64,000 nucleotides of DNA from Variovorax sp. CAN15. GTDB lineage: Bacteria; Pseudomonadota; Gammaproteobacteria; Burkholderiales; Burkholderiaceae_C. Below are positions 1 to 64,000 of the stretch, piece by piece. The stretch spans positions 1-64,000 of the forward strand of contig NZ_JASMRZ010000009.1 in the NCBI RefSeq assembly GCF_030462475.1, read 5' to 3'. The position numbers were made by a program, and so were the translations under genes. How positions within the stretch are numbered: position 1 is the first letter of the stretch; every line of letters starts with the position of its first letter. The notes under the pieces were generated by a model. The model was not told the origin of the DNA. It made no database searches and saw nothing but the letters and a program-made list of their open reading frames with translations.

Positions 1-48
1 GCCCTCGGGCCTGGACGCGGATACGCCCTCGGGCCTGGACGCGGATAC
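1..48. repeat. 24-bp perfect tandem duplication at the window edge
   Basis: Bases 1-24 and 25-48 are identical (GCCCTCGGGCCTGGACGCGG followed by ATAC). The repeat lies in the 148-bp stretch that does not match the acyl-CoA synthetase gene it abuts. Its function is unknown; it could be part of another gene's repeat region or an assembly artefact. Confidence 0.7.
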
Positions 49-1345
49 CGGCACACTGCCTCAAGGCGCCAGCCAATCGCAGGCATCGATCCGCACCTGC
101 ATCACCTTCCTCACGCTGAAACCCGGCCTGTTCACCGCTCAGGGCCGCGACGCAGCCCGCGGGCCCGTTCACGCCGGGCGGCGTGATGGTCGAGATGCCG
201 GCCATCTCCGTCATGCCCAGGCTCTCGTGCACGTGCAGGCCGAACAGGCGCTCGAAGCGCGCGGCAAGCTCTGGCGCGAGCACGGCGGCGCCGGTCCGGC
301 AGTAGGTGATGGAGGAAATGTCAGCGCCGTCCAGCGGCACGTTGGCCAGTGCCGCGAGCACGGTGGGCACGGCCGACAGCGAGGTCGGGCGGTACTTGGC
401 CACCAGCTTCCAGTAGTTGGCCAGCACCTCCTTGTTGCGCAGCAGCGAGGGCGTGGGAATGATCACTTCCACGCCCGCCGACAGCGACGACAGCGAGGCC
501 GGCAGCACGCCCGCCACGTGGAACAGCGGATAGCCGTTGATCGAGATGCCGTTCTCGTTCATGCCCGCCACCTGCACGCTGGCCCATGCGGTGAACACCT
601 GCGCGCCGTGGCTGTGGCGCGCGAGCTTGGGCGCGCCCGTGGTGCCGCCGGTGTGGAAGTAGGCGGCGATGTCGGTGGGTGCGATGTCGCGGCCGCTCAC
701 GAGGCGGTCGCTAGGTTGTGCGGCGCGCAGCACGTCGAACTCGGCGACGCCTTCGGGCAGTGCACCCGCGGTACCCGGCGCCTCGTCATGCGGCGCCACG
801 CGCAGCACGGTGGTGAGCGTGGGCACCTGGCCGCGCAGGCGCATGGCCTTCGACCACATGCCCGATTCGGCATCCGAGCCGTAGGCGATCAGCACCTTGG
901 CGCGGCCGGCGGTCATGAGCGCGACCAGCTTCTCGTCGGTGAGCAGCGGGTTCAGCGGCTGCACGATGCCGGCGGCCTCGCCGCCCCAGAGCGCGAGGTG
1001 GTACTCCAGGCAGCCGGGCAGCAGCACCGCCACCGCGTCGTCGGGGCCTACGCCCAGCGTGTGCAGCACGTTCGCGGTCTGGTGGAGGCGCGAGAGCAGT
1101 TCGGCATACGACCAGCGGATCGGCTCGTCGGCCGGGTTGCCGGTGCGCAGGAAGGTCAGCGCGGTCTTGTCGCCGAAGGCATGGCCCGCGTTGCGGAAGA
1201 TCTCGTAGGTGCTGCGCACCGTGAGCGCCTGCTCCAGCGGCGTCTCCTCGAGCTTGCGGATGTCGGCGAGGCTGCGAACGGGCAGGGCGGGGCGAAATGG
1301 CGCGCCGACCGGGGTGCTGTAGTTGTTCTCGTATTTCTGCGTCAT
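1..1345 (-). CDS. AMP-dependent acyl-CoA synthetase, 5' part (broken, runs off the left edge)
   Basis: Reading from an ATG at 1345 the protein has the AMP-binding (ANL) fold: the P-loop YFHTGGTTGAPK at residues about 229-240 and the ESLGMTEMAG motif near 378. It would activate a carboxylic acid to its CoA thioester and is the last gene of the minus-strand beta-oxidation cluster above it. Similarity to the family stops abruptly after residue 399 (GPAGCV, about base 149). The frame stays open to base 1 but encodes unrelated residues and a 24-bp tandem repeat, so the C-terminal adenylation subdomain with its catalytic lysine is missing here. This is either a real rearrangement or an assembly edge. 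The family call is firm; substrate unknown. Confidence 0.8.
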   Translation of the reverse strand, partial: MTQKYENNYSTPVGAPFRPALPVRSLADIRKLEETPLEQALTVRSTYEIFRNAGHAFGDKTALTFLRTGNPADEPIRWSYAELLSRLHQTANVLHTLGVGPDDAVAVLLPGCLEYHLALWGGEAAGIVQPLNPLLTDEKLVALMTAGRAKVLIAYGSDAESGMWSKAMRLRGQVPTLTTVLRVAPHDEAPGTAGALPEGVAEFDVLRAAQPSDRLVSGRDIAPTDIAAYFHTGGTTGAPKLARHSHGAQVFTAWASVQVAGMNENGISINGYPLFHVAGVLPASLSSLSAGVEVIIPTPSLLRNKEVLANYWKLVAKYRPTSLSAVPTVLAALANVPLDGADISSITYCRTGAAVLAPELAARFERLFGLHVHESLGMTEMAGISTITPPGVNGPAGCVAALSGEQAGFQREEGDAGADRCLRLAGALRQCAGIRVQARGRIRVQARG

Positions 1346-1388
1346 GTCTTTGTCTCCTTGATGCTGTCGCCCTGCCGGCCCGGTTGTT

Positions 1389-2390
1389 CTACTGGTTCGT
1401 GATGTGGTTGTCGCGAATGACCTTGCCCCAGCGCTCGAAATCCTCGCGCATGCGCACGCCCGTCTGCTGCGGCGTGCGGTAGGCCGCGAAGGTGCCGACG
1501 CTCTGCAGCTTGTCCTGCACTTCCTTGTCGGCCAGCGCCTTCTTCAGCTCGGCGCTCATGCGCTCGACGATGTCCTTGGGCGTGCCGGCCGGTGCCAGCA
1601 GGCCGCCCCACGAGGTGGCGTCGAAGCCGGGAAAGCCCTGCTCGGCCACCGTCTTCACGTCGGGCAGCAGGCTCACGCGCTGGCCGGAGCCGACCGCGAT
1701 GGCGCGCAGCTTGCCGGCCTTGACGTGCGGCAGCACGCCCACGAGGTCGGAGAACATCGCCGGCACCTGGCCGCCGATCAGGTCGGTCACGGCCGGCGCG
1801 CTGCCGCGGTAGGGCACGTGCTGCATGTCGAACTTGCCGATGGTCTTGAGCTGCTCGGTCGTCAGGTGGCCGAAGCTGCCGGCGCCCGCGCTGGTGTAGT
1901 TGAGCTTGCCGCCCTCGGCCTTGGCCTTGGCGATCAGGCCCTGCACGCCGGTCACGTCGGGCAGCGACTTCGGGTTGACCACCAGCACGATCGGCAGGTC
2001 GTACACGCTGCCCACGGGCGTGAAGTTCTTGAAGATGTCGTAGCCGGCGGGGCCGTAGAGGTGCGCGGCCAGCAGCGTCGGCGTGGCCAGCATCACGAAG
2101 GTGTAGCCATCGGCCGGCGCGCGTGCGGCGGCAGCGGCGCCCACGGTGCCCGAGGCGCCGCTGCGGTTGTCGATGACGATGTTCTGGCCGAGCGCACCCG
2201 ACATCTTCTGCGCCACGATGCGCGAGGCCACGTCGGTGGGGCCGCCGGGCGGGAAGGGCACGATCAGCGTGATCGGCTTGGCGGGCCAGGCCTGGGCGAA
2301 GGCTGCGCCGGTGACGAGGGGCAGGGCGAGTGCGAGGAGCGCGCGGCGAACGGGACTGCGAAGGGAGCTGCGAAGAGAGAGGGATGCCAT
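1389..2390 (-). CDS. Bug-family (TctC-type) tripartite tricarboxylate transporter substrate-binding protein
   Basis: A 333-aa periplasmic binding protein. It has an N-terminal signal peptide with a hydrophobic core and an AFAQA cleavage site, followed by the family start WPAKPITLIVPFPPGG and the conserved segment HVPYRGSAPAVTDLIGGQVPAMF. Bug proteins bind small carboxylates and feed TTT transporters, or act alone as sensors. It sits between the CoA transferase and the acyl-CoA synthetase genes, so it probably captures the acid that the cluster degrades. No TctA/TctB membrane genes are nearby. I chose the start at 2390 because it begins the signal peptide, although no strong ribosome site is visible. 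Confidence 0.9.
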   Translation of the reverse strand: MASLSLRSSLRSPVRRALLALALPLVTGAAFAQAWPAKPITLIVPFPPGGPTDVASRIVAQKMSGALGQNIVIDNRSGASGTVGAAAAARAPADGYTFVMLATPTLLAAHLYGPAGYDIFKNFTPVGSVYDLPIVLVVNPKSLPDVTGVQGLIAKAKAEGGKLNYTSAGAGSFGHLTTEQLKTIGKFDMQHVPYRGSAPAVTDLIGGQVPAMFSDLVGVLPHVKAGKLRAIAVGSGQRVSLLPDVKTVAEQGFPGFDATSWGGLLAPAGTPKDIVERMSAELKKALADKEVQDKLQSVGTFAAYRTPQQTGVRMREDFERWGKVIRDNHITNQ

Positions 2391-2430
2391 TGGGTCTTGT
2401 CTACTTTGGAAATTCGGACGCCTGTCTTCT

Positions 2431-3639
2431 TCAGACGACGCCACTCGTTTTCAGCGCCGCCAGCTTTTCATCCGACAGGCCGAGCAGGGACTGCAGCACG
2501 TCGTGCGTGCCTTCGCCCAGGGTGGGCGGCGCGCTGCGCACGGGCAGGCGCTCGCCATCGAAACGGTAGGGCGGCGCCAGCACGTTGACCGTGCCTGCCA
2601 CGGGGTGCGGCTGCGTGGTCACCAGGCCGGCTTCGGTGGCGCGCTTCGATTGCAGTGCCTCCAGCAGCCCCAGCACCTCGCCGCACGGAATGCCCGCTGC
2701 GGTGAGCTTCGCGAGCAGGTCGGCGCGCTGGCGCTTGGCCAGTTCGGCGTGCAGCTCGGGCAGCAGCGCGGCGCGGTTGGCCGAGCGCAGGATGTTGGTC
2801 TTGAAGCGCTCGTCGGCCGCGAGGTCGGGCCGCTCGATCACCTCGGTGCAAAAGCGCGCGAACTGCGAGTTGTTGCCCACGGTGATGACCAGCGGGCCGT
2901 CGGCCGCGTCGAAAACGCCGTACGGCACGATCGACGGATGCGAGTTGCCGTAGCGCGGCGGGTCTTCGCCCATGAGCAGCGCTTCGAGGCCGTAGTAGGC
3001 GGTGATCATCAGGCCGCAGTCGAAGAGCGCCATCTCCACGTGCCGGCCCTTGCCTGTCTTCTCGCGCTGGTAGAGCGCCGCGAGGATGGCCTGCGCCGAG
3101 TACATGCCGGTGAACAGATCGACGGCGGCCACGCCGAACTTCAGCGGCGGCTGGTTCGCCTCGCCGTTGAGCGCCATCAGGCCGGCCTCGCCCTGCACCA
3201 CGAGGTCGTAGCCGGGGCGCGCGGCCTCGGGGCCGGTGCGGTCGTAGCCAGAGATAGAGCAGTAGATGAGGCCCGGCTGTTCCTTGCTGAGCTGCTCGTA
3301 GCCCAGGCCCAGCTTGTCGATGCCGCCGAACTTGAAGTTCTGGATCACCACGTCGCACTGCTTCGCGAGATCGCGCGCGAGCTGCTGGCCCTCGGGCGTC
3401 TGCAGATCGAGCGTGACGGAGCGCTTGTTGCGGTTCACGCTGTTGAAGTAGGCGGTCTCGGTCTTGCCCACGCGCAGGCCCCAGTCGCGCGTGTCGTCGC
3501 CACGGCCCGGGTGCTCCACCTTGATGACCTCGGCGCCCATGTCGGCCAGCACCATGCCGCACCAGGGGCCCGCGAGGATGCGGGACAGATCGAGAACGCG
3601 CACGCCGGCAAGCGGCAGCGATGAATTGGGCAAAGGCAT
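2431..3639 (-). CDS. CaiB/BaiF (class III) CoA transferase
   Basis: A 402-aa protein, the usual length for this family. It opens with LAGVRVLDLSRILAGPW and keeps GADVIKVE-like residues, the YDLVVQGEAGLM motif and a candidate catalytic aspartate at residue 174 (AAVDLFTG), which forms the aspartyl-CoA intermediate in formyl-CoA transferase relatives. It would move CoA between acyl-CoA and a free acid, a cheap way to activate the substrate of this pathway. An AGGGAG ribosome site eight bases upstream supports the start at 3639. It follows the enoyl-CoA hydratase gene by about 70 bases. Confidence 0.9.
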   Translation of the reverse strand: MPLPNSSLPLAGVRVLDLSRILAGPWCGMVLADMGAEVIKVEHPGRGDDTRDWGLRVGKTETAYFNSVNRNKRSVTLDLQTPEGQQLARDLAKQCDVVIQNFKFGGIDKLGLGYEQLSKEQPGLIYCSISGYDRTGPEAARPGYDLVVQGEAGLMALNGEANQPPLKFGVAAVDLFTGMYSAQAILAALYQREKTGKGRHVEMALFDCGLMITAYYGLEALLMGEDPPRYGNSHPSIVPYGVFDAADGPLVITVGNNSQFARFCTEVIERPDLAADERFKTNILRSANRAALLPELHAELAKRQRADLLAKLTAAGIPCGEVLGLLEALQSKRATEAGLVTTQPHPVAGTVNVLAPPYRFDGERLPVRSAPPTLGEGTHDVLQSLLGLSDEKLAALKTSGVV

Positions 3640-3711
3640 GAAATCAGCTCCCTGGAAACGAGAAAGCCCCGCACGGCGTGCGAGGCGCAAAGGCGGGTCG
3701 GGCGGCCCGCG

Positions 3712-4524
3712 TCAGGATGCGTCCTGCTTCCGGCCGCGCAGCGCCGCGAAGTCGGCCTTGCGCTTGCCGAGGAAGGCGCCGATGCCTTCGGCGGCTTCGG
3801 CGTCCGCCTGCGACTCGACCATGAACACGGCCTCGGCGTCGAGCTGCTCTTCCAGCGTGGCGCGGTGCGCCTGGCGGCACAGCGACTTGATGCGGGCGCT
3901 GGCGCGCTCGGGTCCGTTCGCCACCTTCGCAGCGAGTGCGATGGCCTCGGCCAGCGCGGCGCCCTTGTCGGTGAGGCGGTTGACCGCACCCAGCGCGTTC
4001 AGGCGCTCGGCCGTCATGCGGTCGCCGGTGAGGCACAGCTCGGTGAGGACCTGGCGCGAGACGAACTCCGCGAGGAAGGCCGTGGCGCCGCCGTCGGGCG
4101 TGAGGCCGACCTTGACGTAGGCCACGGTGAAGAAGGCGTCGCGCGCCGACACCAGCATGTCGCAGGCCAGCGCCATCGACAGGCCCGCGCCGGCAGCGCC
4201 GCCCTCGACGGCAGCGATCACCGGCTTGCCGCAGTCGCGAATGGCGCGGATCAGGTTGTGCAGGCCTTCGAGCTTCTCGCGGCGCTCCGACGCGGGCAGC
4301 TCTCGGCGCTTGGCCAGCAGGTTGAGGTCGCCGCCCGAGCAGAAGAAGTCGCCTGCGCCGGTGAAGACGATGGCCCCCACCTCGGGGTCGGCCTGCGCTT
4401 CGGCCAGCGCGGCCGAGAGCTCGGCGTACAGCGTCGGCGTGATCGCGTTGCGCGAGGCGGGGTTGCTGTTGGTCAGGATGCGGACCGCGCCTTCCTGCGA
4501 GATCAGAACGGTCTTGTTCGTCAT
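3712..4524 (-). CDS. Enoyl-CoA hydratase/isomerase (crotonase family)
   Basis: A 270-aa crotonase-fold protein. The two oxyanion-hole segments are visible as FFCSGGDLN and EGGAAGAGLSMALACD, and VKVGLTPDGG follows at the usual place. It would hydrate or isomerise enoyl-CoA. Its ATG overlaps the stop of the upstream acyl-CoA dehydrogenase (ATGA), indicating translational coupling. In gene order it matches pimE of the Rhodopseudomonas palustris pimeloyl-CoA operon; that assignment is by context only. Confidence 0.88.
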   Translation of the reverse strand: MTNKTVLISQEGAVRILTNSNPASRNAITPTLYAELSAALAEAQADPEVGAIVFTGAGDFFCSGGDLNLLAKRRELPASERREKLEGLHNLIRAIRDCGKPVIAAVEGGAAGAGLSMALACDMLVSARDAFFTVAYVKVGLTPDGGATAFLAEFVSRQVLTELCLTGDRMTAERLNALGAVNRLTDKGAALAEAIALAAKVANGPERASARIKSLCRQAHRATLEEQLDAEAVFMVESQADAEAAEGIGAFLGKRKADFAALRGRKQDAS

Positions 4525-5663
4525 GCCGCAACCTCCTTGCCCAGGGTGATGTAACGCTGCAGGTGGTGGTCTTCGTCGCCCAGCTGGTGGTCGATCATCA
4601 CGAGGCGCTTGGCGTAGTGGGGCAGGGGCAGCTCCCACGTCATGCCGATGCCGCCGTGCATCTGAATGCTCTCTTCGGCCACCAGCGCGCCGATGCGGCC
4701 GATGCTGAACTTGGCGGCCGACAGCGCGCGCTCGCGCGTCAGGCGGTCGCCGGTGTCGATGGCCGCCGCCGCGTTGATGACGGCCGAGCGGGCCTGTTCG
4801 ATCTCCAGCAGCAGGTCGGCCATGCGGTGCTGCAGCGCCTGAAAGCTGCCGATCAGCATGCCGAACTGCTTGCGGGTGCGCAGGTATTCCAGCGTGGCGG
4901 CCTTGGCGGCTTCCATCGCACCCAGTGCCTCGGCGCACAGCGCGAGCACGCCGCGGCCGATGGCGCGTTCCAGCACGGCGTGGCCCTGGCCTTCGTTGCC
5001 GAGCAGCGCGTCGGCGCCCAGCTTTACGCCGTCGAAGGAAAGTTCGGCGACGCGGCCGCCGTCGATGGCGGGGCAGCCGCGCACCGTCAGGCCGGCCGTC
5101 TTCGCGGGCACGAGGAACAGCGAGATGCCGGCCTCGTCGTCCACGTTGCCCGAGGTGCGGGCCGAGACCAGGAACAGGTCGGCCTGCTCGCCCTGCGGCA
5201 CCACGGCCTTGGCGCCGTGCAGCACCCAGCCATCGCCATTGCGTTCGGCCTTGGTGGCCACGCGGGTGCGTTCGTAGTGCGTGTCGGCCTCGTCGTGCGC
5301 GAAGGCCGCGACCATGGCGCCGTTGATGATGTCGCCGAGCTTTTCCTTCTGCGCGTCGCTTCCGGCGGCGCTGAGCGCCTCGCCGACCATCACCGCGCCC
5401 AGCAGCGGCTCGACCACGAGGCCGCGACCCAGTGCCTCGAAGACCACGGCGATGTCGAAGCCGCCGCCGCCGAAGCCGCCATCGGCCTCGCTGAACAGCG
5501 CGCCGATCACGCCCAGTTCGGCGAACTTCTGGAAGATTTCCTTGCTGAAGCCGTGCTCCGATTTCGCGATGCGGTCGCGCGCGTCGAAGGCGTACTGCTC
5601 GCTGATGAAGCGGTTCAGGCTGTCGGCGAGCATGCGCCGGTCTTCGGTGTGTTCGAAATTCAT
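4521..5663 (-). CDS. Acyl-CoA dehydrogenase (pimeloyl-CoA dehydrogenase small-subunit type)
   Basis: A 380-aa FAD-dependent acyl-CoA dehydrogenase. It has the N-terminal helical domain, the middle beta domain and the C-terminal four-helix segment with LRTRKQFGMLIGSFQALQHR and ESIQMHGGIGMTWELPL. Length and motifs resemble PimD-like small subunits that work with a larger partner; the next gene upstream encodes such a partner. AGGAGA six bases before the ATG at 5663 fixes the start. It would introduce the alpha-beta double bond, passing electrons to ETF. Whether it pairs with its neighbour or acts alone is inferred. Confidence 0.88.
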   Translation of the reverse strand: MNFEHTEDRRMLADSLNRFISEQYAFDARDRIAKSEHGFSKEIFQKFAELGVIGALFSEADGGFGGGGFDIAVVFEALGRGLVVEPLLGAVMVGEALSAAGSDAQKEKLGDIINGAMVAAFAHDEADTHYERTRVATKAERNGDGWVLHGAKAVVPQGEQADLFLVSARTSGNVDDEAGISLFLVPAKTAGLTVRGCPAIDGGRVAELSFDGVKLGADALLGNEGQGHAVLERAIGRGVLALCAEALGAMEAAKAATLEYLRTRKQFGMLIGSFQALQHRMADLLLEIEQARSAVINAAAAIDTGDRLTRERALSAAKFSIGRIGALVAEESIQMHGGIGMTWELPLPHYAKRLVMIDHQLGDEDHHLQRYITLGKEVAA

Positions 5664-5735
5664 TTCAAGTCTCCTGCGCATCCGCCAAGACACGCGTCGC
5701 ATGAAAAAAGTGCGGCTATCAAAGGGTGATTCCAG

Positions 5736-5825
5736 GAACGCCGCGGAACCGGCTTTGCCGGGCCGCTGGCGTTGCCCCCGGAAGGGGGGTGGCGGCCACA
5801 CGGAGTGGGCAAGCCTGGGGGAGAG
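5736..5825. repeat. Comamonadaceae-type intercistronic repeat, copy 1
   Basis: About 90 bases containing GGAACCGGCTTTGCCGGGCC, a CCCCCGGAAGGGGG hairpin and the run GCCTGGGGGAGAG. A second, nearly identical copy lies at 7084-7176. Each copy starts immediately behind the stop codon of a minus-strand gene, so in the transcript it forms stable hairpins between two cistrons. It may work as an attenuator, a partial terminator or an RNA-stabilising element; similar sequences occur widely in Variovorax relatives. Confidence 0.75.
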
Positions 5826-5828
5826 CCA

Positions 5829-7046
5829 TCACAGGCCCAGGATCATCTTGGAGATGATGTTCTTCTGGATTTCGTTCGAGCCGCCGAAGATCGACAGCTT
5901 GCGGTTGTTGAAGTAGCGCGAGGCGGCGGCCGATGCGTAGTCGGGGCCGAAGGTCTCGCCCCCGTTCTCGGTATAGCCGTCCTTCAGCGCCTCTGCGATG
6001 AAGGGGCGGCCATAGACGCCCATCGCGCGGCGGGCCAGCGAAGAAATCTCCTGGCGGATCTCGGTACCGCGGATCTTCAGCATCGAGCTTTCTGCGCCCG
6101 GCACGCCGCCGCCGGCCACCGCCGCGATCACGCGCAGGTTGGTGGTCTTCATGTTCTCCAGGTCGATCTCGACACGCGCCATGCGCGCGGCGAAGGCAGG
6201 GTCTTCCGCCAGCGGCTTGCCGTTCTTGGTCTGCGTGGCCGCGATGCCCTTGAGCTGTTCGAGTGCGGCCACCGAGAAGCCCACGCCCGCGATGTTGGTG
6301 CGCTCATACGTCAGCAGGTACTTGGCGCAGGTCCAGCCCTTGTTCTCTTCGCCCACGAGGTTCTCGGCGGGCACGCGCACGTCGGAGAAGAACACTTCGT
6401 TGACTTCATGCTCGCCGTCGAGCGTGATGATGGGGCGCACTTCCACGCCGGGCGAGGTCATGTCGATCAGCAGGAAGCTGATGCCTTCCTGCTTCTTCGC
6501 CTCGCGGTTGGTGCGCACCAGGCAGAAGATCATGTTGGCGTGCTGGCCCAGCGTGGTCCAGGTCTTCTGGCCGTTCACGATGAAGTGGTCGCCCTGCGCG
6601 TCGATGCCGCGCACGGCGGTGGTCTTCACGGCCGCGAGATCGGAGCCCGCGCCGGGTTCCGAATAGCCCTGGCACCACCAGTCGGCGCCGTCGAGGATGC
6701 GCGGCAGCCAATGCTTCTTCTGCGCCTCGTTGCCGTACTTGATGAGCACCGGGCCGAGCATGTTCACGCCGAAGGGCACGATGCGCGGCGCGAAGGCCAG
6801 GGCGCATTCGTTCTCGAAGATGAACTTCTCCACCGCCGTCCAGCCCGGGCCGCCGTACTGCTCGGGCCAGTGGTTGGCGAGCCAGCCGCGCTCGTTCAGG
6901 ATGGCGTGCCATTCCTGCATGTCGGCCTTCTCGAGGATCTTGCCGCCGCGCACTTTTTCGGCAAGGCGCACCGGCAGCTTGGCCGCCAGGAAGGCGCGCA
7001 CTTCGCTGCGGAAGGCTTCTTCTTCGGTCGTGAAGTTCAGGTCCAT
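5829..7046 (-). CDS. Acyl-CoA dehydrogenase (pimeloyl-CoA dehydrogenase large-subunit type)
   Basis: A 405-aa acyl-CoA dehydrogenase. It begins MDLNFTTEEEAFRSEVRAFL and contains WCQGYSEPGAGSDLAAVKTT (the conserved substrate/FAD segment), VNGQKTWTT, and a C-terminus with LSIFGGSNEIQKNIISK, the usual final motif. It matches PimC-like large subunits. It is separated from the small-subunit gene by the 90-base intercistronic repeat, as is the thiolase gene upstream. FAD-dependent desaturation of a medium-chain or dicarboxyl CoA ester is the likely reaction. Confidence 0.9.
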   Translation of the reverse strand: MDLNFTTEEEAFRSEVRAFLAAKLPVRLAEKVRGGKILEKADMQEWHAILNERGWLANHWPEQYGGPGWTAVEKFIFENECALAFAPRIVPFGVNMLGPVLIKYGNEAQKKHWLPRILDGADWWCQGYSEPGAGSDLAAVKTTAVRGIDAQGDHFIVNGQKTWTTLGQHANMIFCLVRTNREAKKQEGISFLLIDMTSPGVEVRPIITLDGEHEVNEVFFSDVRVPAENLVGEENKGWTCAKYLLTYERTNIAGVGFSVAALEQLKGIAATQTKNGKPLAEDPAFAARMARVEIDLENMKTTNLRVIAAVAGGGVPGAESSMLKIRGTEIRQEISSLARRAMGVYGRPFIAEALKDGYTENGGETFGPDYASAAASRYFNNRKLSIFGGSNEIQKNIISKMILGL

Positions 7047-7083
7047 GTTGTATCTCTCGGTTTCGTTTGGACGTATTCATCGG

Positions 7084-7176
7084 GAACACCGCGGAACCGG
7101 CTTTGCCGGGCCGCAGGTGTTGCCCCCGGAAGGGGGTTGGCGAAGCGACACGAAGTGCGCGCAGCCTGGGGGAGAG
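7084..7176. repeat. Comamonadaceae-type intercistronic repeat, copy 2
   Basis: Second copy of the repeat at 5736-5825, sharing CCGCGGAACCGGCTTTGCCG, the CCCCCGGAAGGGGG hairpin and the GCCTGGGGGAGAG end. It lies between the thiolase stop codon and the large dehydrogenase start on the minus strand. Confidence 0.75.
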
Positions 7177-7180
7177 TCGT

Positions 7181-8371
7181 TCAGTAGATCTCGAACAGGC
7201 CCGCGGCGCCCATGCCGCCCGCGATGCACATCGTGACCACGGCGTACTTGGCGCCACGGCGCTTGCCTTCGATGAGCACGTGGCCCGTGAGGCGCGCGCC
7301 GGTCATGCCGAAAGGGTGGCCGATGGAGATCGCGCCGCCGTTCACGTTCAGGCGCTCCGACGGAATGCCCAGCCGCTCCTGGCAGTAGATGGACTGCGAG
7401 GCGAAGGCTTCGTTGAGCTCCCACAGGTCGATGTCCTGCACCTTCAGGCCGTGGCGCGCGAGCAGCTTGGGCACGGCGAAGACCGGGCCGATGCCCATCT
7501 CGTCGGGCTCGCAGCCGGCCAGCGCGAGGCCGCGGAAGGCGCCCAGCGGCTTGAGGTTGGCGCGCTCGGCGTCCTTGGCCTCCATCAGCACGCAGGCCGA
7601 TGCGCCGTCCGACAGCTGCGAGGCGTTGCCGGCGGTGATGAACTTGTCTTCGCCCATCACGGGCTTCAGCTTGGCGAGCGCTTCGTAGGTGGTGCCGCGG
7701 CGGTTGCAGTTGTCTTCGGTGGCCGTCACTTCGCGGTAGGTGACCTCCTTCGTCTCCTTGTCGGTGACGGCCATCGTGGTGGTGCACGAGACGATCTCGT
7801 CCTTGTAGCGGCCGGCGATCTGCGCTTCTTCGGTGCGGCGCTGGCTCTCGGCGGAGAAGCGGTCCTGCGCCTCGCGGCTGATGTTGTAGCGCTGGGCGAC
7901 GATGTCGGCCGTTTCGATCATCGCCATGTACAGCTCGGGCTTGTGCTCGACGATCCACGGGTCCATGCCGCTGTCGCCGGCATCGGTGGCGCTGCGCGAG
8001 CGGATCTGCGAGATGCTTTCCACTCCGCCCGCGATCATGGCCGGCGCGCCGTCCACCACGATGCGGCCCGCGGCCATGGCAATCGCCTGCAGGCCCGAGG
8101 CGCAGAAGCGGTTGACGGTGGTGCCGGCGATGGAGATCGGCAGGCCCGCGCGGATGATGGCCTGGCGCGCCACGTTGCGGCCGGTGGTGCCCTCGGGGTA
8201 GCCGCAGCCGAGGATCGCGTCCTCGATCTGCGCCGGGTCGAGTCCGGAGCGCTCCACCGCTGCCTTTACGGCGAAGGCCGCCAGCGTGGGGCCGGGGGTG
8301 ATGTTGAATTCGCCGCGGTGCGCCTTGGTGAGCGGGGTGCGGGCGGTGGAAACGATGACGGCTTCACGCAT
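7181..8371 (-). CDS. Acetyl-CoA acetyltransferase (thiolase)
   Basis: A 396-aa thiolase. The nucleophilic cysteine is Cys90 ([10 protein letters not shown]). The histidine segment [13 protein letters not shown] and the second cysteine at about 382 ([11 protein letters not shown]) are both present. It would cleave the 3-ketoacyl-CoA at the end of each beta-oxidation round. AGGAGACACC precedes the ATG at 8371. Position matches pimB in a pim-like order. All catalytic residues look intact. Confidence 0.93.
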
Positions 8372-8402
8372 GGGGGTGTCTCCTGGACGGCTGGCTCTGT
8401 GA

Positions 8403-10541
8403 TTACTCGGATTGATTGAGGCTCGCGAAGTCGGCGCCGCGCTCGACCAGCTGCACCAGCAGCGGCGAGGGCTTCCAGAAGACCGGGTCTTCCTTCGCGA
8501 ACTCCTGGATGTCTGCCAGCACCTTGGGCAGGCCCACGGTGTCGGCGTATTTCATCGGGCCGCCGCGGTGGCGCGGGAAGCCGTAGCCGTAGAGGAAGGT
8601 CACGTCCACGTCCAGCGGGCGCAGCGCGATGCGCTGGAGCACGACGTTGGCGCCCTCGTTGATCATGGCGGCCATGTAGCGGCGCATGATTTCTTCCTCG
8701 GTGAAGGCGCGCGGCTTGATGCCCGCGCGCTCGCGTTCGGCGTCGATGATGGCCAGCACCTCGGGGTCGGGCTGGCCGGTGCGTGCGCCTTCGGGGTAGA
8801 GGTAGTAGCCGCGCTGCGTCTTCTGGCCGAACCAGCCGCGTTCGCAGATGCGGTCGGCAATCTGCACGTAGCGCGCCTGCGGGTCGCGCGTGGCGGCCTT
8901 GCGCTTGCGCGTGGCCCAGCCGATGTCGCCGCCGGCCAGGTCGGACACCTGGAACGGGCCCATCGGGTAGCCGAAGTTGCGCACCGCTTCGTCGATCTGG
9001 TACGGAGACGCGCCGTCTTCCATCATGTGGTCGGCGGCCTGGCGGTACACGGCCAGGATGCGGTTGCCGATGAAGCCGTCGCACACGCCGGCGCGCACCG
9101 GCACCTTCTTCAGCTTCTTCGCGAGCTCGAAGCCGGTGGCGACCACGTCGGCGCTCACCTTGGCGGGCACCACGATCTCCAGCAGCTTCATGATGTTGGC
9201 CGGCGAGAAGAAGTGCAGGCCCACCACGTCCTGCGGGCGCGAGATGCTGGCGGCGATCTCGTCGATGTCCAGGTACGAGGTGTTGGTGGCCAGCACCGCG
9301 CCGCGCTTGCACACGCGGTCGAGTTCGGCGAACACGGCCTTCTTGACCGACATGTCCTCGAACACGGCTTCCACCACGATGTCGACCTGCGCGAGCGCGT
9401 CGTAGCTGGTCGAGCCAGAGAAGCGCGCCATCACGCTGTCCTTGGCTTCGGGCGTCATGCGGCCCTTCTTGATGAGGCCGTCGTACACCTTCTCGACGTT
9501 GGCGCGGCCGCGTGCGAGCTGGGTGTCGTCGCGCTCGATCATGGTCACCGGCATGCCGGCGTCGAGCATCGCCACCGCGATGCCCGCGCCCATGGTGCCG
9601 CCGCCGACGATGCCGGCCGATTCCAGCGCGCGGGGGCTGGCCGATTTGGTTTCTGGCGCCTTGAGCACTTCGCGCTCGGCGAAGAAGGCGTGGATCAGGC
9701 CGGCGCGCTGCGGGCTGTCGATGCACTGCAGGAACAGCTTGCGCTCCAGCGCCATGCCTTCGTCGAAGGGCAGCGTGAGCGCGGCTTCGACGGCTTCGAC
9801 GATCTTCATCGGCGAGAACAGGCCCCGGCTCTTCCTGGCGGTGTCGGCGCGCGCGGCTTCGAGCGCGGCGCGGGCGGCTTCCTCGTCGGCCAGCGCGCCG
9901 GCCTCGCGGGTGCGGCGCACCGGGGCCTTGGCGGCGACCAGTTCCTGCGCGTAGGCGATGCCTTCGGCGCGCGCGTCGGCGTCGGTGGCCAGGCGGTCGA
10001 CGAGGCCGAGCGACAGCGCTTCCTTCGCGCCCGCGTGGCGGCCGCTGAGCATGAGTTCGATGGCGGGCTTCACGCCGATCAGGCGCGGCGTGCGCTGCGT
10101 GCCGCCCGAGCCGGGCAGGAGGCCCAGCGCCACTTCGGGCAGGCCCAGCTTCGCGGTGGGCGAGGCGATGCGGTAGTGCGCCGACAGCGCCACTTCCAGC
10201 CCGCCGCCGAGCGCTGCGCCGTGGATGGCGGCAACGACCGGCTTGGTGCAGTTCTCGATCTTCAGGCACGCCTCGGGCAGCGACGGCGGCTGCGGCGTCT
10301 TGCCGAACTCGCGGATGTCCGCGCCGGCGATGAAGTTGCGGCCCGCGCCGACGATCAGCACCGCCTTGGCCGCGCTGTCGGCTTCCGCCGCGTCGATGGC
10401 GCCCACGAGGCCGCGGCGCACGTCCACGCCCAGGGCGTTGACGGGCGGGTTGTCGATGGTCACCACGAACACGTCGCCAAGACGTTCGAAGGTGACGGGA
10501 CCGGTGGACGTGGAAGGGCTGGAAGTGTCGCTGGTGGCCAT
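8403..10541 (-). CDS. Bifunctional enoyl-CoA hydratase / 3-hydroxyacyl-CoA dehydrogenase
   Basis: A 712-aa two-module enzyme. Residues about 15-200 form a crotonase domain ([11 protein letters not shown] and [13 protein letters not shown]). A Rossmann NAD-binding domain begins near 310 ([13 protein letters not shown]), and its catalytic histidine lies in [15 protein letters not shown]. Two 3HCDH C-terminal domains follow. It does the hydration and oxidation steps of beta-oxidation. It is the first gene of the minus-strand cluster and faces the LysR gene across a 141-base control region. Domain order and length fit PimF/FadJ proteins; FadJ-like use on ordinary fatty acids cannot be excluded. 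Confidence 0.93.
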
Positions 10542-10644
10542 GTGCTTGCTTGTCTCTCGCGTTGCGGACCAGTCGGGTCCGAGGCTCTGGGGGTGAACCC
10601 CGCATTCTTGGTCCGCATCGCCGCTTTGACAATTGCATAGCCGG

Positions 10645-10659
10645 TTGACAGACTGTCAA
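10645..10659. promoter_or_regulatory. Palindrome, probable LysR operator
   Basis: TTGACAGACTGTCAA is a perfect 7-1-7 inverted repeat in the divergent gap between the beta-oxidation cluster and the LysR gene, 23 bases before the regulator's ATG. A nearby TTTGACAATTG and TTTTTGACACAA repeat the same half-site. This is where a LysR regulator would be expected to bind to control both directions. Confidence 0.6.
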
Positions 10660-10682
10660 AGGATTTTTGACACAATCGGCCC

Positions 10683-11597
10683 ATGGACCTCCAGTCGCTC
10701 ACCCTGTTGGTGGAAATCCTCGATGCCGGCAACCTGAGCGCGGCGGCGCGCCGGCTCAAGATGACCCGCGCCAACGTCAGCTACCACCTGAACCAGCTGG
10801 AGCGCTCGGTGGGCGCGCAGCTGGTGCGGCGCACCACCCGGCGCGCCGAGCCGACCGAGATCGGCCTGCGCCTGTACCAGCACGGCATCGCCATCCAGGC
10901 CGAGCTGCTGGCGGCGCGCGAATCGGTCACCACGCTGGGCCAGGGCCTGCAGGGCCGCGTGCGCCTGAGCGTGCCCAGCGGCTACGGGCAGCTGGTCATG
11001 GCCGACTGGCTGATCGACTTCAAGCGCCAGTACCCCGGGATCGTGCTCGACGTGGTGTTCGAGAACCGCATCGAGGACCTGCTGCGCGACGAGGTCGACA
11101 TCGCCATCCGCGTGATTCCCGAGCCGCCGCAGAACCTGGTGGCGCGCGCCATGGGCCCGGTGCGCTACGTGGCCTGCGCTTCCACTGAATACGCCGCGAG
11201 GAACCCGCTTCCGGTGCAGCTCGACGCGCTGCAGGGCGCGCCGGTGGTCACGGCCGCCGTCATCGGCCGGCAGCTGCGCGTGTCGGCCTACCAGGGCGAG
11301 ACGCGGCGCGAGGTGATCCTGGAGCCGACGCTCATCTCCGAGAACTTCCTGTTCCTGCGCCAGGCCATCCTCGCGGGCCTGGGCATCGGCCTCGTGCCCG
11401 ACTACGTGGTGCAGGAAGACGTGCGCCGGGGCGAGGTGGTGACCACGCTGGACGACTGGCGCTTGAGCATCTTCGGCACGCAGATGTTCATGCTCTACAT
11501 GCCCAACCGCCAGCACACGCGGGCGATCCGGACGTTCATCGACTTCGTGCTGGAGCGGGTGAGGGGGACGGGCTACGAAGGCCCCGACATGAAATAG
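10683..11597 (+). CDS. LysR-family transcriptional regulator
   Basis: A 304-aa LysR protein. It has an N-terminal winged HTH (LSAAARRLKMTRANVSYHLNQLERSVG) at residues about 18-42, then a type-2 periplasmic-binding-like effector domain. It is transcribed away from the acyl-CoA degradation cluster, with the palindrome at 10645 between them, so it most likely controls that cluster in response to a pathway acyl-CoA or acid. Its 3' end overlaps the convergent small gene by 25 bases. Confidence 0.92.
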   Translation: MDLQSLTLLVEILDAGNLSAAARRLKMTRANVSYHLNQLERSVGAQLVRRTTRRAEPTEIGLRLYQHGIAIQAELLAARESVTTLGQGLQGRVRLSVPSGYGQLVMADWLIDFKRQYPGIVLDVVFENRIEDLLRDEVDIAIRVIPEPPQNLVARAMGPVRYVACASTEYAARNPLPVQLDALQGAPVVTAAVIGRQLRVSAYQGETRREVILEPTLISENFLFLRQAILAGLGIGLVPDYVVQEDVRRGEVVTTLDDWRLSIFGTQMFMLYMPNRQHTRAIRTFIDFVLERVRGTGYEGPDMK

Positions 11598-11884
11598 ATC
11601 ATGAGGGCTGCCCCGCCGATCAGGAGCCAGGTGAGAAAGCCCACCATGCTGCCCAGATTCGCGTTGATGACGATGCGTCCGCTGGGCGCCTGCACCCACT
11701 TGGCTGTCATCGCTTCGACGCCTTCCTCGTGCTGCTCGACGACCACGCGCCCCAGCGTGGCGACCGGAACGACGACGAGTCCGGTGAGGTAGCCGATCAG
11801 GTGTATCGCGGCCTCCGCGACGGGCTGCAGCACCAGTTCGACCACCGGCCGGATCAGAGCTTCGGCAAGACCTTCAAGGGGCAT
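11573..11884 (-). CDS. Small conserved membrane protein
   Basis: A 103-aa protein with two hydrophobic stretches: IHLIGYLTGLVVVPVATLG at residues about 27-45, and a C-terminal helix MVGFLTWLLIGGAALMIYFM. I do not recognise a family. It converges on the LysR gene and overlaps its end, and lies downstream of the diguanylate cyclase gene without an obvious link. Codon use is that of the chromosome. Confidence 0.6.
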   Translation of the reverse strand: MPLEGLAEALIRPVVELVLQPVAEAAIHLIGYLTGLVVVPVATLGRVVVEQHEEGVEAMTAKWVQAPSGRIVINANLGSMVGFLTWLLIGGAALMIYFMSGPS

Positions 11885-11929
11885 CGGTTCTTTACGGACT
11901 GCTGCTGGTTGGGCTGGTCTTGTAGATGG

Positions 11930-13432
11930 CTATGGCTGCCGCCGGTCGGCCTGCTCGCTCTCGTAATACCGAGCCTTGTCCACATACATTGCCCGGTCCG
12001 CCCGCTGCATCGCGGCCTCCAGCGCCTCGTCGCCATGGCAGGTCGCCAGCCCGATGGCCAGGCTCAGGGCGTGGCCGCTCTGGCCGGCGTGGAACTGGTT
12101 GTTCATCTCCAGCAGCGTGAGGATGCGCTCGCGCATCGCCTCGGCGCCGCGCTCGTCGGTCATGGGCAGCAGCACCGCGAACTCGTCGCCGCCGATGCGC
12201 GCGGGCCAGGCGGGCAGGTCGACGGCCTTGTCCAGCACCTCGCCCATGCGGCGCAGCAGCGAGTCGCCCGCCGCGTGGCCTTCCTGGTCGTTGACCTGCT
12301 TCAGGCCGTTGAGGTCGATGGCCACGATCGACACTGGCCACGGGCCCTTGCGCGAGAGGCGGTTGAGCTCCTCGGTGTAGTAGGTGCGGTTGCACAGCTG
12401 CGTGAGCACGTCGTGCTTGCCGAGGTACTCGAGGTAGGCCTCGGCCTTCTTGCGCGCCGTGATGTCGACCAGCGACACCAGCACCAGGTCCCAGGTGTCG
12501 AGGCGGTCGTCCTGCACCGCGAACTGCATGTGGATGTTGAGCACCTCGCCCGACAGCGAGTAGTTGAGCACCTCGCGGTGCTGTACGGTCTTGCCGTTCC
12601 ACAGGTCCTGCAGCTGCTCGGCGAAGGACTCGCGCATCTCGTCGCGGAAGATGCGCGAGAGGTTGCCCAGCAGGGTCTGCAGGTCGGGCGCGCCGAACAT
12701 GCGCAGCGTCTCGTGGTTCACGTCGATGACGCGGATCTCCTGCATGCAGCGCGTCACGAAGTCGGGGTGCACCTTGATGAAGGTGGCGAAGTCGGTGATG
12801 CCGCGCGAGCGGATGGTCTCCAGCAGCGCGCGAACGGCGCTGAAGTCTTCCACCCACAGCGACACCGGCGAGCGGTCGAAGAGGCTGCGCGCGTATGTCG
12901 CGCTCTCGTCGCGCAGGCGCTGCGCGGCCACGCGCTCGGTGACGTCGTCCAGCGCCACCAGCACGCGGCTCCAGCTGTCTTCGTAGCCCGGCAGCACGCG
13001 GGCGCGCACGCGCACGTCGAGCCGGCGGCCGTCGAGCGCGTAGTTGACGGTCTCGCTCTCGAAGCTGAGCTGGCCGCGCCAGAGCTGGTCGAGCTCGTGC
13101 ACCACGGTGGCCGACATGTCGCCGCGGAACACGCGGTCGAGCGCGCCCAGCAGGGTCTGCTCGCTGTCGGCGCCGAAGAGCTTGAGCGTGTGCTGGTTGA
13201 CCCGCAGCACCTTCAGCAGCGCCATGCATTCGCTCACCCGGCCCGCATCGGCCGACAGGTGCGCCACCAGGTCGGTGACGCCCTCGGCGCGCCAGCCGTC
13301 GAGCTTGCGCTTGAGGTCGCCGTAGTCCTCGATCCAGAGGGAGACCGGCGCCAGGTCGAACATGGCGTCGAGGTCGCCGGCGGCGGAAGGTGATGCCGGC
13401 GTGGAGCCGGAGGTGGCGGCGGGCAGGGCCAT
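11930..13432 (-). CDS. Diguanylate cyclase with two PAS-like sensor domains
   Basis: A 500-aa cytoplasmic protein. Two similar PAS-like segments (about residues 22-170 and 180-325) share APVSLW(I/V)ED and VNHETLRMFGA-like residues, which suggests an internal duplication. A GGDEF domain follows with the signature RIGGDEFAVLLP and NDQEGHAAGD. It would make cyclic di-GMP from two GTP. The inhibitory RxxD site five residues before GGDEF is absent (AWPAR stands there), so product inhibition at that site is unlikely. There is no transmembrane segment. Confidence 0.9.
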   Translation of the reverse strand: MALPAATSGSTPASPSAAGDLDAMFDLAPVSLWIEDYGDLKRKLDGWRAEGVTDLVAHLSADAGRVSECMALLKVLRVNQHTLKLFGADSEQTLLGALDRVFRGDMSATVVHELDQLWRGQLSFESETVNYALDGRRLDVRVRARVLPGYEDSWSRVLVALDDVTERVAAQRLRDESATYARSLFDRSPVSLWVEDFSAVRALLETIRSRGITDFATFIKVHPDFVTRCMQEIRVIDVNHETLRMFGAPDLQTLLGNLSRIFRDEMRESFAEQLQDLWNGKTVQHREVLNYSLSGEVLNIHMQFAVQDDRLDTWDLVLVSLVDITARKKAEAYLEYLGKHDVLTQLCNRTYYTEELNRLSRKGPWPVSIVAIDLNGLKQVNDQEGHAAGDSLLRRMGEVLDKAVDLPAWPARIGGDEFAVLLPMTDERGAEAMRERILTLLEMNNQFHAGQSGHALSLAIGLATCHGDEALEAAMQRADRAMYVDKARYYESEQADRRQP

Positions 13433-13517
13433 CGATGAGCTTTCGTGGAAGCGGCTGCAGCCAATGCAGGCGGGCTGGCGCGAGGAGGTCTTAATTATTA
13501 ACTGCGGCCAATCCGGC

Positions 13518-14120
13518 TCAGCGGCTGTACAGGCCCACCACGCTCTGGCCGCCGAGCGCGCGGCCCTTGAGCGCGGCCAGCAGGGCGTCGCGGCCGAGGC
13601 CGGCGGGCAGGCTGCCCGGCGCGAGTTCGGTGGCGATCACCGTCATGACGTAGTGGTGCGGCCGGTCGCCCACTGGTGGGCACATGCCGCGGTAGGCGGG
13701 CGCGCCGGCCACGTTCGGGCCCATGGTGAAGTCGAAGTTCGAGCCGGCCTGCCCTTCGCCTGTCTTGAGCTCGCCGCGCTCGGCCGCGATGTTGTAGGCC
13801 ACCCAGTGCGACACGCCCAGGCCGGCCGCGCCGTCCGGGTCGAACACCAGCACCGCGACCGACTTCGTCCTGGCCGGCAGGTTGCTCCAGGCCACCGGCG
13901 GCGAGATGTTCTTGCCGCCGCATTCGCCCGCGCCCGCGTGCTCTGCCGGGATGGTGCCTTTGTCGCTGAACGCGCTGGAAGTGACCTTCATGCCCGTGGA
14001 GCCCCTGCCCACGGGAGAGGCCATGTTCGCGCAGCCCGCCAGGAGGCCGGCCAGCGCGAGCGCCGCGGCGGGCAGCGCCATATGCGGGAGAGTGCGGAAT
14101 CGGGTGTTGCAGTTGCGCAT
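13518..14120 (-). CDS. YbhB/YbcL-family (PEBP) lipoprotein
   Basis: A 200-aa protein with a lipoprotein signal peptide ending LAGLLAGC (lipidated Cys30) and a phosphatidylethanolamine-binding-protein fold: GGKNISPPVAWSNLP, then the ligand-site motif DPDGAAGLGVSHWVAYN. Bacterial members have no agreed function. The start at 14120 is set by AGGAG nine bases upstream; an open frame continues far upstream only because it crosses the TCTTG tract. The tract lies 61 bases before the start and may affect expression. Confidence 0.88.
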   Translation of the reverse strand: MRNCNTRFRTLPHMALPAAALALAGLLAGCANMASPVGRGSTGMKVTSSAFSDKGTIPAEHAGAGECGGKNISPPVAWSNLPARTKSVAVLVFDPDGAAGLGVSHWVAYNIAAERGELKTGEGQAGSNFDFTMGPNVAGAPAYRGMCPPVGDRPHHYVMTVIATELAPGSLPAGLGRDALLAALKGRALGGQSVVGLYSR

Positions 14121-14180
14121 GTCTTTTTTCTCCTGAACGTTGTCCTGTCTGTCGTCTGTCGTCTGTCTTCTGTTCTCTTC

Positions 14181-14245
14181 TCTTGTCTTGTCTTGTCTTG
14201 TCTTGTCTTGTCTTGTCTTGTCTTGTCTTGTCTTGTCTTGTCTTG
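14181..14245. repeat. (TCTTG)13 simple-sequence repeat
   Basis: Thirteen uninterrupted copies of the pentanucleotide TCTTG fill 14181-14245, flanked by degenerate CTTCT/CTGTC units. The tract begins at the stop codon of the Rieske gene and ends about 60 bases before the PEBP lipoprotein start, both on the minus strand. Pentamer tracts of this length change copy number by slipped-strand replication. Here that would alter the spacing between the two genes, not a reading frame. Confidence 0.95.
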
Positions 14246-14248
14246 TCT

Positions 14249-14596
14249 TCAACCGGCCGCGCCGGGCCAGACGCTGCCGTCGGCCTTCGCGTGCACGGCC
14301 ACCGGCGTGAGCCGCGCGCCGCGGCAGGGGCCGCCCACGCACTTGCCGGTGTCGGGCTCGAAGATGGCGCCGTGCCGCGCGCACATCAGAAAGCGGCCTG
14401 AACTTTCCAGCACCTGGCCTTCGAAATCAAGCGGGCCTCCCGCATGGGGGCACTGGTTGAGATAGCCGTACACCTCGCCTTGCCACCGCACGGCGAAGGC
14501 CTTGGCGCCGTCGGGCGCGGTGAACAGCGCGGCGAGGCCGCCTTCGGCGAGCGCCGGGGCTATGGGCAATGGTTGCTGCTGCTCTGTGATGCTCAT
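14249..14596 (-). CDS. Rieske (2Fe-2S) domain protein
   Basis: A 115-aa single-domain Rieske protein. The cluster ligands are in QCPHAGGPLD and MCARHGAIFEP (Cys-x-His and Cys-x2-His). It resembles ferredoxin-like or NirD-type stand-alone Rieske proteins that pass electrons to oxygenases or reductases. No oxygenase partner is adjacent. The start at 14596 begins the conserved region. Its stop codon abuts the TCTTG repeat. Confidence 0.85.
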   Translation of the reverse strand: MSITEQQQPLPIAPALAEGGLAALFTAPDGAKAFAVRWQGEVYGYLNQCPHAGGPLDFEGQVLESSGRFLMCARHGAIFEPDTGKCVGGPCRGARLTPVAVHAKADGSVWPGAAG

Positions 14597-14687
14597 GCCG
14601 GACAGTATCTCCTGCACGGCGGGGCAGGGCCGTCCGCATGCCCGACCCCGCGTAGGCCCACGGCACACTTTCTGCTGCAATCGCCCC

Positions 14688-15215
14688 ATGAACGATGCTC
14701 CCCAGAACGGCGCCGCGGCACTCGTGGCGCAGCCGCTGACGCCCGAGGCCTTCGCGCCCTTCGGCACCGTGATCGCGGCACCCGCAGCCGACAGCGCGGG
14801 CGAGGGCCGGCCGATCAACGCAGGCAACGCGCGCCGCTTCGACCTGCTCGACGACATGCGGCTGGACGCCGAAGGCGGCCGCCCGATGCTGGCGCTGTTC
14901 CGCGCGCAGGCGCGGCACTTTCCGCACGAGGTCTCGGAGATGGAGCGCCACGCTCTCGGCAGCCAGACCTTCGTGCCGCTGGGCGAAAGGCGCTTCGTGA
15001 TCGTGGTCGCCCGCGCGGGAGAAGCGCCTGTGTCGGCACGGCAGCTCTCGGCCTTCGTCACCGACGGGCGCCAGGGCATCGTGCTCGCGCCGGGCACCTG
15101 GCATCACGCGCTGCTGGCGGTGGACGGGGGCGACTTCGTGGTCATCGAGCGCGCCGCAAGCGGTGTCGATTGCGACATCTGCCACCTTCGCCAGGCCGGC
15201 ATCGTGCGGCTCTGA
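14688..15215 (+). CDS. allA: Ureidoglycolate lyase
   Basis: A 175-aa cupin-fold protein of the AllA family. It has PLTPEAFAPFGTVIAAP at the N-terminus, RHFPHEVSEMERHALGSQ with the metal/substrate region, and LAPGTWHHALLAV near the end. It converts ureidoglycolate to glyoxylate and urea in allantoin catabolism. It converges on an amidase gene that closes an ABC transporter operon, so the two may handle a common ureide or amide nutrient. Family call good; physiological substrate inferred. Confidence 0.85.
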   Translation: MNDAPQNGAAALVAQPLTPEAFAPFGTVIAAPAADSAGEGRPINAGNARRFDLLDDMRLDAEGGRPMLALFRAQARHFPHEVSEMERHALGSQTFVPLGERRFVIVVARAGEAPVSARQLSAFVTDGRQGIVLAPGTWHHALLAVDGGDFVVIERAASGVDCDICHLRQAGIVRL

Positions 15216-15225
15216 AGCCCCGGTT

Positions 15226-16404
15226 TCAGTCCGCGATCCGCTGCGCCAGCGCGATCAGCGACCGGTCCGACCCCGCAGGCCCGAGCAGCGAAATGCCCAG
15301 CGGCGCGCCCTCGCGCGTCGCCAGCGGCATCGACAACTGCGGAAAGCCCGCCAACCCCGCGATGCACAGCATGCGGATCGCGCGGTTGCGGTAGTCCTCC
15401 AGCGCGGCCTCGCTGTCGCTGCGCAGCGGTGCGATGTCGGGCATGGTCGGCATCAGCAGCACGCCGTCGGTGCCGAGCAGCGCGGCCAGGTGCTCGCGGA
15501 AAGCGGCGCGGAAGACGCGGGCGGTGGCGACCTGCGCGTCGGTGACCTCGCGCGACCATGCGAAGCGCTCGGCCACGCCCGGCCCCAGCGGCGGTGCATG
15601 GCGCTCGATGAGCGGGCCGTCGGTGAGCCAGGCCTCGCGCGACTGCAGGTAGCGGAAGTTCCAGTACATCGTGTCGAAGGATTCCAGCGCCGCCGTGGTG
15701 CCCGTGGCGGGGCCGAGCAGGGCCTGCACGCGGTCGGCCGCGGCCTGCAGCGCGTCGGCGGCCGCCGGCTCGGCCAGCGCCCAGACGTCGTCGGGCCGCA
15801 GCAGCCGCACGCGCTCGGGCAGCGGCGCGGCGTCGGTTTCGAGCAGCACGTCGGCCACGCGCGCGAAGGTGCCGATGTCGCGCGCGAACCAGCCGCAGGT
15901 GTCGAAGCTGGGCGCGAGGTCGAGCGCGCCTTCGAGGCTCACGCGGCCGTGCGTGGGGCGCAGGCCGTACAGGCCGCAGTGGTTGGCCGGCGCGCGCACC
16001 GAGCCGCCGGTGTCGGTGCCCAGCGCGAAGTCGCACAGGCGGGACGACACGGCAGAGGCCGAGCCCGAAGACGAGCCGCCCGTGATGCGCAGCGGTGCGG
16101 CGCCGTTGACGGGTGCGCCGAAGTGCGCGTTGTTGCCGTTCATCGAGAACGCGAGCTCGTCCGTCACCGTCTTGCCGGCAAAGCGCGCGCCGGCATCGAG
16201 CAGCTTCTGCACGGTCGGCGCGGTGCGCGTCTTGATGCCAGACATCGCCAGCACGATGGGGTTGCCGCCGCCCGTGGGATAGCCGGCAACGTCGAACAGG
16301 TCCTTCGCGGCGAAGCTCAGCTCGGCGAGAGGGCCGGTGGCGGCGCGCGGCACGGGGGCGTCGGGGTAGGGGACGAAGGCGTGGGCGGGGTCGTGCAGAG
16401 GCAT
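15226..16404 (-). CDS. Amidase (amidase-signature family)
   Basis: A 392-aa amidase-signature enzyme with the Ser-cisSer-Lys triad in place: Lys34 (FAAKDLFDV), the serine-rich loop [11 protein letters not shown] at 109-119, and nucleophile Ser135 (GTDTGGSVR). It hydrolyses a carboxamide to acid and ammonia in the cytoplasm. It starts 33 bases after the transporter ATPase gene and is probably the last gene of that operon, so it would act on the imported compound. Ureide or amino-amide substrates are guesses from the neighbouring allA. Confidence 0.88.
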
Positions 16405-16437
16405 GGCGATGAATGATGTCGAAGAGGAGGCTGTCTG

Positions 16438-17450
16438 TCAGGAGGCGGGCACCGGCGAGAGCACGGGTGCCATGGCCGCTGCCGCATCGGTGCGGATGCA
16501 GCGCACGCGATGGCCCGGCGCGGGCTCTGCCGCCGGAGGCTGGGCGGCACGGCAGGCCTCGTCGGCCAGCGCGCATCGCTCGGCGAAGGCGCAGCCGGGC
16601 GGCAGCGCGGAGAGGTCGGGCGGCGCGCCGCCGATGGTTTCCAGCCGCGTGCCGCGCGCCAGCGCGCCATGCGCGCGGCTCTTGAGCAGCGCGATGGTGT
16701 ACGGATGGCGCGGCGAGCGGATCAGCTCGCGCGCCGTGCCTTCCTCGACGATGCGCCCCGCGTACATCACGGCGATGCGGTCGGCCACCTCGACGGCGGC
16801 GCCGATGTCGTGCGTGACGAAGATCACGGACAGGCCCAGGTCGCGCTGCAGCTCGCGCAGCAGCAGCAGGATCTGGATCTGCACCGTGGCGTCGAGCGCG
16901 GTGGTGGGCTCGTCGGCCAGCAGCAGTTGGGGGTTGCAGGCCAGCGCCAGCGCGATCATGGCGCGCTGGCGCATGCCGCCCGACATCTCGTGCGGATAGG
17001 CCTGCAGGCGCCGCTCGGGGCTCGGAATGCGCACGCGCTCGAAGAGCGCCAGGGCGCGCCGCCACGCCTCGGCCTGCGTGACGGGCTCGTGCCGGCGGAT
17101 CGACTCGGCGATCTGCGCGCCCACCGGGTACACCGGGTCGAGCGCCAGCAGCGGCTCCTGGAAGATCATCGACGCGACCTTGCCGCGAAAGCCCGCCAGC
17201 TCGCGCTGCGACATCGCGAGCACGTCGCGCCCGTCCACCTGCACCGTGCCGCCCATGCGGGTGCGGCGCTCGGGGTGCAGGCGCAGCAGCGTGCGCAGGG
17301 TCACGCTCTTGCCCGAGCCCGATTCGCCGATCAGCGCGACGACCTCGCCGCGCTGCACTTCGAGGCTCACGCCGCTGACGGCCTGCACCGGCTTGCGGCC
17401 GCCGTCGAAGCTGACGCTGAGGTCGCGCAGGCGCACCATCGGTTCGTTGC

Positions 17451-17454
<4 letters not shown>
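16438..17454 (-). CDS. Peptide-type ABC transporter ATP-binding protein (DppD/OppD-like)
   Basis: A 338-aa ABC ATPase. Walker A is GESGSGKS, the signature is MSGGMRQR, Walker B is LLLADEPT and the H-loop is FVTHD. It has the Opp/Dpp C-terminal extension ([12 protein letters not shown]). Its ATG overlaps the stop of the second ATPase gene (ATGA). It pairs with the DppF-like protein to energise the two permeases. Confidence 0.92.
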
Positions 17455-18500
<1,046 letters not shown>

Positions 18501-18510
18501 TCTTTTTCCC

Positions 18511-19416
18511 CTAGCCGCCCTTGTTGTCCATCGCCGAGCGCAGCCCGTCGGAGAGGAGGTTGAAGGAGATCGAGGTGACGAAGATCATCACGCCCGGCAG
18601 CGCGGCCACCCAGGGCTGCACGTAGATGGCGGTGCGCAGCGTGTTGAGCATCAGGCCCCACTCGGGCTCCGGCGGCTTCACGCCCAGGCCCAGGAACGAC
18701 AGGCCCGAGGCCAGGATCATCGACACCGCGATCAGGCTGGTGGCGTACACGAAGATCGGCCCGAGCACGTTGCCCAGCACGTGCACCCGCACGATGGTGA
18801 AGGCCCCGGCGCCCGAGGCCCGCGCCGCCTCCACGTAGTCGCGCGTGCGCACCTGCGTGGTCACGCTCTCGGCCACCCGCGCGATCTGCGGAATGAAAAC
18901 GATGGTCAGCGAGATCAGCGAATTGACCACCCCCGCGCCCAGGGTGCCCGACAGCGCGATGGCCAGCAGCACCGAGGGAAAGGCGTAGAACACGTCGATG
19001 GTGCGCATGACGAGCGTGTTGGTCAGGCCGCCCGCGTAGCCCGCGACGATGCCGATCACCGTGCCCAGGACGAAGGCGCAAAGCACCGGCGTGATGCCGA
19101 TGAAGAGCGACAGCCGCGCGCCGACGATCAGGCGCGAGAGCATGTCGCGGCCCAGTTCGTCGCTGCCCAGCGGCAGGCCTTCGGTGCCGATGGGCTTGAG
19201 GCGCTTGAGCATCGACGACTGGTAGGGGTCCGACGGCGCGAGCCAGGGGCCGAAGATGGCGAGCGCGATCAGCAGCAGCACGACGACGGCGGCACCGACG
19301 GCCACGGGGTCGCGCCGCAGGCGCAGCCAGACCGAGGCCCAGTAGCCGCGCGAGCGCTGCTGCGCCGGCAGGGGCTCGGCCGCGATGGCGGAAGAGGCGG
19401 GAAGCACGGAGGACAT
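18511..19416 (-). CDS. Peptide-type ABC transporter permease (DppC-like)
   Basis: A 301-aa inner-membrane permease with an N-terminal OppC-type transmembrane segment (PVAVGAAVVVLLLIALAIFG), the conserved LGSDELGRDMLSRL and an EAA loop (YVEAARASGAGAFTIV). It forms the translocation channel with the DppB-like permease encoded just upstream in transcription order. Confidence 0.92.
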   Translation of the reverse strand: MSSVLPASSAIAAEPLPAQQRSRGYWASVWLRLRRDPVAVGAAVVVLLLIALAIFGPWLAPSDPYQSSMLKRLKPIGTEGLPLGSDELGRDMLSRLIVGARLSLFIGITPVLCAFVLGTVIGIVAGYAGGLTNTLVMRTIDVFYAFPSVLLAIALSGTLGAGVVNSLISLTIVFIPQIARVAESVTTQVRTRDYVEAARASGAGAFTIVRVHVLGNVLGPIFVYATSLIAVSMILASGLSFLGLGVKPPEPEWGLMLNTLRTAIYVQPWVAALPGVMIFVTSISFNLLSDGLRSAMDNKGG

Positions 19417-19456
19417 GGCGTGGGGCTCTTTTCTTCTTCTCTTTTCCTGTGGCTCT

Positions 19457-20410
19457 TCAGGCCCGCGCGATGCGCGGATCGAGCAGGGTCTGCAGCACGT
19501 CGACCAGCAGGTTCAGCACGACGAAGAACAGCGCCAGCACCAGGATCGTGCCCTGCAGCAGCGGCAGGTCGCGCTGGAAGATGGCGGAGTTCAGCAGGAA
19601 GCCGGTGCCGGGCCAGGAGAACACCGTCTCGATCAGGATCGAGCCGCCCAGCAGGTAGCCCAGCTGCAGCCCCATCACCGCCAGCGCCGTGGGCGCCGCG
19701 TTCTTCACCACGTGGCGGAACACGCCGGCGTGCGTGAGTCCCTTGGCGCGCAGGCCCATGATGAATTCCTGCTCGAGGATGTCGGCCACCAGCGCGCGCA
19801 CCGTTCGCGCGACGATGCCCATGGGTATCACCGACATGGTGAGCGCCGGAAGCAGCAGGAACTGCAGGTGCGCCCAGTCCCAGGCCCAGTCGTCCGAGCC
19901 GCTGGGCCCCGCGCCGGTGGCCGGCAGCCACATGAGCTGAGACGAGAACACGATCACCATCACCATGCCCAGCCAGTAGTGCGGCACGCTCACGCCCAGC
20001 ACCGAGAACACCGAGGCCGCCCGGTCGACCCAGGAGCCGCGGAAGTAGCCCGCCACGAAGCCGAAGAGGCAGCCCAGCACGAAGCCGATGAAGGTGGCCA
20101 CCACCGCGAGCCGCAGCGTGTTGCCCACGGCGGTGAACACCTCGCCGGCCACCGCGCGGTTGCTGGCGATGGACACGCCCAGGTCGCCGTGCAGCGCGCG
20201 CCACAGCCACATGGCGAACTGCTCGGGCAGCGAGCGGTTGAAGCCGTACAGCTCGCGCAGCTGCGCCTGCAGCTCGGCGGAGGCATCGGGCGGCAGTATC
20301 GATACCAGCGGATCGCCCGGCGCGATGTGCACGAGCAGGAAGCACACGAGCGCCACGCCGATCATGATCGGCAAGGCGTAGAGCACGCGGCGCAGCAGGT
20401 AGGCGAGCAT
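19457..20410 (-). CDS. Peptide-type ABC transporter permease (DppB-like)
   Basis: A 317-aa permease. It starts MLAYLLRRVLYALPIMIGVA, has the periplasmic IAPGDPLV motif and the EAA-type loop GLRAKGLTHAGVFRHVVKNA. It is the first membrane gene after the binding-protein gene and follows it by about ten bases. Confidence 0.92.
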   Translation of the reverse strand: MLAYLLRRVLYALPIMIGVALVCFLLVHIAPGDPLVSILPPDASAELQAQLRELYGFNRSLPEQFAMWLWRALHGDLGVSIASNRAVAGEVFTAVGNTLRLAVVATFIGFVLGCLFGFVAGYFRGSWVDRAASVFSVLGVSVPHYWLGMVMVIVFSSQLMWLPATGAGPSGSDDWAWDWAHLQFLLLPALTMSVIPMGIVARTVRALVADILEQEFIMGLRAKGLTHAGVFRHVVKNAAPTALAVMGLQLGYLLGGSILIETVFSWPGTGFLLNSAIFQRDLPLLQGTILVLALFFVVLNLLVDVLQTLLDPRIARA

Positions 20411-20420
20411 CGGGGGCTCG

Positions 20421-22082
20421 TCAGTCCATGCTCATCGTGGCGATGTCGATGAACCAGCTCCTGGGCTGCACCACGTTCTTCACCTTGGCGGAGATGGCGC
20501 GTGGGCCCACGTCGTGCGCGATCCACACGAAGGGCGCGTCGTCCACGATGTGGGCGTGCAGCTTCGCCAGCGCGGCGTCGCGTGCCTTCTCGTCGAAGCT
20601 GGTGCGCGCGTCGGCCACCAGCTTGTCGACCTCGGGGCTGCCGTAGTAGCCCCAGTTGTTCGACACCGGCGGGAAGGCCTTGGTGCTCACGAAGCGCACC
20701 ATCGCGAAGAACGGGTCCATGGCCGCGAAGCTGATGTTGACCGCGTTGGCGCCGTTGGCCGAGGGGTCCTTCGCGCCCTTGCGCCAGTTGGTGAAGAGCG
20801 TGTTCCATTCGATCACGTCGAACTGCACGTCGAAGTAGCACTGCTTGAGCGACTGCTGCGCGAACTCGTTCATCGGCAGCGGCTGCATCTGGCCCGAGCC
20901 CGAGGCCGAGATCTGCACCTTCACCTTGATGGGCTTGGCGGCCGAGTAGCCGGCCTGCGTCATCAGCGCCTGGGCGGCCTTCACGTCGTACCGGATGTCG
21001 AAGGTGGGCTTGCCGAACCACGGGTGGCCAGGCGGCACCGTGCCCTTGGGCTCGGCCATCATGCCGCCCAGCAGCTGCTTCATGCCGGCGCGGTCGATGC
21101 ACAGGTTGGCGGCCTGGCGCACGCGCTTGTCGAGCCAGGGCGAGCCTTCGGCGAACGAGAGCTGCCAGGGCCACACGTGGGGCTGCGCGTTCGAATAGAT
21201 CTTGAAGCCGCGCTGCGTGATCTGCGCCATGGCGTCGGGCGCGGGCGCCTCGATCCAGTCGACCTGCCCGCCCAGCAGCGCCGCGGTGCGCGCATTGGCC
21301 TCGGGCATGGGCAGCAGCACGACCTTGTCGATCTTCGGCACGCGCCTGGCGTCCCAGTACGCCTTGTTGGCGGCCAGCTCCAGCCGCTCGCGCGCCACGA
21401 AGCGCGTGACCTTGAACGGGCCCGAGCCGGCGGGGTCGGCGGCGAAGGCGGTCCAGGCGGCCTTGGCCTTGTCGGCGGGCGTGGCGCCGGCGGCGGCGTC
21501 GAACTTCTTCTGCCAGTGGGCGGGCGAGGCCATGAACAGGTTCGTGAGGTTGATCGGCAGGAAGGCGTCTGGCTCGCTGGTGGTGAATTCGACCGTCGTG
21601 TCGTCGACCTTGCGCGCCGACCTGAGCGTGGGCATGCGCGAGGCCGTCACGCCGACCTGGCTGGGGTCGAACTGCACGGCCTCCTTGTCGAGCACCTTCT
21701 GCACGTTCCAGACGACCGCATCGGCGTTGAAGGCCGAGCCGTCGTGGAACTTCACGCCGGGGCGCAGCTTGAAGACCCACTTGGTCCTGTCCTTGGCGTC
21801 GACCGCCCAGGAGACGGCCAGGCCTGGAATCAGCACGCTGGGCGCGTCGGCCTTCGACAGGTCCCACTGCGTGAGCGAGTCGTAGATCGGGATGCCGGTG
21901 AAGCGGTTGCCCTCGAAGCCCTGGTCGGGCTGGCCCAGCGTGCGCGGAATGTCGGCCGCCGTCATGGCGATGCGCAGCGTTTTCTCCTGTGCCATCGCGT
22001 GGGGCGCGGCAAGCATCGTGGCGGCGAGCGCCGCGCAGGCGGCCAGGGGTTTCAGGAACAGGGCGGGGGCGGCACGCTTCAC
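20421..22082 (-). CDS. ABC transporter substrate-binding protein, SBP family 5 (DppA/OppA-like)
   Basis: A 553-aa periplasmic protein with a signal peptide (start GTG at 22082, GGAG six bases upstream, cleavage after APHAMAQ). The solute-binding family 5 pattern follows (LRPGVKFHDGSAFNADAV). It is the first gene of an operon encoding the permeases, ATPases and amidase. The ligand could be a peptide, ureide or other amide; the sequence does not decide. The GTG start is preferred because the only upstream in-frame starts have no signal peptide and no ribosome site. Confidence 0.9.
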   Translation of the reverse strand: MKRAAPALFLKPLAACAALAATMLAAPHAMAQEKTLRIAMTAADIPRTLGQPDQGFEGNRFTGIPIYDSLTQWDLSKADAPSVLIPGLAVSWAVDAKDRTKWVFKLRPGVKFHDGSAFNADAVVWNVQKVLDKEAVQFDPSQVGVTASRMPTLRSARKVDDTTVEFTTSEPDAFLPINLTNLFMASPAHWQKKFDAAAGATPADKAKAAWTAFAADPAGSGPFKVTRFVARERLELAANKAYWDARRVPKIDKVVLLPMPEANARTAALLGGQVDWIEAPAPDAMAQITQRGFKIYSNAQPHVWPWQLSFAEGSPWLDKRVRQAANLCIDRAGMKQLLGGMMAEPKGTVPPGHPWFGKPTFDIRYDVKAAQALMTQAGYSAAKPIKVKVQISASGSGQMQPLPMNEFAQQSLKQCYFDVQFDVIEWNTLFTNWRKGAKDPSANGANAVNISFAAMDPFFAMVRFVSTKAFPPVSNNWGYYGSPEVDKLVADARTSFDEKARDAALAKLHAHIVDDAPFVWIAHDVGPRAISAKVKNVVQPRSWFIDIATMSMD

Positions 22083-22300
22083 ATGGAACTCCGGTGAATG
22101 GATGGATGAACTGACCAAGGGATTCGTTCGAAGGAACCGCTCAAGCACGACATGTGCCAGCCGGCACGGGTAGCCGCTCGTGCGCACCTTTTGCCTCGCA
22201 TGGAAAAATTCCTGCATTCCCGCGAACCGTTTGGCGGGCGCGATGCCTCTTCATGTCCGAGGGTCTTCCTCAACACTCAAGAAGGATCGAAGGAATCACC

Positions 22301-22519
22301 ATGCTCTACGCAAAGAATCTCCCCGGCTGGGAACGCGCGCTGCGCATCGCCATGGGCCTCGCTGGCTTCGCTTTCGCCGCCATCGGCTGGAGCACCGCCG
22401 GCTTCGGGCTCGCCGTGGCCATCGCCCTCATGGGCGCGATGCTCGCGCTGACCGGCCTGTTCGGCTTCTGCCCGATGTGCGCCATGGCCGGGCGCAAGCT
22501 CGACGGAAAAGGGCGCTGA
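22301..22519 (+). CDS. YgaP-like (DUF2892) small inner-membrane protein
   Basis: A 72-aa protein with two predicted helices (IAMGLAGFAFAAIGWSTAGF and VAIALMGAMLALTGLFG) and a conserved FCPMCAMAGR. This is the DUF2892 / YgaP transmembrane family, sometimes fused to rhodanese domains. The CxxC could be redox-active. GAAGGA lies before the ATG. It leads a tight gene string with an ECF sigma factor three bases downstream. Confidence 0.82.
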   Translation: MLYAKNLPGWERALRIAMGLAGFAFAAIGWSTAGFGLAVAIALMGAMLALTGLFGFCPMCAMAGRKLDGKGR

Positions 22520-22522
22520 GCC

Positions 22523-23065
22523 ATGGCCTCCGGCACCGACCGCACCGGCCTGATCCACGCCGCGCAGACCGGCGACCCGGCCGCCATCGCCAGCCTGCTC
22601 GCGGTCTGCCAGGCCGACGCGCGCCGCTACGCCGGGCGGCACTGCCAGGCCAGCGACGTCGACGACGCGGTGCAGGAGTCGCTGCTGGTCATCGTGCGCA
22701 AGGTCCGGGGGCTGAAGGCCGCGGCGGCGTTCTCGTCGTGGCTCTTCACCGTGATCCGGCGCGAATGCCTGAGGCTGCAGCGTGCGATGTTCCGCCACGA
22801 TCCGCTCGACGATGAAGTCGCCGAGCGGCAACTGGCCAGCCGGGGCGATGCCGCGCTGCGGCTGGACCTGACCCACGCGCTGGAATCGCTGCCCGCGCAC
22901 TATCTCGAAGTGGTGCTGCTGCGCGATTTCGAGGAGCTGACCATCGCGGAAATCGCCGAGCGCCTCGGCGAGCCGGCGGGCGCCGTGAAGAGCCGGCTGC
23001 ACCGCGCCCGTTCGCTGGTGCGGGAGTACCTTCTGGGGGCCGATGCGACAATCGGCCCGCAATGA
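22523..23065 (+). CDS. ECF-family RNA polymerase sigma factor
   Basis: A 180-aa sigma-70 relative with region 2 ([20 protein letters not shown]) and region 4 ([20 protein letters not shown], then the [23 protein letters not shown]). No anti-sigma gene is adjacent; the only candidate partner is the 72-aa membrane protein just upstream. Its stop overlaps the pyrC start (ATGA), so pyrC translation is coupled to it. The regulon is unknown. Confidence 0.9.
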
Positions 23066-24093
23066 CAGACACCCTCACGATCACCCGCCCCGACGACTGG
23101 CACCTGCACGTGCGCGATGGCGCCGCCCTCGAAGCCGTCGTTCCCCACAGCGCCCGCCAGTTCGGCCGCGCGCTGATCATGCCGAACCTGCGCCCCCCCG
23201 TGACCACCGCCGCGCAGGCCGTGGCCTACCGCGACCGCATCCGCGCCGCGGTGCCCGCGGGCACGGGCTTCGAGCCGGTGATGTCGCTCTATCTCACCGA
23301 CAACCTGCCCGCCGAGGAAATCGCGCTGGCAGCCGTTGCCGGCGTTCGCGCGCTCAAGCTCTACCCGGCAGGCGCCACCACCAACAGCGATGCCGGCGTG
23401 ACCGACATCCGCAAGACTTACAAGACGCTGGAAGCCATGCAGAAGCACGGCCTGCTGCTGCTGGTGCACGGCGAGGTGACCGACCCGGCCATCGACCTGT
23501 TCGACCGCGAGGCCGTGTTCGTCGACCGCGTGATGATCCCGCTGCGCCGCGACTTCCCCGAGCTCAAGGTGGTGTTCGAGCACCTCACCACCAAGGAAGG
23601 CGCCCACTACGTGCGCGACGCCGGCCGCTTCACGGCAGCCACCATCACGGCGCACCACCTGCTGTACAACCGCAACGCCATCTTCACCGGCGGCATCCGC
23701 CCGCACTACTACTGCCTGCCCGTGCTCAAGCGCGAGACGCACCGCGTGGCGCTGGTGGAGGCCGCCACCAGCGGCAGCGACCGTTTCTTCCTGGGCACCG
23801 ACAGCGCGCCGCACCCGGCGCACCTGAAGGAGCACGCGCTGGGCTGCGCGGGCTGCTACACCGCGCTCACCGCCATCGAGCTCTACGCAGAGGCCTTCGA
23901 CAACGCGGGCGCGCTCGACAAGCTCGAAGGTTTCGCGAGCTTCCACGGCCCCGACTTCTACGGCCTGCCGCGCCACACCGACACCATCACCCTCAAGCGC
24001 GAGAGCTGGACCGTGCCCGAGACCGTGCCCTACGGCGACGCCACGCTCAAGCCGCTGCGCGGTGGCGAGACCGTCAACTGGAAGCTGGCATGA
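23062..24093 (+). CDS. pyrC: Dihydroorotase
   Basis: A 343-aa type II dihydroorotase. Zinc ligands His14 and His16 are in [10 protein letters not shown], the carboxylated Lys99 is in [14 protein letters not shown], and the catalytic aspartate is in FLGTDSAPH. It interconverts carbamoyl aspartate and dihydroorotate in pyrimidine synthesis. It overlaps the sigma factor gene upstream and the NYN protein gene downstream by four bases each. Confidence 0.97.
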
Positions 24094-24905
24094 CGGTCCC
24101 CACGCTTCGCGTGATGGTGCTGATCGACGCCGACAACGTGTCGGCCGAAGTCATCGAGCAGGCGGTGCAGCGCACCATGGACGAATACGGCGCCATCCAC
24201 GTGCGCCGCGCGTACTGCAACGCCGAGATGGCGGTGAACCGGCAGGCGCTTTTCAAGCGCCTTTCTGTGCGGCCGATGGTGAATCTGTCGACCGGCAAGA
24301 ACAGCACCGACATCGCGCTTGCGGTCGATGCCATCGACCTCGCCATCGCCGAGCGTCCCGACGTGGTGGTGCTGGTGTCTTCCGACTCCGACTTCGCGCC
24401 GCTGGTGATCCGCCTGCGCGAGAAGGGCTGCCGCGTCTGCGGCATCGGCCAGCAGGGCAAGACGGGCGAAGAGACGGTCGGCATCTACGACGCCTTCACC
24501 GACATCGCCCACAACGCGGTCGCCAAGCCGGCAGCCCGCACGGTGCCCACGAAGAAGACGGCCGCTGCCAAGACCACGCGCGCCAAGGCAGCGCCCGCAG
24601 CGAAGAAGACTCCGGCGAAGACGGCGCGCAAGACCGCGGCGAAGGCCGCCAGCAAGGCCGAGCCTCCGCAGGAACTGCGACAACAGCCGCAGCCATCGGA
24701 GGCAGCCGAGTTCATCCTCCAGGCAGCTCCCGCGCTGCGCAGCGGCAAGGACGTGCCGCTCAACGACGTGGCCAAGGCCCTGCGCACCGCCGGCCTGCTC
24801 GGCAAGAACAGCAGCTCGCTCAAGCTCTTCGAGAAGCTTCCGGCGGAGTTCGTGCTGATGCAGCACCCGGACCGCATCCGCTGGACCGGCGCCTCCGCGC
24901 CTTGA
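24090..24905 (+). CDS. NYN-domain (PIN-like) RNase with C-terminal OST-HTH/LOTUS domain
   Basis: A 271-aa protein. The N-terminal NYN nuclease domain (about 1-145) keeps the acidic residues in [21 protein letters not shown] and [12 protein letters not shown] lysine/alanine-rich, histone H1-like linker (about 150-200, repeats of [12 protein letters not shown] type) follows. An OST-HTH-like domain ends it ([18 protein letters not shown]). Such proteins are thought to cut or bind RNA. The ATGA overlap with pyrC shows coupling. Confidence 0.85.
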
Positions 24906-25663
24906 CCCTGCCGGCGATCGACTGGACGCAGCCCTGGCTCGCGCCCTATCGTGCCGACGGCGAGGCGGCAGCGCAGGCCGTCGCGCGCGGCGACGGCTGC
25001 GTGGCGGCCGCCCTGCGGGGCATCGGGTCCGGATCGGCCCCCGACTTCGTGAGGCAGCACGAACTGCCCGCCGGGCAGGCCTACGAGGCCCACATCTTCC
25101 AGACCCGCACGGTCCCGACCCGTGACAACCTGCACGACTTCTTCAACGGCCTGGTCTGGCTCGCCTTTCCCCAGGCGAAGCGACGCCTGAACGAACTGCA
25201 GGCCACAGCGATCGCCCGCGACGGCGTCGGTGCCACGCGCGGGCCGCTGCGCGACGCACTCACGCTGTTCGACGAGAACGGCGCGCTGCTCGATGCGCCG
25301 CCGGCGCTGTGGCGGGCGCTGGTCGCGCGCGACTGGCAGACGCTCTTCGTCGAGCAGCGCGGGCTGTGGAGCGAGGCGCGGCTGGTGCTCTTCGGACATG
25401 CGCTGCTCGAAAAACTCGTCACGCCGCGCAAGCCCATCACCGCGCACGTGCTGCTGCCGGTGCAAGGCGAAGCCGCGCCGGCGGCGCTCGACGACGCGCG
25501 TGTGGCGCGGGCGCTCGACCCGGAGCATCTCGGACGCAAGCCCTTCGTGCCGCTGCCGGTGCTCGGCGTGCCCGGCTGGTGCGCCGACAACGAGGTAGCG
25601 CGGTTCTATGACGATCCGCGGGTCTTCAGGCCCTTGGCTGGTCGGGGAATACCGGGAGCCTAG
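24902..25663 (+). CDS. DUF3025 family protein
   Basis: A 253-aa protein starting at a TTG that overlaps the preceding stop (TTGA). The conserved core NLHDFFNGLVWLAFPQAKRR and LFDENGALLDAP identify DUF3025, a proteobacterial family of unknown function. It ends the pyrC-containing gene string. Confidence 0.82.
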   Translation: MTLPAIDWTQPWLAPYRADGEAAAQAVARGDGCVAAALRGIGSGSAPDFVRQHELPAGQAYEAHIFQTRTVPTRDNLHDFFNGLVWLAFPQAKRRLNELQATAIARDGVGATRGPLRDALTLFDENGALLDAPPALWRALVARDWQTLFVEQRGLWSEARLVLFGHALLEKLVTPRKPITAHVLLPVQGEAAPAALDDARVARALDPEHLGRKPFVPLPVLGVPGWCADNEVARFYDDPRVFRPLAGRGIPGA

Positions 25664-25788
25664 AACTTTTGCTCCTATCATGGCTCCACCCGGCTGCCGC
25701 CGACCGGAGCTCCCAGAACACACACAACACCCAGGGCTTCCATGCCGCGAACCGCCTGAAAAACGGCTTGAAAACGGCTTGAAAACGG

Positions 25789-25814
25789 CTTGAAGGGGGC
25801 CTCGGGGCCCTCAT
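25789..25814 (+). promoter_or_regulatory. Sigma32-like heat-shock promoter of htpX
   Basis: CTTGAA (25789-25794) and CCCTCAT (25808-25814) are separated by 13 bases, close to the sigma32 consensus CTTGAA / CCCCAT. The -35 box is the last of three head-to-tail copies of an 11-base unit GAAAACGGCTT (25757-25794). The site lies about 35 bases before the htpX start, and htpX is a classic heat-shock gene. Confidence 0.6.
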
Positions 25815-25847
25815 CTGGGTGGCAGGTTTCCCCACGGAGAATTCAAC

Positions 25848-26723
25848 TTGAAACGTATCCTTCTGTTTGTCCTGACCAACGTGATGGTCGTCGCGGTGCT
25901 CGGCGTGGTCGCCAGCCTGCTCGGCGTCAATCGCTTCCTCACGGCCAACGGTCTCAACCTGGGCGCGCTGCTCGGCTTCGCGCTGGTGATGGGTTTCGGC
26001 GGCGCGATCATCTCGCTGCTCATCAGCAAGCCAATGGCCAAGTGGACCACCGGCCTGCACATGATCGACAACCCCCAGACGCCCGACGAGGCCTGGATCG
26101 TCGGCACCGTGCGCAAGTTCGCCGACAAGGCCGGCATCGGCATGCCCGAGGTCGGCATCTTCGAAGGCGAGCCCAATGCCTTCGCGACGGGCGCGTTCAA
26201 GAACTCCTCGCTGGTGGCGGTGTCCACCGGCCTGCTGCAGAACATGACGCGCGAAGAGGTCGAGGCCGTCATCGGCCACGAGGTGGCGCACATCGCCAAC
26301 GGCGACATGGTCACCATGACGCTCATCCAGGGTGTGATGAACACCTTCGTCGTGTTCCTGTCGCGCGTGATCGGCTATGCCGTCGACAGCTTCCTGCGCC
26401 GCGGCGACGACCGCTCCTCGGGCCCCGGCATCGGCTACTACGTGAGCACCATCGTGCTCGACATCGTGCTCGGCTTCGCCGCCGCGATGGTGGTGGCCTG
26501 GTTCTCGCGCCACCGCGAGTTCCGCGCCGACGCCGGCGCCGCCGCGCTCATGGGCCAGAAGCAGCCGATGATCAACGCGCTCGCCCGCCTGGGCGGACTG
26601 CCGGCCGGCGAACTGCCGAAGGCGGTTGAGGCGATGGGCATCACCGGCAGCATCGGCAAGCTGTTCGCCACGCACCCGCCGATCGAGGAGCGCATCGCCG
26701 CGCTGCAGAACGCGCAGCGTTGA
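25848..26723 (+). CDS. htpX: Membrane zinc metalloprotease HtpX
   Basis: A 291-aa M48 protease. Two N-terminal membrane helices precede the zinc site [13 protein letters not shown] (His144, Glu145, His148), and the third ligand is in [13 protein letters not shown]. Two more hydrophobic helices lie between these. It degrades damaged inner-membrane proteins. The start is a TTG at 25848 with CGGAGA nine bases upstream. The sigma32-like promoter fits stress control, and a strong hairpin terminator follows the stop. Confidence 0.95.
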
Positions 26724-26760
26724 GCGGGGCGGGCCATCCGGCCCGCGCGGATCGACAAAG

Positions 26761-26792
26761 AAAAAGCCGCCACGTCACCGTGGCGGCTTTTT
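26761..26792. terminator. Bidirectional intrinsic terminator
   Basis: AAAAAGCCGCCACG and CGTGGCGGCTTTTT form a perfect 14-base inverted repeat around the loop TCAC. It ends the htpX transcript, and its A-run also makes it work for the convergent proQ-like gene. Confidence 0.92.
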
Positions 26793-26837
26793 CATTTGGA
26801 GGCAGGCGCAGTGCGACGAGGGTGTCGGCTTTCCGGG

Positions 26838-27824
26838 TCAGCCCGCGGCCGGGGTTTCGGGGGGCGCCGGGGTCTCCGCGGCTTCGGGCGTCGCCGTGGC
26901 CTGCGGTGTTTCCGAGGTTTCCGGCGCTTCGGGCGCTTGCGGCGCAGCGGCGGCCGCCTCGCGGTCGGCGCGCGCGCGTTGCAGGGTGCGCGTGACATCG
27001 GCCTGCGTCATGCCGTACATGTCCGCGAACTCCTTCTCGCTGCGCCCGCTGGCCTCGAAGGCGCGCAGCAGCGCTTCGCGCTTGGCGGCCTGCTCCGCGA
27101 GCTGGGCGAGGGCTTCGTCGAGCACGGCGTTGTTGTTCGCGTCGCGCGAGCGCACCAGCACGGCGTAAGCCTCGCGGTCCAGGCCCGAGGCTTCGACGGC
27201 ACGGGCCAGGCGGGCCACGAGCTGCGGGCGCAGGTCTTCGCCGGTACGCTGCGAGCGGCGGCGGTGCAGTTCGAGGATGGCGTGGTGCACATGCTCGGGC
27301 GCGACCGGCTCGGCGACGTTGCCGTCGAGGTCATGGCGCGGATGGCCGGCGGCCACGCTCTCGAGGTAGCGGGTCGAGCGTGCATGCAGGCCCATCGCCA
27401 CCTTCAGGTCTTCGGCCTTGAAGTCGTCGGGGTGGCGGGCGATCAGCTCCTCGTACACACCGAGCTTCAGCGGCAGGAAGCGCGCGCCGAAGAGGTTCGG
27501 GTACAGCTCGAACAGGCGCTCGAGCGCCGGGTGCACCTTGCGTTGCGGGCGCGCGGGTTGTTGCGGCTGTTGCTGTTGCTTCTGCTGAGAAGGCTGCTGC
27601 CGGCCCTGCGCCTGCTGCGGCTTCTTCGGCTTGCGCTGCTGGTGCTGTTGCTGCTGCGGGGGGCGCTGCCTGGATTGCGCGGGGGCTTCCGCGGTGGCGG
27701 TTTCGGACGCCGTTGCGCCGTCCGTGCCGGCACGCAGGGCCTGCAGCTGCTGCGCCATGTCCAGGCGCTCGCCGCGGGGGCGGCGCGACTTGTTGTTCGG
27801 GTTGGCGGTGGTGGCTTCGGTCAT
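26838..27824 (-). CDS. ProQ/FinO-family RNA chaperone with glutamine-rich linker
   Basis: A 328-aa protein. The N-terminal third is disordered and rich in Gln, Pro and Lys (residues about 48-95). A ProQ/FinO RNA-binding domain follows (HPALERLFELYPNLFGARFL, then KVAMGLHARSTRYL). A second helical region contains FADMYGMTQADVTRTL, and a Pro/Glu/Thr/Ala-rich tail closes it. Family members bind structured RNA and mediate sRNA control. It is larger than E. coli ProQ because of the low-complexity ends. Confidence 0.85.
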   Translation of the reverse strand: MTEATTANPNNKSRRPRGERLDMAQQLQALRAGTDGATASETATAEAPAQSRQRPPQQQQHQQRKPKKPQQAQGRQQPSQQKQQQQPQQPARPQRKVHPALERLFELYPNLFGARFLPLKLGVYEELIARHPDDFKAEDLKVAMGLHARSTRYLESVAAGHPRHDLDGNVAEPVAPEHVHHAILELHRRRSQRTGEDLRPQLVARLARAVEASGLDREAYAVLVRSRDANNNAVLDEALAQLAEQAAKREALLRAFEASGRSEKEFADMYGMTQADVTRTLQRARADREAAAAAPQAPEAPETSETPQATATPEAAETPAPPETPAAG

Positions 27825-27944
27825 TCTGGAGATTCGGCGCGAGGGCACGAAAGCAGGAAGGTATTCAGTGGAGTGCGCTCGCGCGTGCGGCGCGGCGGGC
27901 GGAAGGGGGCGCTGGGCGCATTGTCGTTTCTGTGGTCGTCGTCG

Positions 27945-28508
27945 TCAGCCCGGCGCTGCCGAAGTGCGCGCGGCCTGGCGGCCGATCAGCAGCCTGAAGG
28001 GCAGCAGCATGAGCACGCCCACGGCCAGCTTCACCGCGAGGTCGCCCAGCGCCCAGGTGAACCACGGGCCTTCGGTGCCCGCGAAGGCGATGCCCCAGAA
28101 CACGATGCTGTCGAGCACCGCGGCGATCACCGTGGCGACCAGCGGCGCGCGCCACCAGAGGCCGCGGCGCAGGCGGTCGAAGACGCCGATGTCGAGCAGC
28201 TGCGATGCGATGAAGGCCAGCCCCGAGGCGGCCGCGATGCGCACCGGCGCCAGCAGCAGCGACACGCCCACCGCCACCGCGAAGCCCACCCACGCCACGC
28301 GCCGCGCCATGCCGGGGCCGAAGCGCCGGTTGACGAGATCGCTCACGAGGTAGGCCACCGGATAGGTGAAGGCGCCCCAGGTCAGCCAGTCGTTGATGGC
28401 GAACTGCACGAGGATGTTGGAGGCGAGCACCACGGCGGCCATCGCCAGCGTGGCGGCGACCAGGTGGCCCGGCGTGGGGCGCTCGAAGCGGAAGGACGAC
28501 TGCTGCAT
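27945..28508 (-). CDS. Queuosine precursor transporter (YhhQ/VUT family)
   Basis: A 187-aa membrane protein with about six helices and the family motifs ASNILVQFA, FTYPVAYLVSDLVNRRFG and VLDSIVFWGIAF. Members import queuine or preQ precursors for tRNA modification. The ATG overlaps the stop of the FAD oxidoreductase gene (ATGA). Confidence 0.85.
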   Translation of the reverse strand: MQQSSFRFERPTPGHLVAATLAMAAVVLASNILVQFAINDWLTWGAFTYPVAYLVSDLVNRRFGPGMARRVAWVGFAVAVGVSLLLAPVRIAAASGLAFIASQLLDIGVFDRLRRGLWWRAPLVATVIAAVLDSIVFWGIAFAGTEGPWFTWALGDLAVKLAVGVLMLLPFRLLIGRQAARTSAAPG

Positions 28509-30187
28509 CAGACGCTCGCGGTGCGTTCGCGCTCCGACTCGGCCAGCACGCTGCGCGCCACGGCCTCGGCCACCTTGATGCCGTCCACGCCGGCCGACAG
28601 GATGCCGCCCGCGTAGCTCGCGCCTTCACCGGCGGGGTAGAGGCCGCGCACGTTGAGGCTCTGGAAGTCGTCGCCGCGCGTGATCTTGATGGGCGACGAG
28701 GTGCGCGTCTCGACGCCGGTGAGCACCGCGTCGTGCGTGTCGAAGCCCTTGATCTTGCGGCCGAAGGCGGGGAAGGCCTCGCGCATCGCCTCGATGGCGT
28801 AGGCGGGCAGGGCCTTGTGCAGGTCGGTCGGCGTCACACCCGGCTTGTACGAGGGGATCACGCTGCCGAGCTCGGTGGAGGGCTTGCCGGCGATGAAGTC
28901 GCCCACCAGCTGGCCGGGCGCGCGATAGTCGCCGCCGCCGAGCACGAAGGCGTTGCTCTCGAGCTCTCGCTGCAGGGCGATGCCGGCGAGCGCGTCGCCC
29001 GGGGAACTGGATTCCCATCCTGGGAAATCGCGCGGGTCGATGCCCACCACGATGCCCGCGTTGGCGTTGCGCTCGTTGCGCGAGTACTGGCTCATGCCGT
29101 TGGTGACCACGCGGCCCGGCTCGCTGGTGGCCGCGACCACGGTGCCGCCGGGGCACATGCAGAAGCTGTAGACCGAGCGGCCGTTGCTCGCGTGATGCAC
29201 CAGTTTGTAGTCGGCCGCGCCCAGCAGCGGGTGGCCGGCATGGCGGCCCCAGCGCGCGCGGTCGATCAGGCCCTGCGGATGCTCCACGCGGAAGCCGATG
29301 GAGAAGGGCTTGGCCTCGATGTGCACGCCGCGCTTGTGCAGCATCTCGAAGGTGTCGCGCGAGCTGTGGCCCAGCGCCATCACCACGTGGTCGGCGCGCA
29401 GTTCGTGGCTCTGGCCGGTCGTCTGGTCGAGCACGGTGAGGCCACGCAGATGTTTGCCGTCGGGGCCGTCCTCGATGCGCACGTCGGTCACGCGCTGCTC
29501 GAAGCGGATCTCGCCGCCCAGCGCCACGATCTGCTCGCGGATGTTCTCCACCACCTTCACCAGCTTGAAGGTGCCGATGTGCGGATGCGCGACGTAAAGA
29601 ATTTCAGGCGGCGCGCCGGCCTTCACGAACTCTTCCATCACCTTGCGGCCGAGGAAGCGCGGGTCCTTGATCTGGCTGTAGAGCTTGCCGTCGGAGAAGG
29701 TGCCGGCGCCGCCTTCGCCGAACTGCACGTTCGACTCGGGGTTGAGCACGCTCCTGCGCCACAGGCCCCAGGTGTCGCGGGTGCGCTGGCGCACGGTCTT
29801 GCCGCGTTCGAGCACGATGGGCCTGAAGCCCATCTTCGCGAGCATCAGCGCCGCGAAGATGCCGCAGGGGCCGAAGCCGATGACCACCGGCCGGGACGTG
29901 CCCTCGGGGGCATTGGCCGGCGGCGTGTAGCGCATGTCGGGCGCTTTTTGGATATGCGGATGGCCCGCATGCTTCGCGAGCAGCGCGGCTTCGAGCTTCG
30001 CGTCCGACAGCTGCACGTCGCAGATGTAGACGGTGAGCAGCTCGACCTTGCGGGCGTCGAAGCTGCGCTTGTAGACGTTGTGGGAGGCGATCGCGTCGAG
30101 CGGAATGTCGAGCGTTTTGACGATCAGTGCGGCCAGCGCGTCGGGGGCATGGTCGAGCGGGAGTTTGAGTTCGGAGATTCTCAGCAT
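28508..30187 (-). CDS. FAD-dependent oxidoreductase (COG2509 type)
   Basis: A 559-aa flavoprotein. An N-terminal domain of about 95 residues is followed by the Rossmann motif VIGFGPCGIFAALMLAKMG. Later come GEGGAGTFSDGKLYSQIKDP and a C-terminal FAD segment with GLYPAGEGASYAGGI. Family members are conserved but biochemically undefined dehydrogenases. It is co-transcribed with the queuosine precursor transporter. Confidence 0.85.
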   Translation of the reverse strand: MLRISELKLPLDHAPDALAALIVKTLDIPLDAIASHNVYKRSFDARKVELLTVYICDVQLSDAKLEAALLAKHAGHPHIQKAPDMRYTPPANAPEGTSRPVVIGFGPCGIFAALMLAKMGFRPIVLERGKTVRQRTRDTWGLWRRSVLNPESNVQFGEGGAGTFSDGKLYSQIKDPRFLGRKVMEEFVKAGAPPEILYVAHPHIGTFKLVKVVENIREQIVALGGEIRFEQRVTDVRIEDGPDGKHLRGLTVLDQTTGQSHELRADHVVMALGHSSRDTFEMLHKRGVHIEAKPFSIGFRVEHPQGLIDRARWGRHAGHPLLGAADYKLVHHASNGRSVYSFCMCPGGTVVAATSEPGRVVTNGMSQYSRNERNANAGIVVGIDPRDFPGWESSSPGDALAGIALQRELESNAFVLGGGDYRAPGQLVGDFIAGKPSTELGSVIPSYKPGVTPTDLHKALPAYAIEAMREAFPAFGRKIKGFDTHDAVLTGVETRTSSPIKITRGDDFQSLNVRGLYPAGEGASYAGGILSAGVDGIKVAEAVARSVLAESERERTASV

Positions 30188-30259
30188 GGCGTGGGGCTTG
30201 TAGTTATCAAGCAGACCACGGATTTTAAGCGCCAGGGGCGCTATGAAAGGGATAGCGGG

Positions 30260-31180
30260 TCAGGCGGGAAGGAAGCCTTCGACCGACAAGTAGCGCTCGC
30301 CCGTGTCGTAGTTGAAGCCCAGCACCACCGCATCGGGCGCCAGCGAGGGCAGTTTCTGCGCAATGGCCGCGAGCGTCGCGCCCGACGAGATGCCGACCAG
30401 GATGCCTTCCTCTTGCGCGCAGCGGCGGGCCATTTCGCGCGCCGGCTCGGCATCGACCTGCAGCACGCCGTCTAGCAGCGAGGTGTCGAGGTTCTTCGGA
30501 ATGAAGCCCGCGCCGATGCCCTGGATGGGGTGCGGCGCCGGCTGGCCGCCGGAGATCACCGGCGAGGCCACTGGCTCCACGGCGAACACCTGCAGCTTCG
30601 GCCACTTCTTCTTCAGCACCTTCGCCACGCCGGTGATGTGGCCGCCCGTGCCCACGCCGGTGATGAGCACGTCGATGCCGTCAGGAAAATCGGCCGCGAT
30701 TTCTTCGGCCGTGGTGCGCACGTGCACGTCGACGTTGGCGGGGTTGTTGAACTGCTGCGGCATCCACGCGCCGGGCGTACCGGCCACGATTTCCTCGGCG
30801 CGGGCGATGGAGCCCTTCATGCCGTTGGCGCGCGGCGTCAGGTCGAAGGTGGCGCCGTAGGCCAGCATCAGGCGGCGGCGTTCGATGGACATGCTGTCGG
30901 GCATCACCAGGATCAGCTTGTAGCCCTTGACGGCCGCCACCATGGCCAGGCCGATGCCTGTGTTGCCCGAGGTGGGCTCGACGATGGTGCCGCCGGGCTT
31001 GAGCGCGCCGCTCTTCTCGGCGTCTTCCACCATCGCGAGCGCGATGCGGTCCTTGATCGAGCCGCCGGGGTTGGCGCGCTCGGACTTGATCCAGACCTGC
31101 TGCTTCGCATTGCCGAACAGGCGGTTGATGCGCACGTGCGGCGTGTTGCCGATGGTCTGGAGGATGTTCTGGGCCTTCAT
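30260..31180 (-). CDS. cysK: Cysteine synthase A (O-acetylserine sulfhydrylase)
   Basis: A 306-aa PLP enzyme. The Schiff-base lysine is Lys43 (NPGGSIKDR), the substrate loop is [10 protein letters not shown] and the PLP-phosphate loop is [10 protein letters not shown]. It makes cysteine from O-acetylserine and sulfide. AAGGAG before the ATG at 31180 fixes the start. Confidence 0.93.
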
Positions 31181-31280
31181 GGATGCAATCTCCTTGGATC
31201 GATGCGTTTGTCGGACGGACAGCGCACATTGTGAGACCAGCCCGAGAGCGCGCCCGGGCACAGGCGATAATCCACCCCGT

Positions 31281-31608
31281 GAAGCACGCCAGACCGCCGC
31301 TGGTGCAAGTGCCGAAAGGCCGCACTGGAGGAACGTCCGGACTGCACAGGACAGCGCAGGAGTTAACGACTCTCCACCGTGAGGTGAGGATCAGAGCAAC
31401 AGAGACGAGCCGATTGAGTTCGGGTGAAACGGGCAATCTCTGCGCGCAGCAACACCAAGTAGGCCAGTATCGAGGTGGTTCCGCTGAGCTGGCGGGTAGG
31501 TGGCATCGAGCCGTCTGGTGACAGGCGGCCCAGAGTAATGGCGGTCACGCCGCAGGTTCCGCAAGGGGCCTGCGGTGCACAGAATCCGGCTTATCGGCGA
31601 GCTTCACA
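31281..31608 (+). ncRNA. rnpB: RNase P RNA, bacterial class A
   Basis: The 5' GAAGCACGCCAGACCGCCGC pairs with the 3' GGCGAGCTTC. The universally conserved GAGGAACGTCCGGAC (P4/CR-I) lies near 31327, and the 3' signatures AGAGTAATGGCGGTCACG and ACAGAATCCGGCTTAT lie near 31531 and 31578. This is the catalytic RNA that matures tRNA 5' ends. Both ends are judged from the P1 pairing and are accurate to a few bases. A T-rich run follows the 3' end. Confidence 0.97.
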
Positions 31609-31693
31609 CTTTTCTTTCTTTCCCGGTTTCCCTCTCCCAACCGTTCCCTGAAAACGCCGTCGCCTGCACGGATCGGTATTTACCCCTAGAATA

Positions 31694-31722
31694 GATAGCC
31701 TGCTAATTAATAGGCGGCTATC
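31694..31722. promoter_or_regulatory. Inverted-repeat operator of the MarR regulator
   Basis: GATAGCC (31694-31700) and GGCTATC (31716-31722) are perfect inverted arms around an AT-rich centre (TAATTAATA). The right arm ends directly at the GTG start of the MarR gene, so binding would block the promoter or the ribosome site. This is typical of MarR autoregulation. Confidence 0.7.
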
Positions 31723-32235
31723 GTGAACGACTCCTCCCAGATCCCGGCCACGCGCGCACAGGCGCTGATGCGGCTCGGCACCTCCCTCGCGGTGCTGCAG
31801 CGTGGCTACCGTGCCTCGGCGGACAAGGCGGTGGCGCACGTGGGCGTGTCGCAGACGCTGGCCTACCCCATCGTGATGCTCGGGCGCATGAGCGGAGATG
31901 TGCGCCAGGGCATGCTGGCCGAGGCGATGGGCATCGAGGGGCCCTCGCTGGTGCGCTCGGTCGACCAGCTCGTGGAAGCCGGCCTCATCGAACGCCGCGA
32001 AGACCCGGCCGACCGCCGCGCCAAGACATTGCATCTCACCGAAGCCGGCAAAGCTGCCTGCGCACCCATCGAGGCCGCGCTCACGCTGATGCGCGCGTCG
32101 CTCTTCGAGGGCGTTTCCGACGAAGACGTCGCCGCCTGCCTGCGCGTGTTCGCCGTGCTCGAAGAGCGCATGGGCGTGCGCTCGATGCAGAGCCCCCCGC
32201 CGTCTTCCGCGCCGGCACAGGAAGGGCGGGGGTAG
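31723..32235 (+). CDS. MarR-family transcriptional regulator
   Basis: A 170-aa winged-helix regulator: helix-turn-helix LAEAMGIEGPSLVRSVDQLV, then the wing EDPADRRAKTLHLTEAGK. It starts at a GTG directly after the palindrome at 31694. It is followed without a gap by the efflux operon it presumably represses; MarR proteins are usually released by aromatic acids. Confidence 0.92.
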   Translation: MNDSSQIPATRAQALMRLGTSLAVLQRGYRASADKAVAHVGVSQTLAYPIVMLGRMSGDVRQGMLAEAMGIEGPSLVRSVDQLVEAGLIERREDPADRRAKTLHLTEAGKAACAPIEAALTLMRASLFEGVSDEDVAACLRVFAVLEERMGVRSMQSPPPSSAPAQEGRG

Positions 32236-34362
32236 ATGCCCGCGTTCTCTCTTCCGCGCTTCAGCCGCGCGGAGCTTCTCTTTTCCGGCAAGAGCTTCGC
32301 GGCCGCCATGCTGGCGATGTACCTCGCCAGCCGCGCCGGCCTGCCGCGCCCGTTCTGGGCGCTCATGACCACCTACGTCGTCGCCCATCCGCTGGCCGGC
32401 GCGGTGCGTTCCAAGGCGGTCTACCGATTCCTCGGCACGCTCATCGGCAGCACCGCCACCGTGCTGCTGGTGCCGGCGCTGTCCAATGCGCCCGAGCTGC
32501 TCACGCTGGTGCTCGCGCTGTGGGTCGGGCTTTGCCTGTGCATCTCGCTCTTCGACCGCACGCCGCGCTCCTACGTCTTCATGCTCGCGGGCTACACGGC
32601 GGCGCTGATCGGCTTTCCGTCGGTGCAGACGCCGCTCGCGCTGTTCGACACCGCCGTGGCCCGCGTGGAGGAAATCGGCCTGGGCATCTTCTGCGCCACG
32701 CTGGTCCACAGCCTCGTGCTGCCCGCGGGGCTCGCGCCGACCGTGCTGGGCCTGCTCGACCGCACGCTGCAGGACGCGCGCAAGTGGCTGGGCGATCTCT
32801 TCCAGCCCGCCGGCCGCAGCGGCGGCAACGGTGCCGACCCCAGGCGCCTGGACGATGACCGCCGCCGCCTCGCCGGCGACATCACCCAGTTGCGCCTGCT
32901 CTCCACCCACGTGCCCTTCGACACCACGCACCTGCGCTGGACCGCCGGTGCCATCCGCGCGATGCAGGACCGCGTCGCCGCGCTCACGCCCGCGCTTTCG
33001 GCTGTCGAAGACCGCCTGCTGGCGCTGGAACAGGCCGAAGGCGCCATCGCCCACGACGTGGCCGCAGTGCTCGCCAAGGCCGCGCAGTGGCTGCGCGAAG
33101 AAGCCGATGCCTCCGGTAATGCGGCGACCCGCGCCGGCCGCCTGCAGGACCTGCGCCGCGCCATCGACGCTTTGAGCGCCACGCCGCCGAACGCCGAGCC
33201 GCAGACCCGCTGGGGCCGCGCCCTGCGCATCGGCCTCGCAGGCCGTCTCGAAGAGCTCGTCGACGGCTGGACCGCCTGCGCCCAGTTGCGCCAGGACATC
33301 GACGAAGGCCTGAAGGGGGCGCCGCTGCGCCGCACGGCCGCGCTCGGCAGCCGCGTGCTGCACCGCGACTACGGCATGGCGCTGCTGTCGGCGCTTGCCG
33401 CCGTCATCGCCATCTGCCTGTGCGGCGCGTTCTGGATCGTCACCGGCTGGCCCATGGGCTCGGCCGCGACCATGATGGCCGCCGTCTTCTGCTGCTTCTT
33501 CGCCACCATGGACGACCCGGTCCCGGCGATCCACGGCTTCCTGAAGTGGACGCTGTGGTCCATCCCGATCTCGGCCGTCTACGTGCTGGTGCTCATGCCC
33601 ACGGTGCAGGACTTCGGCATGCTGGTGCTCATCTGCGCGCCGCTCTTCCTGGTGCTGGGCTTCTACCTGCCGCGCCCCACGCACTTCATGCCCGCGATGG
33701 CGCTGGTGTTCGGCGTGGCCGGCACGCTCGCGATGCACGACACCGCCAGTGCCGATCTCGTGAGCTTTCTCAACAGCATGATCGGCCAGATCGTCGGCGT
33801 GGTCGTCGCGGCTCGCGTCACGCGGCTGGTGCGTTCGGTGGGCGCCGACTGGAGCGCGCGGCGCATCCAGCGCGCCACCTGGCGCGAGCTGGGCGACATG
33901 GCCGCGTCTTCGCAGCCGCAGTACGCGCAGAGCGATGCCTACGCCGTGCGCATGCTCGACCGCATCGGCCTGCTCGCGCCGCGCATCGCGCAGGCCGGCG
34001 GCACCGTCGAGGGCGTGGCCGCCAACGACGCGCTGCGCGACCTGCGCATGGGCGCCGACATCGCCGTGCTGCAGCGCGTGCGCGCTCAGCTGCCGCTGGC
34101 CACTTCGGCCGCGCTGCTGGGCGGCATCTCACGCTTCTTCCGCCAGCGCGCGGAGGGCCGCTTGAACCCGCGCCCGCCGGGCCTCTTGCCGCAGATCGAC
34201 GAGGCGCTCGACGCAGTGCTCGGCGCGCGCGACGTCGGCTCTTGCGCCGCATCGCGCTCGGCCGTCACCGCGCTGGTGGGCCTGCGCCGCAACCTCTTTC
34301 CCGATGCGCCGCCCGCGCTGGCGAGCGCGACACCCATCACCCGACAAGGAGCTTCCGCATGA
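32236..34362 (+). CDS. FUSC-family inner-membrane efflux protein (AaeB-like)
   Basis: A 708-aa protein with the layout of aromatic-acid exporters such as AaeB: two blocks of about six helices (residues 15-165 and 370-520), each followed by a cytoplasmic helical region. It starts on the base after the regulator stop. With the HlyD protein and outer-membrane factor downstream it would expel hydroxybenzoate-like acids. Confidence 0.88.
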   Translation: MPAFSLPRFSRAELLFSGKSFAAAMLAMYLASRAGLPRPFWALMTTYVVAHPLAGAVRSKAVYRFLGTLIGSTATVLLVPALSNAPELLTLVLALWVGLCLCISLFDRTPRSYVFMLAGYTAALIGFPSVQTPLALFDTAVARVEEIGLGIFCATLVHSLVLPAGLAPTVLGLLDRTLQDARKWLGDLFQPAGRSGGNGADPRRLDDDRRRLAGDITQLRLLSTHVPFDTTHLRWTAGAIRAMQDRVAALTPALSAVEDRLLALEQAEGAIAHDVAAVLAKAAQWLREEADASGNAATRAGRLQDLRRAIDALSATPPNAEPQTRWGRALRIGLAGRLEELVDGWTACAQLRQDIDEGLKGAPLRRTAALGSRVLHRDYGMALLSALAAVIAICLCGAFWIVTGWPMGSAATMMAAVFCCFFATMDDPVPAIHGFLKWTLWSIPISAVYVLVLMPTVQDFGMLVLICAPLFLVLGFYLPRPTHFMPAMALVFGVAGTLAMHDTASADLVSFLNSMIGQIVGVVVAARVTRLVRSVGADWSARRIQRATWRELGDMAASSQPQYAQSDAYAVRMLDRIGLLAPRIAQAGGTVEGVAANDALRDLRMGADIAVLQRVRAQLPLATSAALLGGISRFFRQRAEGRLNPRPPGLLPQIDEALDAVLGARDVGSCAASRSAVTALVGLRRNLFPDAPPALASATPITRQGASA

Positions 34363-34565
34363 TCGGCGAAGCCAGCTTCTACGGCCTGTACCTGCCCTGG
34401 ATCATGGTGCTCGCGCTCGCGGCACTGCTCGTGCTGTGGGGCGTGCGCCGCCTGCTCGCGGCCACCGGCGCCTATCGCTGGGTGTGGCATCCGGCCCTCT
34501 TCGACATGGCGCTCTACCTGCTGCTGCTCTACGCGCTCAGCCGCGCCAGCGCTTACCTCCAATGA
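34359..34565 (+). CDS. DUF1656 small membrane protein (AaeX-like)
   Basis: A 68-aa protein with two helices (LPWIMVLALAALLVLWGVRR and a second at residues about 44-60) and the family residues YRWVWHPALFDMALY. The ATG overlaps the exporter stop (ATGA). AaeX-like proteins accompany AaeA and AaeB; their role is unclear. Confidence 0.88.
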   Translation: MIGEASFYGLYLPWIMVLALAALLVLWGVRRLLAATGAYRWVWHPALFDMALYLLLLYALSRASAYLQ

Positions 34566-34581
34566 CAACAACGAGATTCCA

Positions 34582-35523
34582 ATGAAAGCCGCCCGAACTC
34601 CCGACGACAGCAATCCGTGGGCCCAGCGCCTGGGCCGCGTCCTCATCACCCTGGCCGTGGTCGCCGCCGCCGTGTGGGCCGGCCTGCGCCTGTGGGACCA
34701 CTATGAACTCGCGCCGTGGACGCGCGACGGCCGCGTGCGCGCCAACGTCGTGCAGATCGCGCCCGACGTGTCGGGCTTGGTCACGGCAGTGCCCATCCAC
34801 GACAACCAGCCCGTGGCCGCCGGTACGCTGCTCTTCGAGGTGGATCGCGCGCGCTACGACCTCGCCGTGCGCCAGGCCCAGGCCGCGCTCGCCGCGCAGC
34901 GCGCCGTGAGCGCGCAGGCCCAGCGCGAGAACGCGCGCAACACCGGCCTCGACGAGCTGGTGTCGAAGGAGTCGCGCGAACAGACCCGCTCGCGCGTCGA
35001 ACAGATGCAGGCGGCGGTCGCGCAGGCCGAAGTGGCGCTCGACTCGGCCCGCCTCAACCTGCAGCGCGCCCAGGTGCGCGCGCCGGCCGATGGCCTGGTC
35101 ACCAACCTCGACCTGCGCCAGGGCAGCTACGCCGCGGCGGGCCGGCCGGTGCTTGCGCTGGTCGATGCGCAGTCCTTCTACGTCGAAGGCTATTTCGAGG
35201 AAACCAAGCTGCCGCGCATCCACCTCGGCGACCGCGTGCGCGTCACCCCCATGGGCGGCGGCGCGGTGCTCGAAGGCTCGGTCGAGAGCGTGGCTGCCGG
35301 CATCGCCGACCACGACCGCTCCACCAGCGCCAACCTGCTGCCCAGCGTGAACCCCACCTTCAACTGGGTGCGGCTCGCGCAGCGCATTCCGGTGCGCGTG
35401 AAGCTCGACCCGCTGCCGCAGGGCGCGCGCCTCGTCGCGGGCCAGACGGTCACGGTGCAGGTGCTGGAGAACAAGCCGGCGCAGAAGACGGCGGCAACGG
35501 CTTCCACGCCACAGAAGGGATGA
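34582..35523 (+). CDS. HlyD-family periplasmic adaptor (AaeA-like)
   Basis: A 313-aa membrane-fusion protein. It has one N-terminal anchor helix (residues about 18-35), a biotinyl-lipoyl half-motif (VRANVVQIAPDVSGLV), a coiled hairpin around residues 80-155, then the second half-motif VRAPADGLVTNLDLRQGSY. It joins the inner-membrane FUSC protein to the outer-membrane channel. Confidence 0.9.
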   Translation: MKAARTPDDSNPWAQRLGRVLITLAVVAAAVWAGLRLWDHYELAPWTRDGRVRANVVQIAPDVSGLVTAVPIHDNQPVAAGTLLFEVDRARYDLAVRQAQAALAAQRAVSAQAQRENARNTGLDELVSKESREQTRSRVEQMQAAVAQAEVALDSARLNLQRAQVRAPADGLVTNLDLRQGSYAAAGRPVLALVDAQSFYVEGYFEETKLPRIHLGDRVRVTPMGGGAVLEGSVESVAAGIADHDRSTSANLLPSVNPTFNWVRLAQRIPVRVKLDPLPQGARLVAGQTVTVQVLENKPAQKTAATASTPQKG

Positions 35524-36995
35524 ACGACATGACCAGCTTCGCATTCCGCATCGCATCGCTGGCTGCTGCCGCCGCGCTCGCGGCCTGCGCGGCGGTCGGC
35601 CCCGACTACCACCAGCCGCCCGAGGCGCTGGCCAGCCAGGCCGCCGCCGGCAAGCCCTTCGCCGAGGCACCCGCCAACGCCGCGCCGCTGCCCGCGCACT
35701 GGTGGCGCCTGTACCACGACCCGCTGCTCGACAAGCTGGTCGAGCAGGCGCTGGCCCACAACACCGACCTGCGCCAGGCCGTGGCCAACCTGGAGCGCGA
35801 GCGCGCCATCGAGGACGAAACCTCCGGCGCCAAGTACCCCACCATCGGCGTCAACGGCGGCCCCTCGTTCGGCCACGTCTCGGGCCTGTCGCTGCTGCAG
35901 AAGGGCTACGAGCCGCCGAGCACCTTCAACTACAGCGCGGGTGCATCGCTGTCCTACCAGGTCGACCTGTTCGGCCAGATTCGCCGCGCCATCGAGGCCT
36001 CGCAGGCCAGCACGCAGTCCGCCGAAGCCGCGCTCGACCTGGTTCGCGTGAATGTCGCGGCCGGCACAGCGCGCGCTTACGCCGAGGCCTGCTCCACCGG
36101 CCTGCGGCTGCAGATCGCGCAGAAGTCCGTCTCGCTGCAGCAGGACGCCGTCAACGTCACCGACCGCCTGCAGCACGCGGGCCGCGCCGGCGCCATCGAC
36201 GCGAACCGCGCACGCGCGCAGCTGCAGCAGCTCAACGCGGCGCTGCCGCCGCTGAAGGCCGAGCGCCAGGGCGCGCTCTACCGCCTCGCCACGCTCACGG
36301 GCGCGCTGCCGCAGGACTTTCCGCGCGAGGTGGCCGACTGCACCGTGCCGCCGCGCGTGGCCGGCGTGCTGCCCGTGGGCGACGGTGCCGCGCTGCTGCG
36401 CCGCCGCCCCGACATCCGCCAGGCCGAACGCAGCCTCGCCGCATCGACCGCGCGCATCGGCGTGGCCACGGCGGAGCTCTATCCGAAAGTCACGCTGGGG
36501 CTCTCTGGCTCGTCGGTGGGCCATGCCGACGGCTTCGGCCGCAAGGACACCTTCGCCTGGAGCCTGGGCCCGCTGATCTCCTGGACCATTCCCAACACCG
36601 GCGTCGCGCAGGCCCGCATCGCGCAGGCCGAGGCCGGCACGCGCGCAGCGCTCGCCAGGTTCGACGGCACCGTGCTCACCGCGCTGCGCGAAACCGAGAC
36701 CGCGCTCGCCACCTACGCGCGCGAGCTCGACCGCCGCGCCGCGCTTCAGGCCTCGCGCGACGAGAGCGCCAAGGTCGCCGCGCAGGCGCGCCAGCTCTAC
36801 CGGAACGGGCGCACCGCCTACCTCGACGCGCTCGACGCCGAGCGCTCGCTGGCCGCCAGCGAAGCCGCGCTCGCGGCCAGCGAGGCGCAACTGGCCGACG
36901 ACCAGGTGGTGCTGTTCATGGCGCTCGGCGGCGGCTGGGAGCCTGACGAAGCCCATCTCGCGCAGGGCTCGACGCCGGCCGGCATCAGGCAATGA
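35520..36995 (+). CDS. Outer-membrane efflux lipoprotein (NodT/OprM family)
   Basis: A 491-aa channel protein with a lipoprotein signal (lipobox LAAC, Cys23), then AVGPDYHQPP and the two OEP repeats (around residues 60-260 and 280-470). The start overlaps the adaptor stop (ATGA); a second ATG three codons on is possible. It is the exit duct of the MarR-controlled efflux system. Confidence 0.9.
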   Translation: MNDMTSFAFRIASLAAAAALAACAAVGPDYHQPPEALASQAAAGKPFAEAPANAAPLPAHWWRLYHDPLLDKLVEQALAHNTDLRQAVANLERERAIEDETSGAKYPTIGVNGGPSFGHVSGLSLLQKGYEPPSTFNYSAGASLSYQVDLFGQIRRAIEASQASTQSAEAALDLVRVNVAAGTARAYAEACSTGLRLQIAQKSVSLQQDAVNVTDRLQHAGRAGAIDANRARAQLQQLNAALPPLKAERQGALYRLATLTGALPQDFPREVADCTVPPRVAGVLPVGDGAALLRRRPDIRQAERSLAASTARIGVATAELYPKVTLGLSGSSVGHADGFGRKDTFAWSLGPLISWTIPNTGVAQARIAQAEAGTRAALARFDGTVLTALRETETALATYARELDRRAALQASRDESAKVAAQARQLYRNGRTAYLDALDAERSLAASEAALAASEAQLADDQVVLFMALGGGWEPDEAHLAQGSTPAGIRQ

Positions 36996-38221
36996 CACCG
37001 GCATCCGCGCAGCCATCGAGCCGCCCGCACGCGCCGCTGTGGCTGCTCGCGCTGGTCACTTTCAGCGGCACGCTGGCCATGCACGTCTTCGTGCCCGCGC
37101 TGCCCATCGCGGCCCAGAGCCTGGGTGCCGGCATCGCCGCCATGCAGATGACGGTGAGTCTCTACATCTTCGGTCTCGCGGTGGGCCAGCTGGTGTACGG
37201 CCCGCTGGCCGACCGCTTCGGGCGGCGGCCCGTGCTGCTGTGCGGGCTGGGCATCTACTGCGTGGCGGGGCTTGCCGCCGCGCTCGCGCCCGAGGTGCAT
37301 TCGCTCATCGCCGCGAGGCTGTTCCAGGCCATCGGCGGCTGCTCGGGCCTCGTGCTGGGCCGCAGCATCGTGCGCGACACAGCGCAACCGCTGGAAGCCA
37401 CGCGCCGCCTCGCGCTGATGAATCTCATGGTCACCATCGGCCCCAGCCTCGCACCGCTGATCGGCGGTGCGCTCGCCACGGCACTGGGCTGGCGCTCGAT
37501 CTTCTATGCGCTCTTCGGCCTGGGCGTGGTGGGCTTCCTCTTCACCTGGCGCATGCTGCCCGAGACCGGTGCGCCCGGTGCCGCCGTGAGCGCGCGTGAA
37601 CTCGGGCGCAACTACCGCAAGCTGCTGGCCTCGCCGGCCTTCCTTGGCTTCTCCGTCGGCGGCGGCTGCGCCACCACGTCGATGTATGCCTTCATCGCCT
37701 CGGCACCCTTCATCTTCGTCGACCAGCTGCACCGGCCGGCGCACGAGGCGGGCATCTACCTCGCGATCCTGGTGTCGGGCGTGTGGCTCGGCAGCTTTCT
37801 CACCAGCCACCTGATCTCGCGCGTGCGCGTCGACCGGCTCATGATCCGTTCCAACGCGCTGAGCGTGGCCGCGGCCTTCGTGTTGCTCGGCGCGGCATTG
37901 AGCGGCCATCTCTCGGTGCCGCTCATCGTGGTCTGCATGTTCCTGTTCACCGTGGGCGCCGGCATGGCCTCGCCGGCCGCGCTCACGCAGGCGATCAGCG
38001 TCAACCCGCAGGTCATCGGCTCGGCCTCGGGCCTCTACGGCTTCACGCAGATGGCCGTGGGCGCGCTGTGCACCGCGCTCGCGGGCATGGGGCACGGCAA
38101 CCCGGCGCTGGCCTCGGCCATCGTGCTCGCGGGAGCGGGCATCGTGGCGCAGCTGTCGTTCGCCATGGCGCTGCGCGCGCAGAAGCGCGCAGCAGCAGAG
38201 GCAGCAAGCCTCAGCGCCTGA
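36992..38221 (+). CDS. Bcr/CflA-type MFS drug efflux transporter
   Basis: A 409-aa, 12-helix transporter with motif A GPLADRFGRRPVLLCGL and motif C-like GGCSGLVLGRSIVRDT. It overlaps the previous stop (ATGA) and is the fifth coupled gene of the operon, adding a stand-alone inner-membrane pump to the tripartite system. Confidence 0.9.
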   Translation: MTPASAQPSSRPHAPLWLLALVTFSGTLAMHVFVPALPIAAQSLGAGIAAMQMTVSLYIFGLAVGQLVYGPLADRFGRRPVLLCGLGIYCVAGLAAALAPEVHSLIAARLFQAIGGCSGLVLGRSIVRDTAQPLEATRRLALMNLMVTIGPSLAPLIGGALATALGWRSIFYALFGLGVVGFLFTWRMLPETGAPGAAVSARELGRNYRKLLASPAFLGFSVGGGCATTSMYAFIASAPFIFVDQLHRPAHEAGIYLAILVSGVWLGSFLTSHLISRVRVDRLMIRSNALSVAAAFVLLGAALSGHLSVPLIVVCMFLFTVGAGMASPAALTQAISVNPQVIGSASGLYGFTQMAVGALCTALAGMGHGNPALASAIVLAGAGIVAQLSFAMALRAQKRAAAEAASLSA

Positions 38222-38753
38222 ACAGCCACCCGCCTTTGGGCTGGCGTACCAGTTCGTGGCGCTTGACTGCGCGTTCCTCCCCGTCGTCGCCCACGTAGAC
38301 CACCTCGAAGCGCAGCAGCTTGGGCGAGACCATCTTCCAGTTCTGGATGCGCTTCACGGTCACGCAGGCGGTCTTGTCGTGGTACTGCATCTCTGCCATC
38401 GGGCCGCCCTGGAAGCCGGTGCCGTCGAACAGGCGTCCGGGCGCTGCGAAGGGGTTGAGCACCGCGCCGTTGCGCGCGGTGATGCAGCCTTCGGTGCGCA
38501 CGAAGGACTCGATGGTCGGCGAGGCGCTGCGCACCACCTTGCGCACGGCCGGGCTCGGCGGCTTGCTGGCGATGGCCTCGCGGATGCGTTCGACCTGCTC
38601 TTCGGTGATGGGCGCGAGGCCGTCCTTCGACACCACGGGCGGCGGTGGCGCCGGTGGCGGCGCAGGCGGCGCGGGCGTGAGGTAGGAGCAACCCGTCACC
38701 AGCGCCAGCGGCACGGTGCAGGCGAGGGCGGCGCCCGGTGTTGCGAACTTCAT
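38211..38753 (-). CDS. Hypothetical lipoprotein with proline-rich linker
   Basis: A 180-aa protein. The lipobox LVTGC gives Cys22, followed by a Pro/Ala stretch (residues about 27-41) and a folded C-terminal domain with one Cys pair (GCITARNGAV and TACVTVKR). I do not recognise a family. It overlaps the end of the MFS gene by 11 bases, tail to tail. Confidence 0.7.
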   Translation of the reverse strand: MKFATPGAALACTVPLALVTGCSYLTPAPPAPPPAPPPPVVSKDGLAPITEEQVERIREAIASKPPSPAVRKVVRSASPTIESFVRTEGCITARNGAVLNPFAAPGRLFDGTGFQGGPMAEMQYHDKTACVTVKRIQNWKMVSPKLLRFEVVYVGDDGEERAVKRHELVRQPKGGWLFRR

Positions 38754-38897
38754 GACTCAGTCTCTCCCTGAGGGCGGCCCCTGGAGGCCGCGGGCTGAAA
38801 ATTGCGGGCCGCAAGAATGCGGTGCATCGTCGTTGTCGTCCTCTGTCTTCTCTTCTCGACGGTTTTCTTTTTTTCTTCTTCGTTCTTGCTGTTGTTT

Positions 38898-39617
38898 TCA
38901 GAAGCGTTCGTGGGGTGCAAGGTAGCGCCACTGCCCGCGCTGCAGCCCCGCCAGCGGCACGCGGCCGATGCGGATGCGCCGCATCGCCAGGATGCGCAGG
39001 TTCACGCCGTCGCAGATGTGGGCGATCTGCCCCGGCCGCGCGCCCTTGAGCGCGAAGCGCAGGCCAGTCTGCTCGTCGGTCTGCCGGCCGATGCTCACGC
39101 GCGCCGGCGAGCGTTCGAGCCGCGCCAGCACCTCGGGGCTCACCGGGCCGGCCACGTCCACCATCACTTCGTGCTCGAGGATGGCGGCGTCTTCCTGCAG
39201 CTTGCGTTCGATGCGGAATTCCTGCGTGAACGCGACCAGCCCGCTGGCGCCTGTTTCCAGCGGCGTCATGCAGCGCTGGCCCTTCGCATGCGCTGGCAGG
39301 AAGCGCAGTCCGGCGCGCTCGGGTTCGTGGTGGTTTCCGGCGATCAGCAGGCGGTGCGCGGTATCGGTAGGCATGCCGGCAGGCTTGTAAAGAAGCAGTG
39401 TGACGGGCACCACGGGCTCGGGCCTGGCGCCGGCCTCGATCTCGACTTTCTGGTGCGGCAGCACGCGCGACTGCGGCAGCATCTGCGGCACGCCATCCAC
39501 GCGCACCGCGCCGTTCTCTATCAGCAGCTCGGCTTCGCGGCGGGATACGCCGGCGAGCGCGGCCACGCGCTTGGCGAGGCGGATGCCTTCGTCTTCGGCG
39601 GGAGCGCTCGCGTTCAT
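38898..39617 (-). CDS. S4-domain RsuA/RluB-like pseudouridine synthase lacking the catalytic aspartate
   Basis: A 239-aa protein. An S4 RNA-binding domain (residues about 12-62, RVAALAGVSRREAELLIENG) is followed by a pseudouridine-synthase fold (LLLYKPAGMPTD). Active members have GRLD at the catalytic loop; here the same place reads TPLETGASGLVAFTQ, so glutamate replaces the essential aspartate and GR is lost. It may be an RNA-binding protein without catalysis. Its ATG overlaps the stop of the NUDIX/MBL fusion gene (ATGA). Confidence 0.82.
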   Translation of the reverse strand: MNASAPAEDEGIRLAKRVAALAGVSRREAELLIENGAVRVDGVPQMLPQSRVLPHQKVEIEAGARPEPVVPVTLLLYKPAGMPTDTAHRLLIAGNHHEPERAGLRFLPAHAKGQRCMTPLETGASGLVAFTQEFRIERKLQEDAAILEHEVMVDVAGPVSPEVLARLERSPARVSIGRQTDEQTGLRFALKGARPGQIAHICDGVNLRILAMRRIRIGRVPLAGLQRGQWRYLAPHERF

Positions 39618-41284
39618 CGGGCCGCCGCCAGTTGACGGATACGCGCCACGTGCGCGGCCAGCGAACGCGCGGCCACCGGCCACATGCGTTCGGGTACGTC
39701 GTCGTAGGCCAGCGGCAGCCAGTCGTCGGGCGTGCCTTCGGGCAGCTTCCGCATCGCGGCGGCGATCTTGGCCTCGCGCTTCAGGCGGTGCGCCTTCAGC
39801 ATGCCGATGGCGGTGCGCGCGAAGCCGATCACGTAGCCGTGCGCGGGCAGGATGAACCCGACGCCACCGGCTTCGCAGGACTTGTCGAGCGTGTCCAGTG
39901 AATCGAGGTACGCGTTCATGTCGCCATCGGGCGGATCGATCACCGTGGTGCTGCCGTTGAGGATGTGGTCGCCCGAGAACAGCAGGCCGTCTTCCTCCAG
40001 CACCAGGCACAGGTGGTTGGCCGCATGGCCGGGCGTGTGGATCACGCGCAGCGTGTGCGTGGCGGACTCGCCGGCTTCGGTGGTGCCCGAGAGCACCAGG
40101 CGTTCGCCGTCGGCCAGCTCGCGTTCGGGTGCGAAGCGGGCGGTGGCGCGCGCCGTGGGCTTCGATGCCAGCCCGAGGATCGGCGGCTTGCCGCCCTTCG
40201 TGCACAGCGCCTGCAGCGGCGCCGCGCCCGGCGAATGGTCGGCATGCGAGTGCGTGCAGACGATCATGCGGATGTCGCCATGCGTGGCGCGCCACAGCCG
40301 GCCGATGTGGTCGAAATCGTTCGGGCCCGGGTCGATCACGATGTAGCCGGTGGCCGCGTCGCCCACGATGTAGCTGTTGGTGCCGGGGCCGGTCATGGCG
40401 CTCGGGTTGGGTGCGGTCAGGCGCATCACGTTCTTCAGCAGCGGCACCGGGGTTTCGCTCTGCCAGTCGAGCGCGTGCAGCACCTGGCCGTCGGGGCACA
40501 CCATCGCGAGCTCGCCGTAGGGCGATTCGTGCTCCATGTAGCGCGCGTCCTCGCCCTTGAGCAGGCCGGCGCGCGGGCAGCTGGTCCACAGCGGCGCCTC
40601 GCCGGCGCAGGCTGCGAGCAGCGCGTCGACGGTGGCGTAGGCGGCCATGCGCTGCAGCGTGCGCACGGTCGGGAAGATCATGAAGAAGCTGCCCGCCTCA
40701 TGGCGCGCGAGCGCATCGGCGGGGCGCACCCAGCAGGGCTCGAACTGCTCGCTTTCGTCGGCCGTGGGCACCTGTCCCTCGGGCATGCGAGCCACCAGGA
40801 AGGGCACGTCGAAGCGGCGGGGCAGGTCGCGGTCGGTCATCCAGTGCGCGAAGGTGAAGACGCGGTCGGAGTCGAGCACCAGGCCGCGCGCGGCGCACTG
40901 GTCGGCGAAGGCGGTGCCGGCGGTGTCGCGGCGGTCCATCGCCGCGACCTCGTCGGCGCTCACGGGCAGCCCGTCGGCCTGGCGGTGTGCGAGCAGGATG
41001 CCCAGCTCCTCGAAGGCCTCGCGGATGGCGGCGATGGCCTGCGTGCGCTGCACGCGGCTTTGCGTGGGGCGGCGCGTGGCGATGCGCTTGGCGGCCTCGT
41101 CGGCTTCGTCGATGTGGCCGCCGGGAAACACGTAGGCACCGGGCGCGAAGCTGGCGGTGGCGGAACGGCGGGTCATGAGCACTTCGATGCCGGCGGCGCT
41201 GTCGCGCAGCAGCAGCACCGTGGCGGCCGGGCGCAGGGGCGCGGGCTCGCGTGGGGCGTGTAGTTGTTGGGTGGGGCGGACCAT
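39614..41284 (-). CDS. NUDIX hydrolase / metallo-beta-lactamase fold fusion
   Basis: A 556-aa fusion. Residues about 18-245 form a NUDIX domain with an enlarged box (FPGGHIDE, then AAIREAFEELGIL after an insertion of about 20 residues). Residues about 290-550 form a metallo-beta-lactamase domain with THSHADHSPG, HTPGHAANH and FSGDHIL. This is like LACTB2-type hydrolases or RNases. The start at 41284 is the first codon of the conserved region. It is coupled to the S4-domain gene, which hints at an RNA-related role. Confidence 0.88.
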   Translation of the reverse strand: MVRPTQQLHAPREPAPLRPAATVLLLRDSAAGIEVLMTRRSATASFAPGAYVFPGGHIDEADEAAKRIATRRPTQSRVQRTQAIAAIREAFEELGILLAHRQADGLPVSADEVAAMDRRDTAGTAFADQCAARGLVLDSDRVFTFAHWMTDRDLPRRFDVPFLVARMPEGQVPTADESEQFEPCWVRPADALARHEAGSFFMIFPTVRTLQRMAAYATVDALLAACAGEAPLWTSCPRAGLLKGEDARYMEHESPYGELAMVCPDGQVLHALDWQSETPVPLLKNVMRLTAPNPSAMTGPGTNSYIVGDAATGYIVIDPGPNDFDHIGRLWRATHGDIRMIVCTHSHADHSPGAAPLQALCTKGGKPPILGLASKPTARATARFAPERELADGERLVLSGTTEAGESATHTLRVIHTPGHAANHLCLVLEEDGLLFSGDHILNGSTTVIDPPDGDMNAYLDSLDTLDKSCEAGGVGFILPAHGYVIGFARTAIGMLKAHRLKREAKIAAAMRKLPEGTPDDWLPLAYDDVPERMWPVAARSLAAHVARIRQLAAAR

Positions 41285-41423
41285 GGGGTCGATTATCGGG
41301 AGCAGGCGCGATACCTGCATGTCGCGCATAAGCTCATATGGAATCGGGCATCAGCCGCGCGCCACAATGCGCGGCTGCACCGTCTGCATTGAAGACAAAA
41401 GATTGAACGACCGAAAGACTGCC

Positions 41424-42434
41424 ATGGCTCATTCTCCATTCACCCGATTCGCTCGCCACACGTTGCTGCTGGCAGCGGCTTCGCTTGCGGCGCCCGCCGC
41501 CTTCGCCCAGCACGCCGCGCACGACTGGCCGCAGCAACCCGTCACGCTGATCATGGGCTTCCCGGCCGGCTCGGGCGTGGACGTGGTGGCCCGCACCATC
41601 CAGGAGCCGCTGGCCAGGCAGTTGGGCAAGCCGGTCATCATCGACTACAAGTCGGGCGCCGCGGGCAACATCGCCAGCGACTATGTGGCTCATTCGAAGC
41701 CCGACGGTTACACGCTCTCGTTCGGCACTGCCGCCACCCACGGCAGCAACGCCGCGCTCTACAGGAAGCTGCCCTTCGACGTGGAGGCCGACTTCGTGCC
41801 CGTGGCCCCGGTGCTCGACGTGTCGAACGTGCTCACCATCAATCCCGACGTGATCAACGTGAAGACGTTGAAGGAATTCGTCGAGCTGGTCAAGGCCAAC
41901 CCCGGCAAGTACAACTATGCGTCTACTGGCAACGGCGCCGGCACGCACATGGCCTTTGCCGAGTTCAATTCGCGCCTGGGCCTGACGATGGTGCACGTGC
42001 CGTACAAGGGCGGCCCCGAGGCCATCACCTCGGTGGTGCGCGGCGAGACCTGCTGCATCATGAACCAGGTGCAGACCGTGCTGCCGCACTACAAGGCCGG
42101 CAAGGTGCGCCTGCTGGGCGTGACCACCGCCGCGGCCGTGCCCGCGGTGAAGGAGGTGCCCACCATCGCATCGAGCGGCCTGCCCGGTACCAAGGGCTTC
42201 GACAGCTCGATCTGGTTCGGTATCTTCGCGCCCAAGGGCACCGACCCGCAGATCGTCGACAAGCTCAACGCCGCCGTGAAGGCCGTGCTGGAGACCCCCG
42301 AGGTCCGCGAGCGCTTCGAGAGCCAGGGCAACACCGTGCGCATCGAGTCGCCGGCACAGTTCAAGAAGACCGTGCACGACAACCGCGTGAAGTGGGCCGA
42401 GGTTGCGAAGGCGGCGAACATCAGCATCGATTGA
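41424..42434 (+). CDS. Bug-family (TctC-type) substrate-binding protein
   Basis: A 336-aa periplasmic protein with a signal peptide ending AAFAQ. The core starts WPQQPVTLIMGFPAGSGVDV and includes MVHVPYKGGPEAITSVVRGE. No transporter genes are next to it. It is divergent from the NUDIX/MBL gene across 139 bases. Confidence 0.9.
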   Translation: MAHSPFTRFARHTLLLAAASLAAPAAFAQHAAHDWPQQPVTLIMGFPAGSGVDVVARTIQEPLARQLGKPVIIDYKSGAAGNIASDYVAHSKPDGYTLSFGTAATHGSNAALYRKLPFDVEADFVPVAPVLDVSNVLTINPDVINVKTLKEFVELVKANPGKYNYASTGNGAGTHMAFAEFNSRLGLTMVHVPYKGGPEAITSVVRGETCCIMNQVQTVLPHYKAGKVRLLGVTTAAAVPAVKEVPTIASSGLPGTKGFDSSIWFGIFAPKGTDPQIVDKLNAAVKAVLETPEVRERFESQGNTVRIESPAQFKKTVHDNRVKWAEVAKAANISID

Positions 42435-42439
42435 CGGTT

Positions 42440-42585
42440 GCGTTCAGGGCGCGTGCACAGGCCGCGGGGTACTCCCCTCCGCGAATGTCCCCCGGCCTGC
42501 GGCCTCCTCCTTTATTTCGCTGCGGGGAGCACCCGACGCCCTGCGCACGGAGCACGCTGTCGGGTCGCTGCCGGCATGAGTGCGC
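42440..42585. repeat. Comamonadaceae-type intergenic repeat region
   Basis: The gap between the Bug gene and the convergent porin gene carries GGGGTACTCCCC, CCCCGGCCTGCGG and CTTTATTTCGCTGCGGGGAG, then ACCCGACGCCCTGC with a partial inverted copy (GCACGCTGTCGGGT). It looks like a family-typical repeat acting as a convergent terminator. Only one copy is in this window, so this rests on my recall of the family. Confidence 0.4.
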
Positions 42586-42591
42586 TGCCGA

Positions 42592-43470
42592 TCAGAGCGT
42601 CTTCGTCAGCGTGAGGATGAAGCGCGCCTTGTTCGGCGAGTAGTAGGTCGTGCCGAAGGTGCCGAAGCCGTAGTCCACGCCCGGGTTGCTCACGGCGAGG
42701 TACGAGTTCTTCTTGTTGGCGCCCTGGATCGAGCCGGTCAGCGACAGGCCGTTGCCGAAGTCGTAGCTCGCGCCGACGTTGTAGTCGACGTAGCTCTTGT
42801 AGCCCAGGCTGCGGATGTCGCTGGACATGTTCGTGTAGCCGATGGCCGCCTTCAGCGTGACCTTGGGCACGATCTCCTTGCTGTACGACAGGTTCAGATA
42901 GCCCGTGTTCGTGCCCTTCAGGCCCGAGCCGGCCTTGTTGCCGGCGTAGCCGAAGTAGTCCTTCGACACGGTGTGCGAGTACTTGGCGGTGAAGGAGCCG
43001 AGGCTGTCGTTCGCGTAGGTGGCGCCGACGTACAGCTCGGTGGTGTTGCCCGACGAGTTGCCCGGGTAGATGTAGGTGAGCGCACCGACGTCCATGTCCA
43101 GCGGGCCGGCCTTGAACTTGTAGCCGCCGTACACGTCCATCTCGATGCTGTTGCCCTTGAGCCAGTTGACGCTGGAGTTCCAGTTGCCAACGTAGAAGCC
43201 GCTGTCGCCGAAGGCATAGTCCAGGCCGCCCTGGATCGCGGGCTTGAAGCCCTTGGTCTTGGCGTAGTCGTTCTTGCCGATCATGTCCTGGTCCTGGCCA
43301 CGGAACTTGTAGTTCGTGGTGATGGAGATGTTGCCGGTCAGGTTCGGCGCGGGAGCTGCCGCAGGCGCTGCTGCGGCGTCGGTCGTTGCAGTCTGCGCCA
43401 GGGCCGCGCCGGACGCGGTCAATGCGGTGGCCAGAACGATCAGCGCCTGGGCGGCGGTACGGTGCGTCAT
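42592..43470 (-). CDS. TorF-family putative outer-membrane porin
   Basis: A 292-aa beta-barrel protein with a signal peptide (SGAALAQ), an alanine/proline spacer, then the TorF/TIGR02001 pattern NLTGNISITTNYKFRGQDQ and alternating strands (GFKPAIQGGLDYAF, GFYVGNWNSSVNW). It ends in an aromatic-poor FILTLTKTL. AGGAG before 43470 sets the start. It is thought to form an outer-membrane channel. Confidence 0.85.
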   Translation of the reverse strand: MTHRTAAQALIVLATALTASGAALAQTATTDAAAAPAAAPAPNLTGNISITTNYKFRGQDQDMIGKNDYAKTKGFKPAIQGGLDYAFGDSGFYVGNWNSSVNWLKGNSIEMDVYGGYKFKAGPLDMDVGALTYIYPGNSSGNTTELYVGATYANDSLGSFTAKYSHTVSKDYFGYAGNKAGSGLKGTNTGYLNLSYSKEIVPKVTLKAAIGYTNMSSDIRSLGYKSYVDYNVGASYDFGNGLSLTGSIQGANKKNSYLAVSNPGVDYGFGTFGTTYYSPNKARFILTLTKTL

Positions 43471-43685
43471 CGGGAGAACTCCTCGCAAGTGTGTTGTTGG
43501 ACCGGAGGGTTCAAAGCAGGGAGCGTGCCAAAGTGCACGAATACCGTCGCTTGCAACCCCCTCCACGTCGCGGTTGAGAGCCAAATCGTTACAACACCTG
43601 TTGCGGGTGGTTGCAGAAGAACGGTGCGCCGCACCACCGCGGGAATGCCCAAAAAGTGCGCACCATCTTGGGGAGAGGGAGAGAA

Positions 43686-44750
43686 ATGGGACTGTCTTTG
43701 GTGCAAAGCCGCGCCTTGCTGGGTCTTGAAGCGGCCAGTGTCACGGTAGAGGTGCATCTGGCGAACGGCCTGCCCAGCTTCACGCTGGTCGGCCTCGTCG
43801 AAACGGAGGTCAAGGAGGCCCGCGAGCGCGTGCGCTCCGCGCTCCAGAACGCGGGGCTGGAATTCCCCAATAACAAGCGCATCACGGTCAACCTCGCGCC
43901 GGCCGACCTGCCGAAAGACTCCGGGCGCTTCGACCTGCCCATCGCGCTGGGCATCCTCGCCGCCAGCGGCCAGATAGACAACGCCAGGCTCGCCGGCCAT
44001 GAGTTCGCCGGCGAACTCTCGCTGTCGGGCGAGCTGCGGCCCGTTCGCGGTGCGCTGGCCATGGCGCTGGCGCTGCATACGCGCGGCGTCGCGACGCGGC
44101 TGGTGCTGCCCCTGGAAAGTGCGCAGGAGGCCGCACTGGTCCCGGGCGGCGAGGTGTACGGCGCGAAGCATCTGCTGGACGTGGTGCGCCAGTTCGTGTC
44201 CGCCGACGAGGCCGCCGCCCTGCTGCCCGACACCACCGACGACGGCTGGGCGCGCATCCAGGCCACGCCCGATGCGGCCCCGCCCCGGTACGCCGACCTG
44301 TCCGAAGTGAAGGGGCACACGGGCGTCAAGCGCGTGCTCGAGATCGCCGCGGCGGGCGGCCACAGCCTGCTGATGGTGGGCGAGCCGGGCTCGGGCAAGT
44401 CGATGCTCGCGCAACGCTTCGCGGGGCTGCTGCCCTCGATGCACATCGACGAGGCGCTGGAGAGCGCGGCCGTGGCCAGCCTGGGTGGGCGCTTCGCGAC
44501 CGAGGGGTGGCGGGTTCGACCTACCTGTGCGCCTCATCACACTTGCAGTGCCGTGGCGCTGGTTGGCGGAGGCTCTCCGCCCCGCCCCGGAGAAATCTCG
44601 CGTGCCCACCATGGCGTTCTGTTTCTGGATACCGTTGTCATGGGCCCATCGACATGCACCCTAAACATTAACCATCGACGGACACTACCGGGCGAAGTAC
44701 TTAGAGTTCGGCGTTTTCAACTATCGGCTCTCAACAGGGCTATGTGGTGA
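43686..44750 (+). pseudogene. comM: comM (YifB-type Mg-chelatase-like ATPase), interrupted by the genomic island
   Basis: The first about 315 codons encode ComM: the Lon-protease-like N-domain (GLSLVQSRALLGLEAASVTV), Walker A GEPGSGKS, and SPHH-like APHHTCSAVALVGGGSPPRP. After HHGVLFLD (base 44630), where ELPEF should follow, the sequence changes to unrelated codons that end at 44750. Intact ComM is about 500 residues, so the rest of the AAA+ domain is displaced to beyond the window. ComM promotes branch migration in natural transformation and is a known island target. Codons 44511-44630 already look less GC-rich than the rest of the gene. Confidence 0.88.
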
Positions 44751-44860
44751 GGTGGGGATGGTGACTAGCTCAACGTATCGCGCGAAGATGGTTGAAATGC
44801 GGACTTCATCCGATTCCCACTTCGATACTGCATGCTTCGCGCGGTACATCCGCTAGTCAA

Positions 44861-46102
44861 ATGGCGATCGTCAAGCACATCGATTTCACGGTCCACGACG
44901 TGACCTACGAGATGGCCACACCGTCGCTCGTTCCTCTCGGCACCTTGACGGGAGCGCCGGTCATCTACGGTAAAGATGAGGTGATTTGGGAAGAAGCTGC
45001 CGCCTACCTCGCATCAAGGCTTCGACTTGTATGGTCGAGAGAATTGGACATCCGAACGGTGGAAAGCAATGCCAAGCATCTGCGCGCCTACCTCGAATAC
45101 TGTGAATCTCATTCACTTTCTGCAATGGAATTCGGGGCCCGGCGGCAAGACAAGCCGACCTACGGGTTTCGTGGATTCGTCATCGACCAAAAGAGGCGCC
45201 GAGTCATTTCGCCCAGCACCGCATCCGCGCGCATGAATGCGGTCAAACAGTTTTTTTCCTGGACTCTGAAATGCGGGATCTTGCCTGCGTCGGCACAACC
45301 GTACATCGAAACGTCTACTCACACCCAAGTTCAAGACCTGGTCGGGTTTTCCCGGCGGATCGCGATCTCGACTTCGGATCTTTCCATCAGAAAGTCGAGT
45401 CGAGAGCGCGCTTCTCTCGAGGGCGGTCTGACTCCGGTGTCCCGAGCACTGCGAGACGAACTCATTGCCGCCGGATATCGCCATGCGAGCCCAGAGTTCG
45501 CGCTGATACTAGATCTGGGCTTCAGATCTGGAATGCGCATCGAAACCATCTGCGGACTCACCGTGGAGAGTCTCGCCAAGGCAACGTCGAATGAGAGCGG
45601 TGAAACCTACTACATCAAGGTGGGGCCGGCACACGGCGTGCCTACCAAGCAAGGCGTCAACTACGGCCCGCAAATTCCGAGAGATCTCTTCGTTCGGTTG
45701 AAGCAATATGAAGATTGCGCTCGACGATTGAAACGAACAGCAGGAGCCGTTGGAGAAAGCAAGCATCTGCTTTTTCTCAATCGATGGAGCCGTCCTTATG
45801 TGGACCTCAACCGCCACGGAGCAAATTCGATCAGTCAGCTTTTGCAGCGCTTAAAGGCCCATCTTCCACACGCTGATCTTCGGCAGTTTTATTTTCACTG
45901 CACGCGAGCGACTTTTGGGACGGCGGTAGTCCTCGCGGGCTTAGCGGCCGGAGAAAGAAAAGACCGGATTGTCCGACGCCTTATGGAACTGCTCGGACAC
46001 CGGCACGCGAGTTCGTCATTCAGGTACATCTCCTTTGTGGAGGAATTGAAGACAAGCGAAGCGATTGACCGGGAACTGGAAGCATGGTCGACCACATCCT
46101 GA
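44861..46102 (+). CDS. ginA: Tyrosine recombinase 1 of the GInt module (GinA-like)
   Basis: A 413-aa integrase. The core-binding domain covers about 40-160. The catalytic residues are complete: Arg226 (FRSGMRIETI), His346 and Arg349 (FHCTRATFG), His380 (LLGHRHASS) and Tyr389 (FRYISF). It starts at the ATG at 44861, about 230 bases from the comM junction. The next gene begins 19 bases before its stop, so the set is translated as a unit. It should cut and rejoin the attachment site with its two partners. Confidence 0.85.
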   Translation: MAIVKHIDFTVHDVTYEMATPSLVPLGTLTGAPVIYGKDEVIWEEAAAYLASRLRLVWSRELDIRTVESNAKHLRAYLEYCESHSLSAMEFGARRQDKPTYGFRGFVIDQKRRRVISPSTASARMNAVKQFFSWTLKCGILPASAQPYIETSTHTQVQDLVGFSRRIAISTSDLSIRKSSRERASLEGGLTPVSRALRDELIAAGYRHASPEFALILDLGFRSGMRIETICGLTVESLAKATSNESGETYYIKVGPAHGVPTKQGVNYGPQIPRDLFVRLKQYEDCARRLKRTAGAVGESKHLLFLNRWSRPYVDLNRHGANSISQLLQRLKAHLPHADLRQFYFHCTRATFGTAVVLAGLAAGERKDRIVRRLMELLGHRHASSSFRYISFVEELKTSEAIDRELEAWSTTS

Positions 46103-47790
46103 ATCTCGAAGCGTCAAGGCCGGCGCTGTTGATCGAAGTCGCCTATCCCGGCACCAGTTGTACCCAATACGACCTGCGTGCATTGTTCTGGCGCAATGGG
46201 CACGCGTTAGGGCCCAGGTGGAGCCGATCAGGAGCACACCGAAGCGCATCTGGCTCGGTCAGAGAGCAGTCCTATCCGATCCTTGAAGCCATACAGAGGG
46301 GATATCGCACTGCCCAAGCAGAAGGCACATCGTTGCGCACGTTGGGCAACAGTTTGGTGAGCCTGCGAACGTTCTGGGCACACTGTGAGGAGCACCGGCT
46401 TTTTCCGTTGAAAGATTCGCAAGCCGGCTGGTCAGCCTCGCTGTCGCATTGGGTCGATGCGCTCTGGCAGAAGGTCAGATGCGGAAAGCTCGCCGAACGC
46501 TCAGCAGGTGCTGCATCATGGGGTGTTGCCGGAGTACTGGCCCGAGCGCTTGAAGTGTCCCCCGCTTCAATCGTAGGCCGCACAGTGATGCCAAGAATCA
46601 ATGCCAGTCGGGGGGCACCGCCAAGGCACGAGAAAATCGACCTTGCGGTGATCGACCAGTTCATCGAGGATCTAGCCGACATTGCTTCAGCCATCACGCG
46701 CGAATCGTTGGAGGGTAATTGGCCTTTGAAGATAGATTTTCGATCGGGCGCTGTGCTGCGCTATCGCGGCTCGGGGCGACCGTCACAAACTTCGAATAGC
46801 TATCTGGCGGATGCGACGACCAAAGCCAAAGCCGTCTCCATCCGCACACAGGCCGAGTGCCTTCGCTTTATCGGGATGACCGGAGCGAATTTGCAAGTAG
46901 CTTTGGATCTTCGAACCGAAGATATCTCTTTCGAAAGCATGAGTGGCAGCTACCGTGTGCGCGGCTTGAAGAACCGCCGTCATGATCAGGTCGATGTTCG
47001 AATTCCGAGAACGTATCGCTCGACCTTCGAGCGATGGCTCTCGTTTCGCGCAGATCTTTATCCGGACAGCTCTGTACTTAGGCTTTTCCCACTCTGGAGC
47101 AAAGAGGGAAAGGAGTCGACCGCCAAAGGCGAGCGCGGCTTCCAGCAACTGCGTGCGCTTCTGAAACTGGCAGGCCGGCCTTGTGTTTCTGCTGCGCTCC
47201 TGAGGTTCGCAAAGAGCCAGCGGTTGCTCAGGCTGGAAGCAATCGACGGAAATCTAAAAACCGTCGCGGGAGAGCTGCAGAACGAACTGGGCACGCTGTA
47301 CAGAAGCTATATGCGTGGCTCCCAACAGATGGCCACAGTGGAACTAGGTTCGTTCATCAAGACCATTGCGCCGAAGGCAAGTCAGCAGCGATTGCGCGAT
47401 GGCGGCTCATGTGCCGATCCCGACCATCCGCAGCTCATCACGATCGCTACAGACAGGGTGCCAGCGCCCGATTGCCGCAATCCGGCGGGATGCCTGTTCT
47501 GCGAGAACTACCGTGGAATCGCTAGCAAGGACTATCTGCACTCGGTGCTCTCTTACAAGGAATTTCTTCGGCTTCGCGCAGGAACTACCCCACTGGAGTC
47601 GCAGGTCTGGACAGCATCCATTCGCCCCACCATGGAGCGCATCGACGCCTTCGTCTGCAAGGTCGCTGAAACCAGTGAGCGGCTTCGCGAACAGATGGAG
47701 GAAGTGCGCGGTTTCATCGACGCGGGCAAGTTTCATGCTCGCTGGGTAGGTTGGATCGAGCTTCTCGCTAACGATCAGGGAATCCGCTGA
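46084..47790 (+). CDS. ginB: Tyrosine recombinase-like protein 2 of the GInt module (GinB-like, degenerate active site)
   Basis: A 568-aa protein between two clear integrases. The region expected to read TGxR is MTGANLQVALDL, so the first catalytic arginine is missing. The His-x-x-Arg box is also not recognisable, although a YRSYMRG segment could hold the tyrosine. A cysteine cluster near the end (DCRNPAGCLFCENYRGI) looks metal-binding. It overlaps both neighbours (19 bases upstream, one base TGATG downstream). It is probably a structural or DNA-binding partner. Confidence 0.75.
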   Translation: MVDHILNLEASRPALLIEVAYPGTSCTQYDLRALFWRNGHALGPRWSRSGAHRSASGSVREQSYPILEAIQRGYRTAQAEGTSLRTLGNSLVSLRTFWAHCEEHRLFPLKDSQAGWSASLSHWVDALWQKVRCGKLAERSAGAASWGVAGVLARALEVSPASIVGRTVMPRINASRGAPPRHEKIDLAVIDQFIEDLADIASAITRESLEGNWPLKIDFRSGAVLRYRGSGRPSQTSNSYLADATTKAKAVSIRTQAECLRFIGMTGANLQVALDLRTEDISFESMSGSYRVRGLKNRRHDQVDVRIPRTYRSTFERWLSFRADLYPDSSVLRLFPLWSKEGKESTAKGERGFQQLRALLKLAGRPCVSAALLRFAKSQRLLRLEAIDGNLKTVAGELQNELGTLYRSYMRGSQQMATVELGSFIKTIAPKASQQRLRDGGSCADPDHPQLITIATDRVPAPDCRNPAGCLFCENYRGIASKDYLHSVLSYKEFLRLRAGTTPLESQVWTASIRPTMERIDAFVCKVAETSERLREQMEEVRGFIDAGKFHARWVGWIELLANDQGIR

Positions 47791-49775
47791 TGTCATATAC
47801 CCTGGGCCTTGATCATCAAGGTGCACTCGATGTCCGAGCGCTCAATCATCGAACTCAGACACTCCAGCCGCCGGAGGATTTTCCGATATCCGTGACGTCT
47901 GAGGGTCGGGTACTGTCCCGATATCAAGACGACGTCTGGGACCTGACCCCCTATGCGACCACGGCCACGCGCATGAGATTTCTGCCTCTTGTCGATGGAG
48001 CCAGCGCAGCGGTGTCAATCCGCAACGTGGGTCTTCAGAAGCGAGTCGCCTTCTGGTCTTTGTACGGCATGGGTGTGCGCTGCTCGGTCAACTCGGTGCT
48101 GGGCCTTTTCCACGTCTTCCGGAAAATCATCGCGCTTTGCACAAGAAACGGCGTGCTTGCTTCCGAGCTTTTTCGCTACCCTGCCGTATATGAGCAACTA
48201 GCCACCTGCATCCCCATCTCGCAGAAGCAGGTCTTCCGTCGCCTGATGTCGCGGCTCTCGCGGGATGCCGACCTGCTCGACTTTCGAGTTCTTCATGAGG
48301 CCCAGTCAGAAGAGATCGCCAGGCAAATGGGACCCTATCGCCAGGTGCAGACCGCGTTCATTCCTGAGCGAATCTATTTCTACATCATCAACCGGTGCAC
48401 CGAAGTAGTAGAGATGTATTTGCAGCACCAAGAGCCGATCGCGGAACTCTACAAAGAGTGTGTCAAGGCTGCCATTGATTTCCCTTCGCGCAGAAACAAG
48501 CGCACCGGGCCTTGGCGCGGGCGCCGCGCAAGCAGCACCTCGCGCAACACTGCTCTGGAATGCGTCACGGGGAGAAGCTTCCTCGAGCATGCGATGAAGT
48601 TAGGCATTAAGGACGTCCTCGAAAAGACACTTTCTCGCAACCTTCATAAGACCACGGGCGTCAGGACAATAGGTACCTATCTGAAATCTGTATCACTGGC
48701 TTGCCGGCTGCTCCTCGCTGCCCTCAGTGGTATGCGAAGAACCGAACACGGCACACTTCACACGGACTGTTTAGAGCGCCGCACGGACGCATTGCTCGGC
48801 GAGGTGCTTCTCGTGAGGGGTGAAACAACCAAGACTCTCCGAGACAAGAGCACCTATTGGATTACCTCCGCGCCAGCAGACCGTGCCATCGAGGCGGCCA
48901 AGTCGGTCTCCTCGTTGCGCAGATACGGGTTACGCAAAGATCCCCGACGAAGCCCTCCAGCCAAAGGGCCGACGCTACTGTTTCCCTGGTGCACGGACCC
49001 ATGGACGCGGCTGCTCGGCGAAGATACGAGGTCCGTGAATGCTGCTGCAGTCTCGTCGAGCACCTTGTCGAGGGACATGCTGAACATGCTCGACACCGAA
49101 CAGCTTCGAATGACAACGCAGGATGTCGCACAGGCGATGCGACTTACCCCAGACCTTGACACGGCGGTTTTCTACGAAGGTGCCATCTGGCGGCTCTCCT
49201 GGCATCAGTTCCGACGCACGCTCGTTTGCCTCGCGCTCGGCGCGGGAGTCTCGCTGCCCTCGCTCGCCTGGCAGCTCAAGCACTGTGGTGTAGCGATGAC
49301 TCAGCACTACGGCACGAACTACTTCAACGTACCCGCTGACCGGGCGCTGCGTAGGGAGTTCGAGATGGCACAGATCGAATTGCTGCTCGTGCGTGGTCTG
49401 GAACTCACCAAGGACGACTATGTATCGGCTGTGGGCAAGAAACAAGTTGCAGTTCATCTGCTGTCGGAGAACGACGAGCGATCTCTGGTCAAGGCTGCAA
49501 AAGCGGGTGCTCTTGCGTTCAAGCGAACGGCGTTGGGTGTGTGCACGAATCCAGATCCGTGCACATACGGTGGATGGGAAGATGTGTCGCACTGCGCGGA
49601 CTGCACGAAGGCGCTGGTAGATCGCAACAATAAAGTCGCGATCAAGGCTTTTCTTAATGTCGTCGAGGCTGATCTGGAGGCATGCCGCGCCGCCGACGTC
49701 GTTCTTCGTGGCAGTCTCGAAGCTCAACGCGACGCAGCATTGAAAGCCCTGAATGCCATCTCATCACCAGACTGA
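47790..49775 (+). CDS. ginC: Tyrosine recombinase 3 of the GInt module (GinC-like)
   Basis: A 661-aa large integrase. Catalytic segments are SGMRRTEHGTL (Arg), SWHQFRRTLVCL (His-x-x-Arg) and KHCGVAMTQHYGTNYF (His and Tyr). The C-terminus has a cysteine/histidine cluster, GVCTNPDPC then SHCADC. It starts at TGATG from the GinB stop and overlaps the small fourth gene by 23 bases. Confidence 0.85.
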   Translation: MSYTLGLDHQGALDVRALNHRTQTLQPPEDFPISVTSEGRVLSRYQDDVWDLTPYATTATRMRFLPLVDGASAAVSIRNVGLQKRVAFWSLYGMGVRCSVNSVLGLFHVFRKIIALCTRNGVLASELFRYPAVYEQLATCIPISQKQVFRRLMSRLSRDADLLDFRVLHEAQSEEIARQMGPYRQVQTAFIPERIYFYIINRCTEVVEMYLQHQEPIAELYKECVKAAIDFPSRRNKRTGPWRGRRASSTSRNTALECVTGRSFLEHAMKLGIKDVLEKTLSRNLHKTTGVRTIGTYLKSVSLACRLLLAALSGMRRTEHGTLHTDCLERRTDALLGEVLLVRGETTKTLRDKSTYWITSAPADRAIEAAKSVSSLRRYGLRKDPRRSPPAKGPTLLFPWCTDPWTRLLGEDTRSVNAAAVSSSTLSRDMLNMLDTEQLRMTTQDVAQAMRLTPDLDTAVFYEGAIWRLSWHQFRRTLVCLALGAGVSLPSLAWQLKHCGVAMTQHYGTNYFNVPADRALRREFEMAQIELLLVRGLELTKDDYVSAVGKKQVAVHLLSENDERSLVKAAKAGALAFKRTALGVCTNPDPCTYGGWEDVSHCADCTKALVDRNNKVAIKAFLNVVEADLEACRAADVVLRGSLEAQRDAALKALNAISSPD

Positions 49776-50181
49776 AACTGGCCGCGGTGGCGCTGAACGC
49801 GAGTTCGCATCGGCCTTCCTCAGACTCAGGGAGGATCGACCGATCCGACTTCCCAAAGGGACGCCGGTGTCCCAGAACAATGTCGCGAAGGAAGCTGGCT
49901 GCACGGCATCGGCACTGCGAAAAGAGCGATTCCCTGAGCTGGTGAAACAGATCCAAGATTTTGTTGCTCCGTCAGCCAAGGCGCCCAACGATCTCCGAGA
50001 ACGGCTAGCCCACGCCGAGCAGCGGAACAAACTCCTTCTGCAGGAAAGGGCGGCACTGCGCGACCGGTATGACCTCCAAACAAGCCGTGTGCTCAGCCTG
50101 CTTGCCGAGACAGCGGAGTTGAAGCGACAAATCAAGATCCTGGAATCCGAGCTGCGGGGAAATATCAGGCCCTTACGGTAG
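49753..50181 (+). CDS. ginD: Small HTH/coiled-coil protein of the GInt module (GinD-like, Tn554 TnpC-like)
   Basis: A 142-aa protein. Residues about 34-68 form an HTH with VSQNNVAKEAGCTASALRK. Residues about 80-135 form a heptad-rich coiled coil (ERLAHAEQRNKLLLQERAAL). A gene of this type following three recombinases is the diagnostic fourth gene of GInts and resembles TnpC of Tn554, which influences orientation and efficiency of integration. Confidence 0.8.
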   Translation: MPSHHQTETGRGGAEREFASAFLRLREDRPIRLPKGTPVSQNNVAKEAGCTASALRKERFPELVKQIQDFVAPSAKAPNDLRERLAHAEQRNKLLLQERAALRDRYDLQTSRVLSLLAETAELKRQIKILESELRGNIRPLR

Positions 50182-50189
50182 CGCATTTG

Positions 50190-50400
50190 CCCCATCAGAC
50201 CCGACCAAGATGAGCGGGGTTGTCGGCAGATCTTCTGCGGCTTTCGCAGGACCTCTTCGTCGAGGTCGTGCGAATCCATTCATGGTGACCAGCGAAACAG
50301 GCGCCGCCGATGGGACGACTCTCTTGGGAGGGGGCGGTAATCCCCGAGGACTGAAGGCAGCAGAGAGTGACAAGATGTTTGCCTGCTGAACTGTTAAAAA
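50190..50400 (+). ncRNA. Structured leader, candidate AvcI-type RNA antitoxin
   Basis: The 234 bases between ginD and the deaminase gene hold no convincing gene but several strong hairpins: CTGCG/CGCAG (50235-50249), directly followed by GACCTC/GAGGTC (50250-50267), then a long arm ACTCTCT/AGAGAGT (50318-50324 with 50362-50368) enclosing GGGG/CCCC (50331-50345). AvcD deaminases are held inactive by an sRNA, AvcI, encoded just upstream on the same strand, and this is the right place and size. Homology to known AvcI cannot be judged here. Confidence 0.45.
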
Positions 50401-50415
50401 ATCTGGAGGAAGGAT

Positions 50416-52041
50416 ATGTCCGCAATTGCAAAGCCCCTGGTTAAAAGGCGAACTCTGCTGACCGACGATCGCCAACTAATTGAGAAATTCGCAGCTCGAA
50501 AATCTCACGAACTGGTGATAGCCTTTGCTGGACCGATTGGCTGCGGAATCCAATCTGTTGTCGAAATGAGCACCATTCGCCTCAAGGAGCGTGGCTACGA
50601 GGTGGTACATGTGAAGTTGAGCGAATTCTTGGAAGAAGCAATCAAGAGCGGCTTTGTGGAGGAATGGGAGCCTCCGGCTGGCTCCTCCAATCGCCTTTTA
50701 CGGTATCGTCGATTGCAAGAGGCCGGAAAGGAGCTTCGCAGCCAAACCCAAAATCCAGCAATTCTTGCTGAGTATGCAATACGTCAGATATCTATTGATC
50801 GTCGCAAGAGATTTGCCAGTGATGGTGGATCGCTCGAATCAACTGCACCCATTGTCCCCAAAAGGGTCGCCTACTTGATTGACCAGGTAAAGCGCCCGGA
50901 AGAAGTTGCCCTTCTCCGAGTCGTCTATGGAAATTTATTTTACCTCGCTGGCGTTACGCGAATCAAAGACAGACGGGTTGAAGAACTTGTGCGCGAAAAA
51001 GTCCGAGCAAATGAGGTGGAAGGACTCATCGAGATTGACAAGAATGAAGGAGAAAAAAATGGACAACAACTCGACAAAACGCTTCAGCTCGCCGATTACT
51101 TCATAAGAAATGATGCTAAAACGATCGATGACAAGAGGCGAAAAGTCGATCGCTTTTTGGATTTGATTCACGGCGACAAAAGTGTCACCCCCAGCAAAGC
51201 TGAACATGGAATGTATGCCGCCTATGCTGCTGGGCTGCGTTCGGCTTGTTTGTCTCGGCAAGTTGGTGCCGCCATCGCAGCAAGCGGCGGTGAAGTGATT
51301 TCAACTGGGTGCAACGATGTCCCGAAGGCAGGAGGAGGCCTCTACACCTCAGACTCTCAGCCGGTAGACATGCGATGTGTTCATCAGGACGGTCAAGTGT
51401 GCTTCAACGATTTTCACAAGAAAAAGCTTCTGACCGAACTAGGCGACGAGATTGAAAAAGAGTTGAAAAATCTCAAGCGAGGCGAGACCTCGATCACGCT
51501 AGCTCCCGGCGAGCGGGCGCAACTGCTTGACGCAATTTACGAAAACACTCGTGTGAAAGATTTGATTGAATTTTCTCGCTCTGTTCACGCCGAGATGGAT
51601 GCAATCGTAGCTCTGGTCCGAACAGGTGGAGGTGGCCTTGAAGGCGCGACGCTCTATACAACTACATTCCCCTGCCACAACTGCGCTCGACACATTGTTG
51701 CTGCAGGAATAACCAAGGTCTTCTACATTGAGCCTTACGAAAAAAGTTTAGCCAAAGATTTGCACCAAGACGCCATTGCGTTTGAAGTCGAGGAGTCAAC
51801 AGTGCAGACACCCAGAAGGGTAGAGTTTCTTCATTTTGAAGGTGTTGCACCGAGGCAGTTCGGGAACATGTTTCGAGCTGTCAATCGAAAAGATTCATCC
51901 GGCAAATTTATACCAATTGAGACCAGGACGGCAGAAAAATTTCTGCCAGAATATATTGACAGCTATCAAGATTTTGAAGCCAAGGCTGTTCAGCATTTAG
52001 AAAATGAAATAACCAGACTTTCAAAATTGAAAACGGCTTGA
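50416..52041 (+). CDS. avcD: Anti-phage dCTP/dCMP deaminase with N-terminal P-loop domain (AvcD/DCD type)
   Basis: A 541-aa two-domain protein. The N-terminal adenylate-kinase-like domain has a degenerate P-loop GPIGCGIQS (residues 39-47, no GKS) and LIDQVKRPEEVALLR. The C-terminal zinc deaminase domain has His391-Ala-Glu393 (HAEMDA) and Cys420/Cys423 (PCHNC). Such proteins deaminate dCTP/dCMP on phage infection and starve replication. A strong ribosome site (GGAGGAAGG) precedes the ATG. Codon use is much AT-richer than all neighbours, a sign of separate acquisition. An ordinary dCMP deaminase is unlikely at this length. Confidence 0.88.
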   Translation: MSAIAKPLVKRRTLLTDDRQLIEKFAARKSHELVIAFAGPIGCGIQSVVEMSTIRLKERGYEVVHVKLSEFLEEAIKSGFVEEWEPPAGSSNRLLRYRRLQEAGKELRSQTQNPAILAEYAIRQISIDRRKRFASDGGSLESTAPIVPKRVAYLIDQVKRPEEVALLRVVYGNLFYLAGVTRIKDRRVEELVREKVRANEVEGLIEIDKNEGEKNGQQLDKTLQLADYFIRNDAKTIDDKRRKVDRFLDLIHGDKSVTPSKAEHGMYAAYAAGLRSACLSRQVGAAIAASGGEVISTGCNDVPKAGGGLYTSDSQPVDMRCVHQDGQVCFNDFHKKKLLTELGDEIEKELKNLKRGETSITLAPGERAQLLDAIYENTRVKDLIEFSRSVHAEMDAIVALVRTGGGGLEGATLYTTTFPCHNCARHIVAAGITKVFYIEPYEKSLAKDLHQDAIAFEVEESTVQTPRRVEFLHFEGVAPRQFGNMFRAVNRKDSSGKFIPIETRTAEKFLPEYIDSYQDFEAKAVQHLENEITRLSKLKTA

Positions 52042-52060
52042 CAAAAAATAAAAAATGCGC

Positions 52061-52089
52061 TTGACAAGTTCGAGCAATTTAGAGAAACT
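52061..52089 (+). promoter_or_regulatory. Possible sigma70 promoter downstream of the deaminase gene
   Basis: TTGACA at 52061-52066 is a perfect -35 box, and 17 bases later GAAACT is a weak -10. A second TTGACA overlaps the deaminase stop at 52038. It would drive the 72-aa gene separately from the deaminase. Confidence 0.35.
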
Positions 52090-52119
52090 ACGCTTGTTGA
52101 TAACTTAATGGAGGCTGTG

Positions 52120-52338
52120 ATGCGTAAACCAAGCAGCGAAACTCCAGGTCAGTTGTTGCTCGCACTGGAGCAATCGGCCCCGCCGGTGCCACGTGCTGTG
52201 GAAGTGCAATCGAACGTGGTTGTCCACGTGCACTTCGGCTCGAAGCTGTCACAACGTATTGCAGAGCGTGCGACCAGCGTCGAAGAGTCGAAGATCATCG
52301 AGAGTGTGCTGGCTCAGGCGAGAAAGCTTAGCTGGTAG
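52120..52338 (+). CDS. Small hypothetical protein downstream of AvcD
   Basis: A 72-aa protein starting MRKPSSETPGQLLLALEQSA with GGAGG five bases before the ATG. It has a beta-like VVVHVHFGSKL and a helical tail (SVEESKIIESVLAQARKL). No family recognised. It is the only gene following the deaminase on the same strand; whether it belongs to that defence unit is open. Confidence 0.55.
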   Translation: MRKPSSETPGQLLLALEQSAPPVPRAVEVQSNVVVHVHFGSKLSQRIAERATSVEESKIIESVLAQARKLSW

Positions 52339-52588
52339 CTAGCTGGCGCATGCGCGCCGGCCTTGCTGCTTCCCAACCGTCGAGAGCCGCTCTGCTCAGT
52401 CCCGACGGGTACTGGGCCTCTTCACGCGTTGCGCTCTTGGATGTGCTCCAACCTGCACTACGTTGAAGACATCCACACCAAAGTGCCCAATCGACCAGAA
52501 CCTGAGTGCTATGTCGGGCGTTGAGGTGCATGGTGGTTTGCCCACTTTGACTTCCCCATGAATTGGCTCGCTCAAAAAGGACTCTCAT
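52328..52588 (-). CDS. Possible 86-aa protein coupled to the XRE regulator
   Basis: Its ATG overlaps the stop codon of the XRE gene (ATGA), the arrangement of a coupled second gene. The sequence has MHLNARHSTQVLVDWALWCG and a C-terminal RAALDGWEAARPARMRQL. It overlaps the 72-aa gene on the other strand by 11 bases. No family recognised, and it could be spurious. Confidence 0.35.
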   Translation of the reverse strand: MRVLFERANSWGSQSGQTTMHLNARHSTQVLVDWALWCGCLQRSAGWSTSKSATREEAQYPSGLSRAALDGWEAARPARMRQLATS

Positions 52589-52830
52589 ATGCCGGCTTGA
52601 GCGGCCAGCTCCTCCAACGAAATACCGATACCAGACGCGATCCGAATCACAACCATGATTCCAGGGTTCTGAGTTCCTCGTTCAATACTGCTCATGTAGG
52701 AACGATCGACGTGGCTCCGATGCGCTAACTCTTCCTGCGAGAGCCCGCGCGCTTGCCGAGTTGCCCTGATCGCCAGTCCCAACGCCACAAGCGCTGGGTC
52801 CAGCGCATGTTTGGGCGAAGGAATTGGCAT
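52585..52830 (-). CDS. XRE-family (Cro/CI-type) HTH regulator
   Basis: An 81-aa single-domain repressor-like protein: ALGLAIRATRQARGLSQEEL, then HRSHVDRSYMSSIERGTQNP (recognition helix) and ISLEELAAQAGI. It is divergent from the 156-aa orphan gene across 65 bases, so it probably controls that gene and itself. An ATG 17 codons upstream is possible but would intrude on the divergent promoter. Confidence 0.82.
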   Translation of the reverse strand: MPIPSPKHALDPALVALGLAIRATRQARGLSQEELAHRSHVDRSYMSSIERGTQNPGIMVVIRIASGIGISLEELAAQAGI

Positions 52831-52895
52831 GGACAAAATCGTCCGCCAATGCGTACGATTACACCACGGATGATCTTCCACATAGGGGGTTTGGC

Positions 52896-53366
52896 ATGTT
52901 CCGAGTTGATAGTCGCTTCGAAATCTACATGCCGCCCTTTCTGGAAAGTGAGAGCGCGGAACTTCGACAATTCCATCTTGTTGAGCAGTGCTTCAACGTG
53001 CCGCTCTGGCATGTTCAGGTTCTCCCTCTAGCTGCCAAAGACGAATTTCAACGATGGAGTTGCTATCTGGTGGTACGTGCGGGTGATGCGCTCGGCATAC
53101 TGGTAGGACAGCAATGGGAACGCGTGAAGCTTCATGTCGTGTTGCCGGAGTACATGACGCGAACGAACTCCATCAAGATGTCCAGGTGCACCGCACTTTG
53201 GGAGTGCAGCTTAGGTGAGGAGCAGCAAGTCGCATGGCAGTTCGACACTGCACTCGGTTCTTTTCTCGATCCAGAATTTGGCGAGTTTGATACCTCAAGA
53301 GTGAAGAGGCGTGAAATCAGGTGGCGTGACCCTGAAATCGCGAATGAACCCGGGGGAGCTCATTGA
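52896..53366 (+). CDS. Hypothetical protein divergent from an XRE regulator
   Basis: A 156-aa protein starting at 52896, where AGGGGG lies six bases upstream; an in-frame ATG at 52824 would overlap the regulator gene. It has MFRVDSRFEIYMPPFLESES and many Trp/Tyr/Arg residues, no transmembrane segment and no recognised motif. The divergent pairing with a small Cro-like protein resembles regulated toxin or immunity loci, but no toxin fold is evident. Confidence 0.6.
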   Translation: MFRVDSRFEIYMPPFLESESAELRQFHLVEQCFNVPLWHVQVLPLAAKDEFQRWSCYLVVRAGDALGILVGQQWERVKLHVVLPEYMTRTNSIKMSRCTALWECSLGEEQQVAWQFDTALGSFLDPEFGEFDTSRVKRREIRWRDPEIANEPGGAH

Positions 53367-53591
53367 TCACATCTGAAAAGCAGTCGGCTTCAACTTGCCA
53401 CATCGTCCTCGGCCGCAAAGCTCTGGCGATTCGTTATGGCTTCGAAGGTCAGTCAAGACTGATCGCGGTGCACTTGACTTTCCAACCGTGCGGCAGCAAT
53501 TCGTCGATGCGAATGTGTGGCTGCGTGGGCAGCCGAGCCGGCGAACGCCGCCCGCCGGGCTGACCAGCAAACACCTCGATGACCGTTAGCG

Positions 53592-54377
53592 CTAAGCGCG
53601 CGCTCCGGCACCCTCGTCGTCTTCCATGTCCTTGTCCGTGAACGGACCAAAAAGAACCGAATCGCGGCTTGGGGAGTATCGACCGCCGTCCGCCTGAAAC
53701 TTTTTCACTTCTTCAAGGGTGAAGTCCTTCGTGCGAACCAGATGCTGAGCAATCTGTTCATCGATCGGAACGCTGTCAATCTGGAAGATGACCTGTTCCA
53801 TCTTCCGCTCGATAGTGAAGGTTTCTTCCAAGCGCTCGCGCAAGGCCTCGACTGGGTATCCAGCGATCAGCCGGGTGCCGATATCTGGGAGTTCGGTGAA
53901 CACCTCGAAAAAGGGCCCCCGCAACTCGAACTCGCCATCCCACTGCATCTCGACCTCACGACCGTCATCCCGGATGCGGTAGGGCATGGCCTTTCTGTGC
54001 CAGCAAAGGCACATGACCAGTTCATCATTGGGTTCAAGAAGCCATGCATCACCATCCGTTGTCGTGAACAACACAAGGCGCGCGTTCTGAAAAAGGTCGC
54101 TCGGCGCGACCCACATCTTTGCCTCACCCGCCTGCGCAAGCCGCACTGCGTCAGCACAAGCGTGGAGCAAGACTTCGGTTGGGTCGATGCCTGGCTTTCC
54201 ACCTGGCGCTTCCGTCATCTCTTGGCAGGTTATTACGTGATGCCAGTGGTTGTATCCGTTCCGCCGTGCGATCCGGTCGAGAAGGTCGGTGTGCTTGCCA
54301 CCGCCGGTGCGTTGGAGCTTTTTGGCGGCTTTTTTCATGGTGTCCACCTGGGAGGCAGACGTGGGAATGAAACGCAT
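53592..54377 (-). CDS. Hypothetical protein with N-terminal glyoxalase-related helical domain
   Basis: A 261-aa protein. The first 50 residues carry a mobile-element-typical motif, MKKAAKKLQRTGGGKHTDLL then IARRNGYNHWHHV, similar to the short domain NCBI calls glyoxalase-superfamily. The remainder is unrecognised. The start at 54377 is preferred (TGGA upstream); longer forms add a low-quality leader. Confidence 0.6.
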   Translation of the reverse strand: MRFIPTSASQVDTMKKAAKKLQRTGGGKHTDLLDRIARRNGYNHWHHVITCQEMTEAPGGKPGIDPTEVLLHACADAVRLAQAGEAKMWVAPSDLFQNARLVLFTTTDGDAWLLEPNDELVMCLCWHRKAMPYRIRDDGREVEMQWDGEFELRGPFFEVFTELPDIGTRLIAGYPVEALRERLEETFTIERKMEQVIFQIDSVPIDEQIAQHLVRTKDFTLEEVKKFQADGGRYSPSRDSVLFGPFTDKDMEDDEGAGARA

Positions 54378-54595
54378 GAGAAATTCCATTTCTGCATGCG
54401 AGCGCAAGGTGCTCACTGCCAAGGCCCGCTTGCAAAAAGGGAACCAGGGAAGAGGATGGGTGCGACCGTCCCGCAAGGGTTTGCCAAGATGAGCAGCAGG
54501 CGCCGGAAGTCGCCTGCCGCAAGCATACAGCGCATGCAGAACGTTGAGCAAGAGCACGTCGCAGGCTTGCGACGCATCGGCGCCCAGCCCGCGCG

Positions 54596-55036
54596 CTACA
54601 GGCTCTCGAGCCTTTCCGCGACCTCGCCTGCGCCGAGCTCACGCACCGAAGCAAGGCTCTCCAGTTGCGCCGCACGCGGGCGTGCCTTGCCTTGCTCCCA
54701 GTGATAGATCGTCTGCCCGGAGACGCCGACGAGTTTTCCGTACGTCGCGGCTGACAGACCGAGTTTGGCGCGGTGTGCGGCAAGCCGATTAACGCTGAAT
54801 CGGCGCTTGACGCCGGCGTCTACTGCCGTATCTGCTTCTGGCGCAACCGAGCGGCCTGCGGAGCCCTTGACGGCTCTGCGCAAGGCCTTCTCCAAAGCAT
54901 CCACTTGGCGACGCAAGGCTGCGATGGATGCACGGTGCGCAACAGAAGACTTTCTGAGCACTTCGATTTCAGCGCGAACTTCTTTCCGAGCAACGCGTGA
55001 AATTTCAGCTTTGAGGATCGATGCAATATTTGGCAT
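54596..55036 (-). CDS. Coiled-coil HTH transcriptional regulator
   Basis: A 146-aa protein. It begins MPNIASILKAEISRVARKEV, forms a coiled coil to about residue 65 and ends in an XRE-like HTH (LGLSAATYGKLVGVSGQTIY, then HWEQGKARPR). Proteins of this build are common in Burkholderiales genomes. It lies between the orphan gene and the two-component system, on the same strand as both. Confidence 0.75.
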   Translation of the reverse strand: MPNIASILKAEISRVARKEVRAEIEVLRKSSVAHRASIAALRRQVDALEKALRRAVKGSAGRSVAPEADTAVDAGVKRRFSVNRLAAHRAKLGLSAATYGKLVGVSGQTIYHWEQGKARPRAAQLESLASVRELGAGEVAERLESL

Positions 55037-55200
55037 GGCGCAGATTGTGCCCGTCGTCATCCCCATCATCGCGGGCTCTCGGCGTCCTTGAGTTACTTGA
55101 AGTCCTCCTTGGATTGCCAAAGCGAGAGCAGAGTATCCGGGGGGCCTTCAGAAGGCCCTCCGCTCCCATCATTTCATCAAGTAACCCGCTTCGGAGCGCA

Positions 55201-57351
55201 TCAAGCAGCTGCAATGGCTTTTGGAAAACGGATGACCATGGCAACGCCGTCCGTTCGGTTTTCAGCATGAATGCTCGCCTTCATTGCAAGCAGCTGCCAC
55301 TTGGCTACAAACAGTCCTTGGCCCTGATTCGTACTGCTAGCGCGAGACGAGACGCCGAACGAAAAAATCGACTCCAGTCGGTCTTCTTCAATGAGCGGCC
55401 CCTGATTGAACACGTCGATTTGCACATAGTTGTCCACCAGGCCCAGCCGTACTTGAACCAAGGTTCCCGCATATCGAAAAGCGAGCGCATTGTTGAACAG
55501 ATGATCAAGGACGGTCTCCAGCGCAATGTCGTCGACTTCGGCAAAGACACCTTGCGCGACTCCGAAGTACACGTAGTCAGTTCGGGCTTCGTTCAGGTTA
55601 CTCAGGAATTCGTTCAAAAACTTTGCGAGGTCGACCGGCCGCGTCTGCGCCATTCCACTGAGCAGACCCGTCTCGACCGATGTTGCGTTGTACAACCCTT
55701 CGACGGCTCGGCGCATCCGTTCGAGCCTAGACCTCATCTCCGGGTTGTCTTTTGTTTGAGTCAACAACGAATGCAGAGGGGATCGAATTTCGTGTCCAAG
55801 CGCGTCCAGGATGGCTTTGCGCTGCTTCAAGAGTTCTCGCTCAAGCGCGACCTGCATTTGTTGAAGCTGAATGTGGCGATCGCGCGCCGCGCTGCGGGTC
55901 ACATTGCGTCGAACCAGTACATCCAACACTCGGCTCAGGGCAGCCATCTCCCCATGACCGTGCCGCGGAGGCGCCGACCAACCATGCGGTGCTCGATTGA
56001 CGATCAAACCATATGTCACTGCGGTCACCTTCCGCAGCCTCAGCAACGCAAAAAAGCCTAACGCCAGCAAGACCGCCGAAAGGATTAGTGCGACGAAAAA
56101 CCACAGCATCGTGCGCAGCGCGAAGTCGGGCAGCGGCGGTGGACCAGAAGTCAACACGACTTCGTACGTGTTCCTCGACCCCACCAGCTCGATAGGACGT
56201 GAGGCCCGAACGATCTTGGTTTGTCGATCGATCATTCGCGTCAACCAGGCCGCCTGACCCTCTCGATCTCTTGGCGGGGAGGCGCTTCCGTCGACCTGCG
56301 GCAGGTTCGACAGTTGGTCGGAACTCCACCTCAAGACGGATCCTGCGGCCGGGTCATCTCTGATCTCCAACTTTGCTCGCGACGGCACTGACAGCAAGTA
56401 CGCTTGTTCGATGGACATAAGTGCTGTGCCTTGTCGCTCTGGCTCGATGTCGTACCGCTTGATAGACTTGCCTGCCGCCTCGTCCCATTGGTACACGTCA
56501 ACGCCAATGCCCAAGCTTTTGACCCAGGCACTCGGCCACGATGCGGCATCTACGGCTTGACCGTCAATTAGCGCAGCATCGATACGACCGACCAGCGTGA
56601 CGGAATTGCGTCCGTTAGCATCCGATGGGCGCTCGAAAGCTTGCGCATTGATCTGCTTGAGCGAACGATCTACGCGGTTTGCATAGAAGGCGGAGATCTC
56701 GTGCGTACCGTCGTACCGGCTGATGAATGACGGATACCTTTCCAGCGCGAGTTTGGGCGTTTCGTAGGTCAACACGAACGCAGTCTGTCTGGGCCCCGAG
56801 AATTTCAAGGTGACGTAATCAGCCTCGGCGATCGGCGTGCCGCTCACGTGCCTACGGATGGACGGTGTCGGAAATCTGATTGCAAAGTAAAGGTAGCGCC
56901 CGCTCGTATCGCCTGGAACCACCGCAAAGCACGCTTCCAAAACAGGAGCCCCTGGCCCTGCGGTGGCCACATTGCGGAAGGTCACCACGCAAGGGCGTGG
57001 CCAGTCAAAAATGACTTTCTCCACATCGAACTGCTTCGCATTACCCCGATTGAGGAAGTACGAATAAAACGAGCGCTTGAGCGACACAAAGCCCAGCGTG
57101 CGCTGAATTCGCGAAAACTCATCTGGGTTTTCCAACAGCGACGAACCATCCTTATCGCGGGTGGCCAGCGCAAAATCGGCCAGTTGGGCGTCCAGCGCCG
57201 CCTTCTTGGCTTGTTGGTCGGACTCTCTAGAAGAGGACACGACGTCATAGATCGCGTAACCGATGACACCAATCAAAGCGACGGCGCCGACGGCTGCCGC
57301 GATCGTGAAAGCGCTGCGCGACGCCCAGCGTTTGAACTGCCTAACTACCAT
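55201..57351 (-). CDS. Membrane sensor histidine kinase with large extracytoplasmic domain
   Basis: A protein of about 716 aa. Helix 1 spans about 13-35. An extracytoplasmic region of about 380 residues with no recognised family follows, then helix 2 near 425 (TMLWFFVALILSAVLLALGF). The dimerisation box is ALGHEIRSPLHSLL (phospho-His), and the ATPase domain has HLFNNALAF, VFNQGPLIEED and NQGQGLFVAK. The start at 57351 overlaps the response-regulator gene by 11 bases. It presumably phosphorylates that regulator; the signal is unknown. Confidence 0.85.
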   Translation of the reverse strand: MVVRQFKRWASRSAFTIAAAVGAVALIGVIGYAIYDVVSSSRESDQQAKKAALDAQLADFALATRDKDGSSLLENPDEFSRIQRTLGFVSLKRSFYSYFLNRGNAKQFDVEKVIFDWPRPCVVTFRNVATAGPGAPVLEACFAVVPGDTSGRYLYFAIRFPTPSIRRHVSGTPIAEADYVTLKFSGPRQTAFVLTYETPKLALERYPSFISRYDGTHEISAFYANRVDRSLKQINAQAFERPSDANGRNSVTLVGRIDAALIDGQAVDAASWPSAWVKSLGIGVDVYQWDEAAGKSIKRYDIEPERQGTALMSIEQAYLLSVPSRAKLEIRDDPAAGSVLRWSSDQLSNLPQVDGSASPPRDREGQAAWLTRMIDRQTKIVRASRPIELVGSRNTYEVVLTSGPPPLPDFALRTMLWFFVALILSAVLLALGFFALLRLRKVTAVTYGLIVNRAPHGWSAPPRHGHGEMAALSRVLDVLVRRNVTRSAARDRHIQLQQMQVALERELLKQRKAILDALGHEIRSPLHSLLTQTKDNPEMRSRLERMRRAVEGLYNATSVETGLLSGMAQTRPVDLAKFLNEFLSNLNEARTDYVYFGVAQGVFAEVDDIALETVLDHLFNNALAFRYAGTLVQVRLGLVDNYVQIDVFNQGPLIEEDRLESIFSFGVSSRASSTNQGQGLFVAKWQLLAMKASIHAENRTDGVAMVIRFPKAIAAA

Positions 57352-58042
57352 GGCTCCAGAAGTAGCCCTTGCCCGGCGCGGTTTCGATGTGATTGAAGCT
57401 CGGATCAACGTCACTGAACTTGCGACGTATCTGCGACATGTGGACCGCCAGAGATTTGTTGTCCCCTGTTTTCATTGCCTGCGCCAGATCGGAGTGAGGC
57501 ACAACGCTGCCAGCTCGACCGGCCAGTTGATTGACGATCTTTAATTCCGTGAGGGTCAAACTGACCCGCTTGTCTTTCCACCGCAGCTGGGGCGAGCGGT
57601 TCGGATCTGGCGTCAACCCCGGGGGCAACCCACCCGGCGCACGGGCCAAGGCCGCAAGGTTATTGCTTGCGAAACTCAAGGCTTGGGACACGCGATGCTG
57701 GAACTTCAGTTCATCGACGGGCTTTGGGATGAAATCGTAGGCTCTCAATGTGAACGCAACTGGCCCTAGGTTCTCCTCTGGCATGCCGGTGACGATGATG
57801 GTCGGGCAATCCCGCCCATGATCGGCAAGGATAGAAAGGCCTTTGTGGTGTTCTTGCGCTTGGCTGCCCAGCTCGATATCGACGACGAGAAGGTCGAAGC
57901 GCTCAGCCTTGATCGCTGCCACCGCGCTGTCGTAGTTGAACAATTGGATCACCTCCACCGCTGTGTTGGGGACGGTCTCAAGCAATTTCCTAAGGTCGTT
58001 GCTGGTGGGCAAGTCGTCCTCAACGAGTGCGATGCGATGCAT
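57341..58042 (-). CDS. OmpR-type response regulator
   Basis: A 233-aa two-domain protein. The receiver has Asp9/Asp10, phospho-acceptor Asp55 (LLVVDIELG), Thr85 (IIVTGMP) and Lys107 (IPKPVD). The DNA-binding winged helix includes VSLTLTELKIVNQLAGRAG and IETAPGKGYFW. It is divergent from the CBASS operon: 258 bases separate its start from the first small gene. That makes CBASS expression the closest candidate target. Confidence 0.9.
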   Translation of the reverse strand: MHRIALVEDDLPTSNDLRKLLETVPNTAVEVIQLFNYDSAVAAIKAERFDLLVVDIELGSQAQEHHKGLSILADHGRDCPTIIVTGMPEENLGPVAFTLRAYDFIPKPVDELKFQHRVSQALSFASNNLAALARAPGGLPPGLTPDPNRSPQLRWKDKRVSLTLTELKIVNQLAGRAGSVVPHSDLAQAMKTGDNKSLAVHMSQIRRKFSDVDPSFNHIETAPGKGYFWSHGS

Positions 58043-58300
58043 ATCTGGGTCTCCACAACTGGGACTGCGAGCTTCTCACAGGAAGCGGCACGTAAACACT
58101 CGGGCAAATTCAGCTTCTCTTGCCCTTATTAAGAAATGCTTGCCTGCGGTGCGCGAACGCTGTCAGCGCTACTCGTGAAGTTGAAGCTCGTCTTAACCCC
58201 TTTTTGCCTGCTAAAGATCACACTGAGGGCAACCCGCAAGGCTCTGGAAAAATCCGAGTCGCACGGCGGGGATCTTCAACCGCAACCAGGAGCGCCTCAA

Positions 58301-58465
58301 ATGGCAAAAACCCTCAAGCCCGGTACGCCGGCACCCACGTCCGGTCAGTACCGCAACGGCACGACTAAAACCGAGATCACGGGCGTCAAAGGCAAGCCTC
58401 TCCCTCCGACGCCGCGTCCCAGCCAGGGCTACACGCTCGTGGATCCGACCAAGCACAAACGCTGA
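58301..58465 (+). CDS. 54-aa YjzC-like small protein leading the CBASS operon
   Basis: A short, glycine/proline/threonine-rich protein: MAKTLKPGTPAPTSGQYRNG, later GKPLPPTPRPSQGY and a basic KHKR end. AGGAG lies nine bases before the ATG. The opening pattern resembles YjzC-type proteins of unknown function. It is separated from the CD-NTase gene by a hairpin. It could be a regulator, inhibitor or phage-sensing factor, or merely a passenger. Confidence 0.65.
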   Translation: MAKTLKPGTPAPTSGQYRNGTTKTEITGVKGKPLPPTPRPSQGYTLVDPTKHKR

Positions 58466-58475
58466 AAGAGGCAAA

Positions 58476-58495
58476 CCGCACAGGTCACTGTGCGG
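58476..58495 (+). other. Hairpin between the small gene and the CD-NTase gene
   Basis: CCGCACAG and CTGTGCGG pair perfectly around GTCA. No T-run follows (an A-run does), so on the plus strand it is more likely an attenuator, an RNA-processing site or a translational control element than a full terminator. Confidence 0.6.
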
Positions 58496-58537
58496 CTCCT
58501 TCAAAAAAACAGAAAACAACATCAGGAGTCAAGCACC

Positions 58538-59851
58538 TTGAACCGAGATCTCACACTTCCACCCGCACGCCTTGCGCGCTCGACCCGCACAGCAGTCCAA
58601 GCCTTCCGGCTGGTCGACCTCGTGGCGCAGGCCCACGAGCCCACCGACACCCAGCTCAATGCCCTGTCCTCGGCGTACTTCGCAACGAGCGAATTTCTGC
58701 TCGAACAGCCCGAGTTCGCCAACGACTTGGTCGAAATTCATGCGCACGGTTCGCGACAACTCGGCACCATCGTGCGCCCTCGTGACGGCAGCCGTGAGGG
58801 ATTCGATATCGACCTCATCACCCGGCTGCACCCTTCGGCACTGGGCACCTACGGCGGTCCAGCGGGGCCGGCGCTGTTGCTGAGTCGCCTGGAAGCGGCG
58901 TTGCGCAAGTACGCCAGCGCCCACGGGCTGTCGGTTCAGCGTCACGACCGGTGCGTCACGCTGGAGTATGCCGGCGGCATGTGCGCGGACATCGCTCCCG
59001 TGATCGACGATCCGTCAGTGCTTGGCGCCTACGGTGCAAGCCATGCGTTGATCCCTGACCGTGAGCTTCATCGCATGGAGTCCACCAATCCCCGCGGCTA
59101 TGCAAAATACTTCAATGAAGTGGGCGACATTTCACCGAGGTTTCTGACCGGCTGGACCATCGCGATGGACTCGCTGAGCGAAGCATCGATCGCGCCGCTC
59201 TCCAATCCGCAGGAGGTTTTCGCAAAGATCCTGTGCCGGTTGGTCCAACTGGTCAAACTGCACCGCAACGCGAAGTTCGCCCCAGCCGCTAAAGGCGCTG
59301 ATGTCGCACCGACGTCGATCTTTCTGACCACGCTGGTGGCAGAGGCGTACCGTGTCGAAGCACCCCTGCCTCATGCGAGTCCCTTGGAGCTCTTGCTGGA
59401 TATCGTGGAGCGCATGCCCCTGCATTTCCAGCGCATCCCGCGCAGCGGCGGTCAAGAAGAATGGTATCTCGCCGACCCTGCCGTCCCGCGGGGCAACCTT
59501 GCCGAGGGCATGAATTCGCTGGGTCACCAGAAGGCATTCTTCGCATGGCATGAGCTGCTCATAACAGACATCGGCCGCATTCTGAACGCCATCGATGGAA
59601 ATCACGGCATGGACGCGCTACTCAAGGCCGTAAAGAATGCCTTCGGCGACCGGGGCAGCGCAGCGGTCGCCACTGCGCAGCTGGCGCAGCAGCAGACCCT
59701 GCGCGCAGCCGGGAAAACGGCCGTGTTCACGACCGCGGCTGGAAGCACAATGTCTGCGGCGTCCACCGTCACGGCGGCGTCTGCTTCTTCGGTGTCAGCA
59801 CCCACTGCCCGCACGCTCAGTTCGCGCGCTCATACGTTTTTCGGACGCTGA
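58538..59851 (+). CDS. CBASS CD-NTase (cyclic oligonucleotide synthase)
   Basis: A 437-aa nucleotidyltransferase from a TTG start (AGGAG nine bases upstream; an upstream GTG lacks a site and lies in the hairpin). The polymerase-beta active site is complete: Gly71-Ser72 (HAHGSRQLGT), Asp90/Asp92 (GFDIDLIT) and Asp151 (CADIAPVID). It would make a cyclic di- or trinucleotide after phage sensing. The protein ends FFGR, a tail of the sort the downstream E2 would conjugate. The stop is fused to the E2 start (TGATG). Clade and product cannot be set from sequence alone. Confidence 0.88.
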   Translation: MNRDLTLPPARLARSTRTAVQAFRLVDLVAQAHEPTDTQLNALSSAYFATSEFLLEQPEFANDLVEIHAHGSRQLGTIVRPRDGSREGFDIDLITRLHPSALGTYGGPAGPALLLSRLEAALRKYASAHGLSVQRHDRCVTLEYAGGMCADIAPVIDDPSVLGAYGASHALIPDRELHRMESTNPRGYAKYFNEVGDISPRFLTGWTIAMDSLSEASIAPLSNPQEVFAKILCRLVQLVKLHRNAKFAPAAKGADVAPTSIFLTTLVAEAYRVEAPLPHASPLELLLDIVERMPLHFQRIPRSGGQEEWYLADPAVPRGNLAEGMNSLGHQKAFFAWHELLITDIGRILNAIDGNHGMDALLKAVKNAFGDRGSAAVATAQLAQQQTLRAAGKTAVFTTAAGSTMSAASTVTAASASSVSAPTARTLSSRAHTFFGR

Positions 59852-60339
59852 TGCCTGCACCAACACGTCCTCCGACCCTGGCGCAACGCCATGCCGAACT
59901 CGCAGCCTTGCGCCTGGACGGCGCCAAGCTGCGTTTCGTGGGAAACGCAGAGCTGCGCTTCACCTTCACGATTGCTCCAAGCGAGTTCGGTCGATTCTAT
60001 GAATGCGAATTGCGCATCCCGCGCGATGCATCCTCGCCTGAAATGCGGGTTCTGCAGCCGGACTTGGTCGCGCTGGCCAAGGGCCAGTCGTTGCCGCACG
60101 TGTATTCGAGCGAGCCGAACGCCGTTAAGTTGTGCCTTTGGCGGCCCAAGCAGCGCGAGTGGATGTCGCAAATGACGCTGAAAGACACCTACATCCCTTG
60201 GACCGCCGAGTGGCTTGCCTATTTTGAGCTTTGGCTAGCGACCGGCACATGGGAGGGTGGTGGCGAGCACCCAACATCACCCAAAAAGACCGCGGCCGCT
60301 GCGCGAACTTTGGCTAAGAAAAAATTCCGGAAAGCTTAA
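59851..60339 (+). CDS. CBASS E2-like ubiquitin-conjugating enzyme (short type II, Cap2-E2 only)
   Basis: A 162-aa stand-alone E2 domain. The family core is visible: AVKLCLWRPKQREW with candidate catalytic Cys95, then YIPWTAEWLAYFELWLATG (113-131) and GTWEGGGEHP. No E1 or JAB domain is present, which places the operon in the short type II (E2-CBASS) group. In that group an E2 forms a thioester with the CD-NTase C-terminus and primes it. Confidence 0.87.
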   Translation: MPAPTRPPTLAQRHAELAALRLDGAKLRFVGNAELRFTFTIAPSEFGRFYECELRIPRDASSPEMRVLQPDLVALAKGQSLPHVYSSEPNAVKLCLWRPKQREWMSQMTLKDTYIPWTAEWLAYFELWLATGTWEGGGEHPTSPKKTAAAARTLAKKKFRKA

Positions 60340-60342
60340 AGA

Positions 60343-61107
60343 ATGTCCAAATCTGACCCCGTTCGCTCCAACTACTACAGCAACGTCGAACGCGCTGAAA
60401 AAGCAAGTGACCTGCTCTTTCTGCTGAGTGCCCTCCTCTCATTTGCAGTGCTGTTCGTCGACAAGACTACGCCTCGCCTCTATCAAGGCATGAACGTCGT
60501 TTTCACGGCATGCGTTCTTGCTTCATTCATCTGTGGGTTGGCCTTGCGGCTGTACCTGATTCCTCGCGCAGAGCAAGCGCGGCGGGGCGATTTCTTCAGT
60601 ACCGCATTTGATGTCGGACTGACCGTCGAACGCACGGACGGCTACTACAACAACGCCTTCGTCGAGCCTTTCAAACGTACGGCTGCTCAGCTCTTTGAAA
60701 ACACGCTGTTTACCAAGGCGATCACTGGAAAAATGGCTGTGCGCGAAAGGATAAAGGTGGCGATGTATTTTGGCGCATGGCTGGTCTGCCTCCTGTGGCG
60801 CGATGTCGAAATCGGCATCGTCGTAGCTGCCTGCCAAGCAGTGTTCAGCGAGCAAATGCTTTCAAAGCTGTTGCGGCTCGAGTGGCTGCGCATTCAATCG
60901 GAGCGCGTCTACGACAAGATGCAGCAACTTTTCCAGTCGACCGCGACCAAGACCGGCTTCATGGCCATCACCCTGGATGCGTTGCTCATATACGAAACGG
61001 CGAAAGCAAATGCTTCGATCACTTTTCCTTCTAAGCTCTTCGACAAGATGAACCCCAGTCTTACTGAGCAGTGGACCCGCACCCAGGCGACATTCGGTAT
61101 TCCCTGA
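60343..61107 (+). CDS. S-4TM family putative pore-forming CBASS effector
   Basis: A 254-aa membrane protein with four predicted helices: about 22-39, 49-73, 138-152 and 155-170. Between pairs lies the family segment FVEPFKRTAAQLFENTLFTK (106-125). S-4TM proteins are found as CBASS effectors and are expected to breach the inner membrane when the cyclic nucleotide binds. It begins three bases after the E2 stop and is the last gene of the operon. Confidence 0.82.
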   Translation: MSKSDPVRSNYYSNVERAEKASDLLFLLSALLSFAVLFVDKTTPRLYQGMNVVFTACVLASFICGLALRLYLIPRAEQARRGDFFSTAFDVGLTVERTDGYYNNAFVEPFKRTAAQLFENTLFTKAITGKMAVRERIKVAMYFGAWLVCLLWRDVEIGIVVAACQAVFSEQMLSKLLRLEWLRIQSERVYDKMQQLFQSTATKTGFMAITLDALLIYETAKANASITFPSKLFDKMNPSLTEQWTRTQATFGIP

Positions 61108-61657
61108 CTGCGAACGTGGTCGCACACAGGCCTCTTGAGTAGCTTGAGTGGTGGAGGTGAATTTAGGCAAGTTCGCGATCCAAACGGGAAGCGAGCTCAG
61201 TGCCCCGAGGTGGGCATGAGACCTACCAGGAAAAAATTTCGGTTGTGTCTTGTCCACCACCGTCGCCCTCAAACAATTTGGGCGATTGTGTGAATCCTTT
61301 GCCCGCGCCTGCAAAGCAGGTTGCATGAAACTTGCCCGCGTTGACGCTTCCGCCGCCGCAGAAGATTGCCAGACCGACGCTTTGAATTTCCGCGCTCGAT
61401 TGATCCTAATTTCCATCGAGAGCTGACCTGCCGCAATGTCTTTCGGCCGTTGTTCATCAGGCAGATTGCGTGCTGCATGCAGCTCAAGGTCTCATGGAAA
61501 ACTGGGGCACTTCGAAGTGGAAATCAACGGCCGATCTCGCAGTAACCAGCAAGAGCGCGTCCAAGGACGCGCTCCAGCAAAGACCAACGGCTGCTGATAA
61601 GGCGCGCATCCATTCGAGTCCATGACCTCGCCCCGTCAGTTGCATCGACATCAGCAC
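61108..61657. other. 550-base gap after the CBASS operon
   Basis: Apart from a 43-codon frame (61494-61625) and a perfect 9-bp hairpin GAGCGCGTC/GACGCGCTC (61553-61574) nothing stands out. Base composition is mixed and there is no recognisable gene, tRNA or repeat array. Confidence 0.6.
61494..61625 (+). CDS. Possible 43-aa protein
   Basis: The frame MENWGTSKWKSTADLAVTSK continues to a TGA at 61623. It is rich in Ser, Lys and Ala, with AAGG five bases before the ATG. No family recognised; the internal hairpin could equally mean that the stretch is an RNA. Confidence 0.3.
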   Translation: MENWGTSKWKSTADLAVTSKSASKDALQQRPTAADKARIHSSP

Positions 61658-62200
61658 CTATGAAGTGCTGGCGGGCGGGCTCGGAGGTTCTCGGATTTCC
61701 CTTTCAAGCGACATGAGCAGCGACACGAGCCTCATTTCCACATGCCGCGTGAGATCGAGAAACGAATGGAAGTTTGCAAGTAGCAGCTTGGTGTCAAACA
61801 CCACCAGATAGCGCACGGATTCAGAAAAGTTATCTGGAACGCCTTCCAGAGAGAAACGATGCGCCCAGTCGGAGTGCGCCACAACCTGGTCGCGAAGCAG
61901 AATGGCTTGATCGTGCTCCGCCTGATGCGCAGGGTAGCCATCGAAGAGCTGCAGCTCGCTGGGCTTGAGGTACCGATCGGCTATCCCGTCAGATCTTGAC
62001 GTATTGAAAGGCCGAGCGTAGCTGACGATAGCAGCCATTCCCAAGGCGCTATCTAGCTCATCAGCGTGACTCGTCGCGAGCCTAGCTGGGCTAGAACGCA
62101 GCCCTTTGAAGATCTCGGCAAACTTCTGAGCTTGTTGGATATCGTGGATCGCCACGTGCACACGATTCGCCAAGCGCCGCAGCGAGCTATTGTCTTTCAT
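61658..62200 (-). CDS. Hypothetical protein with HEPN-like Rx5H motif
   Basis: A 180-aa, mostly helical protein. Residues 103-109 read RDQVVAH (AILLRDQVVAHSDWAH), like the catalytic R-x(4-6)-H of HEPN RNases and of many defence-associated helical proteins. The rest is not recognised. It is divergent from the small gene at 62249. A role as a toxin or RNase is a suggestion from one motif only. Confidence 0.6.
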   Translation of the reverse strand: MKDNSSLRRLANRVHVAIHDIQQAQKFAEIFKGLRSSPARLATSHADELDSALGMAAIVSYARPFNTSRSDGIADRYLKPSELQLFDGYPAHQAEHDQAILLRDQVVAHSDWAHRFSLEGVPDNFSESVRYLVVFDTKLLLANFHSFLDLTRHVEMRLVSLLMSLEREIREPPSPPASTS

Positions 62201-62248
62201 GGTCAGATTTTGCAGTGGGTCGTTGCGAAAAGGGTGTTGCGTCTGACA

Positions 62249-62551
62249 ATGATTGCAAAGGCCCCACTTGTTAGCTACCGTATGTGCCCCGGCACCTTCC
62301 AGTGTCCGGTGGCATCAAGGAGATCCCTCTTCACCATTCAGAAACCATTGCCACCACCCAAGGGCTACGAGAGTTGGCTCCACTACGCAGTCGAGAACTT
62401 TGATACCCGCCAGCCATGGCTCGAAAGCATGTACGAGACATGGGTGGATGAAACCGCAGTCGAACTCGACCGCGACAAGATTCGCGAGTCCCTGCGTATG
62501 GAGTTCATGGCCCTGAAAAAAGCCATGAAAGCCATGGGATCGAACTCATAA
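62249..62551 (+). CDS. Small hypothetical protein
   Basis: About 100 aa. The C-terminal two thirds (YESWLHYAVENFDTRQPWLE, then DKIRESLRMEFMALKKAM) look like a genuine acidic, helical protein. The start is uncertain: the ATG at 62249 is used, but AAGGAG at 62309 could serve a later non-standard start. No family recognised. Confidence 0.5.
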   Translation: MIAKAPLVSYRMCPGTFQCPVASRRSLFTIQKPLPPPKGYESWLHYAVENFDTRQPWLESMYETWVDETAVELDRDKIRESLRMEFMALKKAMKAMGSNS

Positions 62552-62620
62552 CCTCTTCCCCACCCACGAACACTTTCGTGCGGGTTGGCATGGGTTGATT
62601 GTCGCGCGTCAGCGAGTCGC

Positions 62621-63496
62621 CTACAGCGTCAGCGGATTCGGAAACTCGGCTCGATCAAACTGGTTGATGTACACGTCGTCCTTCACGAGTACGCGAACGC
62701 GCCATTTCTTGCCCGAGGGATCGAGCTTAATCTCCATCACCTCGCGATCTACCGCACGATGGATAAGTGTATTGAGCAGCATGCCAGCGCTCTCTCCGTT
62801 GTGATAGCGCCAATCCTCGAAGTGCGCCGCATCAAGGAGAGCCGGATTCTGGATTCCCGTCACTGGGCACTTCTTCCAGATCTTCAGCATAAGATCGCGA
62901 AAGGCGCTTTGCTCTGGACGAATCAGGTGTGAAGCGAACTTCGCCACGTAAGGGCCATGTGTCTCGGGAGGCGGTGTTGGCGGGCCAGGGATCGTCGGCA
63001 GCGGCCGACCAACAATCTCCAAGAGCACTCGCGCCAGCGGCATGTCGAGCCAGTAGAAGGTTCCTTGGTTGGCATTACCGTTAACGTCGAATGGCTGCCG
63101 CGATCTTGAGGATTCGGCTTGTGCTTTTAGGATCTGCGCGGCGAAGTCCTGGTATCTAATCTTGGATGGGAGCGGCTCATATGTGGCGTTCACGCGAAGC
63201 CCTTTCATTCCGGCCATCCACTGTGCCGATTCCGGTTTACGGAACCGGCCCTCCAGCGTGTTGGTCGCAAACGCGAATTCTTTCGTCATCGGGAAGTCCG
63301 GCACCTTGGAGATAACCTTGGCTGTGCCAACGAGGCCATCAAAGTTAATGATGACCGTGTCGCCCGGCGCCATGTTTTCAAGCGGCAGCACATTCGGTGT
63401 TCGCACGCCGTCGCGGTCGAGGTACGTGGTGAACATGTACCCCTCATTGCGTAGAAACTCAAAGGACGAGCCTTGATTAGCGAAGAAATAAGCCAT
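62621..63496 (-). CDS. HNH_2-type endonuclease with PUA/EVE-like N-terminal region
   Basis: About 291 aa from the ATG at 63496 (starts up to 63589 are possible). The C-terminal third is an HNH_2 domain: RPEQSAFRDLMLKIWKKCPV, then DAAHFEDWRYHNG and LLNTLIHRAVDREVMEI. The N-terminal part (LENMAPGDTVIINFDGLVGT, then AKVISKV) resembles PUA/EVE-type modified-base readers. EVE- or PUA-HNH fusions are known restriction enzymes against modified DNA, which suits a defence island. The N-domain call is tentative. Confidence 0.7.
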   Translation of the reverse strand: MAYFFANQGSSFEFLRNEGYMFTTYLDRDGVRTPNVLPLENMAPGDTVIINFDGLVGTAKVISKVPDFPMTKEFAFATNTLEGRFRKPESAQWMAGMKGLRVNATYEPLPSKIRYQDFAAQILKAQAESSRSRQPFDVNGNANQGTFYWLDMPLARVLLEIVGRPLPTIPGPPTPPPETHGPYVAKFASHLIRPEQSAFRDLMLKIWKKCPVTGIQNPALLDAAHFEDWRYHNGESAGMLLNTLIHRAVDREVMEIKLDPSGKKWRVRVLVKDDVYINQFDRAEFPNPLTL

Positions 63497-63589
63497 GGTT
63501 TCCATTGGACCGCAAAAAACGATGTGGCCCTCGAGAACTCCCAGATTGGGCGCGAATGCGTCTTCGGAACTCAACTTCACACAGAGCAT

Positions 63590-64000
63590 GCCGTCTGCCG
63601 ACGTGTGTGATCGTGCCCCAGTTCGCCGAAGATCTCGACGGAGGCTGGCTCGCGCGGCTTAGATCTGGGTCCTCGTTGTTCAGCAAGCTGGGCTACACCA
63701 GCGCCCAATCTTGGGGAGTCAAATAACTTTGATCCGATAGTGGGGAAAGCTAGCTAACTTTGAAACCCGAGGGAACGCGCAGCCACATAGAAAGTGCGTA
63801 AGTGATTGATTTCTCTAGTGGTCAAGACCGTCCAATTTTGATTTCCCACAGGCCGAAAAGAAAGTAGCCTGGTCCGGGCACGATGAATCAAGCGCGCGAC
63901 CAATTGACCATCCGGCAGTCAATACGCCCAGCGAAGTCGACGATTGCGGCTAACTATGACGAGAATTTCGTCTATCTTTGACGGTGCCCAAACTAGTAGG
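63590..64000. other. Right edge of window, no confident gene
   Basis: AT-richer sequence with short overlapping frames only. TAACTTTGA occurs twice (63724-63732 and 63755-63763), and GTCCAATTTTGATTTCCCAC lies near 63828. These resemble the AT-rich spaced repeats near IS ends, but no transposase is visible. Confidence 0.45.

Follow-up and report, generated by a model that had tools for sequence, protein, structure and literature searches.

What kind of element has split the comM gene of Variovorax sp. CAN15, and how did it come to lie there? In the window, the whole 64,000-nucleotide stretch of DNA analysed here, comM breaks off at the codons for its Walker B motif and gives way to an island with a GC content of 0.564, compared with 0.699 and 0.682 in the flanks (Table 1). 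The insertion point falls between LFLD and E, and the ATPase motif itself is split. The gene restarts at position 64035 of the same contig (C183), 35 bases beyond the window, with a PF13335 domain at 64333-64611. Removal of the island in silico (C183:44630-64034) yields a comM of 514 codons without an internal stop. This rejoined gene gives a gapless alignment with those of three relatives (L022-L024) at 94-95%, and residues 1-513 of the spliced protein are matched in genomes G417, G415 and G446. Three near relatives carry the site empty.

The initial annotation expected the 3' part of comM further to the right, where it has now been located. It counted an intact comM elsewhere, or the loss of the 3' half, as contrary outcomes. 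Both were tested: the 3' half is present, and a ChlI-domain search found no second comM in the genome. The only two further matches, both weak, were recognised from sequence as what we take to be Lon and RadA. The start of the module, previously placed at 44631, needs a shift of one base, as the first base of the element is 44630.

Table 1. Features of the island in comM and its borders. Coordinates are those of the window except where contig C183 is named.
Feature	Coordinates	Strand	Evidence or remark
comM 5' part, ending at Walker B codons GVLFLD	43686..44629	+	TIGR00368, 1.1e-99; joins C183:64035 onward
attL 6-nt exchange region TCTGGA, comM side	44624..44629	+	sequence
Inserted island	44630..64000 in window, true end C183:64034	.	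19,405 bp total
ginA-like tyrosine recombinase	44861..46102	+	PF00589 E 3.1e-5, below cut-off; conserved catalytic residues
ginB-like protein, predicted tyrosine-recombinase fold	46084..47790	+	alignment of 28; AlphaFold2 model and Foldseek
ginC-like large tyrosine recombinase, C-terminal cysteine cluster	47790..49775	+	PF00589 E 0.0034, below cut-off
ginD-like small protein	49753..50181	+	homologues; no Pfam match above cut-off
Anti-phage dCTP deaminase	50416..52041	+	NF041025 3.5e-138; PADLOC dCTPase 3.4e-167
Small XRE-type HTH regulator	52585..52881	-	PF01381 8.8e-15
HTH regulator	54596..55120	-	PF13560 1.4e-9
Sensor-kinase-like protein	55201..57414	-	PF02518 1.7e-8
Response regulator	57341..58042	-	PF00072 and PF00486, 1.4e-10 each
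CBASS oligonucleotide cyclase	58490..59851	+	PADLOC Cyclase 3.8e-174; SMODS PF18144
CBASS E2-like protein	59851..60339	+	PADLOC E2 3.2e-49
CBASS 4TM effector	60343..61107	+	PADLOC 4TM Effector 7.5e-96
HNH-nuclease-like protein	62621..63589	-	PADLOC HNH 9.6e-7; PF13391 below cut-off
attL partner hexamer CATCGA	C183:64029-64034, outside window		sequence

Four genes, whose overlaps of 19, 1 and 23 bases are confirmed from their coordinates, mark the 5' end of the island, and the cargo follows ginD. Homologues suggest that the first gene, whose reading frame is open from a TTG at 44792, truly starts at the ATG at 44861, 231 bp from the left end. The products are GinA (413 aa, or 436 from the TTG), GinB (568 aa) and GinC (661 aa), and the small GinD. 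Genes 1 and 3 had been credited with catalytic residues, and these are conserved. R249, K286, H369, R372 and Y412 of GinA are invariant in 22 sequences, with H403 nearly so (at least 90%), and R316, K348, H472, R475, H498 and Y507 of GinC are invariant in 26, as are its cysteines C585, C591, C602 and C605. The roles assigned to such residues in GinA, GinB and GinC are putative, as read from motifs.

That all three proteins are tyrosine recombinases, as first proposed, is upheld by PF00589 matches below the curated cut-off for GinA and GinC and by structure prediction for GinB, which has no Pfam match. The AlphaFold2 model of GinB (mean pLDDT 74, pTM 0.47) has Foldseek matches to XerA, XerH and Cre (best E 7.5e-5, probability 1.0, query TM-score 0.24-0.35). 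With moderate model confidence and low TM-scores, the prediction points to a tyrosine-recombinase fold. In GinB the first catalytic arginine has apparently been replaced by Asn269 while Tyr409 is kept, according to the motifs in 28 sequences. A PDB sequence search with GinA, GinB and GinC gave marginal matches only. GinD is 45-47% identical to the fourth gene product of two plasmid modules and 30-39% identical to 26 others.

Judged by its sequence, the island is very probably an apparently complete, integrated member of the GInt family, the comparison with GInts being one of gene order and description. GInts, which are Tn6571-family transposons in the naming of PMC10121019, have a four-gene operon at one end, cargo and site-specific insertion (Bardaji 2017, PMC5385486), and the kinds and order of genes in the window are as described there. 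The initial proposal of a GInt-type module inside comM holds on the strength of the four-gene order, the homologues and the clean restoration of comM. A GinA profile picked out 53 genome loci, 45 of which keep the order and adjacency of the four genes. Such modules also occur on plasmids, adjoining RulB and near tmexCD1, and a RulB-like stretch is present in 21 of the 53 loci, in one of which (L090) it lies 1.3 kb from ginA.

The window departs from published GInts in several respects. PMC5385486 names as targets ssb and genes for an ABC transporter and a ribonucleotide reductase, whereas this island occupies the middle of comM. E. coli SSB had no match at 1e-4 in the 53 loci, and the ssb target of the literature did not turn up in this set. 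The whole word comM does not occur in the main texts of PMC10214605, PMC5385486 and PMC8649781. GInt direct repeats are described as imperfect and 10-17 nt long, whereas those at the window ends are very weak and barely visible, with in-register matches of 4/10 and 5/16. GinC of published GInts is described as lacking catalytic residues, the first arginine included (PMC5385486 and the relevant part of PMC10214605), whereas here gene 2 appears degenerate and gene 3 looks complete. This pattern, with Asn269 in GinB and R316 in GinC, is common to the rulB-type relatives in the same alignments and is therefore a property of the whole aligned group.

The junctions read TGTT-TCTGGA-TACC at attL and GGTA-CATCGA-CGAG at attR, with the host hexamer at attL as a 6-nt spacer. 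The predicted circle junction has inverted arms that match at 7 of 10 positions round the 6-nt spacer, a score equalled in 213 of 5000 shuffles. GInts are described with a short AT-rich 3' end; in the island, GC content is 0.507 in the last 201 bp and 0.475 in the last 100 bp, against 0.564 overall. A tRNA-Pro call at 53161-53260 was considered as an attachment site and rejected, as it lies inside an open reading frame and away from the junctions.

A second GInt in comM was found in Herbaspirillum frisingense GSF30 (L120), where the pieces of comM are 28.9 kb apart on one contig. In its predicted circle junction, a 6-nt spacer is flanked by a perfect 10-bp inverted repeat, and none of 5000 shuffles was as good. 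The host hexamer of L120 lies at the end away from the operon, opposite to the arrangement in the window, and the exchange rule therefore does not hold uniformly. This second example uses another codon, and comM was found in the flanks (about 1.5 kb) of none of 15 other GinA loci from a search of the family.

In the proposed reaction, GinA and GinC would cut, and GinB and GinD would have an accessory or site-selecting role. With strands exchanged over 6 nt, attL would have kept the hexamer of the host and attR would have received that of the element, and the circular form would carry the attI sequence GGTA-CATCGA-TACC. A conserved ATPase motif as target would make comM findable in many hosts, and a broken comM may reduce the removal of the island by transformation.

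An old integration could instead have become a fixed, immobile defence island. The module represents a deep lineage, with a best GinA identity of 35% among the 53 loci; of 399 family genomes, 15 matched GinA, the window's own included, and the best identity elsewhere was 34%. No close relative of the module was thus seen, which counts in favour of such a remnant. However, the four genes are open, their overlaps are intact, the ends are clean, neither half of comM shows visible decay, and the empty site persists in the three near relatives. Loss of mobility is therefore unlikely, though it deserves some weight.

Strand-biased circularizing elements (SEs; intA-tfp-intB-srap) offer a different identity. 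As outlined in the portion of PMC10214605 that treats SE-6283 and SE-6945, these share with the window a catalytic, degenerate, large catalytic and small gene plan, a 6-nt exchange and inverted terminal motifs. The window also agrees with the SE rule of a host hexamer at attL and an element hexamer at attR, and its terminal arms are inverted about a 6-nt spacer. Its relative L120 breaks this rule, however, and identity to SE-like relatives is low. Tfp and Srap of SEs are defined as sequence clusters separate from GinC and GinD. With these relatives named by gene plan and annotation and standing in for SE-6283 itself, GinD reaches 25% to the SE-like set of G474, against 45-47% to the two rulB-type plasmid modules, and GinC reaches 20%, against 30-32% to rulB-type modules. 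An SE is accordingly improbable, and assignment to the GInts is preferred. RIT elements, which are characterised in the same portion of PMC10214605 by three recombinases of 315-410 aa and 34-bp terminal inverted repeats, were rejected on the larger protein sizes and the fourth gene.

Several machineries were already known to use this gene. In the sections of Faure 2023 (PMC10293859) drawn on here, Tsy, a tyrosine-recombinase element, and Tn6022 both aim at comM Walker B; the Tsy attachment site overlaps 10 conserved bp in this motif, and Tn6022 picks comM via TnsF, an inactive tyrosine recombinase. An element of the Tsy kind (YRec, HTH and TnsF) that found comM through a TnsF homologue would make the window no new solution to targeting. 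The gene and motif are the same as for Tsy and ZooTsy, and the third gene of the module encodes a large tyrosine recombinase. In contrast to the described set and order, YRec-HTH-TnsF(-GIY-YIG), the small gene comes last in the window, no GIY-YIG gene was found among the Pfam-scanned proteins, and GinB and GinC carry their conserved cysteines in the C-terminal part, whereas the zinc fingers of TnsF are N-terminal. When profiles of GinA, GinB and GinC were compared with two candidate TnsF proteins, taken from comM islands by position and CxxC count, no sequence relation was detectable (probability at most 1.2). A Tsy transposon is thus very improbable. Fusion of unrelated contigs in this 193-contig assembly can be practically dismissed, as both halves of comM lie on one 134,557-bp contig with the exact reading frame restored and L120 independently shows the same kind of insertion.

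Tn6022 and AbaR islands, which also reside in comM, use the Tn7-like TnsA/B/C/TniQ machinery (same sections of PMC10293859). A Pfam scan of island proteins (sets of 6 and 9) found no TnsA, TnsB, TnsC or TniQ, in agreement with the earlier statement that the enzymes differ from those of AbaR. Two plasmid records matching Tn6022 ends were inspected and had no Tn7 genes. The initial annotation also held that an unrelated machinery had converged on comM. This stands in substance and is extended by a survey of the genus. It is less surprising than first supposed, however, since Tsy and the TnsF of Tn6022 had already linked tyrosine recombinases to the targeting of comM. In the comparison with the candidate TnsF proteins, convergence holds at the sequence level only, and the Gin and TnsF proteins may share the tyrosine-recombinase fold.

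Diverse elements in comM have been described before in the passages considered of Croucher 2016 (PMC4774983) and PMC11472951, the latter reporting defence or resistance genes as frequent cargo of the Acinetobacter inserts. Of 93 genomes in the window's genus, 19 have comM in pieces, a count in which pieces on different contigs need not mean insertion, compared with none of 100 for radA. Pieces share a contig in 11 of 93 genomes, versus 0 of 100 for RadA (p 2.4e-4); the window's own genome is included in both the 19 and the 11. A Lon control (97 genomes; limit 1e-60, against 1e-20 for ComM and RadA) had one gene in pieces by the loose criterion, which counts pieces on different contigs; in that genome, G494, both pieces are at contig starts. 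A p value that takes Lon as 0 of 97 is accordingly too favourable, whereas the RadA comparison for shared contigs is unaffected.

The inserts found in comM include GInts, an SE-like element, permuted three-recombinase sets (order B-C-D-A), Tn7-like elements at several positions and a serine recombinase. They occupy several conserved codons, many of which encode conserved ComM motifs. GInts have entered on two long-separated branches and at two codons, and the SE-like set in G474 inserted separately. Most large comM inserts in the window's order are at about residue 297, some 18 codons upstream, a position that is probably the Tn6022 site; all seven that were fetched are Tn7-like. A plausible, if tentative, reading is that many different integration machineries have converged on comM in this order, which makes it a general docking gene. 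The hotspot fits, without proving, a gain to elements from disabling comM.

The GInt at comM Walker B, the second comM GInt and the genus-wide hotspot are new here. GInts are thereby added to the machineries known from comM, here at the motif that Tsy also uses, and the deduced core site, inverted arms round a 6-nt spacer, allows a definite prediction about the GInt reaction. With its 19 fragmented comM genes, its several machineries and its close relatives in which comM is intact, the genus is a ready comparative system. Whether elements gain from breaking comM can be tested directly if sister strains with intact and with split comM are compared for element loss. If true, the repeated arrival of islands that often carry phage defence in a gene that helps transformation to erase islands would be strong comparative support for selection to disable chromosomal curing.

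The 19,405-bp island is a clean insertion into comM. Contig C183 (134,557 bp) is one of 193 in a 6.92-Mb genome, and the window takes in its first 64,000 bases. The 3' part of comM, sought at the island's right end by the initial annotation, picks up on this contig 35 bases beyond the window end. Splicing out the island gives a 514-codon comM with no internal stops, which aligns without gaps to three empty-site relatives (L022, L023 and L024; 94-95% over 506-512 residues). The possibility raised earlier, that an intact comM exists elsewhere, finds no support in a ChlI-domain search of the genome, which returned no second comM; its two further matches are weak and presumably represent Lon and RadA. 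GC content is 0.564 in the island and 0.699 and 0.682 in its flanks.

Judged by sequence and gene order, the island is a GInt, the kind of element defined by a set of four recombination genes. As first described, ginA to ginD overlap by 19, 1 and 23 bases, and the catalytic residues noticed in the first and third genes prove to be conserved. Five GinA active-site residues are invariant in 22 of 22 sequences and the sixth, H403, is found in at least 90%, while GinC keeps all six in 26 of 26 aligned sequences. GinB carries Asn at the putative first-Arg position in 28 of 28. Its AF2 model (mean pLDDT 74, pTM 0.47) matches XerA, XerH and Cre in Foldseek with probability 1.0 and modest TM-scores, and the protein is predicted to retain a tyrosine-recombinase fold despite the Asn replacement. 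The island departs from described GInts in which gene is degenerate and in direct repeats, of which almost none flank it. Available portions of PMC5385486 and PMC10214605 describe GinC as lacking catalytic residues, whereas here GinB looks degenerate and GinC complete. Across the whole aligned group, the second gene rather than the third seems to lack these residues.

In its mode of action the island would resemble site-specific tyrosine-recombinase elements, with exchange of 6 nt at a conserved motif. Its operon-side junction (attL) is TGTT-TCTGGA-TACC and its far junction (attR) is GGTA-CATCGA-CGAG. The predicted circle junction, GACGCAGGTA-CATCGA-TACCGTTGTC, has 7 of 10 inverted positions around a 6-nt spacer; these arms are weak taken alone, because 213 of 5000 shuffles equal them. 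A second GInt in comM (L120; 28.9 kb, opposite orientation) occurs in Herbaspirillum frisingense GSF30. Its predicted junction, CTAACCTGTG-GCTTGT-CACAGGTTAG, has 10 of 10 inverted positions, equalled by 0 of 5000 shuffles, a comparison that covers these two junctions. Other inserts have 9/10 (G702, 7-nt spacer), 7/10 (G439) and 6/10 (G474a). From the sequences of cloned junctions, Bardaji and co-workers deduced staggered cuts of 6 nt (PMC5385486, available portion). The host hexamer lies at the operon end in the window and at the far end in L120, so a single strand rule is not claimed.

With the spliced ComM as query, 93 of the genus's 101 genomes yield a ComM match (three of the eight lacking a match are 99-100% complete). 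ComM is in pieces in 19 of the 93, the window's own included. Eleven of these have a same-contig gap of at least 5 kb, giving 12 inserts, as G474 carries two. In G477 a distance of 3.3 Mb separates the halves, which occupy opposite strands of a single contig; this arrangement suggests a large inversion via comM inserts. The other seven have pieces on different contigs, and insertion is the likely cause. A further eight genomes show small comM lesions or overlaps. The control gene RadA is found in 100 of 101 genomes and never split (two copies are cut short by contig ends, in assemblies of 58% and 73% completeness). Lon is found in 97, with no same-contig splits, three truncations and a single genome in which two contigs each begin with a piece. 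Same-contig splits affect comM in 11/93 genomes versus 0/100 for RadA (p 2.4e-4, a guide, since genomes share ancestry and the control genes number two).

The 12 inserts are of several kinds, one being the window GInt. In G474, a cargo-free 5.5-kb insert carries a four-gene set like that of strand-biased circularizing elements (SEs), with profile probabilities of 97.7 for GinA, 92.4 for GinD and 46 for GinC, and none of note for GinB; its second gene, two ORFs in different frames, is apparently broken. The same comM bears a second insert of 40 kb. Two inserts (G439, G481) have three-recombinase sets in the order B-C-D-A, in which member P4 resembles GinA (probability 92) and P2 GinC (77); for the other two members, where the profiles detected no relation, the assignment follows position and size. 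Alongside a small coiled-coil protein, these sets encode three tyrosine-recombinase-like proteins; their orientation with respect to comM is opposite. Tn7-like genes occur in four inserts (G466, G399, G451 and the second of G474), being island-internal rather than at the edge in the last three; junctions read by eye show 5-bp target duplications at G466, G399 and G451. The remaining four (G456, G425, G421, G454) are unassigned.

Features of the window and of other comM inserts, with junctions in ComM
Feature	Coordinates	Junction
Window, comM start	43686	
Window, last comM base before break	44629	Walker B
Window, segment spliced out	C183:44630-64034	
Window, ginA start (ATG, suggested by homologues)	44861	
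Window, ginB	46084-47790	
Window, ginC	47790-49775	
Window, predicted tRNA-Pro within cargo ORF, probably a false call	53161-53260	
Window, comM 3' part	C183:64035	
G477, comM halves	C1:3541426, C1:216294	
G474, SE-like set	L038:1425-6564	
G474		G-R-F|D
G439, G481, three-recombinase sets	L054:12052-17996, L052:6879-12883	K-I|T-V
G466		K|D-S-G
G399, G451		E-Q-V|S
G454		Walker A
L120, GInt	G877:C58:13121-42062	G-R-F|D
G702, four-gene set, minus strand	L131 (G702:C8:113200-133000):1347-7864	
G709, serine recombinase	L138:1086-2654	aa ~169-216

Across the order, 351 of 399 genomes have a ComM match and at least 40 have two or more, a lower bound from a survey that scored three candidates per genome. 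Manual reading of these 40 gives 14 large same-contig gaps, 13 cases of different-contig pieces, 6 intact copies with fragments and 7 small lesions. Large inserts are commonest at aa ~297; all seven fetched from this position encode TnsB and TniQ relatives, and six a TnsA relative. G709 has a large serine recombinase (PF07508, PF00239) within comM. In G702, a genome from another family, a 91-kb island lies at LDE, a few bases from the window's Walker B site. The left end of this island carries a four-gene set (792-708-192-517 aa) ending in a P4 relative; GInt profiles gave no match to this set. G735 and G859 have an intact comM and separate partial C-terminal copies (50-54% identity over aa ~357-511), as though elements carried a comM 3' end of their own.

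A GinA profile search of the named genome collection returned 53 loci (best identity 35%), 45 of them with all four genes consecutive in the order A-B-C-D and one adjoining comM. A RulB-like stretch is present in 21, almost always directly upstream of ginA; we take the rulB islands to be Tn6571. Plasmid copies of the set occur next to RulB in Stutzerimonas and near tmexCD1 in Klebsiella, where the module on pKP15ZE495-1 (L075) is ~4 kb from these efflux genes. In the available text of PMC10121019, the GInt is classed as a transposon of the Tn6571 family.

The two GInts found in comM seem to belong to separate lineages. In a GinC tree of 45 rows, the window's branch is long, at 2.08 (best identity 31%), and a 95/94 split sets the window, together with G474a and L124, apart from the remaining 42 rows; the program warns that the window and G474a may be long-branch attracted. 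L120 adjoins the rulB clade (88/95, not starred). A single ancestral choice of comM behind both elements is possible. With 19 rulB and 3 comM rows labelled, one change accounts for the comM label throughout the bootstrap trees (100%), a count that omits 23 unlabelled rows, some placed between the window and L120.

Island cargo, according to NCBIfam and PADLOC, comprises an anti-phage dCTP deaminase, a CBASS cyclase with E2 and 4TM effector, and an HNH protein. The islands that G399 and G451 have in comM likewise contain a dCTP-deaminase relative. Among Acinetobacter baumannii strains, 22% have an inactivated comM, partly owing to CBASS-bearing loci (PMC11472951, available portion). The distribution of comM inserts fits, but does not test, the hypothesis found in the accessible parts of PMC4774983 and PMC11472951 that loss of comM benefits the element.
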